Origin: a virus
IMG/VR virus record: IMGVR_UViG_3300037264_005791
Coordinates: 1-38,608 of that record
Direction: 5' to 3' (one strand)
DNA length: 38,608 nt
Shown piece by piece: positions 1-38,608 of this stretch; within the stretch, counting starts at the first letter, position 1, and the number at the start of each line of letters is the position of its first letter. The position numbers and the translations under genes are program-made. The notes under the pieces were generated by a model. That model searched no databases and was not told the origin of the DNA. It worked only from the letters and a program-made list of their open reading frames with translations.

Positions 1-1
1 T

Positions 2-493
2 GCCAGCAGGCTTACCGTGGGTGCCAGTTGTGGGCTTGCCAACCCCAGGCTTGCAAACAGGCGGCTTGCCACAACCAGGCTTATCGCCAGGCTTGCAAAC
101 AGGCGGCTTGCCACAACCAGGCTTATCGCCAGGCTTGCAATGACCATAGGCATGACCTTGGCCATGATTGCCAGGTTTGCCACAACCAGGCTTATCGCCA
201 GGCTTGCAATGACCATAAGCATTGCCTTGCCCATTATTCCCAGGTTTGCCACATCCAGGCTTACCGCCAGGCTTGCAATGACCATAAGCATTGCCTTGCC
301 CATTATTCCCAGGTTTGCCACATCCAGGCTTACCGTGCCCATTACCATTAGATGGTGGTTTGCACGGTGGGGGAGTCGGCTTACAAACAGGTGGTTTTGG
401 CTTCGGCGGCGGCGGATTAGTAGCAAACGCTATACCGCAGGTCCAAAACACAACAGCCAAACCAGTAACACATACAGTAATCAATCTCTTCAT
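2..493 (-). CDS. Secreted Gly/Pro/Lys/Cys repeat protein (3' end off window)
   Basis: An open frame runs on the minus strand from ATG at 493 to the window edge with no stop, so it is partial at its C-terminus. It begins with a clear signal peptide (MKRLITVCVTGLAVVFWTCG, then IAFA), so the product is probably exported. A proline-rich stretch (NPPPPKPKPPVCKP) follows. Then come imperfect 23-residue repeats built on GKPGNNGQGNAYGHCKPG and 14-residue repeats of the type PVCKPGDKPGCGKP. The regular Cys, His and Lys spacing suggests a disulfide-linked or metal-binding extended chain, but I recognise no family. The ATG overlaps the stop of the upstream gene (ATGA), so it belongs to the operon that starts at the dNMP kinase. 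Function unknown; an envelope or virion-surface role is a guess. Confidence 0.75.
   Translation of the reverse strand, partial: MKRLITVCVTGLAVVFWTCGIAFATNPPPPKPKPPVCKPTPPPCKPPSNGNGHGKPGCGKPGNNGQGNAYGHCKPGGKPGCGKPGNNGQGNAYGHCKPGDKPGCGKPGNHGQGHAYGHCKPGDKPGCGKPPVCKPGDKPGCGKPPVCKPGVGKPTTGTHGKPAG
53..340. repeat. Tandem repeats inside the secreted-protein gene
   Basis: The word caggtttgcc recurs at 172, 241 and 310, giving a 69-bp unit (23 codons). A shorter 42-bp unit (14 codons) recurs at 53 and 95. Both periods are multiples of three and keep the minus-strand reading frame open, so this is a coding minisatellite and not a CRISPR array or origin iteron. Copy number is likely to vary among relatives. 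Confidence 0.85.
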
Positions 494-858
494 TTCGAAA
501 CCCTTTCTTCTGACAAAGGAATAAGCTTCGCTTTGTTAAAGCAACAACAAGTCACATCGTTCTCGGCACAGACATAAAGTTTCCGATCTCTACGCAATAA
601 ATAACAAACGAAGCAAGGAATGTAATTACATTCTTCAGGCGAGTGTGGAGGATACCAGTAAATAAACTTCTTCACAAGAGAAAAAGTTATAAAAAAGTAT
701 AATGTCCGCCAAATGATACAGAAAAACAAAATACAGCAAACTGGAATGTTACTTTTCAAGCCGCAATTAATATCACGAAAGATCGCAATATCGACTTTGG
801 AATTCAATATATCACAATGTTTTTCATGAGCATTATCAATTTCTTCTAATAGGTTCAT
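490..858 (-). CDS. Small membrane protein, unknown
   Basis: Starting at the ATG at 858 (preceded by an AAAGGG-like ribosome site), this encodes about 122 residues (MNLLEEIDNAHEKHCD...). The middle holds one or two hydrophobic segments (around IPVCCILFFCIIWRTLYFF), followed by a basic Cys-rich tail (YIPCFVCYLLRRDRKLYVC and a CCC triplet). It is probably an inner-membrane protein with a cytoplasmic Cys cluster. Its stop overlaps the start of the secreted repeat protein (ATGA), so the two are translationally coupled and may work together at the envelope. No family recognised. Confidence 0.6.
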   Translation of the reverse strand: MNLLEEIDNAHEKHCDILNSKVDIAIFRDINCGLKSNIPVCCILFFCIIWRTLYFFITFSLVKKFIYWYPPHSPEECNYIPCFVCYLLRRDRKLYVCAENDVTCCCFNKAKLIPLSEERVSK

Positions 859-871
859 TGATCGCCCTTTT

Positions 872-1168
872 TCAATTTTCTGCATAACCTTCTAGCTCAC
901 ATATTCGTTTAACTGTCTTTTGCAATTCATTATAGTCTTTCAATGTCATGTCTACACCTTTTGCATTCATACGTTCAATATCAGCGAGCTTTTGTTCTGT
1001 GGTGCGGTTGCATAACTCCATATAAAATTCTGGACACTCCTCCACCGCCTCCGCAATTTCTTGCTTCAATGCGATGTATGCCTTATAAAACTTTTTAGCT
1101 TCCCCAGGGGTAAGCTCAACTCCATCTTCGGCACAGAGATTACGAAAAAGTAAAATGTTAGAATTCAT
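872..1168 (-). CDS. Small hypothetical protein
   Basis: This 98-residue, acidic, mostly helical protein (MNSNILLFRNLCAEDGVELT...) has no recognised domain. Its start overlaps the dNMP kinase stop by four bases (ATGA), placing it in the same operon. Helical predictions and charged repeats such as KLADIERMNAKGVDMTLKDY suggest a small adaptor or regulatory protein, which is inference only. The coding call rests on tight packing and coupling. Confidence 0.65.
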   Translation of the reverse strand: MNSNILLFRNLCAEDGVELTPGEAKKFYKAYIALKQEIAEAVEECPEFYMELCNRTTEQKLADIERMNAKGVDMTLKDYNELQKTVKRICELEGYAEN

Positions 1169-1797
1169 TTAGTTTCAATCTCCTGTAAATATTGCATAAG
1201 TTTATTATCAATTTTACCATATAGGTCTTCTAATGTCCCATTGTTTATAAGAAAATAATCAAAATACTCAAACCCAACGGGATGCGGCCCAATAAGTGGC
1301 AAGTCGCTCAATGGTCCTTCTTTATAATGTATTGCAGCAAAATCAACATATGGTCTAATTTGTGATTCAGATGGGTTAGGATCATTATTTTCAAAGCCAG
1401 GACGCCAAAGAAGGACATTAAAGCCGCCCTGATCTTTTATCATTTTAGCTTCATTAATATAACGGCCATCGGAAATAATCGAATGATCGCCGTTTCTTAA
1501 TGCGGTGCGAATCCAAACATCACTTTGTATCTTTCTGAAACCATCACCAATATGTTGCAGACCTTGGCGAACGGTCAAATCAAAGCCAGGAGGGATTTCA
1601 GACTTTCGTTTCCACTCTTCGATCCATTCCCATGTTACGTTGAAGGACTGCATAAAGACATGTTTAACGGCATCAGCAAAACCCAATCGCTTCCATTTTT
1701 GCTGGTCGGTGCCGAAATCGTTCAATATTTGGGCAAGATGATTCGCAACTTCATCTTTTCCATTAGCAAGTTGTGCAAACAAGCCAATTATTTTCAT
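1165..1797 (-). CDS. Deoxynucleoside monophosphate kinase
   Basis: This 210-residue protein resembles T4 gene 1 dNMP kinase, which phosphorylates dNMPs to dNDPs to feed phage DNA synthesis. The N-terminal nucleotide loop is visible as GLFAQLANGKDEVANHL (residues about 5-21). The family pattern continues with RQGLQHIGDGFRKI, then W and R residues of the substrate site, and SDGRYINEAKMIKDQGG, where the family has an arginine-containing segment. It is the first gene of a four-gene minus-strand operon, with divergent transcription from the HNH gene at 1912. Length fits the family. Exact substrate preference cannot be read from sequence. Confidence 0.85.
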   Translation of the reverse strand: MKIIGLFAQLANGKDEVANHLAQILNDFGTDQQKWKRLGFADAVKHVFMQSFNVTWEWIEEWKRKSEIPPGFDLTVRQGLQHIGDGFRKIQSDVWIRTALRNGDHSIISDGRYINEAKMIKDQGGFNVLLWRPGFENNDPNPSESQIRPYVDFAAIHYKEGPLSDLPLIGPHPVGFEYFDYFLINNGTLEDLYGKIDNKLMQYLQEIETK

Positions 1798-1911
1798 GTT
1801 CGATCCTCTATGATATTAAAATAATTACTTCTCGAAAAAAATGCAACATTTTGTTTCAAAAAAGGCACACACAATTTTCTAAAAACAATTTGTGAATACT
1901 ATTTTAGTGAC

Positions 1912-2535
1912 ATGAAGAAGTGGACCGACGCACAATTAGCCGATGCTATTAAAAACAATGAATCTATTAACGGTATTTTAAGAGAAGTTGGATTAAAAAT
2001 CAATGGTAATTCCCACAAAAAAATTAAGAACAAAATTAAAGAGCTTAATTTAGACACATCCCACTTCACAGGCAAGGGATGGTGTCACGGTAATCAACAT
2101 GAACAATTTGTACAAAAACATGTTGAGTACCCGTTAGATGAAGTTTTGGTTAAAAACTCCAGTTATGTTCACGCTTACGGTCTAAAAAGAAAATTACTTA
2201 AATCAGAAATCTTGGAAGACAAGTGTTATAAATGTGGAATCGCTGATACTTGGCAGGGGGAACCAATCGCCTTACATATACATCACATAAATGGCGATAG
2301 AACTGATAACCGCGTGAAAAATCTGACAATTTTGTGCCCAAACTGTCACAGCCAAACACCAAATTATGGTGGCAAGAATATTAAAAAACGTAAATCTGCA
2401 ATGATGACCAAAAAAATGATAATAAGAATTGGGGCATCGTTGTTGAGTGAATTTCAGGAGCAGTGCGACAAAAACTATAAATCAGTCTCCGAAGTAATTC
2501 GTGAATTAATGAATGAATATACTAAAGAAAGTTGA
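1912..2535 (+). CDS. HNH endonuclease with ribbon-helix-helix-like tail
   Basis: This 207-residue protein has three parts. The N-terminus (about 1-50) looks like a helix-turn-helix module (WTDAQLADAIKNNESINGIL). The centre holds a zinc-braced HNH nuclease: CYKCG at about 105-109, LHIHHINGDRTDNRVKNL, then LCPNCHSQ. The C-terminus (about 163-207) resembles a ribbon-helix-helix or MetJ/Arc DNA-binding unit (MIIRIGASLLSEFQEQCDKN, then SVSEVIRELMNEY). It is probably a free-standing homing-type endonuclease, common in T4-like phages. No Shine-Dalgarno site is visible before the ATG. The RHH tail is unusual and may allow self-regulation; that part is inference. Confidence 0.85.
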   Translation: MKKWTDAQLADAIKNNESINGILREVGLKINGNSHKKIKNKIKELNLDTSHFTGKGWCHGNQHEQFVQKHVEYPLDEVLVKNSSYVHAYGLKRKLLKSEILEDKCYKCGIADTWQGEPIALHIHHINGDRTDNRVKNLTILCPNCHSQTPNYGGKNIKKRKSAMMTKKMIIRIGASLLSEFQEQCDKNYKSVSEVIRELMNEYTKES

Positions 2536-2547
2536 GGGATCAAGTGA

Positions 2548-2820
2548 ATGGGAAAGAAAAGAAAGAAAGTAGAGCCGAAGTGCAAGAATTGCCTCTTATA
2601 CAACCGAGAAAAAGGCATCTGTAAGGTAGCCATTCTCATCAACGGTGAGCAATTTCACATGCCCGTATTTCCCGAAGATGATTGTCACATGGATCAGCTT
2701 GGGATACCCGTTAAACAAGTTAGATGGTGGGTCGAAAACCCAAAAACAGGTAATCCAACAGACGGCAATGGTGTCGTTAAAATCGAATATCCAGAGGAAT
2801 TCTTCGGGAAGGACATTTAA
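2548..2820 (+). CDS. Small CxxC protein, unknown
   Basis: This 90-residue protein has a basic N-terminus and a CKNC...C...C pattern (residues 12-15, then C25 and C46), possibly a small zinc site. It ends in WWVENPKTGNPTDGNGVVKI. A GAGGG ribosome site precedes the ATG, and the gene sits 12 bases after the HNH gene and 10 before the Cys-rich gene, so these three form a plus-strand unit. Function not recognised. Confidence 0.65.
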   Translation: MGKKRKKVEPKCKNCLLYNREKGICKVAILINGEQFHMPVFPEDDCHMDQLGIPVKQVRWWVENPKTGNPTDGNGVVKIEYPEEFFGKDI

Positions 2821-2830
2821 GGGCTAGTTG

Positions 2831-3604
2831 ATGAATACAGGCTGCCAAGGCCCATTTTGCCACGGAACAGGCGGATTCTGCGGTTGCGATTGCAAGTGCT
2901 GTCCTCCACCATGTTGTCCTGTAATATCAGTTTATTTTGACTGCGGTACACCATACAGTCCAGATAACCTGATGGGATGTGATTTTACATTACCATTTAC
3001 AACAACTGCGTGGGACAATCTTGAAATTAAACCTCAAGTCCCTGATTTACCAGACTTTAGTGATTCTCCCATTTTCTCAGAAAATGGGGAATTTACACTA
3101 GGTTGCGGTAGTATTCCATGCTCTATACCTTGCAGAACAATCTGTGTAGAAGTTAAATGCGGTGGACTTGATATGCCATGTTGCTGCCTAGAGCTATTAG
3201 GCGGCAAAATCTATGCTGTAGGCAATGGTTATGTAACCGCCCCTACAACTATTGATGTCGGAGACGGTTGTGGTGTCGCAACTATTTTACTTAACGGACT
3301 TCCACCACCAGTTTTTGTTAATGACTGCGAAGAAATCGTAGTTACAATTACTGACCTTATGGGAACATTTTTTGGTAGCTGCCCATGCATTTGCACTTGT
3401 CAACAAATTGATATTAAATGCTCGCCGTGTACCCCGTTAACATTTGCCGCAAGGCCACTATGGAAACGTAAAGTCGATCCACGAACAGGTAAGACCAAAC
3501 TGAATCCAAATACTGGCAAGCCTATCATTCTTCTTAACAAGAATGAGTTACTGAGACGAGTAAAGCAAAGAATCAAACAATCAAAGAGGGGAGACAAGAA
3601 GTAA
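2831..3604 (+). CDS. Very cysteine-rich protein, possible virion component
   Basis: The ATG at 2831 is preceded by AAGGG. A TTG three bases earlier is an unlikely alternative start. The 257-residue product has many cysteines in CC, CxC and CPC clusters (for example CGCDCKCCPPPCCP near residues 17-30, and CPCICTC near 187) around beta-rich segments such as VTAPTTIDVGDGCGVATILL. The C-terminal 50 residues are Lys/Arg-rich and cysteine-free, with a KVDPRTGKTKLNPNTGKPI segment. No signal peptide is visible, so the cysteines may bind metal or form disulfides only after lysis, as in a surface spike or adhesin. The gene overlaps the helicase gene tail to tail by 24 bases. Function unknown. Confidence 0.65.
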   Translation: MNTGCQGPFCHGTGGFCGCDCKCCPPPCCPVISVYFDCGTPYSPDNLMGCDFTLPFTTTAWDNLEIKPQVPDLPDFSDSPIFSENGEFTLGCGSIPCSIPCRTICVEVKCGGLDMPCCCLELLGGKIYAVGNGYVTAPTTIDVGDGCGVATILLNGLPPPVFVNDCEEIVVTITDLMGTFFGSCPCICTCQQIDIKCSPCTPLTFAARPLWKRKVDPRTGKTKLNPNTGKPIILLNKNELLRRVKQRIKQSKRGDKK

Positions 3605-5617
3605 CTTTTTAGTTTCAGCTAGAATCTCTTCGATCTTATCCTTCTTTAATCCAGTTGTCTTTCTCACTACATCGGGATTGTTAACCACATCATGCAGGTT
3701 CTTGATCCCAGCCTTATACATCTTGTTGGCTCTGACCTTCCCGATGTGTGGGAGTTGACAAAGGAATAAAAGCGGACCCTTAACGCCATAAGTCATTCTT
3801 AATTGAAGCTCGCGGAACCACTGTCTCTTATTCCACTTGCCCTTAAAACCATCAACAGCTTGTAACACCTGATTTAATCTTGGGAAATCAAATTGTAAAG
3901 CCCGACTCATAGATGCGAAAATAGGATTTGTAACACCTGTAAGCAACTGATGATATACATATGCAGCTTTAACCGCCGATTCTCTAATGGCATTCTGGCC
4001 AAACTTCGAGTTGACCAAAGCTACAAACATACCCATATCCGCACGCTCAGCCTTGCTAACAATGCCCCAACGGTGAGTGTCAATGTTACCTAATGCCATA
4101 GCTAACTGTAAATCATCTTCTTCTTTATGATTATCGAACATTATTTCGAAATTCTTAGCTAAGTCTGAAACATCAAACGGCGAGTAGTAAAACAAACTGG
4201 CAATCTTACCGATGGAAGTAGCAGTGTAAATACCATCTTCTTCCCATACAGCACCACACTTTTTCAGTAGATCAATAGTGCTATCAACAATAGTGTCATC
4301 CAATTCATTTGCCTGGAAATGAGCTAAACTTCTATTATACCAACCATGTATGTCTTCCTTCGTCTTGATGGTTTCCTGATGGATTTCACTGACAAGATGG
4401 AAAGCCAACACTTTATGGTGCCCGCCTTCCTGGTCAAGCATCTGAGATAAAATCATCTGCGGCTTTCTAATACGTTCCTTATGAAGATCATAAGTGCGTT
4501 CTGGCAAGAGAATATAGGCATCACCCACTGGATCGTAAAGCGGTCGTCCTGCTCGACCAACCATTTGCATAACATCATAGGTTGCCACTTCATCTAAACC
4601 ACGATGCACACCAAGAATAATTACACGACGAGCAGGTAAGTTCAAACCCCATGCTAAAGTGCTTGTCGCTACAATAACACGGAAAGTCGGATCGGTCTTA
4701 AATAACTTCTCAAGCTTGTTACGAGTGGCTTTATCCAAGTCGGCATTGTGAAATTCATTTTTCACACCAATATTGGTTAAAGCGGTTTTCATTAACACTC
4801 CTGTCCTTTTTGTGTGTGCGAAGATCAGGAACTTATCATCTGGATAATACTCCACAACTTGCATCGCCATATTAACTTTCTGCTGCTCATTATCATCGTA
4901 GGTATATTCACCATCCCAATACTTCTCATAATGAAGATTAAGGGGACATGGCCTGAAAGTAGAAGATAAAAGGACGGTTTCTTTGCTGTTTAAGATGAAA
5001 CTAACCCATCTGGCTATTTCATCGACATTAGGCATAGTAGCGGACAAAAACACCATGCGACAAGCTTTATTAATTTCGCTGAACCGCATTAGGCCAGCTT
5101 CAAGATGATCGCCGCGTTTGGGAACGGTTAAAAGGTGGACTTCATCAGCAACCAAGGTGCCGACTTTCTTTAAGAATTCGCTTCGCTCAGAGCCTAAGTT
5201 ACGAACGCGGGAATTAAACATTTCATAACTCATGATAATGAGGTCTGCCGCGTCCAATTCCGCTTTACGTTCTGCTGTTAAGCGATAGTCGCCAGTACAA
5301 ATTGATATTTTCAAACCGTGGAAATGATGGGCTGAATCCGTCCATTCGTCTATTTTTTCTTGTGCTAAAGCTCGCAATGGGACAAGATACATGCCCTTAC
5401 CACCACGCTTCCTAATTTCATAGGACAACGCCATTTCAGCCACGACAGTTTTACCACTAGAAGTAGCCGTGGCAACGATAATGTTGTTGTCCTTGTCATA
5501 GAATTCAAGAACACGACTTTGAATTGGATTGAATTGCTGGAATGGCCACTTGGCGCAAGGAAAAACTGACGTGTCAATTAGTTCGCTACAATCACCAACT
5601 TTAACTACTGGAGGCAT
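3581..5617 (-). CDS. Ski2/Hel308-like superfamily 2 helicase
   Basis: This is a 678-residue ATP-dependent nucleic-acid helicase. Motifs in order: a Q-like PIQSRV (31-36), Walker A ATSSGKT (51-57), DEVH (158-161), SATMPN (192-197), the VATSTLAWGLNLPARRV segment (about 317-332), and QMVGRAGRP (351-359). A winged-helix/ratchet region follows, and a C-terminal helix-hairpin-helix is visible in LPHIGKVRANKMYKAGIKNL. This arrangement matches the Hel308/Ski2 group, which works at stalled forks or on RNA. It is distinct from UvsW at 35229-36653. A good ribosome site (AAGGAG) precedes the ATG, and a hairpin just upstream separates it from the previous gene. Role in phage recombination or fork repair is inferred. 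Confidence 0.9.
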   Translation of the reverse strand: MPPVVKVGDCSELIDTSVFPCAKWPFQQFNPIQSRVLEFYDKDNNIIVATATSSGKTVVAEMALSYEIRKRGGKGMYLVPLRALAQEKIDEWTDSAHHFHGLKISICTGDYRLTAERKAELDAADLIIMSYEMFNSRVRNLGSERSEFLKKVGTLVADEVHLLTVPKRGDHLEAGLMRFSEINKACRMVFLSATMPNVDEIARWVSFILNSKETVLLSSTFRPCPLNLHYEKYWDGEYTYDDNEQQKVNMAMQVVEYYPDDKFLIFAHTKRTGVLMKTALTNIGVKNEFHNADLDKATRNKLEKLFKTDPTFRVIVATSTLAWGLNLPARRVIILGVHRGLDEVATYDVMQMVGRAGRPLYDPVGDAYILLPERTYDLHKERIRKPQMILSQMLDQEGGHHKVLAFHLVSEIHQETIKTKEDIHGWYNRSLAHFQANELDDTIVDSTIDLLKKCGAVWEEDGIYTATSIGKIASLFYYSPFDVSDLAKNFEIMFDNHKEEDDLQLAMALGNIDTHRWGIVSKAERADMGMFVALVNSKFGQNAIRESAVKAAYVYHQLLTGVTNPIFASMSRALQFDFPRLNQVLQAVDGFKGKWNKRQWFRELQLRMTYGVKGPLLFLCQLPHIGKVRANKMYKAGIKNLHDVVNNPDVVRKTTGLKKDKIEEILAETKKLLLVSPL

Positions 5618-5634
5618 AGTAACTCCTTAAACAA

Positions 5635-5672
5635 GCTGGACTCCAAGCGTAACTAATACGCTGGAGTCCAGC
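5635..5672 (-). terminator. Intergenic hairpin, probable terminator
   Basis: Left arm 5635-5650 and right arm 5658-5672 pair over 15 bp with one bulged A and a 7-base loop. On the minus strand the hairpin follows the stop at 5688 and is followed by TTGTTT, a weak U-tract. It would end or attenuate transcription between the 5688-6104 gene and the helicase gene. Confidence 0.6.
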
Positions 5673-5687
5673 AAGCCCTAAGACGGA

Positions 5688-6104
5688 TTATTTCGTGTGA
5701 GTTTTTTGGGCATCTTTAATTTCAAACATTTCCGTGCTGGGGGAGCCAAAGAATATAGACGCTGGATTCCACGACGGAAAAGTTCTGACTGTAATCCTGT
5801 TTTGTTTGAAATGATATAAAAGATGCTCTGCCAAAGCAAACATAAACTCTTTCACTTGCTCTGGCTTGTTTGAGCTATTTGGGTAACAAATCCCCGATAT
5901 ATCCCAACCATCTTCACGATAACCCTTCATCACGAATGTAACATGGTCAGTTATCTTTACTGGCATCGCCAATGGATGCGTTTTTTGAAACTCGCCAATC
6001 ACATCCATCACTTGTTCTTTGGTAAAAGAGGGGCCGTGATACCCCTCTCTACTACCGATAGCAAACTTGACTTCAAAAGTTTGAGAAGTTTTTATTTCAT
6101 GCAT
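5688..6104 (-). CDS. Hypothetical protein
   Basis: The preferred start is ATG 6104, which overlaps the upstream stop in ATGCATGA; the longer version would run deep into the upstream gene. The 138-residue product (MHEIKTSQTFEVKFAIGSRE...) appears to be an alpha/beta protein with segments such as HVTFVMKGYREDGWDISGIC and EFMFALAEHLLYHFKQNRIT. I do not recognise the family. It lies in a series of small minus-strand genes between the amidoligase and the helicase and is bounded downstream by a hairpin. Confidence 0.6.
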   Translation of the reverse strand: MHEIKTSQTFEVKFAIGSREGYHGPSFTKEQVMDVIGEFQKTHPLAMPVKITDHVTFVMKGYREDGWDISGICYPNSSNKPEQVKEFMFALAEHLLYHFKQNRITVRTFPSWNPASIFFGSPSTEMFEIKDAQKTHTK

Positions 6105-6363
6105 GAGACACCAAATCTGGAATTCTACGATGAAATTCCTTCTCAACAAAACCACTGACCATATCTACTGTTGCCCAAAATTCATCCCCATTCTTGGCTG
6201 ATGCCAAAAGCCTATCTACTTCTGGATTCTTGGACACAAAATCAATAGCTTCCGACAAATCAGGACCGATCCGTTCATCAAATCGGTCAAACAAATACTT
6301 CAAGCTGTCAAAAGGCAGCTTACACACATACTCTTTAATTGCAGAGTCGATCTTCTTTATCAT
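6097..6363 (-). CDS. Small helical hypothetical protein
   Basis: This 88-residue, predicted all-helical protein (MIKKIDSAIKEYVCKLPFDS...) ends where the next gene begins (overlap ATGCATGA), so the pair is translationally coupled. A GAGGAATTCTC-type ribosome site lies before the ATG. No domain recognised. Confidence 0.6.
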   Translation of the reverse strand: MIKKIDSAIKEYVCKLPFDSLKYLFDRFDERIGPDLSEAIDFVSKNPEVDRLLASAKNGDEFWATVDMVSGFVEKEFHRRIPDLVSHA

Positions 6364-6432
6364 GAGAATTCCTCATTACAAAAAACAGACACTTTTGAAA
6401 ATTACCAGACGCTTTGGATTCTACCAAATTAT

Positions 6433-6732
6433 TTACACTACGTCCAGCTTTCTTACCTTTTCACCTTCGTCATTGATGACAGTTTCCTCGAAAATCAAAG
6501 ATTTCGGGTTGTCATTAAATCGAAGTCCTAGATTGTAAGAGTCTAGAACAGCCATCTTATCCTCTTTTGTAGCAATTATCCAGCAATAATTGTCTGCGTT
6601 GACCAATTTCCCGTCATTGCCTATCTGATTAGTACCAATTTCAAGAACGATACCGTCTGGCAGTAGTAATCTTAGCATTCCATGCTTCTGTAAGTGCCCA
6701 ATTAATAATGCCTGGATTTTGTTATTACACAT
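6433..6732 (-). CDS. Small hypothetical protein with YCW-AT motif
   Basis: ATG 6732 is preceded by GTGAGGTAA, a good ribosome site; the longer in-frame extension lacks one and overlaps the upstream gene. The 99-residue product is beta-rich (MLRLLLPDGIVLEIGTNQIG, then NYCWIIATKEDKMAVLDSYN). The YCWIIAT segment resembles YCWTVAT in the neighbouring protein at 6795-7271, so the two may share a fold. Function unknown. Confidence 0.6.
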   Translation of the reverse strand: MCNNKIQALLIGHLQKHGMLRLLLPDGIVLEIGTNQIGNDGKLVNADNYCWIIATKEDKMAVLDSYNLGLRFNDNPKSLIFEETVINDEGEKVRKLDVV

Positions 6733-6794
6733 GACTATTACCTCACATAAGATATGAAACAATGCAAGGTATATAGTTTTAATAAACCATGTAA

Positions 6795-7271
6795 TTAAAA
6801 TTTTTTGCCAGAACTTTGAGACGTATTTAAACATTTATAACACAATCCCTCATATTCACAATCATCTGACAAAACATCATTTTTATACATGGCTGGGATC
6901 GAATTGTTAGTTGCCTTATCTGTAGCAACAGTCCAACAATACGTCTTCCTGTCTTCCTTTATAAAATCAACATAAGACAAATGCTTATCGCCAAGGAATT
7001 TTCTACCAATTTTGCATACTAAATAAAAAGGTAAAAATGGTGTATATTTACCAGTAACCTGCACCACTTCCATATAATGAGTTGGCCATTCGTTCTTGCA
7101 ATAATAGATAACCAAACTGTAACCATCGACGGTAACTTCTCTAGATTTGAAAAAACTAATATCGTTATCGTCTTCCTGGCTTACTTTTGGCCTGCTATAA
7201 GGAATGAGAAAGTTGCCAAATGACTTCATTTCTCGCACATTTTCATCAAAACTCTTGATTGGGAACAACAT
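6795..7271 (-). CDS. Hypothetical protein with YCW-AT motif
   Basis: This 158-residue mixed alpha/beta protein (MLFPIKSFDENVREMKSFGN...) contains TYCWTVATDKA followed by a Cys pair near the C-terminus (CEYEGLCYKC). The YCW(T/I)(V/I)AT motif recurs in the next gene downstream. A GAGG-type ribosome site precedes the ATG. It lies directly downstream of the amidoligase gene, with 20 bases between them. No family recognised. Confidence 0.6.
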   Translation of the reverse strand: MLFPIKSFDENVREMKSFGNFLIPYSRPKVSQEDDNDISFFKSREVTVDGYSLVIYYCKNEWPTHYMEVVQVTGKYTPFLPFYLVCKIGRKFLGDKHLSYVDFIKEDRKTYCWTVATDKATNNSIPAMYKNDVLSDDCEYEGLCYKCLNTSQSSGKKF

Positions 7272-7291
7272 AAAACCTCTTCATTATTTAG

Positions 7292-8275
7292 TTAGGTAGA
7301 ATAAATTTTATTATAAACCGCATCTTTATAAGATGTTGGATATAATGACTGTTTTAAGTCAAAACCAGGAAATAAACTCAATAATTCCCCAATTTGTTTC
7401 TTGGTTATCATTCTAGCTTCTTTAAAAAATCCATCAAGACAACTAATAGTATTGTAATATAACCTACCTAGAAACCAATTCCTTATTTGCACCATTCCTT
7501 GGGAAAGATCATCCCTTAAAAATCCCAAAAACTCAAATACATCCTTAACATCTAACCAAGCTAAATTATCTGGCGACCTCTGCTTTGCCGTTTCAAGAAA
7601 GTGGATTAATAACCTTGTCCAATTCTTAACAAAAAATGAATTCTTACACAATGTATGCTCCCCAATTCTAAATTCAATCGTGTTTCGTTCTCCCGCCCAC
7701 AAGTGGTAAGTATTCACGCTGTTATATTTTGTGACACCCAATGCCTCTATAAGCCTTGTTGTAGTGATAGGGTATACGTCGTCTACCCAATCCCACAAAC
7801 CTATGGGTTGACAATAACGATTATTCTTGCGACTATCAGGCACACTATCAAAAAATACAGGTTCACACTTTATCCACCACCGCAGAATATTACCAATCTC
7901 TTCTTCTGCCAAATCATTAACGTCTATATGCAAGTGATACGAACAATTAGAATCAGCAGATATGCGGGAATGATATTGAAAAACATCAATGACCTGGCAT
8001 ACTTTCTTTAAGCCATACCAACCCTGAAATACAGGGGAACAAACTTCCATCCCACAACTATTATCTGGTTTAAGCACCCAATAGCCATGAGTCTTATACC
8101 AATGTGTGTGTTGATAAGCCCTTACTTCTACATATTCCCCAAGAGTCTCCGCTACGAGATTGGCCACATAATGAATGCCATCGGGCAGAATGTCCCTTGT
8201 AGTCATGTTTACGCCATCAAAAGCGTTGATTTCAATTTCTGCTCCAGCAGGACGACAATATAAAAAATTAAACAT
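7292..8275 (-). CDS. Amidoligase-like enzyme
   Basis: This 327-residue protein fits the putative amidoligase family, a glutamine-synthetase/COOH-NH2-ligase fold that forms amide bonds using ATP. Visible features are the N-terminal GAEIEI strand, LKPDNSCGMEVCSPVFQG (acidic metal/ATP site), a histidine-rich SYHLHIDVND strand, and the late block ERNTIEFRIGEHTLC. Such proteins occur in phages and mobile elements and are proposed to modify peptides, cell-wall peptides or nucleotides; the substrate here is unknown. A TATAAT-like element (TATATAATG on the minus strand near 8307-8299) lies upstream, divergent from the 8335 gene. The family call is good, the substrate is open. Confidence 0.75.
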   Translation of the reverse strand: MFNFLYCRPAGAEIEINAFDGVNMTTRDILPDGIHYVANLVAETLGEYVEVRAYQHTHWYKTHGYWVLKPDNSCGMEVCSPVFQGWYGLKKVCQVIDVFQYHSRISADSNCSYHLHIDVNDLAEEEIGNILRWWIKCEPVFFDSVPDSRKNNRYCQPIGLWDWVDDVYPITTTRLIEALGVTKYNSVNTYHLWAGERNTIEFRIGEHTLCKNSFFVKNWTRLLIHFLETAKQRSPDNLAWLDVKDVFEFLGFLRDDLSQGMVQIRNWFLGRLYYNTISCLDGFFKEARMITKKQIGELLSLFPGFDLKQSLYPTSYKDAVYNKIYST

Positions 8276-8298
8276 AGTATTGACTAATTAGCCCAAAC

Positions 8299-8307
8299 AT
8301 TATATAC
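8299..8307. promoter_or_regulatory. Divergent promoter candidate
   Basis: The sequence attatatac lies 28 bases before the plus-strand ATG at 8335. Its complement reads TATATAAT on the minus strand, about 23 bases before the amidoligase ATG at 8275. It could act as the -10 element in both directions. No convincing -35 was seen, which would fit phage late promoters of the TATAAATA type. Confidence 0.45.
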
Positions 8308-8334
8308 TAATTAAGTTCTTGTCGAGTAAATATT

Positions 8335-8787
8335 ATGAAACAATGTTTAATGATCGAAACAAAGGATCGCAAAAAGTTCTTTACACATGAAAAGAACTTT
8401 CCCCAACTCATTGAATTCTCCAAAACTTTCAATGCAGAAATCTCAAAGGTCCAAATTCCTAGCGAAGCAGAAGTTCTTGAACTAGAAGAACTTGCCCCTG
8501 CTCTGTGTGAAAAGAAGCCGCAAAAAACAGTAGATTACAAGGTGTTAGAACGCAAACTATACAGAATCAATCGTCACAAAACCTTGTCTAAAGCCAGGAA
8601 AATACAGAAATATATTCAAGAAAAACTACTGACAGGGCACCCTGTTACATTAAAAGAACTAGCCGAGAAATTCAAGGGACTGACCAATGCTTGTCTTTGT
8701 AATCATTTCAAACAAATTCGAGTAATCATGACAAAAAAAGGTTACAATTTCGTTAAAATGGGTGGTGGTAAATATAAAATCAATTGA
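8335..8787 (+). CDS. Probable DNA-binding protein
   Basis: This 150-residue, basic protein opens with MKQCLMIETKDRKKFFTHEK, then an acidic linker. The C-terminal half looks like a winged-helix domain: a helix (KTLSKARKIQKYIQEKLLTG), then HPVTLKELAEKFKGLTNACL as helix-turn-helix, and a basic wing ending GGGKYKIN. It stands alone on the plus strand between divergent promoters and a shared terminator, as a regulator might. Target and role are not known. Confidence 0.65.
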   Translation: MKQCLMIETKDRKKFFTHEKNFPQLIEFSKTFNAEISKVQIPSEAEVLELEELAPALCEKKPQKTVDYKVLERKLYRINRHKTLSKARKIQKYIQEKLLTGHPVTLKELAEKFKGLTNACLCNHFKQIRVIMTKKGYNFVKMGGGKYKIN

Positions 8788-8793
8788 TAAAAA

Positions 8794-8819
8794 GAAAGGC
8801 TGGCAATTGCCAGCCTTTC
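8794..8819 (-). terminator. Intrinsic terminator between convergent genes
   Basis: A perfect 26-base palindrome (gaaaggctggcaa and its complement) sits between the ends of the 8335-8787 gene and uvsX. On the minus strand it is followed by TTTTTAT, so it is best read as the uvsX terminator. On the plus strand no T-run follows, though the stem could still stall polymerase. Confidence 0.8.
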
Positions 8820-8842
8820 CCATAACCCGCATGGTTACTTAC

Positions 8843-9997
8843 TTATGCATAATCATCCGCTTCATCTTTCGCTTCAATCTCTTCGTTCTCTTCATTCTCA
8901 CTTTGACCAATAGCTGAACCAAAGATTGCAACATAATCTCTTAATTCCTGTTCGTCTTTAGCATCAACCAAGGCAGGACATTTGTAGAGAGTGTCGGCGT
9001 CTATATCATTACGAGCTTTAGAAGCCCTGAATTTAATATCCTGGCCACCAGCCCACGGCTCCATAACCTGATAACTACCCTGACCAGCCTTTTCAATTCG
9101 ACTAGACTGAATTAAAGCTGTTAGTAGTCCACTCAATGGATTTACGCCATCTTTCCAAAACAATTGGACACCCTCTGCTTCAAGGAAAGGTGCTGTGCAA
9201 CGGTTCTTGACATTCCTTACTTTCAAGTTAATGCCCATCGCCGTACCTAACTTTTTATTTTCAATCTTCTTCTGAACCGCCGTACAAACACGAAGACTTG
9301 CGTAAAACTTCAAAGACTCACCACCACCACCTGAAATAATTGGGTTGCCATACATTACACCAATTTTCAATCTTGTCTGATTGAGAATAAGTAGCGTGCA
9401 ATTAGTCTTTTCCAACAAGGTATTTAACTTCCTAAATTCCTTGCTACAAATTCGTGCCCGAACACCTGGCTGATCCTTCTTGTCAGGATTCCAGTCCCTT
9501 TGCGTTTCTGCTATTTCGTCGCTGCTTGGAGAAGCAGACAGGCTATCATAGACAAACACCAATGGTGTCTCAGGGTCTTTCTCACGAAGATTTCGAATTG
9601 TAGAATAAATCTTATCGAAACAACCTTCTAAAGAATCTACGCCATTCGAAGGATCGAAGACGAGAACTTTATCAAGGTCGATGTGACTTGTTTTAACAAT
9701 CCATTCATTATTAAGGGAATTTTCACAGTCCAAATAAACGGGGATACCGCCAATAGCTTGACAACCTCTTACAACATTACAGCCCCAATATGTCTTACCT
9801 GAACCCTCTGCACCATAAAATTCCGTGATACGACCACCTGGAATACCACCGCCCATGAATTTGCCACTACATGTCCAGTTAAAGGCTAAATTTCCAGTGT
9901 CGATGAAATATTTCACGGGAGTTGTACTGCTTAATACCTCTGCTTTAGTCACTTTCGCAAGGAAATTAAAAATATCGTCATTCTTCTTTTTTGCCAT
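8843..9997 (-). CDS. uvsX: UvsX/RecA-like recombinase
   Basis: This 384-residue strand-exchange recombinase loads on single-stranded DNA and drives recombination-dependent replication. Seen: Walker A GAEGSGKT (62-69), the catalytic-strand segment PVYLDCENSLNNEW, Walker B-like LVFVYDSLSA, and the DNA-binding loop region around LILNQTRLKIGVMYGNPIIS followed by GGGGES. The C-terminus is highly acidic (ENEENEEIEAKDEADDYA), as in RecA and UvsX. ATG 9997 is chosen because GAGGAA lies 8 bases upstream; earlier in-frame ATGs lack a site. It is separated from the SSB gene by a hairpin, so the two may be expressed at different levels. Confidence 0.92.
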   Translation of the reverse strand: MAKKKNDDIFNFLAKVTKAEVLSSTTPVKYFIDTGNLAFNWTCSGKFMGGGIPGGRITEFYGAEGSGKTYWGCNVVRGCQAIGGIPVYLDCENSLNNEWIVKTSHIDLDKVLVFDPSNGVDSLEGCFDKIYSTIRNLREKDPETPLVFVYDSLSASPSSDEIAETQRDWNPDKKDQPGVRARICSKEFRKLNTLLEKTNCTLLILNQTRLKIGVMYGNPIISGGGGESLKFYASLRVCTAVQKKIENKKLGTAMGINLKVRNVKNRCTAPFLEAEGVQLFWKDGVNPLSGLLTALIQSSRIEKAGQGSYQVMEPWAGGQDIKFRASKARNDIDADTLYKCPALVDAKDEQELRDYVAIFGSAIGQSENEENEEIEAKDEADDYA

Positions 9998-10032
9998 AAA
10001 ATAGTTCCTCATAGTAATTAATTTAGTAAGAG

Positions 10033-10066
10033 AAAATCCCTGTGGCCTCAAAGCCACAGGGATTTT
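10033..10066 (-). terminator. Hairpin between SSB and uvsX genes
   Basis: Arms 10033-10046 and 10053-10066 pair perfectly over 14 bp around a 6-base loop. The stem has GC-rich inner pairs and A/T outer pairs (aaaatccc...gggatttt), so it can act in either direction. It lies directly after the stop of the SSB gene and probably makes most SSB transcripts monocistronic. Confidence 0.75.
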
Positions 10067-10075
10067 AGTTGTGAT

Positions 10076-11098
10076 TTACTCGACCTTGTTAAGATCGTCG
10101 TCAAGACCTTCCAAGAACTTGTCTTCTGCCAAGGCGTCATCCTCGGTTGCCAAAACTGCTTTCGGTGCTGCCTTGGATACAGGCTTGGCCTTCTCAGACG
10201 CAACCTGTTCAGCTAGATTTGTTGGCTCTGCCTTCTTGCGATACTTGCTCATATCGAACGAAGTATCGTCGTCTGGTAGTGCGCCAGTGTACTTCTGAAG
10301 CGCGATATCCATTTCGGATGTTGGCTTCACAACGCGGAGAGCGGCTAGATCATGGAGACTACCCATCCATGTCTCAATCTGTTCCTTGTCACCGAGCGGT
10401 GATGGGTTTTGGAACTTGGAGTCGTCGTAGTAAGGGAAATTACCAACTGGACGTAGTTTCTTAACGATCTTGAAGTCACGACCATTGATTAGGTCGCTAA
10501 CGTCGCCAAGACCCTTCTCACCAGCCTTTGGATCACCAACTACCGCACGAACAATTCTTTCGTGAAGGGTTTTGCCGATAGACAAAATCTTTGGGCCTTC
10601 ACTCTTCTCAAGGTTGCCCTTCTTATCGAAATGACGAACTATGGCATTGTAGTAATATCGCTCAATAGCCTTGACCCTGCTATATTCAGCGTGAAGTAAT
10701 TTGCCCTCTGCACTTTCCTTGCCAGCCGCTTCAACCTCTGCCCAAATTGCACGGCCATAGCAACAGTGCGGGCATGAGTCTTTTGGATCAGTGTCTACCC
10801 AATACTTCTTGCCACCCTTGCCAGTTACTAACTCGCGCGGACAATGGAAGTTTCGACCACCCTTTTTGCGATCTCTTTCATCTTTAATCAAACGGTGGGT
10901 TCGAGTTGCACAATAGAATTTCTTCCCCTTAGCAGGCGGAAGAAGTCTAACAATAACGAAACCCTCTTTTTCAGGCATAATAACAAACTTCTCTAAGAAA
11001 TTGTTATTACCGCCAGCGGCTCCATCTTCTTCGCCGCCTAAGCGGTCTGCTTCTTCAAGCATCACAGACATGTCAAGCGCATCATAGTTTTGTGACAT
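10076..11098 (-). CDS. gp32-like single-stranded DNA-binding protein
   Basis: This 340-residue SSB of the T4 gp32 type coats single-stranded DNA at forks and recruits replication and recombination proteins. Evidence is a basic and aromatic OB-fold core (EGFVIVRLLPPAKGKKFYCA), a zinc-site pattern with Cys/His at HCPRE (85-89) and DSCPHCC (107-113), and a strongly acidic C-terminal tail (LEGLDDDLNKVE) that in this family binds partner proteins. A strong ribosome site (GAGGAG) precedes the ATG. The hairpin after its stop and the upstream gene cluster suggest high expression. Neighbour uvsX fits a recombination module. Confidence 0.88.
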   Translation of the reverse strand: MSQNYDALDMSVMLEEADRLGGEEDGAAGGNNNFLEKFVIMPEKEGFVIVRLLPPAKGKKFYCATRTHRLIKDERDRKKGGRNFHCPRELVTGKGGKKYWVDTDPKDSCPHCCYGRAIWAEVEAAGKESAEGKLLHAEYSRVKAIERYYYNAIVRHFDKKGNLEKSEGPKILSIGKTLHERIVRAVVGDPKAGEKGLGDVSDLINGRDFKIVKKLRPVGNFPYYDDSKFQNPSPLGDKEQIETWMGSLHDLAALRVVKPTSEMDIALQKYTGALPDDDTSFDMSKYRKKAEPTNLAEQVASEKAKPVSKAAPKAVLATEDDALAEDKFLEGLDDDLNKVE

Positions 11099-11108
11099 TG
11101 TATTCTCC

Positions 11109-11372
11109 TCAGTTAGTAAAATGTTGTGTCGGTTTCACCTTCACAGTGATCCTGTTATATTGGATATCGTAATTCTTGTCAATGAAACTTAAATGTTTTT
11201 GAAAATTATTTTCCCAAGTCTTCTGCTGGCGGTCCACCGCAACAAAGATTTGGTGCAAATCCTTCGGTGCTGTCAATCCATTTGGACTTGCCGCGAACCC
11301 GTGCAGTAGGATCATCGTCGCTACTATCAACATCAGGGTCTTTTTCCTTAAAAGCCTTGTCAGTAAGTTCAT
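11109..11372 (-). CDS. Overlapping small ORF, uncertain
   Basis: An 87-codon frame overlaps the 3' part of the 11206-11583 gene in another frame and continues nearly 100 bases beyond it, ending 10 bases before the SSB start. The part beyond the overlap reads like ordinary phage protein (LSFIDKNYDIQYNRITVKVK). The overlapping N-terminal part contains a hydrophobic stretch (LMLIVATMILLHGFAAS) that may be only a shadow. It could be a nested membrane or signal-peptide gene, a shorter gene from a GTG near 11250, or the remains of a frameshifted C-terminus. No ribosome site was found. Confidence 0.3.
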   Translation of the reverse strand: MNLLTRLLRKKTLMLIVATMILLHGFAASPNGLTAPKDLHQIFVAVDRQQKTWENNFQKHLSFIDKNYDIQYNRITVKVKPTQHFTN

Positions 11373-11583
11373 TCATTGCTTTCAAAGCCTTTTGTAACTC
11401 TGGAGAGCCATTACGGATCGGTTGTTTTCTGTGTTCGGCCTTGTTGACACTCCGCTCCAATTTGTCTTGTGCTTCAATCTGCTTGGTTAGCACATGCGCG
11501 GCTTCACGCTTTTTCAGTATCTTTTTGCGGACTTCTCGTTCACGCTCTTTCTTTTTCTGAAACTTTTTTTCTACACGTCCCAT
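11206..11583 (-). CDS. Charged coiled-coil-like protein, unknown
   Basis: This 125-residue product is highly basic at the N-terminus (GRVEKKFQKKKEREREVRKK), then acidic (DPDVDSSDDDP), and ends in CCGGPPAEDLGK. It is predicted to be helical and partly disordered. A GGGAG ribosome site lies before the ATG, two bases after the upstream stop. The position just ahead of the SSB gene suggests a replication or late-transcription accessory, but no homology is recognised. Confidence 0.6.
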   Translation of the reverse strand: MGRVEKKFQKKKEREREVRKKILKKREAAHVLTKQIEAQDKLERSVNKAEHRKQPIRNGSPELQKALKAMNELTDKAFKEKDPDVDSSDDDPTARVRGKSKWIDSTEGFAPNLCCGGPPAEDLGK

Positions 11584-11585
11584 TG

Positions 11586-12275
11586 TTATCTCCCTCTAAT
11601 ATCAGGCATTGAGTCTTTTTCGTATTCCCCAAATGACAATTTCTTTTCTGTGTCACGGTCTACTGTGGACCGAAATCCTTGTACTAAATTCTGATCGGCA
11701 TTCAGAAAGTAATCATCAAAAATAGTAATTTCACGTTTATTTTCATCCAACATCGTGTAAATCAACCTGCCGAATTGCTTCGGATCAGGAACTTCATTAA
11801 ATACTGGATAACGTTTGTTAGGTAAAAACGCCAACCCGTTACCTTTAACTTTGGCAAGGTTTTGGTCCCCTGGATCAAGAGCAACCCACTTGATGGGTCT
11901 TCCTATGGGTCCAGCGATATTAACTTTGTTGTTGGCAGGCACCATTGCACCATTTGTCGTCGGTTGGTCTTCTGTAAATTCATGAACAATAATGCTAGCA
12001 TCTGTATCTAATTCAAATTTCTTGTTCTTAATTACAATGCCACCCTTAGTTTCACGGAAACTAACTTTTGTCTTCTTGTATTCGTAAATCTCAACGTCTG
12101 GAAGTATCCAAATATCACGTCTAGCAAGCTGTGACATTATAACCGAGGCAAGCTTCTCTAAAGGCAAATCCTCGTAAGCATTGCCTACTTTCTTTTTCAA
12201 TTCCTTGACTTCTTCCTTGTTGTAGTTCCCACTCGCATCCTTTTCGTGGTAATGGTATAAAACTTCGTATCCCAT
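11586..12275 (-). CDS. Hypothetical protein upstream of SSB
   Basis: This 229-residue protein (MGYEVLYHYHEKDASGNYNK...) is alpha/beta with a segment VSFRETKGGIVIKNKKFELD and a later IYTMLDENKREITIFDDYFL. I do not recognise a family. An AAAGG ribosome site precedes the ATG, and a TATAATAT element lies about 15 bases further upstream. It begins the three-gene run that leads to the SSB. Confidence 0.6.
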   Translation of the reverse strand: MGYEVLYHYHEKDASGNYNKEEVKELKKKVGNAYEDLPLEKLASVIMSQLARRDIWILPDVEIYEYKKTKVSFRETKGGIVIKNKKFELDTDASIIVHEFTEDQPTTNGAMVPANNKVNIAGPIGRPIKWVALDPGDQNLAKVKGNGLAFLPNKRYPVFNEVPDPKQFGRLIYTMLDENKREITIFDDYFLNADQNLVQGFRSTVDRDTEKKLSFGEYEKDSMPDIRGR

Positions 12276-12321
12276 AATAAGCCTTTCTATATTATAGTAT
12301 TTATCACAATCAATTAAATTT

Positions 12322-12942
12322 TTACCTAATTACCATACCAACTCCATAATCAGTCTTAACATAAACTGGTTCTCTGTTTACACTTGTGCAAAAATCCTTA
12401 AAAGCAACCAGTGAAGGTTTATACTTATTCAAGTAATCGGCAACGATTATACCATTTTTAGCCATCTGGGGCCAAAGTAAATCGTAATATAATCGGTGTT
12501 TATCGTAACTAACTTCTTCATTGATTATTGCCAAATCAATATCCAGAGATTTCAATTTCGTAATGAAAACATCATCATTGCAACCACCTGAATGAATATA
12601 AACCCCACGCTTGTATACATCTTTAATATTACTCTTGCCAAGACGGTCAGAATAGAACTCCCCACCTTTAGTCTCCTGAAATCCCAAAAAGTAGTTTACT
12701 GTCTTGCAAGACTTTAAAAAATTACCACTTAATAACCCTAAACGAAACCCAATTTCAACAAAGGTTTTAGCTTCTGAAATGGTGCCTAACCAGTAGTAGA
12801 ACGGCACATAGGTTGGATTATTGTAAGCAAGGCTCTGCCTTGAGTCTTCTTCTATCAATCTCATGCGGTCCAAGAAAATATGGGAGGGGAGCCTTTTCTT
12901 GAGTTTGGCTTCTACATAAACCTTAATTTCTTCTAGTTTCAT
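12322..12942 (-). CDS. Class I methyltransferase-like protein
   Basis: This 206-residue protein has a Rossmann-like pattern: an acidic glycine-containing strand AKTFVEIGFRLGLLSGNFL (SAM-binding loop position), a later strand LDIDLAIINEEVSYDKHRLY, and AKNGIIVADYLNKY near where small methyltransferases have their last core strands. This resembles family 24 O-methyltransferases. The glycine loop is not the classic GxGxG, so SAM binding is likely but unproven, and a glycan- or capsid-modifying role cannot be excluded. Confidence 0.5.
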   Translation of the reverse strand: MKLEEIKVYVEAKLKKRLPSHIFLDRMRLIEEDSRQSLAYNNPTYVPFYYWLGTISEAKTFVEIGFRLGLLSGNFLKSCKTVNYFLGFQETKGGEFYSDRLGKSNIKDVYKRGVYIHSGGCNDDVFITKLKSLDIDLAIINEEVSYDKHRLYYDLLWPQMAKNGIIVADYLNKYKPSLVAFKDFCTSVNREPVYVKTDYGVGMVIR

Positions 12943-12953
12943 AATGTAAAAGA

Positions 12954-13619
12954 CTAGCTAAATTGTAATTCTTGATAACCATTTTCCGTTGCCCAATGAG
13001 CTAACTTTTCTAAATTTTCTAAATGTCTACGGATTCTGTCTTCAGAAACTCCTGTGCTTATTAAGTTTTTCTGTCTGGTTGGTTCTTGCACAGCATTCTT
13101 AATTGCAAAATCATTGACACTACCCAATTTAATTAACAGATCAGCAGCAGCTATTTCAAAATTATTGACATTGAAACGTGGTAGATTCAATATCCCATGA
13201 AATATAATTTCTGCCATCTCATTTGCCATATTAACTTCAGGTGCAGCACCGCCTTGAGGGTGCATTTTAACCGCAATACGAGCAACTGGTTCTTTAAACA
13301 GGTTAGAAATGTCTGTTTTCCATTGCCCTATCTCTACTCCAGCTTCTTTCAAGTAGTAGCTGATTGCCGATAGTATCTTGGGTAGATTTTCTGGCGGAAT
13401 ACCTTGATGATAAAAATTAAGAACACCTTCGGTCTTCCATGTATCCCCGCCATCAATAGTCAAAAATTCTGAATTGGTCGCCTTGTTTGCCCCTGGTAGA
13501 TGTCTTACTTTACTACCTATATTCCATGATAGTTCATAAATATCTTTATAAGAACTAGCGGTATAATCTTTAATTGTTATTGATACAGACTCATTCAACC
13601 ACTCATTAAATTTTTTCAT
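12954..13619 (-). CDS. Possible virion-internal protein with capsid-targeting-like N-terminus
   Basis: Starting at ATG 13619, the 221-residue product begins MKKFNEWLNESVSI. That resembles T4 capsid-targeting sequences (for example the internal proteins' MKTYQEFIAEA), which are cut after an L/I-x-E motif; here WLNE|S. The rest is alpha/beta with no recognised fold (GGDTWKTEGVLNFYHQGIPP, VARIAVKMHPQGGAAPEVNM). There is no ribosome site; TATATAAT lies 3 bases upstream of the ATG, so the message may be leaderless. Packaging into the head is inference from the N-terminus. Confidence 0.6.
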   Translation of the reverse strand: MKKFNEWLNESVSITIKDYTASSYKDIYELSWNIGSKVRHLPGANKATNSEFLTIDGGDTWKTEGVLNFYHQGIPPENLPKILSAISYYLKEAGVEIGQWKTDISNLFKEPVARIAVKMHPQGGAAPEVNMANEMAEIIFHGILNLPRFNVNNFEIAAADLLIKLGSVNDFAIKNAVQEPTRQKNLISTGVSEDRIRRHLENLEKLAHWATENGYQELQFS

Positions 13620-13622
13620 GCA

Positions 13623-13630
13623 ATTATATA
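13623..13630 (-). promoter_or_regulatory. TATATAAT late-promoter candidate
   Basis: On the minus strand TATATAAT ends 3 bases before the ATG at 13619. As a T4 late-type -10 box its start point would fall at about the ATG, predicting a leaderless transcript. It lies between the strong terminator at 13645-13680 and the gene, so the gene needs its own promoter here. Confidence 0.45.
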
Positions 13631-13644
13631 CATTAAAATAAAAA

Positions 13645-13680
13645 AATCTTGGTTTGTAACACAATTTACAAACCAAGATT
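13645..13680 (-). terminator. Strong intrinsic terminator
   Basis: Arms 13645-13659 and 13666-13680 form a perfect 15-bp stem with a 6-base loop (cacaat). On the minus strand the stem is followed by a T-run with only A interruptions (ttttattttaa). No minus-strand gene ends just upstream, so it must terminate some other transcript from the 13.68-13.85 kb region. Confidence 0.85.
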
Positions 13681-13830
13681 GAAAGGTTGGTTTTCCTTCC
13701 GTAGAACCTACACAGTGGCTTAAACCATCCTGTGTCTATGAAAGTCCCACTCGACTTGCAGTTGGTTTAAAACATCCTCATAGGCGGCTTTAAACCAATT
13801 GATCTGCTAGCCCTTCGACAGAAGACCTAA
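13645..13830 (-). ncRNA. Candidate structured non-coding RNA
   Basis: No credible reading frame covers this stretch, yet the minus strand can fold into consecutive hairpins. These are CTTC/GAAG near 13822; a long stem GCAG plus ttggtttaaa pairing with tttaaacca plus CTGC (13806-13757) with an inner cct/agg stem; AAGTC/GACTT near 13755-13740; and ACACAG/CTGTGT near 13736-13709. The series ends in the perfect terminator at 13645-13680. The motif ggtttaa(a)gcc occurs twice in the loops and stems. A TATATAT element at 13834-13840 lies at the expected upstream end. It resembles no RNA family I know; tRNA and tmRNA foldings were tried by eye and fail. Confidence 0.5.
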
Positions 13831-13833
13831 AAA

Positions 13834-13840
13834 TATATAT
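13834..13840. promoter_or_regulatory. TATATAT element, possible promoter
   Basis: The self-complementary sequence lies 24 bases before the plus-strand ATG at 13864 and just upstream of the candidate minus-strand RNA. It could serve either direction. No clear -35 was seen. Confidence 0.35.
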
Positions 13841-13863
13841 GCACTGACTAAATAAATTTAATT

Positions 13864-14433
13864 ATGCTTAAGTTTAAAGAATGGGTTGTTCAGGAGGCCG
13901 TTGGCTTACAACAAGCGGCTGAACTTTATGGGTTGAAGCCTGGAGTCCTCGTAGATGCCAACTATCTGAAGAATAAGTATAGGGAATTAGCGAAGTTACA
14001 CCACCCCGACCGTGGTGGTAATGCCGACGTGTTTAAGCAGGCCGCTGACGGATATGAATTATTGAAAAACTACATTGGCCAGCAACTTCCAGCATACCAA
14101 CAAACAAGACAGTCGCCTGGAGTCTATACTCCAAGACCACGAAACCCTGCTCAAGAATTAGAACAAGATATTAAGCAAGAATTGAAGCGAGCAATACAAG
14201 CAATGCAACGGGCGCAGACGGGTGACACCTTTGATCCTCGTCTCTTACCAGACGCGGTTGCAGCCGTCTCAAGACTTGTAGACCCAAACACTGGACCTTT
14301 GCGGCATCCTACAATAAATCCCCTATTAAAAAGTAGCCTGGAGCAATGGCTAACTTACGAGAAACAGGGATTCTATAATTATCTCCAAACAATATTGAAT
14401 ACCGCAAAGGATTTACCAGTGTATAAAACCTAA
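13864..14433 (+). CDS. J-domain (DnaJ-like) protein with capsid-targeting-like N-terminus
   Basis: This 189-residue protein has a J domain at about residues 17-70 with the essential HPD motif (HHPDRGG, 46-52). J domains stimulate DnaK/Hsp70 ATPase. The first residues, MLKFKEWVVQEAVG, resemble a T4-type capsid-targeting propeptide (aromatic, two residues, aromatic, then x-x-E), as in two or three other proteins of this window. The C-terminal half (Pro/Arg-rich PGVYTPRPRNPAQ, then helices) has no Gly/Phe or zinc-finger region. It may be packaged and delivered to engage host DnaK early; that is inference. The frame ends 4 bases into the convergent dCMP deaminase gene. Confidence 0.75.
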   Translation: MLKFKEWVVQEAVGLQQAAELYGLKPGVLVDANYLKNKYRELAKLHHPDRGGNADVFKQAADGYELLKNYIGQQLPAYQQTRQSPGVYTPRPRNPAQELEQDIKQELKRAIQAMQRAQTGDTFDPRLLPDAVAAVSRLVDPNTGPLRHPTINPLLKSSLEQWLTYEKQGFYNYLQTILNTAKDLPVYKT

Positions 14434-15095
14434 TCTTTCCATATCCATTCTTCAGGCACTAGCATCAATTTGACTTTCGATTTCTCGAAAAGCCATCTAC
14501 TGGAATATAAACTATAATCTCCTCTACCATGATCTATTCCAACCACAGTGTCTATTCCAGCATTAATGATTACTTTAGTACATTCTATACACGGGACGCC
14601 ACAGTAACACATCATATAACATCCAGATACGTCTCTATTCGCTCTAGTTATGGCGTCAACTTCTCCATGAATACATGTGCATAGTTCTAGTCTCTTTCCA
14701 CTTGGCACGCCTATCGGTTTTCGTGGACAGGTCTTGCAGTTAGCATACCTATCCACGAATATATCTATATCGGAACGCTCATCGAGAAATCGCCTATCAT
14801 CACAAAGAACCATCCCCTTTTCTTCTTCAGTCAATTGTGGCCAAACAACCTTCCGCAAGTAATCAGGATCATCGTTTTTGGGACAGCCTTGCGGTGGCCC
14901 ATTATGCCCCGATGAAACCAGGGAGTTCGTGTCGGGGTCTACTATTACAACACCAATCTGCCTGGAATAGCAGGGGTTTTCGACCTCTTTTACCGATTTT
15001 GCAAGCCTCAGCCACTTTTTCGTTTCTCCGTGTTGAAGTTTATAATTATCAGGCCAAAGACTCCAATCACCACTAATTATTTTTATTTGGCTCAT
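14430..15095 (-). CDS. dCMP deaminase
   Basis: This 221-residue zinc enzyme converts dCMP to dUMP for thymidylate synthesis. The catalytic zinc site is HGEVDA (His and Glu) with PCIEC about 30 residues later, and a second Cys cluster (NCKTCPRKPIGVPSGK then CTC) just before the HGE is typical of phage T4-like dCMP deaminases. Its ATG overlaps the stop of the upstream glycosylase gene (ATGA). Together with dNMP kinase it supports phage nucleotide supply. Confidence 0.88.
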   Translation of the reverse strand: MSQIKIISGDWSLWPDNYKLQHGETKKWLRLAKSVKEVENPCYSRQIGVVIVDPDTNSLVSSGHNGPPQGCPKNDDPDYLRKVVWPQLTEEEKGMVLCDDRRFLDERSDIDIFVDRYANCKTCPRKPIGVPSGKRLELCTCIHGEVDAITRANRDVSGCYMMCYCGVPCIECTKVIINAGIDTVVGIDHGRGDYSLYSSRWLFEKSKVKLMLVPEEWIWKD

Positions 15096-15694
15096 CCAAC
15101 TTGCCTCATTTCTATATTACCAATTCGTCTTCTATACTGATTCCAAATGTCTAAATCCCAACTTGCACAAGTTTTTTTTACTTTTCGAGCAAGTTGAATA
15201 CAGAGCCGTTCAATAATTAGGTATTTCTTCTTACTGCTGGGTGTCACCTTCGGTACTTCATAGCCATTATCTCTCAAATAATGCAATATATGAACGTCTA
15301 ATGGAATGCACTGAGCATTCTCACGGGTATGCAAGATGAACAAACGGGAAGTTTTCATCCCAATACCGCGAATCTTCTCAAGATCATCAATGGTACAGGT
15401 TTTGAGATTCAAACCAGACCTTACTAACTCATAAAGACCCTTGGCTTTAATGTTGTAACAACCGAAGCCGCAGTCCTTGAGAACGATAGATAATCTAGGG
15501 GCGGTTTCTAGCTCAAAATGACTCAGTATTTCAAAAGGCGTATCGCCTATATGGTTAAAATCTCTTAACAGAGCATCTAACATCCTAGAAGTCGTCAAAG
15601 CGGTTTTGCCTGCTACCAGTAAACCAAAAATAATGGCTTCCTGCAACTCATTATCATTCCTGTTATAATTAGTGAAATTTATTGGATCAACCAT
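15092..15694 (-). CDS. HhH-GPD DNA glycosylase-like protein
   Basis: This 200-residue protein shows the endonuclease III-type core: a helix-hairpin-helix LEKIRGIGMKTSRLFILHTR, followed by IPLDVHILHYLRDNG with the aspartate that family members use in catalysis. The lysine position next to the hairpin is threonine/serine-like here, so it may be a monofunctional glycosylase. No C-terminal iron-sulfur Cys cluster is present. It is coupled on both sides (TAATG upstream, ATGA downstream). Likely base-excision repair of phage DNA or attack on modified host bases; the substrate is unknown. Confidence 0.75.
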   Translation of the reverse strand: MVDPINFTNYNRNDNELQEAIIFGLLVAGKTALTTSRMLDALLRDFNHIGDTPFEILSHFELETAPRLSIVLKDCGFGCYNIKAKGLYELVRSGLNLKTCTIDDLEKIRGIGMKTSRLFILHTRENAQCIPLDVHILHYLRDNGYEVPKVTPSSKKKYLIIERLCIQLARKVKKTCASWDLDIWNQYRRRIGNIEMRQVG

Positions 15695-16026
15695 TACATC
15701 CTCGTTAGATACTTTTCAGTCTCTAAACCCGTGCTTTCCATCCTCTTTTGTTCAGGAGGCTTCATCCTTGGTATTACAGGCTTAATAACTGGCATTAGTG
15801 GTTTCGGTGTTACTTTAGCAATATATTTGCGGTGAATTTCATCCCACCGCTCTACAGGAACGTCTGTTTCTTTTTCTATAGTGATACCAAGCTTAACGGA
15901 CTCTGACCAAGGCCGTCTATAGAGACGAGCAAACAAATCAAAAGCTTCGCCCTTGAGAAAGGTGTAGAATACTGCTATAGGCATACCATCTTTGTCGAAA
16001 AAGAAATAGTAACTTCTATCATCCAT
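15694..16026 (-). CDS. Small hypothetical protein
   Basis: Starting from ATG 16026 (one base after the upstream stop), this is 110 residues with an aromatic N-terminus (MDDRSYYFFFDKDGMPIAVF) and a basic, proline-rich C-terminal tail (VTPKPLMPVIKPVIPRMKPP). The tail may be disordered and bind a partner. It is coupled to the glycosylase gene by TAATG. Family unknown. Confidence 0.6.
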   Translation of the reverse strand: MDDRSYYFFFDKDGMPIAVFYTFLKGEAFDLFARLYRRPWSESVKLGITIEKETDVPVERWDEIHRKYIAKVTPKPLMPVIKPVIPRMKPPEQKRMESTGLETEKYLTRM

Positions 16027-16027
16027 G

Positions 16028-16642
16028 TTATTTACCAAAAAGCTTAGCTCTGGACTTCTTCACTTCGTCCACATTCAACTTGTATTTGGCATCACGCTTG
16101 GCAACCAATTTGGGATCGACAATACCATTCACGCCAACCGACCACATTAAAATCGGCTTGCCTAACGGCACCTCGGTAGATACGTCAGGCCAAGTATGCC
16201 AGGTCTTACCCCAAGAACTATAAAGTGCCTTTAACAGCGTCTCTTCACAATTCTTGGTTACGTTGTGGATAGTAAGCAACCCGTCATCAATTTCTTTTCT
16301 GTGCGGGTGCCACAACTTGGCTTCATTTTGGGGAAGTTGCCCAAATTTCTGCTCACTAATGACATATTCAACACCAATTAACTTGGCATTTTTCTCAGGC
16401 GAGTCATATAAAATACATTGGAAAACGCCATCACCCAAAGCAGTGCAGTAATGTGTCACCTCCATCTGAAGTTTTGGATCGTCATAGCCGATATGAAAAG
16501 CACAGATTTGCGCGTGCTTTCTCTCTAATGGATTCTTAGCTTTTTTGTCCTGATCGACACAAGGACATTGTGGTTCTTTTGCTTGGGCACCCATAGTGAA
16601 AGCTATGGTAGTACCAACGGCAATCGCTTCACGCCTATTCAT
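16028..16642 (-). CDS. Exported OBAP/DUF1264-like protein
   Basis: This 204-residue protein matches the DUF1264 / oil body-associated protein family along most of its length: HAQICAFHIGYDD, VTHYCTALGDGVFQCILYDS, AKLIGVEYVISEQKF, LWHPHRKEIDDGLL, GKTWHTWPD and PLGKPILMWS all align with blocks I know from that family. The conserved Cys and His residues may bind metal. The N-terminus (MNRREAIAVGTTIAFTMGAQ) is a signal peptide with twin arginines, so export, possibly by Tat, is likely. ATG 16642 has GGAG 8 bases upstream. The biochemical role of the family is unclear, and its presence in a phage is odd. Confidence 0.8.
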   Translation of the reverse strand: MNRREAIAVGTTIAFTMGAQAKEPQCPCVDQDKKAKNPLERKHAQICAFHIGYDDPKLQMEVTHYCTALGDGVFQCILYDSPEKNAKLIGVEYVISEQKFGQLPQNEAKLWHPHRKEIDDGLLTIHNVTKNCEETLLKALYSSWGKTWHTWPDVSTEVPLGKPILMWSVGVNGIVDPKLVAKRDAKYKLNVDEVKKSRAKLFGK

Positions 16643-16653
16643 TACACTCACTC

Positions 16654-17178
16654 CTAAATATCGACAGACTTAATAATTTCATCCATCTTGTCTTCATAGG
16701 TTGTTGCTGTTATTTTGTCTTTATACAAACGCTCTAATTCTTTTCTCAAGGTATTACCACGGTTTTGTGCATTTTCGTGGTTTTTATCCCATGCTCGTAA
16801 ATGCTGTTGCAATAATCTTACAATATATTTAAACTCAATTGATTTGATTTTTAGTTCAAGCACTTTCTTACGAGCAGCAACGACAGTAGGCTCAACCTTG
16901 GACATGCCCTCGACAAGCTTATCACTACCACCTTCTGTGGTCTTGATAGTGGAAAAGACTTTAGAATACGTTCGCTCATACTCGTCTTCTTCTATTTCTA
17001 CTTCCATTTCCATTTCTGCATACTGTTTTTCAGCTTCGGCAAGTTTGGCTCCATAGTAATCAATCCAGCCGCCTTCGGTTTCGAGATATTCACTCAAAGT
17101 GCCTTCACTGAAAGCGAGTTTGGCCGCATTTAAGTCAACATTCTGTCCATAAACAGTTACGTTTCTTTTGTATTCCAT
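16654..17178 (-). CDS. Coiled-coil protein next to replicative helicase
   Basis: This 174-residue protein is rich in Glu and Lys with long predicted helices (AKLAEAEKQYAEMEMEVEIE, then VVAARKKVLELKIKSIEFKY, and LLQQHLRAWDKNHENAQNRG NTLRKE). It resembles a phage group of small coiled-coil proteins often found near recombination and replication genes, with an (R)AW(D/E) and LRKE pattern, whose role is not defined. An AGGA ribosome site precedes the ATG. It may be a helicase or recombinase accessory; low certainty. Confidence 0.6.
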   Translation of the reverse strand: MEYKRNVTVYGQNVDLNAAKLAFSEGTLSEYLETEGGWIDYYGAKLAEAEKQYAEMEMEVEIEEDEYERTYSKVFSTIKTTEGGSDKLVEGMSKVEPTVVAARKKVLELKIKSIEFKYIVRLLQQHLRAWDKNHENAQNRGNTLRKELERLYKDKITATTYEDKMDEIIKSVDI

Positions 17179-17217
17179 AATTATTCCTATTCTATCAAGT
17201 AAAATAAATTAGTCTAG

Positions 17218-18783
17218 TTATCCCACCCTTTCTCCATCAGAAGGTTCAAATTTTGTTCCTTTGACACTGATCTTGTCAATCACTGTCTCCGTGCGGTCAG
17301 TGTCATTATCCCTAGTTTCCGTCATTTCGGCCATGTAAGTATGGTAACTGATCTCCTCCATTTTCAAGGTCTGATCCTTGAAATGATACCTAATTTTAAA
17401 GTCAAAACGACTTCTACCGTCTCTAGTCTTAGCAATAAACCCACGACCTACATTCGCTTTTTCTTCTTGTTTAATTCTGTTCAATGTTAGGAAGAAATCA
17501 AAAACTCGGTCCTGTTTGAAAGCATCGGCCTGATTGCTTTCGTCCATGAATTCTTCAAGCGTTAATTCCGTGGCCGATTTATTCGGGTGTAAGGCCATTA
17601 GAGAACAATGCTTCTCTTCCACACCAAAACCACGAATACTTTGTAACAAATAGAACCTAGCATCCCAAGGTGAAATACCAGCCTGCACCTTCATGTCGCC
17701 TGGATAATCATAAACCATCAAATCTGGCTTGAATCCAAGCATGACAGCTTGTGCATAATAAGCACGCACTGTTGACATATCCGCACTGCCAGATGGAAAC
17801 TGTTTGATAATTAACCTTCGCTTATCTTCATAATCACCAACCGTATTCTTCAATGCTGCCCAAACCTCTTCTTTACGCAGCATTAACTGATGCTGGCCAA
17901 TGTTACTAAGCATCGCGTCAAACCGACTTGCGATGCGGTCTTGATCCATTTCAGTTGATAGATACAGCACCTTCTTGCCCCTGGCAACATTCAATCCAGA
18001 AACCCATGTGAGCCACAAAGACTTGCCACCACCGCTTTTTGCCATTACCGCACCAAGCTCACCTCTACGCAAACCACCACCAACCAGAGCAGCATCCGCC
18101 GACCTAAATCCCATTGTAAATGTTTCTTGATAGGCTTCCTCATGTTGAATCCTGGCATATCTGTCTTCGGTTGTTTCAAAATAATTAAGACCCATATCGA
18201 AATTGCGATTGACCAGACGAGCTTCCTTATACAAATAGTCAATTTTATCCCAAGTCTCATCAGATTCAGGGTTCTTTCGCATTAACTCAATAGACTTGGC
18301 AAACGCAGCTTTAGTAGCTTGGGTCTTAGCGAAGGCGGCTATACGATCCAAAATTGCATCAGTGGAGTCCAGCATAGGAAACATGTTCCCTATACCACCC
18401 TTGTTATAATAATCGTATAGAAGATTAATTTCAGTGGAATAAAGGAGCTTAATTGCTCGGTAACTATCGTCCTGATTTGGATATCGCTTTTTCAGAAAGT
18501 CATCCATCAATTCTTTGACGAATATCTTGCTGGGCGGCTGTTTGTATTCATCGAAATACTTGAACAACACCCTGCATACGTTCTGATGAACTTCGCTCCT
18601 GAAGTAGATAGGCTTAATTAAGGTGACACTCTGACAAAGGAAGAATCGGTTGCAGAGCAGCGTGCCCAACAACATCCGAAGGAATTCATCGTTATAAGGA
18701 TACTTGGGTTCTTCTACTGACTTGCTTGGATCGACCAGGGAATCTAAAACTATTTGATCTTGTTCGTTGAGTTTATTTTCCAT
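17218..18783 (-). CDS. DnaB/gp41-like replicative helicase
   Basis: This 521-residue hexameric helicase drives the phage fork. The RecA-like C-terminal domain has Walker A AKSGGGKS (248-255), the next strand KKVLYLSTEMDQDRIASRF, and Walker B DLMVYDYPGD. The N-terminal 200 residues are helical, as in DnaB. Its start (ATG 18783) overlaps the stop of the VWA membrane protein gene (TAATG), so helicase translation is coupled to the Bat-like operon. A longer start exists but lies wholly inside the upstream gene. Confidence 0.9.
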   Translation of the reverse strand: MENKLNEQDQIVLDSLVDPSKSVEEPKYPYNDEFLRMLLGTLLCNRFFLCQSVTLIKPIYFRSEVHQNVCRVLFKYFDEYKQPPSKIFVKELMDDFLKKRYPNQDDSYRAIKLLYSTEINLLYDYYNKGGIGNMFPMLDSTDAILDRIAAFAKTQATKAAFAKSIELMRKNPESDETWDKIDYLYKEARLVNRNFDMGLNYFETTEDRYARIQHEEAYQETFTMGFRSADAALVGGGLRRGELGAVMAKSGGGKSLWLTWVSGLNVARGKKVLYLSTEMDQDRIASRFDAMLSNIGQHQLMLRKEEVWAALKNTVGDYEDKRRLIIKQFPSGSADMSTVRAYYAQAVMLGFKPDLMVYDYPGDMKVQAGISPWDARFYLLQSIRGFGVEEKHCSLMALHPNKSATELTLEEFMDESNQADAFKQDRVFDFFLTLNRIKQEEKANVGRGFIAKTRDGRSRFDFKIRYHFKDQTLKMEEISYHTYMAEMTETRDNDTDRTETVIDKISVKGTKFEPSDGERVG

Positions 18784-19811
18784 TACCACACCTTGTTTAA
18801 TAACAGACACAGCATTAAGAGGCAAACTGTAACAGAAAATAAATAGGGTTGCAAATACAATTTTTCTAACTTAGTTTTTTCAGAAACTAACTTTCTATTC
18901 TCTTTAATAACCTTGTCCAAATCAGAAGATAAAGCCGTAGAAGCATTTAGACTATAATAAGTTCCATTTCCATTATCCGCAATTTGTTTCAAAATTTCTT
19001 CATCCAATTGCGACGTTGCAATTTGATTGTTGTTGTCAGTAATATAACGAACAAAGCCACCCTTACTGTCCCGCACAATCAAGGGTGCGGCTTTGCCACT
19101 ACCAACGCCTACTGTATAAATCTTGAAATTCTTGGAAGACAACTCCCGTGTTATCTGGAGGAGTTTGATCCTATTTGTTGCCAGCGCCTCTTCTTTGCCA
19201 CCATCTGAGAGCAATATTACAATGTTGAGGCCCGACTTGTCAATTTTATCTTTCTTAATGTAAATATTTTGTATCGCTTCCATCGCCTTAGTCAAATCCG
19301 TGCCCAACGTTGGTGCAGACCGCCAATCCAATTCATCCAACGCACCAAAAAACGAAAGCTTCGTCCTGGTAAAAGGACAGAAATATGGATTCACGTCACC
19401 AGCAAATGGTAGAATCGAACATTCGTAAATACCATCCAATGACGTGTAAAAATCCCTGATTTGCTTGCGAGTAGCCTCCAAACGATTTGGGGGAACATCT
19501 TCCGCATAAACCATCGAACGAGATACATCGACCACAAAAATAATACGAATGTTTGAATACTCTTTATCCTTCGCAGAAATATAAACATATGGCTCCGCAA
19601 ACGCCACCATACAAGCAGTGATAGCAACAAAATAAGCCACATAGACAAATATCCTACGCCGCCAGGCTGGAATGTTGCTATAAGCCAAGAAGTCATTAAG
19701 GTCTGGAACTTCATTAAGCTTTCTTAATACTGTTATTGCCCATATTAAGGAACCTAATATGGGCAATAACAGTATTAAGAACCAAAATGCGATGGGTCTA
19801 TCAAAGTGCAT
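18783..19811 (-). CDS. VWA membrane protein, BatB/BatA-like
   Basis: This 342-residue protein has two N-terminal membrane segments (about residues 8-29 and 54-72), an extracytoplasmic or cytoplasmic von Willebrand A domain, and a C-terminal membrane segment (about 322-340). The metal-binding MIDAS is complete: DVSRS (95-99), Thr171 in GTDL, and Asp203 in LLSDGG. This is the BatA/BatB layout of MoxR-linked complexes. Codons 11-31 form a perfect inverted repeat in the DNA (19721-19781). It begins two bases after the TPR-like gene and ends in TAATG with the helicase gene. In Bat systems such proteins support envelope integrity or complex assembly. Confidence 0.85.
   Translation of the reverse strand: MHFDRPIAFWFLILLLPILGSLIWAITVLRKLNEVPDLNDFLAYSNIPAWRRRIFVYVAYFVAITACMVAFAEPYVYISAKDKEYSNIRIIFVVDVSRSMVYAEDVPPNRLEATRKQIRDFYTSLDGIYECSILPFAGDVNPYFCPFTRTKLSFFGALDELDWRSAPTLGTDLTKAMEAIQNIYIKKDKIDKSGLNIVILLSDGGKEEALATNRIKLLQITRELSSKNFKIYTVGVGSGKAAPLIVRDSKGGFVRYITDNNNQIATSQLDEEILKQIADNGNGTYYSLNASTALSSDLDKVIKENRKLVSEKTKLEKLYLQPYLFSVTVCLLMLCLLLNKVW
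19721..19781. repeat. Perfect 27-bp inverted repeat inside VWA gene
   Basis: Left arm 19721-19747 (ttcttaatactgttattgcc and 7 more bases) and right arm 19755-19781 are exact reverse complements around a 7-base spacer (aggaacc). It codes for residues 11-31, the first membrane segment, of the VWA protein, about 30 bases after its start codon. In the mRNA it would make a very stable hairpin, near enough to the start to influence translation or attract RNase III. Confidence 0.95.
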
Positions 19812-19813
19812 GA

Positions 19814-20614
19814 TTAATTACCAGTTGATCTACCAACACCATACTTCTTACTACTCAACGCCTGCTTCTTTCTTGCCTGCGGATCATTTGCATTAGCGAG
19901 TAAACTGCTCTGATTCTTAATCAGAATCTCAATATTAACAACTGTGTTAACATCTCTATTCCTGCTGCGGAGAGCATACTTGTAGTAAGTTAATGTCTGA
20001 TTAAATAACTCTTGAGCAGAGTCGGGGTCAGCCATCAACTCCAAAATACGATAATATATCTCGCCTTTAAGATAATTCATATGGTAATCAAAATTAGGAT
20101 TACCAATGTCCTTTAGCTTCTCTGCTTCTTTCCTTGCCTTCTCATATAACACCATAGCCTTATTCAAATTAACTAAAGTTAATGGGTGTAACTCCCGCTG
20201 AGGCGGTGGAATTTGCTCTGGTTGATGGTCGGGATTCTCTGGATCAGGTTCAGGTGGCGGTAGCGGCCCCTGATTTGGAACCGCTACCGCATTCTCAATT
20301 TCAATTGCCTTCCGCAAGTGGTCTTCCGCTTCGTTAAACAAAAATGCCGCTCTCTTAAATGTAATGGTCGGCGTAATTCGCTCCTGATATTCCTTCGGCA
20401 ATTCCTGCATCGCAACTTCAGCCTTAGCCAAATCCGCATTCGACTTAGCACTATTGACCATGCCACGAACCCTGTTTTCTAAAAGCTGCTCGTCATAGGC
20501 TTGATTGATTTTTAAAGTCATATAATCATCATCATCTTTTTCCATGTTGGAAAAATAATGAACAGAAAATACACCAACCACAACAAACATCAAGCCAATT
20601 ACTAACTTTTTCAT
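19814..20614 (-). CDS. Membrane-anchored TPR-like protein, BatC-like
   Basis: ATG 20614 follows GAGG and lies one base after the upstream stop. The 266-residue product has an N-terminal signal anchor (MKKLVIGLMFVVVGVFSVHY), a helical region, a proline-rich linker (GPLPPPEPDPENPDHQPEQI), and helices resembling tetratricopeptide repeats (LVNLNKAMVLYEKARKEAEK, then YLKGEIYYRILELMADPDSA and FNQTLTYYKYALRSRNRDVN). In Bat operons a TPR protein (BatC) commonly sits beside the VWA pair, so the context supports this role. No enzymatic motif. Confidence 0.75.
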   Translation of the reverse strand: MKKLVIGLMFVVVGVFSVHYFSNMEKDDDDYMTLKINQAYDEQLLENRVRGMVNSAKSNADLAKAEVAMQELPKEYQERITPTITFKRAAFLFNEAEDHLRKAIEIENAVAVPNQGPLPPPEPDPENPDHQPEQIPPPQRELHPLTLVNLNKAMVLYEKARKEAEKLKDIGNPNFDYHMNYLKGEIYYRILELMADPDSAQELFNQTLTYYKYALRSRNRDVNTVVNIEILIKNQSSLLANANDPQARKKQALSSKKYGVGRSTGN

Positions 20615-20615
20615 A

Positions 20616-21671
20616 TTAAACCTCTGTAAAATTAAGTTGGATGGTCGTATGGATGAGGAACCCAACCAATATAAACCAAAGTCCAATGCCACCAAATATC
20701 TCGGACAAAGAGTGATCCACACTCTGCTCTTTAACAACGTATTCGTTGGCTTGACTTACCACAATCTCATTGTAAATATCTTCCAATCGCTTCTTGCCAA
20801 ATTCCTTGATAACATCTCCCCGACCACCCGTTTCTTTACAGAACTTAACCAATTGTTGATCCAATTCATAGATAGAGATAAAATAGACTCGAATGCCTAT
20901 CATCTTACAAAAGTCAATAATCTTATAGGATGACATCTTCCTTTGATTGCCGTGGGCATTAAAAACACCATCCGTAAAGATTATAATAGAACTGCCAACA
21001 AACTTATCCTTATTAACCACAATAGACTTAATGAAATCGTCAGGCTTCATTTGTGTTTCTTGACCATAGAACTTAAACTGTAGTTTGGTTAGATCGTCCT
21101 GATTAATGGCATCATTGTGCGAGAGTAACATTTCCACACCAGCCCATAAACCAGCCTCAATATCCGTGCCTTGAGCTAATGGTTGTAATCTATAATCAAT
21201 GCGCTTTAATTTTTGCTGAACAAATCGTGGATCGTCAGTCAATCCAGATATCGTAAAAGCATCATTAGAAAAAACAACCGCACCGACCAAATCCTTGCTA
21301 CCATCCTCACGATTACCCAGGAATTCAAAAAGCTTATCATTACCAGATATTAACGCTGTTAATTGCTCGCCAATACCATTTTCCTTGCGATTATCAACCA
21401 TAGAACCACTACCATCGTTAACCAGAACATACTTGTGAACTTGGTAGACTTTGATCTTTTCCGTCGCACTAAAAACAAAATTGGCGGCGGCAAGTGTAAT
21501 GAAGAAAGCCCCAAACAACATGAAATACTGCCACTTGAGATAAGTCTTCACTGTTCGGCCACGCAAGTTCTCAAGACAAGCATGACGGAAATAAAACTTA
21601 ACCCTGTTTCTGAAATAGAAGTAAACAGGGAAAAGCAGCAGCAATAGTAACAGGTATGGATTCTGGATCAT
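20616..21671 (-). CDS. VWA membrane protein, BatA-like
   Basis: This 351-residue protein has two N-terminal membrane helices (about 5-20 and 49-68), a VWA domain with MIDAS DGSGS (86-90), Thr169 in GTDIEAG and Asp234 in IFTDG, and a C-terminal membrane helix (about 325-345). The first motif is preceded by Asn where many have Asp or Val, with the chelating residues intact. It starts inside the BatD-like stop (ATGA). Two VWA proteins in one operon match BatA plus BatB. Sequence similarity between the two is low apart from motifs, so they are not a recent duplication. Confidence 0.85.
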   Translation of the reverse strand: MIQNPYLLLLLLLFPVYFYFRNRVKFYFRHACLENLRGRTVKTYLKWQYFMLFGAFFITLAAANFVFSATEKIKVYQVHKYVLVNDGSGSMVDNRKENGIGEQLTALISGNDKLFEFLGNREDGSKDLVGAVVFSNDAFTISGLTDDPRFVQQKLKRIDYRLQPLAQGTDIEAGLWAGVEMLLSHNDAINQDDLTKLQFKFYGQETQMKPDDFIKSIVVNKDKFVGSSIIIFTDGVFNAHGNQRKMSSYKIIDFCKMIGIRVYFISIYELDQQLVKFCKETGGRGDVIKEFGKKRLEDIYNEIVVSQANEYVVKEQSVDHSLSEIFGGIGLWFILVGFLIHTTIQLNFTEV

Positions 21672-23086
21672 CGGTATTTACGATCTTTGCAGAAGGTCTT
21701 CACAAAGTCCCTAAGACTCTCAGGGTTCAACGGAACACTAGGCTGATACATCTTATCCAATTCATCTATCAAATACTTAAAACTGTTGGTACAGTGCGGA
21801 AGGTCTACCGAGTATAAAGATACTCCAAACACAACAGTCATTAAATGATTCAAATTGCTTGATACCAACTTGTAGTAAGCATAATGGGTATCAGCATCAC
21901 AATTCTTCAAATCCTTCCACAGTTGCTCAACTTCATCTTCTGTTAGCCAACGTGATACAGACTTCTTCAAAGACACCAGCGCCCCACCCAAGAACATAGC
22001 CGCCATACTGAAACATATGAAACTAATACCAAGCTTGATATATGAATACAAAACTTTGTTCGGATTCTCCGTCTTAGGGAATCCGACTGGACGTAGAAGA
22101 AGCAAATCTAAACCATCGTTAGTGCGGGGCTGAATATCATCCACATCAGTCCCAGCAATAACACTACGAATACCATACTGGTAAGTATTCGTCTTAATGG
22201 TATACAACTCGCCACCTTTTTCATAGGTCACAAGTATTGGCTGAAAAACAAAGGTGCCATACTGTAACTGTCTGAAACGAAAACTCACTATGACTGTCTT
22301 TCCCTTAGTTGTCTTTACTTCCGTTATCTCTGGCGGCGACGAATCAAACCAAACTTCTCCAGCGAATGGGAATGGGAGTAAACTCTGACCAAGCTGCGGA
22401 AGAAGATCAGTCCGAACATTTACATCAGTGCTAAATACGTCGATAGTCACCTTGAAGTTGCGTAGCTCACCAAGATCACTAATAGCTGGCGTTTCCACAG
22501 AAACGTTAGCTTTTACAAAGCCGTCTATTGGTATCCACGCCACCATAGCGGTCTTAGTCCAAAAAGTATCCTTGGCGATAAGGTTGGCTAAAACCATAAC
22601 GTTAGCTGGATTCTTCAAACCCTCCACTTTAAGCAAATAAAATTTAGACTTTAGTTCGCGGAGACTAAACTTAGCGTCAGCAACCTTGTTCAACCTTTTC
22701 AGAAAATCTTCTTGGGTCACACTTGGATGCACCTGCACCAATATTTCATTTGTTACCGCACATTCAATGCCGTTGAATATTATGACAGGATAAGCAGGAT
22801 ATTTACCCACACACTTATTCAACGCTGTAAGCGTATCCACCTTGTTGTTAAAAAACAACAACAACCCATCAAGGTCACTTGTGCGAATATCCTTAAAATG
22901 TTCTAGGGGCAGCTTGTCGGCAAATTTAAGAAACTCTTCCTTATCCTTGGGTTTTGAAAGGTCAACATATATCTTGTTGACCATAGGCAATCCCCTGGAC
23001 TGAAGATTTTCGTCATAATAATGGAAGTCTTCCGCCCTATAAGACGGCAGTAGCATAGCGGCGAGAAGCAACATAGTGTTCATCAT
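21668..23086 (-). CDS. Exported single-span membrane protein, BatD-like by position
   Basis: This 472-residue protein starts at TAATG shared with the DUF58 gene stop; a second ATG follows directly. It has a signal peptide (MMNTMLLLAAMLLPSYRA), a large extracytoplasmic part of beta-sandwich character (FKVTIDVFSTDVNVRTDLLP, TVIVSFRFRQLQYGTFVFQP), one membrane helix at about 345-372 and a 100-residue cytoplasmic tail. That is the BatD architecture (oxygen-tolerance family), though sequence identity could not be judged. Ends in ATGA with the VWA gene. Role as periplasmic arm of the complex is inferred. Confidence 0.65.
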   Translation of the reverse strand: MMNTMLLLAAMLLPSYRAEDFHYYDENLQSRGLPMVNKIYVDLSKPKDKEEFLKFADKLPLEHFKDIRTSDLDGLLLFFNNKVDTLTALNKCVGKYPAYPVIIFNGIECAVTNEILVQVHPSVTQEDFLKRLNKVADAKFSLRELKSKFYLLKVEGLKNPANVMVLANLIAKDTFWTKTAMVAWIPIDGFVKANVSVETPAISDLGELRNFKVTIDVFSTDVNVRTDLLPQLGQSLLPFPFAGEVWFDSSPPEITEVKTTKGKTVIVSFRFRQLQYGTFVFQPILVTYEKGGELYTIKTNTYQYGIRSVIAGTDVDDIQPRTNDGLDLLLLRPVGFPKTENPNKVLYSYIKLGISFICFSMAAMFLGGALVSLKKSVSRWLTEDEVEQLWKDLKNCDADTHYAYYKLVSSNLNHLMTVVFGVSLYSVDLPHCTNSFKYLIDELDKMYQPSVPLNPESLRDFVKTFCKDRKYR

Positions 23087-23916
23087 TAAGACCTCATTAG
23101 GTGCTTTATAAGCGGTAAAAGAAACTGTTCCTGTTTTACATCTAGGAAAACAGCATCACTATTACAGTGAAGAAGTTTCTTCTTTAATTCTAATCTCCAA
23201 TAATCAAAGTCAGATTTTGCCGACTCTGCACTGCAACTCTGCACTTCTCCTGTCTCTGCATCCCTAAAAGTTATGTTCAATGGCTGTTTCAGGGACATTA
23301 GCCAATCAACAGGGCTATACAAAACCACATTCAAGAAGGTGTTGGTGGGAACCAAAGCCATTTTTTTGATATTGTTTAATATCGAATCTTTCAAAGGATA
23401 ACAAAAATCAGAAATAAAAACAATCATGGAATTCGTCAAAGATAGACTGGAAACCTTCCTGATGCCATCCTCTACCCCTGTTTTCTTCTCCATCTTCAAT
23501 TCATTAAGCGATTTCTCAATCAGCCCAACAACCGAAGAATAATCATCAGTTACATCCGTCGTGGTCATCACATGGTCTGAAAACAAACACATCCCAACCC
23601 GCTCATTGCATATGTCGCCAAGATAGCACAGGTAAAGGGCGGTAATGATAGCGGCATCCAACTTCGAGTATTGGGACGAGCTTATATCTAAGATGATAAA
23701 TAAATTCAAGGAACGTTCAGGGTTAAATACCCTGGACATAGTTTTACCAGTCTTTAAACTGGATTTACTATCCAGCCGCTTATCGCCAGGCTGATATTCA
23801 CGGACCACATCCACTTCAATTAGACTGTCTTTAAGTAGTGTGTTGTGAAGACCAGAGGAAAAAGCGTCCAGATATTTCTTAGCATTAAATTCAAGTGCGC
23901 GAAATCGCTTTTTCAT
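23086..23916 (-). CDS. DUF58 protein with VWA-like fold
   Basis: This 276-residue protein shows the DUF58 signature REYQPGDKRLDSKSSLKTGK (39-58), then LFIILDISSSQYSKLDAAI with a DxSxS MIDAS (77-81), and a later strand MIVFISDFCYP. DUF58 proteins accompany MoxR ATPases and are thought to be their cytosolic partner. ATG 23916 overlaps the upstream stop (ATGA); the longer version runs backward into that gene. No membrane segment. Its place between MoxR and the VWA membrane proteins is the standard bacterial order. Confidence 0.88.
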   Translation of the reverse strand: MKKRFRALEFNAKKYLDAFSSGLHNTLLKDSLIEVDVVREYQPGDKRLDSKSSLKTGKTMSRVFNPERSLNLFIILDISSSQYSKLDAAIITALYLCYLGDICNERVGMCLFSDHVMTTTDVTDDYSSVVGLIEKSLNELKMEKKTGVEDGIRKVSSLSLTNSMIVFISDFCYPLKDSILNNIKKMALVPTNTFLNVVLYSPVDWLMSLKQPLNITFRDAETGEVQSCSAESAKSDFDYWRLELKKKLLHCNSDAVFLDVKQEQFLLPLIKHLMRS

Positions 23917-24122
23917 GTTATTTCTCTGCGTGTCGGTCCCCACGGATACTTCATTTCTGCGAAAACATCTACTTTGACCACTTTACCATCAACACGCATA
24001 GATTTCCAATCATCGGGACTATCCATAAGTTCCGCAGCTTCTAATACATTGGTGCGAAAATCCCAACTGCTACACCAAACGTAATAAGCCCCATCGTCAT
24101 ATTTCCATGCATATTTAATCAC
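23913..24122 (-). CDS. Small protein within the Bat-like operon
   Basis: This 69-residue, Trp- and Tyr-rich protein (MIKYAWKYDDGAYYVWCSSW...) starts with GTG overlapping the MoxR stop (GTGA) and ends overlapping the DUF58 ATG (ATGA). Coupling at both ends makes it a real gene. I know no counterpart in bacterial Bat operons, so it may be phage-specific. Confidence 0.65.
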   Translation of the reverse strand: MIKYAWKYDDGAYYVWCSSWDFRTNVLEAAELMDSPDDWKSMRVDGKVVKVDVFAEMKYPWGPTRREIT

Positions 24123-26197
24123 AGTCCAACCTTATTCAATGCCTGGTTAATTAGATTATCAACTAATTGTGTTTCACTCTGATACTTGCCAGGGAGTGAA
24201 GAAAGCAATAAATGAAGCGCAGAATCGGCTACAATAAGTCTAACCCTGAAAACATCCGCAGCAACTGCCACAACGTCATACGGCGTTACATAGTCCCGCT
24301 GCTGCATAATCGCTTCCATCATCGCCGCACCTTCTAGGTGGAGCATGGAACGATCATTCATAGCTGGCTTCTGTTTAAACAATGGGTCAGTCCCTATAAC
24401 TTCCCGCTCATCCTTAAACATACCTAAATCTTCTGGATGGTTTATAGAATGAATTAGTCTTGCACAATAGCGCCTTGTCTCGTCGCTAACATACACCTTA
24501 TCGAAAAGTTGTTCTCTAGATTCACAAACTAAGACATTATTTACGATTGATTTCATACCCGATAGATCGAAATTGTGAGTTCGTTTCGCAATTTCAATTT
24601 TCTCATCTTCTGTAGTCTCCCGCATAACCAACTTAAACATGAAGCGGTCAGCAAGAGCTTCCTGAATACGGCTAGTCCCCTTCTGCTCAGTTGGGTTCTG
24701 AGTTGCTAGGCAAAAGAATGGTTGTGCTAATTTGTAAGTTTCATTGGCAATCGTTACAGAACCTTCAGCCAACGCTTCGATGAAAGCATTTTGTGCTTTA
24801 GGAGGAAATCTATTGATTTCGTCAGCTAGCAAGACGTTACAGAATAATGGACCCTGGACCGTCTTGGTATTGCCTGTAAGAAGAATAATTTCGCAGCCTG
24901 TGATATCACTGGCAAGTGCATCAGGCATACCACTAACACGCTTGTTATTGCCTGCTAATAGTCGGGCTAACAACTTACAAAGGACGGTATTGTGAGTTAC
25001 TGTAAAATCACCTAATAAGAAAAGCCTATCAGGACCAGAAATTTCAAACCCAAAATATTCACCTTTCCCCACAGATGTTACTTTAATTCCAGAAACCAAC
25101 ACATCTTTTTTCTGTTTCCTTTTACTGGCTTTCTTTCTCTTGATTTTGACTGGAATAATTGAGGTGTCTCCAGAAATAAAAAACCTATAATACTGACCTT
25201 TTACACCATTATTTACACAAGTTTTTTCACAAGGTTTAATGTAAGCTGCAAATCCCAAAGACCTAGCTATAAAAACTAAATCCTCGGCCAACCTTTTATT
25301 TTTCAATACACAATCATAGCCATTGCAAGTGAAATGACCATCTGTATCCATCATCCCAGCTAAAACTTGCAGTCTAACTTCTCTTGTGTTAAATTTGTAA
25401 ATATTCGGAACGTGTTTATTCATTAAAATGTTTAATGATCTCAATTTGTTAAGAATTGAATTACTGCTTCCTTTATTTGTGCTTAATGCATAATTAGGAC
25501 ACTTATTTTTATATTTCTTTTCAACAAACCTTAACCTATAATCACTGGCAACTTTTGCACAATATTTAATTATAGCATCATCAGTATTACATACTTCTGG
25601 ATGTCTTGATATGCCATCCCCTAACCAGACACCCAAGAAGTAAGAATCCAGAGGAACTTTCTTCTTATCAAAATCTACGCCAACTCTATAAGTTTTGGCA
25701 CGATGTTTAAATGTTTTATTACTATTGAGATAATCTTTGACAGATATGTTAACTATTTTTCTTTGTTCACCTTTATATTTTGGAGTTATCTTAAGAGACA
25801 AAATATGCTCAGAATTAACAACATAGGATTCGCCTTTCACGGGCGAAACATCATACATTTCATCAAACCCATGCCCAAGAGAAATTACTTTCCTTGACTT
25901 GGAATCTGGTCCCATTAAAAGGTCGCCCACTTTCACATCTTCTACATTCTTAATGCTACCATCGAACATTAGTACAGGAGTGCCTTTTGCCAAACACTTT
26001 CCAGTGCCTGTTCCGCCTTCGCAAAGGACGTGTCCCGTGCCCAAAAACCTTGAGCCATCAGGATAAAAGTCACGCTGGCCTACGGCAAAAAGAGCCATAA
26101 CAACACGATTAATAACATGTCGTTGGCCCACGATGACTGACTCTATAGAGTCTCTTAACGGGAAGATATACTGATTAAGCAAATTATCAAATTTCAT
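24119..26197 (-). CDS. MoxR-type AAA+ ATPase, intein-containing precursor
   Basis: The 692-residue precursor holds a 336-residue intein inside a 356-residue MoxR ATPase. Extein motifs: Walker A GGTGTGK/T split by the intein after Lys67, Walker B LLADEINRFPPKAQNAFIEA, and sensor 1 CLATQNPTEQKGTSRIQEAL ADRF, all near-textbook MoxR. MoxR proteins are chaperone-like ATPases that act with VWA partners to mature protein complexes. ATG 26197 overlaps the Nudix stop (ATGA). The product can bind ATP properly only after protein splicing, so splicing may gate activity of the whole Bat-like complex. Confidence 0.92.
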   Translation of the reverse strand: MKFDNLLNQYIFPLRDSIESVIVGQRHVINRVVMALFAVGQRDFYPDGSRFLGTGHVLCEGGTGTGKCLAKGTPVLMFDGSIKNVEDVKVGDLLMGPDSKSRKVISLGHGFDEMYDVSPVKGESYVVNSEHILSLKITPKYKGEQRKIVNISVKDYLNSNKTFKHRAKTYRVGVDFDKKKVPLDSYFLGVWLGDGISRHPEVCNTDDAIIKYCAKVASDYRLRFVEKKYKNKCPNYALSTNKGSSNSILNKLRSLNILMNKHVPNIYKFNTREVRLQVLAGMMDTDGHFTCNGYDCVLKNKRLAEDLVFIARSLGFAAYIKPCEKTCVNNGVKGQYYRFFISGDTSIIPVKIKRKKASKRKQKKDVLVSGIKVTSVGKGEYFGFEISGPDRLFLLGDFTVTHNTVLCKLLARLLAGNNKRVSGMPDALASDITGCEIILLTGNTKTVQGPLFCNVLLADEINRFPPKAQNAFIEALAEGSVTIANETYKLAQPFFCLATQNPTEQKGTSRIQEALADRFMFKLVMRETTEDEKIEIAKRTHNFDLSGMKSIVNNVLVCESREQLFDKVYVSDETRRYCARLIHSINHPEDLGMFKDEREVIGTDPLFKQKPAMNDRSMLHLEGAAMMEAIMQQRDYVTPYDVVAVAADVFRVRLIVADSALHLLLSSLPGKYQSETQLVDNLINQALNKVGL
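24989..25996 (-). mobile_element. Intein with LAGLIDADG homing endonuclease
   Basis: The intein starts with Cys1 (CLAKGTPVLMFDG, block A) at 25996 and ends with ...FTVTHN at 24989, followed by Thr+1. The block B-like VNSEHILSL is present. Two dodecapeptide endonuclease motifs are visible, YFLGVWLGDGIS and VLAGMMDTDGHF, so it encodes a full DOD homing endonuclease. It sits exactly in the P-loop (GK|T), a favoured conserved site. All key splicing residues (Cys1, His and Asn at the end, Thr+1) are intact, so it is probably active. Confidence 0.95.
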
Positions 26198-26763
26198 TCT
26201 TCTTCCTCCAGCCATGCATAATGGCCAACAGAATTAAGTGTCACCCTAATCGGATTTTCTTCCATGCCTTTGAAAACCAACATCACTGTATGATAAGCTT
26301 TTTTTCGCCAATTACCATCCAAATCCTGAATTACCCAATCTTTAACACCACGATCCATAAGTGGAATTATCAGACGTAGGTTCGGCATCAAATTCGGCAA
26401 TTTCAATAAATCTGGCATCGGATACCATTTGATTTCTTCAGTCTCTTCAGGTCCAGGCTTTAACTCCTGACGCTGACAAATTGGCACACGAACACAGTGA
26501 ATAATCGAATGACCACCATTGATAACACCTAAATACTCAGGCGGGCAGTAACACATTGGATCATAGTCGGAAACCTGTTCCAAACCAGTTTCTTCAAAAA
26601 GTTCTCTTACGGCAGCATCCACAGGACTTTCGCCTGGATTAAGCTTGCCGCCTGGTAGATTAAGCATTCCTGCTAAGTGTGGCGGCTTGTTTTTCAAAAC
26701 CAATGGTAAACGAGTGTTTGGACCTTCAACAATAGATGGATAAACTACAACGTATTCAATCAT
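26194..26763 (-). CDS. Nudix hydrolase
   Basis: This 189-residue protein has a full Nudix box, GGKLNPGESPVDAAVRELFE ETGLE (about 38-62), with all the metal-binding Glu residues and Gly. It hydrolyses nucleoside diphosphates linked to another group. Candidates are oxidised dNTPs, ADP-ribose or NAD-type compounds, and mRNA caps; sequence alone does not decide. The stop overlaps the MoxR start. An uncommon C-terminal extension (LNSVGHYAWLEEEE) follows the fold. Confidence 0.88.
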   Translation of the reverse strand: MIEYVVVYPSIVEGPNTRLPLVLKNKPPHLAGMLNLPGGKLNPGESPVDAAVRELFEETGLEQVSDYDPMCYCPPEYLGVINGGHSIIHCVRVPICQRQELKPGPEETEEIKWYPMPDLLKLPNLMPNLRLIIPLMDRGVKDWVIQDLDGNWRKKAYHTVMLVFKGMEENPIRVTLNSVGHYAWLEEEE

Positions 26764-26778
26764 ATTATACTCGATTTT

Positions 26779-27339
26779 TCATTGTTCCGAGCCTAAGTAA
26801 TCAAAATCCGATAAACTAGCGATACCAGTCCGAATAGATTTTTCTTTGGTGATCTTCCTACCCAAACTCTTTTGAGCGTTCCAGGCAATTGCTTTGCAAT
26901 AAGTGGAAAACTTATTGTCTATTTTGAGCGGTGAGTCTTTCTTGGGTCTTTCACGCAACGGAACGAACTTTTTAACAATGCGATACAAAAGTTCTTCCTG
27001 GTAAGCGCCATATTTCTGTCTGTTTGCACCATGCCTGGTTCTATTTCGCCACAGATTCTCTAGACCTTCGACCAACTTGAATATGAATATATCCTTTACA
27101 TGTTTTTTCGCAACCTCAAAACACTGTTCAATGTAGACTTGTCGCTTGTAATAGGAGCCTGCCCTTATCAGGGACATAACTAACTCTTGGTTTATGTCCT
27201 CAAAATCATCGGTGTGGTTGTTTTTGGCGTTTTTACGGAGAAGCTGCCATGATGCATACTTAGTTAATTGTCCGAACGCCTTTTCTAAATCCATATACTC
27301 TTCGTTACTAATTGGAAAACTAGCGGTTATGTTCTGCAT
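26779..27339 (-). CDS. Possible sigma-factor-like late transcription protein
   Basis: This 186-residue, mostly helical protein contains DDFEDINQELVMSLIRAGSY, which resembles sigma-70 region 2.1-2.2 (the D-L-x-Q-E-x-x-x-x-L-I-R-A pattern), and later KFSTYCKAIAWNAQKSLGRK, which resembles regions 2.3-2.4 (KFSTYA...). That suggests a phage sigma factor similar in role to T4 gp55. The spacing between the two blocks is longer than usual, so it may be a divergent or expanded version. It lies just after the polymerase genes. A phage promoter set of TATATATA boxes in this window would fit. Confidence 0.5.
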   Translation of the reverse strand: MQNITASFPISNEEYMDLEKAFGQLTKYASWQLLRKNAKNNHTDDFEDINQELVMSLIRAGSYYKRQVYIEQCFEVAKKHVKDIFIFKLVEGLENLWRNRTRHGANRQKYGAYQEELLYRIVKKFVPLRERPKKDSPLKIDNKFSTYCKAIAWNAQKSLGRKITKEKSIRTGIASLSDFDYLGSEQ

Positions 27340-27391
27340 TCATACTCCCTATTCATTCACTCCTTCTATTATAATGCAGTTTTATATTAAA

Positions 27392-28681
27392 TCAAGCTAA
27401 AGTCTTTGATATTTTACAGTTAGTTCTTAGCTTCAACCCTGGAAGTAAGACGCTCTCCCCTTCCAGAGCCTTCATGCAAATCATACGCACCATTTCTAAC
27501 TGTTTATCCGCAGCACAAACAACATACCCGTCATGAATATGAGCCACTAATCTTCCATAATCCTGCAACTCATTATGCAGGCATACTAACTTTTCCAAGC
27601 AGAATATAGCACCTGGAGACTGAATGATGAAATTCCTATACTTGTATTCTTCGCCTTCTGCAAAACATCGCTTACGCCCAACATAATCAACGTAACATCT
27701 GCCTTCCGCTGGATATCCCTCAACCCAAGCAAATAACTTGGGGAAAATACCCTTCAGGCGGTTTATCAATTTCTCAGCAGTGTCGATTTCAATATTTGCC
27801 CGCTCCGCGAGAGTCTTGGCGGATTGTCCATAAACCACAGGTAGAAACAAACAATTCTTGCAAAAAGCCCTTTTACTATACATATCACATTCCTCATCAA
27901 ACAACTGTGTGTATAATTTATTATAGAAATCACCTTCACCCAATACCAAATCAAGCAAAACATCATCCTGGCTAAGCCATGCCATGATACAAACTTCGTG
28001 AAAATAGTAATCAAAAGACAGAAAACTCAGACCAACCCCTTTAGGCTGTAGGTTTACCTTCTCTTTATCTGAAAGGGAATGTGGATTAAAACAGCTATGA
28101 TAAGCCATCTGCGTCGATAATCTACCGCCAGTTTGCCCCTCGATTTCGTAATAAGGAAATAGAATTTGTCTTTTTTTAGTATCAAAAACACCTTCTACTT
28201 CGATACCAGGGACTACTTTGGACAGCAGCGGTAAATAGACCTTCTGATGGATTGATTTAAACTTGGACCATGATGAATCAGCGAACAATCGCCTGAGACG
28301 ATTGACTACTTCTGAAAATTTAGCAGGACACTTCTCCCTGATGCCTACAAAACATTCCCCTAATTTCAAATCTAGCAACTTGCTCTCATATTCCAAACCG
28401 TCGCCAGTCTGTGCCAGGATATAAGTAAATAGGTTCTTTAGGTTCCAACCTATAATAGAGATTTTCTTATCTTCAAAAAAAGCGGTCTTAACCAAGGATA
28501 GCATTTCAATTATATTGTCTTTGTTAATCTCGATTTCAATTTCATGGGACTTGGACCAGCAAACGATATCGAAAGAAGCATTTTGTGTAAAATCTACAAT
28601 CTCTGGCTCTAACTTTATGAAAATAGTTGGACCAGACTGGATGAGTTGATCCAGTTGTAGGGCGATTTGGATATGATTCAT
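27392..28681 (-). CDS. Family A DNA polymerase with degenerate N-terminal domain
   Basis: This 429-residue polymerase has the PolA palm and fingers: TGGRLST (184-190), motif A with Asp224 (LSFDYYFHEV), motif B R271...K275...Y284G (KRAFCKNCLFLPVVYG), and motif C HIHDGY (Asp384). The first 110 residues sit where a 3'-5' exonuclease would be, but the catalytic acidic residues are absent (DFTQNASFDIVCW replaces the D-x-E motif), so proofreading is probably lost. There is no 5' nuclease. Motif C has Gly where Glu is usual. It starts inside the stop of a second PolA-like gene (ATGA). The replicative polymerase of this phage may be this protein or the pair. Confidence 0.85.
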   Translation of the reverse strand: MNHIQIALQLDQLIQSGPTIFIKLEPEIVDFTQNASFDIVCWSKSHEIEIEINKDNIIEMLSLVKTAFFEDKKISIIGWNLKNLFTYILAQTGDGLEYESKLLDLKLGECFVGIREKCPAKFSEVVNRLRRLFADSSWSKFKSIHQKVYLPLLSKVVPGIEVEGVFDTKKRQILFPYYEIEGQTGGRLSTQMAYHSCFNPHSLSDKEKVNLQPKGVGLSFLSFDYYFHEVCIMAWLSQDDVLLDLVLGEGDFYNKLYTQLFDEECDMYSKRAFCKNCLFLPVVYGQSAKTLAERANIEIDTAEKLINRLKGIFPKLFAWVEGYPAEGRCYVDYVGRKRCFAEGEEYKYRNFIIQSPGAIFCLEKLVCLHNELQDYGRLVAHIHDGYVVCAADKQLEMVRMICMKALEGESVLLPGLKLRTNCKISKTLA

Positions 28682-29832
28682 GTAGATTCAATTCTTATCG
28701 TAGGTGACAGGCCCAACTTCTCGAACTCTTCTGACATTATCTTCTTGATTATAGGTACATTCTCTGGAGTGGTCAAGATGCTATCATGGATTGTTGCCAT
28801 AAAAGTATCCTTGTGTTCTTCCATGATTCTACGACAAATTCCACTTATCATCAGCTTCGATTCCGTTCGCTGCATCAACCATGCTAATCGCCTGTAATTT
28901 TTCCTTTTGATTTTCTTAATTTCTTCTCCTATCGTGGGGAATAACTTGCAGAACAATTTGCTTGTTCGCTTGCCAAAGAATGTCTCTCGAAAGAAGTTTT
29001 CCTTGAAGACACTGCGATCAGTTTCTCCAGCATGTTTCATCAGGTAATCGTACAAGGTGCCTTGCTCCACAAGTCTTTTGTAATTAAGGACATCTGGAGT
29101 AACATCATCAAAGTAAATCGAAAATGTACACCGTATGGAGTAGGAGAGGTGGGGAATTGAAATCAAAAGTAACAAAGGTTGAGAATTTGCAATGTCCACA
29201 TTTACGAGTTTTTGGTTCTTGTAAACCAGGTACTTTCTCAGTGTTGATCTGAGATTAGTAATGTTGGTATGGATTCTTTTGCCAAACTCATCACAATAGA
29301 GGAAGAAATCTCTATTTTTAAACTTATCTATAGCTATTTTAGCACTATTATACTCTTGCACATCTAACTTATCAATAAATTGAATTGCTTTATCGTAATC
29401 TATTTCAATTTCTTGCAGAAATCCATAAAGATGATTATGTACTTTAGTTGTCGGAAGCCTTCTGGCAGTCCATCTTTCCACATTTCGATTTACACATTTT
29501 GAAAGAAGCGATATTTCTTTATGTCTGACGAGGGAATAAGGTTCGCAAAGTTTGTAGCCGAAAGACTTTTCGTTCTTTATATAATGTCGATCACAGGCTA
29601 TAACTCCTTTTCTAACTAATATATTTACATAGTCATTATAATTTCTGACTACTAAATTCCTCATATAAATGGCTTTAAGTGGAACGTATTCTTGAGAATT
29701 TTTGTATAGAATACGTTGTTCGTAGATTAGGTTTATGATATAATGCAATCTATCCAAGTCTTTGTCATTTTGATATTCTTTGTCGATGATGTTGGAAAGG
29801 TCCAAGTTTGAAGGAATGTAAATTTTCTTCAT
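28678..29832 (-). CDS. Second PolA-like palm protein
   Basis: This 384-residue protein (from ATG 29832; a start at 29841 is possible) has a helical DNA-binding-like N-terminus (YVPLKAIYMRNLVVRNYNDY) and a divergent family A palm. Motifs seen are GKRIHTNITNLRSTLRKYL, a T/R motif equivalent; LVNVDIANSQP (motif A Asp); FKENFFRETFFGK (motif B-like Lys and Gly); ESKLMISGICRRIM; and TIHDSI (motif C Asp). The VDIxNSQP/IHDSI family occurs in plasmids and phages, where it is of uncertain function. Its stop overlaps the next polymerase gene. It may be a priming or accessory polymerase; biochemical activity is unproven. Confidence 0.7.
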   Translation of the reverse strand: MKKIYIPSNLDLSNIIDKEYQNDKDLDRLHYIINLIYEQRILYKNSQEYVPLKAIYMRNLVVRNYNDYVNILVRKGVIACDRHYIKNEKSFGYKLCEPYSLVRHKEISLLSKCVNRNVERWTARRLPTTKVHNHLYGFLQEIEIDYDKAIQFIDKLDVQEYNSAKIAIDKFKNRDFFLYCDEFGKRIHTNITNLRSTLRKYLVYKNQKLVNVDIANSQPLLLLISIPHLSYSIRCTFSIYFDDVTPDVLNYKRLVEQGTLYDYLMKHAGETDRSVFKENFFRETFFGKRTSKLFCKLFPTIGEEIKKIKRKNYRRLAWLMQRTESKLMISGICRRIMEEHKDTFMATIHDSILTTPENVPIIKKIMSEEFEKLGLSPTIRIEST

Positions 29833-29862
29833 AAATACCATTTTACCATTGATGGAGCTACG

Positions 29863-30540
29863 ATGGAATATAATCTAGACCCTATTTTCGAATTCAACAT
29901 GAATGCTGAAGAAACTCTGGCTTATAAGCTTGGACTGCTCTGGATGGCTATTTCCAACAAGATGTTCCCTGATTATAAACACGCCAGCGGTTTTCCAAAG
30001 AAGGGCGACCCACGAAAAAGTAGTTTATTCAAATACTGTTACAAACTCATGCGAGAAAGTAAAGGTTTGATTGAGCCTAAAGATTATCAATTCTATATTT
30101 CTGCGCAATTACAGATGCTTAAAGCTATTGAAATTGGTAATACATATCCATTGATTGGCCCTTGGTGTCTTGTAGGCGAAAAAGCATGGGTTCGTTGGAA
30201 AAGGTGGAAACGAAAATATGACAATATCGGGAAGTCAAAAACTTTGGAAGACGTAGGGCTTGATAAATCTAATTTCGAAGAAGTGAAGAAAGAATTGGAC
30301 AAAACCAAAAAGTTCATGGACAATAAATTTGGGACACTCACCGAAGAGACATTTCAATTAAAAATCAAAGAGATTGCGCGGAATATTTCTTTAGGTACTA
30401 TCAGTGGTTTCTACGCGGCCCTGTCACCGTGGGTAACTAAACATTGTAAGTTGGGCGATTATGATTTGACTTACTTTAAGACAGTAGATCAACAGGGCAA
30501 AGACTACTTTAACAGCCTATTTCCAGAGCAGGTTATATAA
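29863..30540 (+). CDS. Hypothetical protein
   Basis: This 225-residue, lysine- and tryptophan-rich helical protein (MEYNLDPIFEFNMNAEETLA...) contains WCLVGEKAWVRWKRWKRKYD. It is preceded by GGAG and is divergent from the PolA-like gene, 30 bases away. Its last 24 bases overlap the ATCase gene tail. No family recognised; a T4 gp59-like helicase loader was considered from size and basic character but no motif supports it. Confidence 0.55.
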   Translation: MEYNLDPIFEFNMNAEETLAYKLGLLWMAISNKMFPDYKHASGFPKKGDPRKSSLFKYCYKLMRESKGLIEPKDYQFYISAQLQMLKAIEIGNTYPLIGPWCLVGEKAWVRWKRWKRKYDNIGKSKTLEDVGLDKSNFEEVKKELDKTKKFMDNKFGTLTEETFQLKIKEIARNISLGTISGFYAALSPWVTKHCKLGDYDLTYFKTVDQQGKDYFNSLFPEQVI

Positions 30541-31419
30541 AAGTGCCATTCTTATATAAAGTCCATTTGTTACTTGTTCAAAATACTTGGCATTCCATAA
30601 TTCATCCACATCAGGATGAATCTCTTCGTTTCTTGGTAGCGGGTGCATAATAATGCCATCTGATTTCATTGTCCGCGCAAGGTCTTTAGTTAATACGAAG
30701 TTACTCGGTTCACCTTTAGGGAGTTTGCCGCCGTTCATCCATCTTTCTTTTTGTGGGCGAGTCATATAAAGAACATCAACTGACTTTAGACCAATTGGGA
30801 TGAAAGATTCATCCATGTAAACGGAATTGTCAAGGTTAATTAGAATTGGATGGACTGTGTTAGTGAATATGAAGTTGACGTGGTATTCTTCTCGCTTTAA
30901 TAGTTCAACCAAAGATGGAATCGTCCTGCTATAGTTCAAATCACCTGTGAACATCACTGTAATGTTGCTTTTTTCCTTGGCATACTTGCGGATCGTATAA
31001 AGGTCTAAAAGAGCTTGGGTTGGGTGGTGGAAATTAGCCTCGCCTGCACTAATAATTGGTTTTGTGGTTACGGTAGCTAATTTTTCCATTACCTCGTCAG
31101 GGTGTCGTATTACTAAAACATCGGCGTATTCTGCTATAGTTTTAACGGTATCCAGGTCGGATTCGCCTTTCTTTTGCGAAGAGTTAACTGGCAAGTCTAT
31201 AACATTGCCGCCGAGCCTATACATCGCTGATTGAAATGACAATTTGGTTCGAGTAGATGGCTCAAAAAAAAGCGTTGCCATAATTATGTCAGTGCGTGGG
31301 GCAGAAACGGAGTCGTGATAGACCTGCCTTCGGTCGCTCGCCTGCATAGCGGGGACAAGCTTAAAAATCTTCTCTATATCATCTTTTTTAAGATCGTCTA
31401 CAGTCAATATGTGATGCAT
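30517..31419 (-). CDS. pyrB: Aspartate carbamoyltransferase catalytic chain
   Basis: This 300-residue enzyme joins carbamoyl phosphate to aspartate in the first committed step of pyrimidine synthesis. All catalytic blocks are present: FFEPSTRTKLSFQSAMYRLG (51-70), the 80s loop with Ser and Lys (NSSQKKGES, 79-87), GEANFHHPTQALLDL (HPTQ at 132-135), GDLNYSRT, YMTRPQKERW, and MHPLPRNEEI. ATG 31419 follows GGAG. It is slightly shorter than E. coli PyrB (311), with no regulatory chain nearby, so it would be free of CTP feedback. An ATCase in a phage genome is unusual. Confidence 0.93.
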   Translation of the reverse strand: MHHILTVDDLKKDDIEKIFKLVPAMQASDRRQVYHDSVSAPRTDIIMATLFFEPSTRTKLSFQSAMYRLGGNVIDLPVNSSQKKGESDLDTVKTIAEYADVLVIRHPDEVMEKLATVTTKPIISAGEANFHHPTQALLDLYTIRKYAKEKSNITVMFTGDLNYSRTIPSLVELLKREEYHVNFIFTNTVHPILINLDNSVYMDESFIPIGLKSVDVLYMTRPQKERWMNGGKLPKGEPSNFVLTKDLARTMKSDGIIMHPLPRNEEIHPDVDELWNAKYFEQVTNGLYIRMALLYNLLWK

Positions 31420-31460
31420 GATTTGTCTCCAAAACTGATTTATTATATTCAGTTTAGAGA

Positions 31461-32252
31461 TCAAAAGCAATTAAAATGAGCCAAAATTGCGTTAGTGATG
31501 ATGTCTTCACTTTGGCATGGAGCAAAAAACTCAATAAAATCAGATGGTTCGTAAATCCAACGATGCTTGTCAATTGCGTCTCCTAACTCATTTCCCGCAA
31601 TTTTGATTATACCTGTCTTGTTGGAATATTCGGTCTGAATGCAGAATTTATCTAAACGTTTCTGCCCCATACGCTGGACACCATTTCCCGTAACGCCAAA
31701 ATGAATGATGTAGGTATGGTTTTCCTTGATGACGCGGATACCCTCATACATGAATATTTTTTGAGTGGTTTTCCTTCTTAACTCGCTGGCAAGATGGATG
31801 GTTAAGTTTTCCAAGTTTTTAAAATCCCTTGCTGGAGCATCAATGTCTTCTTGATCCATGTGTGTTAGAGCTTCGTCAATTTTAAAACTCAGACTGTCAG
31901 GGCGACTATCAAAAAAGTGTTTCACTTCTATCACTTTTTTGCAAATCCATGTTGGATCACCTTCTAAATTATGGGTCAATTTTCTTAAAACAACTCGAAG
32001 ACCGCCAAGTGGTGTGAATCCTAAACGAATTGCACCATCATTTTGTCCCCACTGCAACTCTCCAAAAAAATCATTGGGGATGACATACTTTTCACCAAGT
32101 ACCTTCCCCTTAAGAGATTTAATAACGTATTCCACGTTAAGTGGCATTAGAGGATTGTCCCCATTGTCCATTTCAGGGTCTTGTGGTCTTTTAGTCAAAT
32201 CAAGACCGAAATCCGCATATTCAAGCCAGGTATTGAATCTGTAATCTTTCAT
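31461..32252 (-). CDS. Hypothetical protein with FNTWLE N-terminus
   Basis: This 263-residue alpha/beta protein starts MKDYRFNTWLEYADFG, loosely like the capsid-targeting-type N-termini elsewhere in the window. The rest (GKVLGEKYVIPNDFFGELQW, KIFMYEGIRVIKENHTYIIH) has no recognised domain. A TATATATA element ends 7 bases before its ATG and no ribosome site is visible, which predicts a near-leaderless transcript. Virion association is inferred only. Confidence 0.5.
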   Translation of the reverse strand: MKDYRFNTWLEYADFGLDLTKRPQDPEMDNGDNPLMPLNVEYVIKSLKGKVLGEKYVIPNDFFGELQWGQNDGAIRLGFTPLGGLRVVLRKLTHNLEGDPTWICKKVIEVKHFFDSRPDSLSFKIDEALTHMDQEDIDAPARDFKNLENLTIHLASELRRKTTQKIFMYEGIRVIKENHTYIIHFGVTGNGVQRMGQKRLDKFCIQTEYSNKTGIIKIAGNELGDAIDKHRWIYEPSDFIEFFAPCQSEDIITNAILAHFNCF

Positions 32253-32259
32253 TGCTATG

Positions 32260-32269
32260 TTATATATAC
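32260..32269. promoter_or_regulatory. Bidirectional TATATATA promoter candidate
   Basis: The sequence ttatatatac reads TATATATA on both strands and lies between two divergent genes. It ends 5 bases before the plus ATG at 32274 and 7 bases before the minus ATG at 32252. As a late-type -10 box it would start both transcripts at or next to the ATG, giving leaderless messages. There is room for no ribosome site on either side. Confidence 0.55.
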
Positions 32270-32273
32270 AGTT

Positions 32274-32693
32274 ATGTTAAAGAGATTTACAGTTTGGATG
32301 GAAGATAGATTTAAACAAAGACAACTTACGCATAGAATGCTTCAAAAACTTGGTTATGATGTTCATGCTCTGGACGATCAGGATGTTATACTTACTGACC
32401 GTAAATATAATGATATACAGAATGCTATTGTTGGTTTAGAAATAGATGACGAGAATAAAGAAAACATGATTCGGTTCGTGCAGAACCATAGGGATAAAGA
32501 TGGTAATATTCAAAATTTGTCATTAAAAGCTTTGGCTGCTAAAATTAAATATAAAGATATAGAAACTCAGGATACAGCGTCAAGTACACCTGCGGTATTG
32601 CCACAAGGTCAACAACCTGCACCAAAACCTATGTCGCAACAGATGCAGCAACAGAACCAGCCAATGGCGGCTGGTTCTGGACCGATGTTTTAA
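32274..32693 (+). CDS. Possible virion-internal protein, Gln-rich tail
   Basis: From ATG 32274 the 139-residue product begins MLKRFTVWMEDRFKQRQ, again resembling a capsid-targeting peptide (F-x-x-W-M-E). A helical region with repeated DD and KY segments follows, then a disordered Pro/Gln-rich tail (PKPMSQQMQQQNQPMAAG). There is no ribosome site; ATG 32298 is an alternative start that would leave a 29-base leader. Packaged or scaffold-like role is inferred. Confidence 0.55.
   Translation: MLKRFTVWMEDRFKQRQLTHRMLQKLGYDVHALDDQDVILTDRKYNDIQNAIVGLEIDDENKENMIRFVQNHRDKDGNIQNLSLKALAAKIKYKDIETQDTASSTPAVLPQGQQPAPKPMSQQMQQQNQPMAAGSGPMF
32652..32679 (+). terminator. Hairpin at the end of the 32274 gene
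   Basis: Arms cagaaccagcc (32652-32662) and ggctggttctg (32669-32679) pair perfectly over 11 bp around a 6-base loop. They lie inside the last codons, 14 bases before the stop, between convergent genes. No T-run follows directly, so termination would be weak. Confidence 0.35.
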
Positions 32694-32697
32694 GTTA

Positions 32698-32940
32698 TTA
32701 ATTACATGATGGGCACTGATTCCATTCTCCTATAATTTCCATAGTGACATGATCCATATTAGCAAACACTGGCATTTGTCCTAATGTTTCTAAAATTAGA
32801 TGGTCAATATCAATTGGAAGTCCAAGTTGAGAACTAGCCCCTATAACTTCCATAATAACATGGTCTATTAAAGCGTCTTGGAAAGTAGCTTGACCCAAAA
32901 CTTCCATTGTAATGCTATCAACAAAATTACATCCAGCCAT
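32698..32940 (-). CDS. Small repeat protein (DHVxMExxG)
   Basis: This 80-residue protein consists of four copies of an approximately 20-residue unit: DSITMEVLG, DHVIMEVIG, DHLILETLG and DHVTMEIIG. It ends in CPSCN. The pattern resembles small phage proteins with repeated (V/I)T-x-x-x-VEVLG strands often placed near tail or fibre genes. It has a clear GGAG ribosome site. Beta-strand stacking in a tail-associated role is inferred. Confidence 0.65.
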   Translation of the reverse strand: MAGCNFVDSITMEVLGQATFQDALIDHVIMEVIGASSQLGLPIDIDHLILETLGQMPVFANMDHVTMEIIGEWNQCPSCN

Positions 32941-32973
32941 TTTTTTTCTCCATTAAAAAAAACTCGTTCAACA

Positions 32974-32980
32974 TATATAT
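32974..32980 (+). promoter_or_regulatory. TATATAT promoter of the 33011 virion gene
   Basis: TATATAT lies 30 bases before the ATG at 33011, leaving a short leader that carries an excellent ribosome site, AGGAG, 7 bases before the ATG. Together with the terminator at 34055-34083 this makes a self-contained, probably strong late unit. Confidence 0.55.
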
Positions 32981-33010
32981 AATTAGCATCAGAAATTTTA
33001 GGAGAACAAA

Positions 33011-34036
33011 ATGGCACTTAAATGGGTAGATGGTTTTGAATCATATTCTAGCTTAGTTAGTTTTATTGGGCAACGATATACAACTTTTGTCGCCCCCGCT
33101 ACAACGGTTTTCGCACCAGGGCGAGCAGTTGGTAATAGCTTGAACTTTACTGGTACGTCAATAGTAACACCAAGTTTTAGCAATGCCGCTACATTCTTTA
33201 CTGGTTTTGCATTTAGAAACGTTAATTTGACAGCAAGTAACGTTAATATGCCAGTTCTTGAAGTAAGAGACGCAGGCACTACTCAGATTTTTGTAACATT
33301 TAACCCAAGCACAAGATTATTCTCTATATTTAGAGGAGCTACTCTTCTAGGCACTGGCACTTTCGCCTTGACCACAGGTGCGTGGTATTATGTTGAATTT
33401 GGAACCTATATCGACCCAGCAATAGGTACAGCCACCCTCAAGGTTAACACAGTAAGTGATATAGTCTTTGGTCCTGGTAACACACAGGTATCAGCAAACT
33501 CCTTTGCTAATATCATTGCATGGAAGGGTCCAGGGGCTATTGGTCTAGCTGGTGCGATGCAGTTGGATGACATGTATGTTTGCGATGATACTGGCGCATT
33601 AAACAACACCTATCTAGGTGACATGAAGGTTGAAGGCGTCGATGTTATTGAGAGCGGATTCTGGTCAGATTGGGGTGTAAACATCGCTGGCACACCAAAC
33701 TTCCAGTGCGTTCAGGTATTAAACGACGGTTTGTATGTTACTTCTAACACAATTGGTAACAAGGATAGCTACGAATGTTCTAACCTTAATAAGATTACTT
33801 CTGCTATTAAGGGTGTTTCAGCCGTTTACTGGACTCGAAACACTGACTCAACCGTACACACAGTTGAATCCCTGATTAGACAGGGTGGTGTCGATTATCT
33901 TGGCACCGCAATGAGCATTAACGACACAGCATTCAAGGCTTATCAAACCATTTGGGAAACTGATCCATCGACTTTGGTAGCTTGGACTGTAGTAGGCGTA
34001 GGCACTGCTGAATTCGGACAAAGACTTGCTTCATAA
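33011..34036 (+). CDS. Probable virion protein with ConA/jelly-roll fold
   Basis: This 341-residue, Thr/Ser/Gly/Ala-rich protein has strong beta-strand periodicity and few charged residues. The first half (WVDGFESYSSLVSFIGQRYT, then TTGAWYYVEFGTYIDPAIGT, then AMQLDDMYVCDDTGA) resembles concanavalin-like lectin domains seen in phage structural proteins, with an acidic calcium-site-like DDMYVCDD segment. The second half resembles repeated strands of tail or capsid decoration proteins. Codon use is smooth, and it has its own promoter, ribosome site and terminator, as highly expressed structural genes do. A capsid decoration or adhesin role is inferred. Confidence 0.75.
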   Translation: MALKWVDGFESYSSLVSFIGQRYTTFVAPATTVFAPGRAVGNSLNFTGTSIVTPSFSNAATFFTGFAFRNVNLTASNVNMPVLEVRDAGTTQIFVTFNPSTRLFSIFRGATLLGTGTFALTTGAWYYVEFGTYIDPAIGTATLKVNTVSDIVFGPGNTQVSANSFANIIAWKGPGAIGLAGAMQLDDMYVCDDTGALNNTYLGDMKVEGVDVIESGFWSDWGVNIAGTPNFQCVQVLNDGLYVTSNTIGNKDSYECSNLNKITSAIKGVSAVYWTRNTDSTVHTVESLIRQGGVDYLGTAMSINDTAFKAYQTIWETDPSTLVAWTVVGVGTAEFGQRLAS

Positions 34037-34054
34037 CTAATTATTAAACATCAG

Positions 34055-34083
34055 AAGCCTAGTTCCCCAAAAGAACTAGGCTT
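34055..34083 (+). terminator. Strong intrinsic terminator
   Basis: Arms 34055-34065 (aagcctagttc) and 34073-34083 pair over 11 bp with a 7-base loop (cccaaaa). The final T joins a run of seven T (34082-34088). It lies 19 bases after the stop of the virion protein gene. Confidence 0.9.
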
Positions 34084-34121
34084 TTTTTATGCGCCAATGA
34101 CTATTATATCACTATACAAAT

Positions 34122-34400
34122 ATGCGCATTTGGTATAAAAGTATGCAGAAAAAATTAACAATACTCGAAATTCAAAATAAGAAATATATAATTTTGGACA
34201 ATGAAGGATTCGATTGGGAAATAGAACCTGGCCAATTAAAAAAGGTAGAAATTAGTATTAAAAACGATCCTGCGATGAAAGAGAATTTCATCGGCAATAT
34301 GCTTAACCACTTTATAACCTGTTTTTCTGATTTTCTAGGCAAACAAGTATCCTTGAAGGATATAAATGATGCTCTGGAGAAAGGTTATATTGAAGTATGA
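34122..34400 (+). CDS. Small hypothetical protein upstream of SET gene
   Basis: This 92-residue protein (a start at ATG 34143 is also possible, giving MQKKLTILEIQNKKYIILDN) is alpha/beta. Its stop overlaps the SET-domain ATG (ATGA), so the two are coupled. A TATATC/TATACAAAT region lies just upstream. No family recognised. Confidence 0.6.
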   Translation: MRIWYKSMQKKLTILEIQNKKYIILDNEGFDWEIEPGQLKKVEISIKNDPAMKENFIGNMLNHFITCFSDFLGKQVSLKDINDALEKGYIEV

Positions 34401-34930
34401 ACTTTATTGAGGAAACAGATACTCGCTTTTATCTCAAAGAATCCACGCTTCCCAACGCGGGCTGGGGCTGCTTTGCCAACACCCACCTTAAAAGGGGTGA
34501 TTGGCTGGAAGTTATCGGCGTATACGTTACTGTAGGCGGTCTAGCAGACCAATGTACCCACTACGCCAAGCGCTACAAGTTTGCTGGAAGTCCCAAAAAG
34601 AATGCCAAAATTGTTCCAATGGGCTTTGGCGGCATGGTCAATCATAGTGATGATTCTTTGTTACAAAACTGTGGCTTGGAATATGTTGCTGCCCTGAATA
34701 AGCGCAGCGAACATGCAGGTCAGGTTATTTATCGCTTTATTAGAGATATCCTTCCTGATGAAGAACTTATCGGTAATTACGGCCCTGAAATCAATGAAGA
34801 AATTAAGCAAATGAATACAAATGTTCAATTTATTGATAGCAATAGACAAGAAATAGACCGTTTCTTGAAGTTTGAACTTTATGATCTGAATACTATTGTT
34901 GACAATCTGCGTAAAATTGGTATAGAATAG
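34397..34930 (+). CDS. SET-domain protein (lysine methyltransferase-like)
   Basis: This 177-residue protein has the SET core: LPNAGWGCFANTHLKRGDWL (18-37, matching the G-x-G-x-F-A...I-x-x-G-E motif), the pseudoknot segment GGMVNHSDDSLLQNC (78-92, NHS motif), and ILPDEELIGNYG (118-129, GEEL-x-x-x-YG-type). SET proteins methylate lysine using SAM. The Pre- and Post-SET Cys clusters are absent, as in compact bacterial and viral members. The target could be a host nucleoid, ribosomal or virion protein. SET proteins are uncommon in phages. Confidence 0.82.
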   Translation: MNFIEETDTRFYLKESTLPNAGWGCFANTHLKRGDWLEVIGVYVTVGGLADQCTHYAKRYKFAGSPKKNAKIVPMGFGGMVNHSDDSLLQNCGLEYVAALNKRSEHAGQVIYRFIRDILPDEELIGNYGPEINEEIKQMNTNVQFIDSNRQEIDRFLKFELYDLNTIVDNLRKIGIE

Positions 34931-34934
34931 AACC

Positions 34935-35159
34935 ATGTTCAATATATGGTTATTGAGAGCTAAATTTCCCATTGGTTGTAAAGTCAAAGTGGTTGCTACT
35001 GGCAATTCGACAATGGATTATCATGTTGGTAAAAATGGCGAAGTTACTAATGTTGACTTGACCAATGAGTGGATAGGCGTATATTTTGGTAATGGGCCTA
35101 TGTGGATTTCAGGAGATTCATGGAACGAATTTTTTGAATCACAACTTTGTGTAATATAA
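34935..35159 (+). CDS. Small SH3-like protein, unknown
   Basis: This 74-residue beta-rich protein (FPIGCKVKVVATGNSTMDYH, then GEVTNVDLTNEWIGVYFGNG) resembles small SH3-like barrels that bind protein or nucleic acid. It lies 4 bases after the SET gene in the same unit. No Shine-Dalgarno site is visible. Function unknown. Confidence 0.5.
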   Translation: MFNIWLLRAKFPIGCKVKVVATGNSTMDYHVGKNGEVTNVDLTNEWIGVYFGNGPMWISGDSWNEFFESQLCVI

Positions 35160-35161
35160 TC

Positions 35162-35251
35162 ATGTTAGCTGACACTATCCTTTATGCCATTTTGTTTTTC
35201 TGTGCTTACAAGATGATAAACAAAGAGCCTAAAAATCAATCTCATCCTTGA
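35162..35251 (+). CDS. Tiny membrane peptide, uncertain
   Basis: A 29-codon frame beginning MLADTILYAILFFCAYKMIN has one hydrophobic span and a short polar tail. It starts 2 bases after the previous stop and overlaps the uvsW end by 23 bases. The membrane span and close packing suggest a real small protein, but the size allows chance. Confidence 0.35.
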   Translation: MLADTILYAILFFCAYKMINKEPKNQSHP

Positions 35252-36653
35252 TGACAACTTCATGTTTCTCTTTCTTCAGCACCTTAACTCTTTGGTGTGA
35301 GTGGTCATCTAAATACGGGTTAATCTCGAAGATAAAGTCATAGTAATTCAGGATTATCTTATCGCCAGCCGTTCTCAAACCACGTCCCATTCTTTGAATA
35401 ATGTCGTGTTCAGCCTTACCGCCCGCAGCATTAATCATGTTGTGGACGAAGAAGTTGATACCAACGCTGAAAATACCCTGAGTTGCTATCGCAACGACAT
35501 TATCTTTTGCTTTCTGTAATTGTTCAACCACATGTTCCCTTGTCTCCATTGTATCTTTGCCATATACCCATAGCGAATTAGGGATTAAACGGTTGAGAAT
35601 ATCTCCGTGGATAACCCTTTCCACAAGGATCAGCGTTCTACCTTTGAGACTCTTTGCCAACTTTTCCACTACATGATGGAATGTCCAATTGTTAGCAATA
35701 CCGTTCGTTACAGCGTCGATATAGATATCGTAAGGTATCTTCGGCTCTTTAACCTTGTAGAAGGTGCAGAAAGAATCAGATACGGTGCCCCGCTCTTGTA
35801 GGAAGTTGGTGGTCAGAACTCCCGATTCAGTTATTTCTTTATCAATTTTAAGCACTGGTCCAAAATAACCTTTAACTGTGTATTTCTGCACGTCATCTTT
35901 GCCGCCATTCTTAAATGGCGTAGCACTAACCGCGATACGGATAGACGCACCCTTACATTTCTTGAAGGTGGCAATACCTGTATCATTGCTCAACATGTGG
36001 ATTTCGTCAGCGATGACTACCTTAAACTTTGGCAGGAGTTTATCAAGGTGGTGGGCTGACTGCACAGTGGAGCATGTGATAATATTCGGCTCATGGAATT
36101 CGTCGTAAAATCTTCCAACGTTCGACAACCCCCACTGGATCATTCTTTTATAGTTTTGTGTAATCAATAGCTTCCTGTTCGCCAGGAATAGAATTGGCGT
36201 CTTGGGCGGCAGCGCCTTCATAATAGCGATCATGATTTCAGTTTTTCCTGCGCTGGTTGGCGCTTGGATGATCCCCCGCCCATGCTTGATAGCCATGTTT
36301 GTCAAAGAAACCTGATAATCATAGAGAGTGATTGGATTTTCAGGTGTATTCAGGAAGTTTTCATCTATGGAATTATGGAGGAATGGAATTATTTCTCTGT
36401 CATCTTCAGTGGTAAAAGGAACGTTAAAGCGATTGAGAACAAGACGAACTTCTGGACATAACCCTGTCAGAAAGCGGCCTGTTTTCTTATTGAAGAAGTC
36501 GATAAATCCATCCCAAATGCCCTGTTTGTAGGCGCGAGTGTGAAAGTAACCTTCTTTACGGAATCGAAGTTTACTCCACAGGATATTTCTCACGTTTTGG
36601 TCGGTAGTGGCAACGTAGCTGTAATCGTTATTAATTTTTAGTATCGTGTCCAT
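35229..36653 (-). CDS. uvsW: UvsW-like helicase
   Basis: This 474-residue superfamily 2 helicase is like T4 UvsW, which branch-migrates recombination intermediates and unwinds R-loops to switch off origin replication. Motifs: the N-terminal UvsW-type segment YKQGIWDGFIDFFNKKTGRF (42-61), a Q-like YDYQ (111-114), Walker A APTSAGKT (131-138), DEIH (216-219), SATPF (243-247), and motif VI IIQRMGRGLRTAGD. With UvsX and gp32 it completes the T4 recombination set. Transcription is divergent from the 36706 gene. Confidence 0.9.
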   Translation of the reverse strand: MDTILKINNDYSYVATTDQNVRNILWSKLRFRKEGYFHTRAYKQGIWDGFIDFFNKKTGRFLTGLCPEVRLVLNRFNVPFTTEDDREIIPFLHNSIDENFLNTPENPITLYDYQVSLTNMAIKHGRGIIQAPTSAGKTEIMIAIMKALPPKTPILFLANRKLLITQNYKRMIQWGLSNVGRFYDEFHEPNIITCSTVQSAHHLDKLLPKFKVVIADEIHMLSNDTGIATFKKCKGASIRIAVSATPFKNGGKDDVQKYTVKGYFGPVLKIDKEITESGVLTTNFLQERGTVSDSFCTFYKVKEPKIPYDIYIDAVTNGIANNWTFHHVVEKLAKSLKGRTLILVERVIHGDILNRLIPNSLWVYGKDTMETREHVVEQLQKAKDNVVAIATQGIFSVGINFFVHNMINAAGGKAEHDIIQRMGRGLRTAGDKIILNYYDFIFEINPYLDDHSHQRVKVLKKEKHEVVIKDEIDF

Positions 36654-36705
36654 GAAGCATATTGTAACAAATATACCATTTATTGTCTAGTTGTATTTAT
36701 GAAAG

Positions 36706-37470
36706 ATGTTAATAAGGATACTAACTAATTACATGTTCCTAGAATTTGTCAATCGAAAAAGAGCCAAGAAGTTCAATGAAGACTTAATCCATGCTACGGA
36801 TGGAAAGTGTGATTTGCAGCAAATTGGCAGCGAGCAGATATTCAAAATCGTCATTAATCCAAACGCCAAGAAGACAATTTGTTTTATCGCAGGAATCCAC
36901 GGAAATGAACAAGCTGGACCTTACGGGGTGCTGTCGTTCTTGGAGAGCGGGTTTCACGTTCCAAGTCACAAACGAGTTATCATTATCCCTTTGGGAAATC
37001 CTTATGGTTTTGAGAAAAATAAACGAGAAAATGCCGACAATGAAGACATTAATCGGCACTTTCTCGAAAAGGAACTAAAAGGTGAATGTAAAGTTCTATG
37101 GGATGCTCTTAAACATGAAGATATAGACTTACTCCATACCCTTCATGAAGACCCATCTACAGAAAAGTTCTATTTATATTACACCCACCACAAAGAACTT
37201 GCCAAGGACTTAGTAGAATTAGCTACAAAATACTTCGATATTCAAGTTAAAGGTGAAGCCTTATCTATAAACGAAAAACCAGGGGAAGGAGACAAAATCT
37301 ATAATGGTTTAGTACCATTGCCCCATGTAGTTCGTGGTTGCATTGAAGATAAAACACTTATCGAACGAGCTATACCGTATATTACTACGGAAAGTCCTGG
37401 CAAGGTTGATCTTAAAAAGAGAATCGAATTTAACCGAGACGCCATTAAAATGTCAATTAATCACTTTTAA
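36706..37470 (+). CDS. M14-type / aspartoacylase-like zinc hydrolase
   Basis: This 254-residue enzyme belongs to the zinc carboxypeptidase/succinylglutamate desuccinylase fold. Zinc ligands are seen in IAGIHGNEQAGPYG (the H-x-x-E motif) and the third histidine in TLHEDPSTEKFYLYY. RxxxD/N-type residues occur in NPYGFEKNKRENADNEDINR. The start could be ATG 36706 or 36733 (the latter within a run preceded by AAGGA at some distance). Such enzymes cut peptides or N-acyl amino acids; a lytic role on peptidoglycan peptides or a metabolic role are both possible. Confidence 0.75.
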   Translation: MLIRILTNYMFLEFVNRKRAKKFNEDLIHATDGKCDLQQIGSEQIFKIVINPNAKKTICFIAGIHGNEQAGPYGVLSFLESGFHVPSHKRVIIIPLGNPYGFEKNKRENADNEDINRHFLEKELKGECKVLWDALKHEDIDLLHTLHEDPSTEKFYLYYTHHKELAKDLVELATKYFDIQVKGEALSINEKPGEGDKIYNGLVPLPHVVRGCIEDKTLIERAIPYITTESPGKVDLKKRIEFNRDAIKMSINHF

Positions 37471-38072
37471 ATATTACAATCATTATTTTTACCTTTTAAC
37501 GGATATTTTTTTCTAAGTAGTTTAACCACATTCATCGCATCTTCTAGTGCGGTGTGTTGTGCCTTGAAGTCAATGTCTGCTCGCACCATGCAAACATCTG
37601 TGCTAGGCAGTGTTTCGTCCTCATTTGGATCGAAATATAACATTGCTGGGTCTAATATACGGTGATGGAACCTAACAAGCAAGTTGTGATGTGGTAATTT
37701 TTCCAAGAATTTACTGTCAAAGTTACCAAAATTCTTGCCTGCTACGTTAATTTTGACGATACCGCCGTCATTAGCACCGTAGCCAGCCAATGTAGTTAAA
37801 AAGGTATAAAATCTTGGAATCAAATCAGCAGGCGAACAAATGTTAATACCACCTTTCTTCCAACTGCTTATCTTTTTGAAAATCTCTGCGTGCATTCCTA
37901 AAGCGTAAGATTCTCCAATATAATGATCTTGGAGAATATAAGTTTGGAACTTAGGTAGTTTATCAATTGGAGCTTGCACCCTTAGATCATCTGCTACCGC
38001 AGCAAATTCAAGAATGTTACAAATATCATGGTTTAAGCCCGTGGTTTCTAAATCTATTGAAATATATTTCAT
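37467..38072 (-). CDS. DEDDh 3'-5' exonuclease (DnaQ-like)
   Basis: This 201-residue exonuclease has ExoI motif SIDLETTGLNHDICNILEFA (Asp and Glu at the start), ExoII-like KNFGNFDSKFLEKL (Asp), and ExoIII HTALEDAMNVVKLL (His and Asp), the DEDDh set. Since the family A polymerase here lacks an exonuclease active site, this may provide proofreading in trans, as DnaQ does in bacteria. A strong AAGGAAGG ribosome site precedes the ATG. It overlaps the previous gene tail to tail by 4 bases. Confidence 0.85.
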   Translation of the reverse strand: MKYISIDLETTGLNHDICNILEFAAVADDLRVQAPIDKLPKFQTYILQDHYIGESYALGMHAEIFKKISSWKKGGINICSPADLIPRFYTFLTTLAGYGANDGGIVKINVAGKNFGNFDSKFLEKLPHHNLLVRFHHRILDPAMLYFDPNEDETLPSTDVCMVRADIDFKAQHTALEDAMNVVKLLRKKYPLKGKNNDCNI

Positions 38073-38138
38073 ATTATTATCCTTCCTTTGTCGGCGGATA
38101 GACCCATGACAGAATGATACGGGGATAGAGATTAAAAA

Positions 38139-38606
38139 TCAATAGTGCTTCGCGTTTTCGTTGCTGATAACATCAGGAGCGAATTGGCCGACAAGATTCA
38201 GTGGGGCTTCCAAATTGTTGATTGGCAAACCGAGTCTTGGCAACCACAATTCTAACATGCGAATTGACAATCCTTCATAAGTGATAATTTCTATTTTACA
38301 ATTGAAATTTAAAGCCACTTTTATAGAGTTTTGGATGTTATCAATACGTCTTTGATAAGCTTGTTCTAAAGTTTTGTGAAAACCTCCATTAACCATTGAC
38401 CGCACATTGGCTTCTGGCTCCCTAATAACCAAAATAAAAGTAATTTCTTCAAATCCGATATGTCTTAGATCGTCTGGAATTGTTTCTAGATGTGGTGGAT
38501 GAATCCAGACAATATCTTGGGCAGTTGTAGGAATTTCACTGATAGATTTGGGTTGATTTGTACTTCCTTCGCCCCAGCAACCAGCCCTGACTAGAATTGC
38601 GCCAAC
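38139..38606 (-). CDS. Sulfotransferase-like protein (N-terminus off window)
   Basis: The frame is open from the right edge to a stop at 38141-38139, giving at least 155 residues; the true start lies outside. A TTG at 38432 is not a convincing start because the frame continues meaningfully upstream (QDIVWIHPPHLETIPDDLRH). The pattern ITFILVIREPEANVRSMVNG resembles the sulfotransferase 3'-phosphate-binding strand and loop (V-x-R-x-P...S), and IEIITYEGLSIRMLELWLPR LGLP matches the later YE-x-L...LGL block. It could modify a glycan or virion component. The PAPS 5'-binding loop is not in view, so activity is unproven. Confidence 0.6.
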   Translation of the reverse strand, partial: VGAILVRAGCWGEGSTNQPKSISEIPTTAQDIVWIHPPHLETIPDDLRHIGFEEITFILVIREPEANVRSMVNGGFHKTLEQAYQRRIDNIQNSIKVALNFNCKIEIITYEGLSIRMLELWLPRLGLPINNLEAPLNLVGQFAPDVISNENAKHY

Positions 38607-38608
38607 TA

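Follow-up and report, generated by a model that had tools for sequence, protein, structure and literature searches.

A MoxR/Bat-type gene cassette without BatD in a group of huge phages

Gene content of the locus

The window, meaning the whole stretch of DNA analysed here, comprises 38,608 bases of the IMG/VR virus record IMGVR_UViG_3300037264_005791. From position 26197 down to 17218, its minus strand encodes a MoxR ATPase, a 69-aa ORF, a DUF58 protein, a protein hereafter called X, two VWA proteins on either side of a TPR-like protein, and a DnaB-type helicase, with a Nudix hydrolase gene upstream:

26194..26763, minus strand: Nudix hydrolase, upstream flank of the cassette (Pfam NUDIX 6e-17)
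24119..26197, minus strand: MoxR AAA+ ATPase, 356 aa without its intein (Pfam AAA_3 2.1e-34 and AAA_lid_2; Walker A GGTGTGK/T, the slash marking the intein site; Walker B LADEINR)
24989..25996, minus strand: intein of 336 aa with LAGLIDADG blocks, in the MoxR P-loop (Pfam Hom_end_hint 2.9e-19, Hom_end 4e-6)
23913..24122, minus strand: accessory 69-aa ORF, overlapping MoxR (GTGA) and DUF58 (ATGA) (91% identical in L002, dN/dS 0.06)
23086..23916, minus strand: DUF58 protein, soluble, VWA-like, with DxSxS (Pfam DUF58 2.6e-14; cellular Bat-operon DUF58 99.9%, 6e-31)
21668..23086, minus strand: component X, assigned as DUF4381-type counterpart (fold; profile-profile 97%, 1e-10 against cellular X)
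20616..21671, minus strand: VWA1, assigned as BatA-type membrane VWA protein (VWA_2 2e-6; BatA_Lepto 1.8e-6; cellular BatA 99.4%, 4e-21)
19814..20614, minus strand: TPR-like protein, assigned as BatC-type, with N-terminal anchor and alpha-alpha repeats (AlphaFold; cellular post-BatB TPR protein 93%, 3.5e-7)
18783..19811, minus strand: VWA2, assigned as BatB-type membrane VWA protein (VWA_2 1.6e-11; BatB_Lepto 4e-23; PDB 3ibs 1e-16; cellular BatB 100%, 2e-41)
17218..18783, minus strand: DnaB-type replicative helicase, neighbour and not a member of the cassette (phrog_19 7.6e-53)

A preliminary description of this DNA had listed seven close junctions from MoxR to DnaB, and all are exact when the minus strand is read again: GTGA for MoxR/69-aa ORF, ATGA for 69-aa ORF/DUF58, TAATG for DUF58/X, ATGA for X/VWA1, gaps of +1 and +2 for VWA1/TPR and TPR/VWA2, and TAATG for VWA2/DnaB. 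The Nudix/MoxR junction is likewise ATGA. The alignment places the true starts of MoxR, DUF58, the TPR gene and DnaB at 26197, 23916, 20614 and 18783, respectively. The first two junctions hinge on the 69-aa ORF, which the window shares with its closest relative, L002, alone (in L004, L005 and L018, DUF58 overlaps MoxR directly). Around these genes, the window encodes UvsX, a UvsW-type and a Dda-type helicase, SSB, a dNMP kinase and a family A polymerase; the cassette lies among replication genes, and structural genes are not its neighbours. Matches to the T4-type late promoter TATAAATA (1, with 3 expected) and to sigma-70-like sites (36, with 41 expected, which is chance level) are at or below expectation, so no promoter map was drawn.

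MoxR is a MoxR-family AAA+ ATPase whose P-loop is whole once the intein is removed, and its extein is 69-91% identical to those of the four phages aligned. The intein, which does not figure in the preliminary description, is inserted right after GTGTGK, begins with C, ends with HN, is followed by T, and contains both LAGLIDADG blocks. It is absent from L002, L003 and L004, a 61%-identical intein occupies the same site in a 436-kb phage, and a related one (46%) is found in the DnaB P-loop of L101 (AAGTGK/S). Its GC content is 33%, compared to 43% for the MoxR extein, in line with mobility.

Relation of the components to bacterial Bat operons

We compared the phage genes with 20 DUF58 loci drawn from genomes of the phylum to which L019 belongs (Omnitrophota), together with L019 itself and L020 (Myxococcales). 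Many of these loci show the order MoxR-DUF58-X-BatA-BatB-TPR-BatD, the last of about 610 aa. In profile-profile comparisons, whose E-values refer to single comparisons, DUF58, X, BatA, TPR/BatC and BatB pair one to one with the cellular families, with almost no off-diagonal signal save among the VWA domains. MoxR was matched by HMM and position, with HMM matches of ~1e-50 to 1e-58 at the expected place in the cellular operons. The membrane set of Bat/MoxR type named in the preliminary description is thereby recovered, five components by profile-profile comparison and the sixth by HMM and position. Profile searches and related phages, which could have spoken against such a set, support the relation of the TPR protein and show the gene order conserved across phages.

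DUF58 adjoins MoxR and has an intact DxSxS motif; the alignment shows one S-to-C change in this protein of L005. X and the TPR protein are the two without a Pfam match. For X, the cellular DUF4381-type protein found between DUF58 and BatA scores 97% (E 1e-10) in the profile-profile comparison, compared to 1.3% for BatD, and the phage X profile retrieves the gene at this same position in four cellular genomes (1e-5 to 1e-7), while Pfam DUF4381 itself does not match phage X. We therefore assign X as the counterpart of the bacterial DUF4381-type protein located between DUF58 and BatA. The AlphaFold model of X (pLDDT 72, pTM 0.43) comprises an alpha/beta region, an Ig-like sandwich, a transmembrane helix and a helical bundle, giving a predicted layout of hydrophobic N-terminus, alpha/beta region, Ig-like domain, a single transmembrane segment (348-368) and a cytosolic helical domain. 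With this model, a fold search returned no more than partial Ig-like (TRAP) and RRM-like matches of low TM-score. X is also the fastest-evolving component, with saturated or very high dS.

X had been described as a BatD-like exported protein, a label that is understandable since Bacteroides bf2420, which adjoins the two BatA genes bf2419 and bf2418, was published as a second BatD domain (PMC5700661). The profile-profile value and the lack of a match to PF13584 rule out BatD for X. Moreover, PF13584 finds no match in six phage records, including those of 341, 436 and 595 kb, so that calling the set complete was too strong. The missing BatD suggests that the phage machine may work differently.

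Both VWA proteins have intact MIDAS residues, as the preliminary description had stated: D86-x-S88-x-S90, T169 and D234 in VWA1, and D95-x-S97-x-S99, T171 and D203 in VWA2. VWA1 is closer to cellular BatA (4e-21) than to BatB (2e-13), and VWA2 closer to BatB (2e-41) than to BatA (4e-30). The solved BatB domain (PDB 3ibs) is a further match of VWA2 (1e-16), and NCBIfam identifies the two as BatB_Lepto (VWA2, 4e-23) and BatA_Lepto (VWA1, 1.8e-6). We assign VWA1 to the BatA type and VWA2 to the BatB type on these profiles; the Pfam BatA N-terminal domain is seen in L005 only, below the cut-off. Neither protein contains a peptidase domain.

The TPR protein pairs with the cellular TPR protein encoded after BatB (93%, 3.5e-7), as expected for a BatC-type component. 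Its AlphaFold model is all helical (pLDDT 83), with weak TPR-type PDB matches, the best E-value of the fold search being 0.12; Pfam TPR is not significant on the phage protein.

A conserved phage cassette, separable from the helicase

The same neighbourhood is present on L002 (341 kb), L003 (187 kb), L004 (42 kb) and L018 (LR756511, an uncultured phage of 595 kb), as well as on the truncated contigs L006, L010, L011, L017 and L096. The order MoxR-DUF58-X-BatA-TPR-BatB is kept, with flanking phage genes, in L002, L003, L004 and L018, and partly in the truncated contigs. A gp23-type (T4-type) major capsid gene occurs in the 341-, 436- and 595-kb records, and this capsid family gave no match across 14 control genomes; terminase matches are weaker. 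Compared with their closest relatives, MoxR, DUF58, VWA1, TPR, VWA2 and DnaB show dN/dS values of 0.03-0.12, which are rough, dS being above 1 and often saturated, but indicate that the cassette is under purifying selection; there is no sign of diversifying selection in it. The recurring order and low dN/dS argue that the arrangement is not due to chance.

Bat operons are mostly bacterial and the window is only a 38.6-kb fragment, which could point to a chimeric assembly or to host DNA taken for phage. Nevertheless, the arrangement is repeated in four or more further contigs assembled independently, among them the capsid-bearing ones of 341 and 595 kb, no N runs are present, and the GC content of the cassette matches that of its own phage (39.6/39.6% in the window, 48.8/48-51% in the 436-kb phage). 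In addition, no close cellular ancestor was found: the nearest cellular DUF58 in a strict motif scan is just ~26% identical, and the tree sample is the Omnitrophota group of L019 plus L020. The independent contigs, capsid genes and matching GC rule out contamination, leaving this explanation extremely unlikely. Given the shared neighbourhood in the 595-kb (LR756511) and 341-kb capsid-bearing contigs, its presence on several fragments, and the purifying selection, the Bat/MoxR set is genuine DNA of very large tailed phages.

The preliminary description had joined the set to DnaB, suggesting that it is produced in a fixed ratio to the replisome and possibly anchors replication at the membrane. 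The adjacency itself stands: the same order beside DnaB, which it had proposed to look for in other phages, is found in related huge phages. DnaB adjacency in most members, and translational-type coupling in the clade of the window, would fit a replisome partner. However, in the 436-kb phage, a single assembled contig, the DnaB relative is located at 48 kb and the Bat genes at ~195-205 kb, about 145 kb apart, and the genes around DnaB (PolA, g26779, Nudix, DnaB, g16654) show the order of the window minus the Bat genes. In L102, L103 and L104, Nudix lies directly beside DnaB with the cassette missing between them; the empty site is thus seen in two contigs (L103, L104) beyond the one of 436 kb. 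The six genes keep their order at both locations. MoxR-DUF58-X-BatA-TPR-BatB is therefore a self-contained cassette, which DnaB adjoins in a single clade; this argues against a role in the replisome. Moreover, no nucleic-acid-binding domain was found in the cassette proteins, the intein endonuclease excepted. The empty sites and the 145-kb separation rule out coupling to the helicase as the key to function, and we consider a replisome partner very unlikely.

In a tree of MoxR, DUF58, BatA and BatB, all phages form one clade (support 100) on a stem of 2.4 substitutions per site. In both the Bat tree and the DnaB tree, L010 and L004 fall together with the 436-kb phage, several inner supports being low. 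The simplest reading of these trees would be one old acquisition followed by vertical descent, with one relocation in either direction.

Proposed function and comparison with known systems

Hydropathy predicts two transmembrane segments above threshold in VWA1, with a third, N-terminal one visible by eye. VWA2 has three predicted segments, X has one, preceded by a hydrophobic N-terminus, and the TPR protein has a single N-terminal anchor; MoxR and DUF58 are predicted to be soluble. If the positively charged loop that connects helices 1 and 2 of VWA1 is taken to be inside, its VWA domain comes to lie outside the cytosol. This predicted topology agrees with measurements on the BatA-type protein BB0173, which placed its VWA domain on the periplasmic side (PMC5700661), and the MoxR-VWA pair RavA-ViaA acts at the inner membrane (PMC9489729).

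On balance, we favor the cassette being a phage inner-membrane MoxR/Bat chaperone machine that acts on the envelope of the infected cell. Judging from sequence, it is likely that the cassette proteins form a complex; their assembly into a single one, its topology and its energy coupling are what we infer in the following scheme. MoxR, presumably a hexamer, would reside in the cytosol together with DUF58, and X would span the membrane with its Ig-like domain outside and its helical domain inside. BatA and BatB would present their MIDAS-bearing VWA domains in the periplasm, together with the membrane-anchored TPR protein, whose repeats would lie outside. ATP-driven cycles of MoxR, relayed via DUF58 and X, would then open and close this periplasmic VWA/TPR scaffold on client proteins. 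As for its use, our guess is that, over a long infection, the phage maintains or remodels the envelope of its host, which we prefer because it best fits the predicted location.

The same location would suit superinfection exclusion or defence, in which the VWA/TPR scaffold blocks or disturbs the entry of other phages, and huge phages have long cycles and rival phages to face. Nevertheless, exclusion is usually encoded by single small genes of patchy distribution, whereas here a six-gene, conserved and slowly evolving set keeps the same order even in distant phages, with no sign of diversifying selection; this function therefore seems unlikely.

Alternatively, the machine might be a virion-assembly chaperone through which phage structural proteins mature or are remodelled, possibly at proheads bound to the membrane. 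This was proposed for group 2.2 jumbo phages, which pair MoxR with a metallopeptidase-vWA protein, and has been reported for the ATV tail, ATV being an archaeal virus (PMC7824862); a MoxR pair is annotated in phage 0305phi8-36 (PMC2147016). However, these published cases are two-gene pairs, the cassette lies among replication rather than structural genes, and four of the six cassette products reside in the membrane or are exported, the VWA domains being predicted to lie outside the cytosol, which is not where tailed-phage heads and tails form. We thus regard virion assembly as doubtful.

Extending the envelope reading, we advance more tentatively that huge phages may have domesticated a BatD-less Bat machine in the form of a cassette that is both movable and conserved within the lineage. 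During infection, this machine would take over the inner membrane and periplasm of the host or rebuild them, and its motor may also be gated by splicing of the P-loop intein in some members.

The preliminary description knew of no phage system of this form. Indeed, in the openly searchable literature (supplements and subscription journals lying outside), we found no six-gene Bat set described in any phage, only MoxR-VWA pairs, and the main text of a huge-phage survey mentions neither MoxR nor VWA (PMC7162821). The group 2.2 pair, which has been likened to the ATV tail-assembly chaperone, resembles the present set in that a virus encodes both a MoxR ATPase and a VWA partner, but comprises two genes, with a vWA-peptidase fusion in the phage case, and DUF58, X, TPR and paired membrane VWA proteins are not described there (PMC7824862). 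The set of the window, with no peptidase domain in VWA1 or VWA2, is not of this type. The MoxR-type pair of Bacillus phage 0305phi8-36 similarly combines a phage MoxR with a linked partner, but consists of only two subunits encoded nearby, without a Bat-type membrane set (PMC2147016). In E. coli RavA-ViaA, too, a MoxR ATPase is joined by a VWA cofactor at the inner membrane (PMC9489729), but this VWA protein, ViaA, is membrane-associated and lacks membrane partners of the Bat type.

Bacterial Bat systems are widespread; in Leptospira biflexa, Bat deletion affected neither growth nor the response to oxidative stress (PMC3557215). Six Bat genes retained by a phage lineage under strong selection, with BatD missing, point to a minimal working core, and the lineage offers a compact system for reconstitution. 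It also makes a six-gene envelope machine a conserved part of huge-phage genomes, where the earlier reports that we found cover only MoxR-VWA pairs.

The closest parallel is the bacterial Bat operon itself, in which MoxR, DUF58, a DUF4381-type X, BatA, BatB and TPR genes are likewise contiguous and co-directional, with the same domain order and predicted topology. The phage set differs by the absence of BatD, by a TPR gene located between BatA and BatB rather than after BatB, by an extra N-terminal alpha/beta region in X, and by highly divergent sequences, as reflected in the long stem of the tree, carried by a phage. It is thus a known kind of bacterial machine in a new setting, in a reduced and reordered form.

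Inteins in the P-loops of MoxR and DnaB

Inteins were identified in two ATPases, the MoxR of the window and the DnaB of a related phage contig, L101:

Window 24989-25996: intein of 336 aa with LAGLIDADG motifs, inside the P-loop of MoxR
L101 3-2573: DnaB with an intein

The MoxR of a 436-kb relative carries an intein at the identical site, and none is present in the MoxR of the window's closer relatives L002, L003, and L004 (contigs of 341, 187, and 42 kb, respectively), so this intein has probably been transferred horizontally. In L101, a 363-aa intein, 46% identical to that of the window MoxR, splits DnaB's own P-loop at AAGTGK|S. Judging from the sequences, a single intein family occupies the P-loops of two different ATPases within the same phage group.

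Additional ORFs in the cassette

By gene position, the interval between MoxR and DUF58 appears to be an accessory slot of the cassette, holding a 242-aa ORF in L003 (8901-9629) and a 69-aa ORF in the window (23913..24122, minus strand). Elsewhere, in the truncated phage contig L010, a transposase-like ORF (phrog_506, 4068-5843) separates the BatA-type VWA protein from the TPR protein.

Other genes of the window

Window 7292-8275: amidoligase-like gene, phage replication region
Window 26779-27339: 186-aa protein
Window 27392-29841: C-terminal half of a family A polymerase (429 aa) and an overlapping 387-aa protein
Window 36706-37470: zinc-carboxypeptidase-like gene, phage replication region

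The 186-aa protein has neither a Pfam nor a PHROG match, yet few proteins in this region are as strongly conserved: 96% in L002 and roughly 70% in both L003 and L004. The 387-aa protein, also lacking any Pfam or PHROG match, is kept together with the polymerase half in L002, L003, and the 595-kb phage LR756511, and the two are possibly a split or unusual polymerase.

Follow-up and report, generated by a model that had tools for sequence, protein, structure and literature searches.

The earliest accounts of template switching at quasipalindromes concern T4 rII and yeast; the process has also been shown in E. coli (PMC7202029, PMC8604942). In the Ripley mechanism, known from T4 rII, from E. coli thyA and lacZ reporters, and from yeast CYC1, an imperfect inverted repeat within a gene becomes a perfect one in place (PMC7202029). 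In Saccharomyces, the arms of inverted repeats in coding genes have been homogenised by template switch, changing several nucleotides and several residues of the protein; a dense phylogeny allowed those events to be polarised, and as many as five residues were replaced (PMC8604942). Mitochondrial genes of Nematomorpha contain perfect coding palindromes of up to 284 bp, with a lineage-wide excess in conserved genes and with phase-1 among the favoured registers, and template switching has been proposed as their source; phase-1 is the register that constrains proteins least (PMC6649704). Template-switch copying of DNA can also give rise to new, perfect RNA stems (PMC8794818). So far, most knowledge of the process comes from reporter genes, from yeast, and from the histories of rRNAs and microRNAs.

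How does the locus described here compare with these systems? It is a perfect palindrome in the gene for a VWA membrane protein, within a 38,608-nt stretch of phage DNA ("the window"), and it is probably a mutational footprint, i.e., a coding quasipalindrome perfected by intramolecular polymerase template switching during phage DNA replication. First, it resembles the Ripley cases in that an imperfect repeat within a gene appears to have been made perfect in place; unlike them, it has 27 perfect pairs and lies in a natural, apparently functional gene rather than in a laboratory mutant, and the event is read from relatives (PMC7202029). Second, it shares with the yeast cases a multi-nucleotide, multi-residue change by copying between arms, whereas the window is too diverged for the copied arm to be assigned (PMC8604942). 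Third, like the Nematomorpha repeats it occurs in a conserved gene, in phase-1 register and possibly as part of a lineage-wide excess, but the Nematomorpha repeats are far more abundant, and here the arms are 14–27 bp and the genomes are those of double-stranded DNA phages (PMC6649704). Fourth, a new perfect RNA stem would be the product, with no sign in the window that it was recruited to an RNA function (PMC8794818). The mutational process is of a known kind and the length is unusual; the newer point is the possible lineage-wide excess. A 27-bp palindrome in a conserved phage gene, together with such an excess, would show that fold-back copying changes several residues of a protein at once in natural phages, and would caution against taking hairpins of this sort as regulatory.

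The palindrome and its genomic context

The contig is a fragment of a phage genome. It carries a T4-like replication set consisting of a UvsX-like recombinase, a single-strand binding protein, a DnaB-like helicase, a family A DNA polymerase and a dCMP deaminase. A preliminary description of this DNA, made from the letters and their open reading frames, was correct in placing the palindrome in a phage, with a helicase gene downstream of the VWA gene (Table 1). The palindrome-bearing gene encodes a 342-aa protein that matches Pfam VWA_2 (1.6e-11) and VWA (2.4e-09), and of the two VWA genes in a MoxR, DUF58, VWA and VWA series, it is the second. We take this series (18783–26215, minus strand) to resemble the bacterial Bat operon. 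The series sits in the replication region of the phage, and VWA homologues occur in large phage records of up to 595 kb; no bacterial VWA homologue was found in the bacterial genome collection with the patterns used. At 24119–26215 (minus strand), the MoxR AAA+ ATPase gene is split at the P-loop by an intein that has both Hint and homing-endonuclease domains. The intein is apparently also present in the MoxR homologue of the distant phage G004 (65% over full length), and is absent from those of G002, LR756511 and G003. The left edge of the window (63–335) holds tandem GGCTTGCCACAACCAGGCTTA-type repeats with a spacing of mostly 69 nt.

Table 1. Positions of the palindrome, its parts and the neighbouring genes in the window
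Feature	Position	Strand	Basis or remarks
BatB-like VWA membrane protein gene, 342 aa, holding the palindrome	18783..19811	-	ORF; Pfam; homologues in five phage records
Palindrome 5' arm (mRNA sense)	19755..19781	-	Codons 11-19, FLILLLPIL
Palindrome spacer, 7 nt	19748..19754	-	With its GG and CC also paired, the RNA stem has 29 bp and a 3-nt loop
Palindrome 3' arm (mRNA sense)	19721..19747	-	Codons 22-31, LIWAITVLRK, first and last codons partial
Inner stem core	19736..19766	-	Gene nt 46-57 with 65-76; proposed ancestral quasipalindrome
DnaB-like replicative helicase gene, downstream, overlapping the end of the VWA gene	17218..18825	-	PHROG 19, 7.6e-53; Pfam DnaB_C, 3.1e-06
Upstream genes: 307-aa protein, BatA-like VWA, 472-aa protein, DUF58, intein-interrupted MoxR AAA+ ATPase	19814..26215	-	

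The repeat search in the window ranked this palindrome first among inverted repeats, and reproduced exactly the coordinates, the spacer and the 27/27 complementarity that had been claimed for it. Every one of the 27 pairs is Watson-Crick, with no G-U pair and no mismatch. Apart from the palindrome, spacer-limited scans of the window found no arm longer than 15 nt. The repeat falls at codons 11–31, the hydrophobic N-terminal segment that is the first transmembrane segment of the VWA protein. Could hydrophobic codons pair to this extent by chance? The protein sequence is unusually compatible with pairing by itself, and the amino acids of the segment favour it, since synonymous recoding leaves a mean of 17.8 of the 27 positions paired. 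Full pairing is another matter: none of 20,000 synonymous recodings reached 27/27 (the best reached 26/27, with G-T pairs allowed), perfect arms of at least 27 nt with a spacer of at most 40 are expected about 2.5e-10 times per window, and the longest arm in 12 Markov-simulated windows was 12 nt. Together, these trials indicate that the palindrome is real and non-random; the claim that a chance match is extremely improbable holds, and chance pairing can be dismissed for practical purposes.

Comparison with homologues in related phages

Homologues of the VWA protein are found in five related large phages, with identities of 83% (G001/L003), 82% (G002/L004), 65% (LR756511.1/L008), 59% (G003/L009) and 39–40% (G004/L010). 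The G002 record is 341 kb, and LR756511.1 is a 595-kb uncultured phage. Scans of viral and genome contigs for closer relatives returned only four: L003 and L004, at 82% in the tblastn segment, L009 at 59% and L010 at 39%. All five homologues, at 39–83% identity, keep the VWA protein and lack the palindrome: 11 of the same 27 positions are paired in G001, 10 in G002, and four or five in the homologues at 39–65% identity.

The closest relatives match the window in length and frame, and the protein is collinear with that of L004, with no gap through codon 40. Hence the palindrome is a rewrite in place rather than an insertion. Insertion is a frequent origin of inverted repeats within genes (PMC6649704), and a palindromic element could have entered this gene as MITEs or Rickettsia palindromic elements enter coding sequence. 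Such an element would have added length, which is not seen in comparison with the relatives, and both arms here code for residues that are conserved in homologues. The window has no second copy of either arm, and the sole match to an arm fragment among viral contigs is an 18-base stretch in an unrelated 5-kb contig (L005). We therefore give an inserted element almost no credence.

A false inverted copy could also have been placed in the contig by a chimeric or fold-back read, through multiple displacement amplification or PCR template switching. Fold-back chimeras are a known artefact, and the 38.6-kb contig is metagenome-assembled and is judged here from the assembly alone. Against this, frame and protein length are kept, similarity to the relatives runs on at either side of the palindrome, and conserved residues lie in both arms (L14, L16, P17 and L19 in one; W24, A25 and K31 in the other). 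In-frame replacement in place is atypical of fold-back chimeras, and independent contigs from other phages of the family hold similar coding palindromes. With the frame intact and conserved residues in both arms, an assembly or library artefact is quite unlikely.

In the two closest relatives, L003 and L004, the same axis carries an imperfect stem: of its 12 core positions, 10 are paired (including G-U), and there is a TT/TT internal mismatch. The protein sequence alone predicts about 8.2 of the 12 core pairs, and the excess over this is not significant by synonymous recoding (P 0.13 and 0.15). A quasipalindrome thus arises here from the protein sequence by itself, through the conserved residues L-P (CTG-CCN) and W-A (TGG-GCN). 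Over the full length, pairing in the relatives gives P values of 0.39–0.92 against synonymous recoding (0.39–0.65 for L003 and L004). The proposed ancestral quasipalindrome is accordingly read from two present-day sequences whose core pairing is at the protein-expected level, not from a reconstructed ancestor.

Can the copied arm be recognised? Across the palindrome, the window shares only about 50% identity with its nearest relatives. The 5' arm matches G002 at 16 of 27 positions and the 3' arm at 13; against G001, the numbers are 13 and 12. One-sided differences between the window arms (6 versus 7–9) likewise place both arms at about equal distance from the relatives. From these sequences, it cannot be told which arm served as the template, and because both arms have diverged, a single template switch is an inferred event and not a reconstructed one.

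A model for the origin of the palindrome

The template-switch explanation can be set out in three steps. First, the first transmembrane segment would already have been an imperfect inverted repeat on this axis, owing to L-P and W-A residues placed eight codons apart (CTG-CCN ... TGG-GCN), a pattern still visible in the two closest relatives. Second, in the lineage of the window, a stalled nascent strand would have folded back on the core, one arm would have templated the other, and the polymerase would have rejoined its normal template. In one event or a few, the second arm would thus have been overwritten, in place, by a sequence reverse-complementary to the first, leaving the length of the gene the same. 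Third, the product would have been tolerated. The register of the palindrome is phase-1, in which a first codon position always faces a first and a second faces a third; this is the most permissive register, which likely explains the tolerance. The segment would have remained hydrophobic because A-ending Leu and Ile codons in one arm yield T-centred (hydrophobic) codons in the other. The lack of any G-U pair among the 27 favours copying at the DNA level, since selection on RNA would not require such perfection.

The preliminary description had named two alternatives, a recent template switch and the retention of an mRNA hairpin. The first of these is supported by the exact palindrome, the same frame and length, the absence of the palindrome from relatives, the imperfect stem on the same axis in the two closest of them, the excess of perfect coding palindromes in the family, and one directed event in a sister phage. 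The hairpin functions that it listed (translation control, an RNase III site and a polymerase pause) are not supported.

The RNA hairpin

The palindrome transcript folds into the 29-bp stem with its 3-nt loop, and the surrounding 141-nt region has a folding energy of -55.5 kcal/mol (z -8.1 relative to dinucleotide shuffles). A selected regulatory hairpin could damp translation, offer RNase III a processing site between the cistrons for VWA and helicase, or cause a pause for membrane insertion, and selection would then account for the perfection of the stem. Several features are in keeping with this: the RNA stem is very stable and lies 30 nt past the start codon, the genes are tightly spaced and operon-like, a stem on this axis also folds in L003 and L004, the nearest relatives, and the L004 stem has a z of about -4 relative to synonymous shuffles and ranks first among 36 windows in its gene. 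However, no relative retains full-length pairing, the pair counts in L003 and L004 are at the level that the protein predicts, no stem forms at the axis in the relatives at greater distance (z -0.4 to -1.9), and the absence of G-U pairs speaks for DNA copying. Compensatory conservation of pairing beyond the need of the protein was not found in the relatives. Substitutions break the pairing freely in all five relatives, the very outcome that the preliminary description had said would count as a refutation; a maintained hairpin is not supported, and a selected regulatory role for the stem is improbable. The stability of the L004 stem would fit a structural role equally well, and leaves some room for a weak one. 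On the template-switch reading, the hairpin in the mRNA would be a by-product of the DNA event, one that may have a modest effect on translation or may attract RNase III.

Scans for terminators and promoters were empty at the sensitivity used, and the palindrome lacks the combination of a G+C-rich stem and a following T run that marks an intrinsic terminator. Rfam returned microRNA precursor models below their gathering scores, as it would for any long hairpin. The alternatives that the analysis gathers under the heading ALTERNATIVES thus fare as follows: a selected hairpin is unsupported by the relatives, an intrinsic terminator or known RNA family was not found at the sensitivity used, an insertion is contradicted, and an artefact is unlikely.

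Coding palindromes across the phage family

Is the palindrome an isolated case? About 0.92 Mb from the family (the window, G001, G002, G003 and LR756511) was scanned for coding perfect palindromes with arms of at least 14 and a spacer of at most 40. Parts of T4, phage G, phiKZ, Atu_ph07, Lak-C1 and LR756502, 200 kb of E. coli K-12, and the distant phage G004 served as controls. The family has 19 such palindromes in 744 kb and the controls have 5 in 1,235 kb (Fisher 5e-5, post hoc). One synonymous shuffle per gene gave no perfect arm of at least 14. Stems of at least 16 divide into 9 perfect and 9 single-mismatch ones in the family, and into 0 and 8 in the controls. Chance would yield single-mismatch stems far more often than perfect ones, so the 9:9 ratio in the family counts for copying. 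Besides that of the window, 17 palindromes fall in genes for which another of these phages has a homologue. The excess is uneven, being high in G002 and G003 and low in LR756511, and it is a lead rather than a result because the tests were devised after seeing the data and the metagenome-assembled genomes are few.

One sister palindrome, with 14-bp arms in G001 (L033:1331-1379), points to the direction of copying. Its LCNRT-coding arm matches the window orthologue at 13 of 14 positions and the other arm at 7 of 14; one-sided differences at broken pairs number 6 versus 0, all six in the second arm. The arm with the invariant CNRT is intact, and its partner deviates from all orthologues exactly toward complementing it. 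Judged from these alignments, the conserved arm has clearly overwritten its partner, in a directed template-switch copy.

It is possible, though we put it forward only tentatively, that this group of huge phages, through a polymerase, a helicase and fold-back processing of its own, replicates with unusually frequent short-range template switching, such that perfect coding palindromes are continually made and re-perfected, a process already proposed for the mitochondria of hairworms. If so, the 27-bp palindrome of the window would be an extreme case, and the process would partly shape protein sequences. Further perfect coding palindromes, with arms of 18–19 nt, are found in G002 (L022:8886-8929 and L022:5405-5450) and G003 (L039:7840-7913), in genes that related phages also have as homologues. 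Perfect inverted repeats also occur outside long ORFs, with arms of 28 nt in G003 (L034:8919-8983) and 26 nt in G004 (L051:2037-2091).
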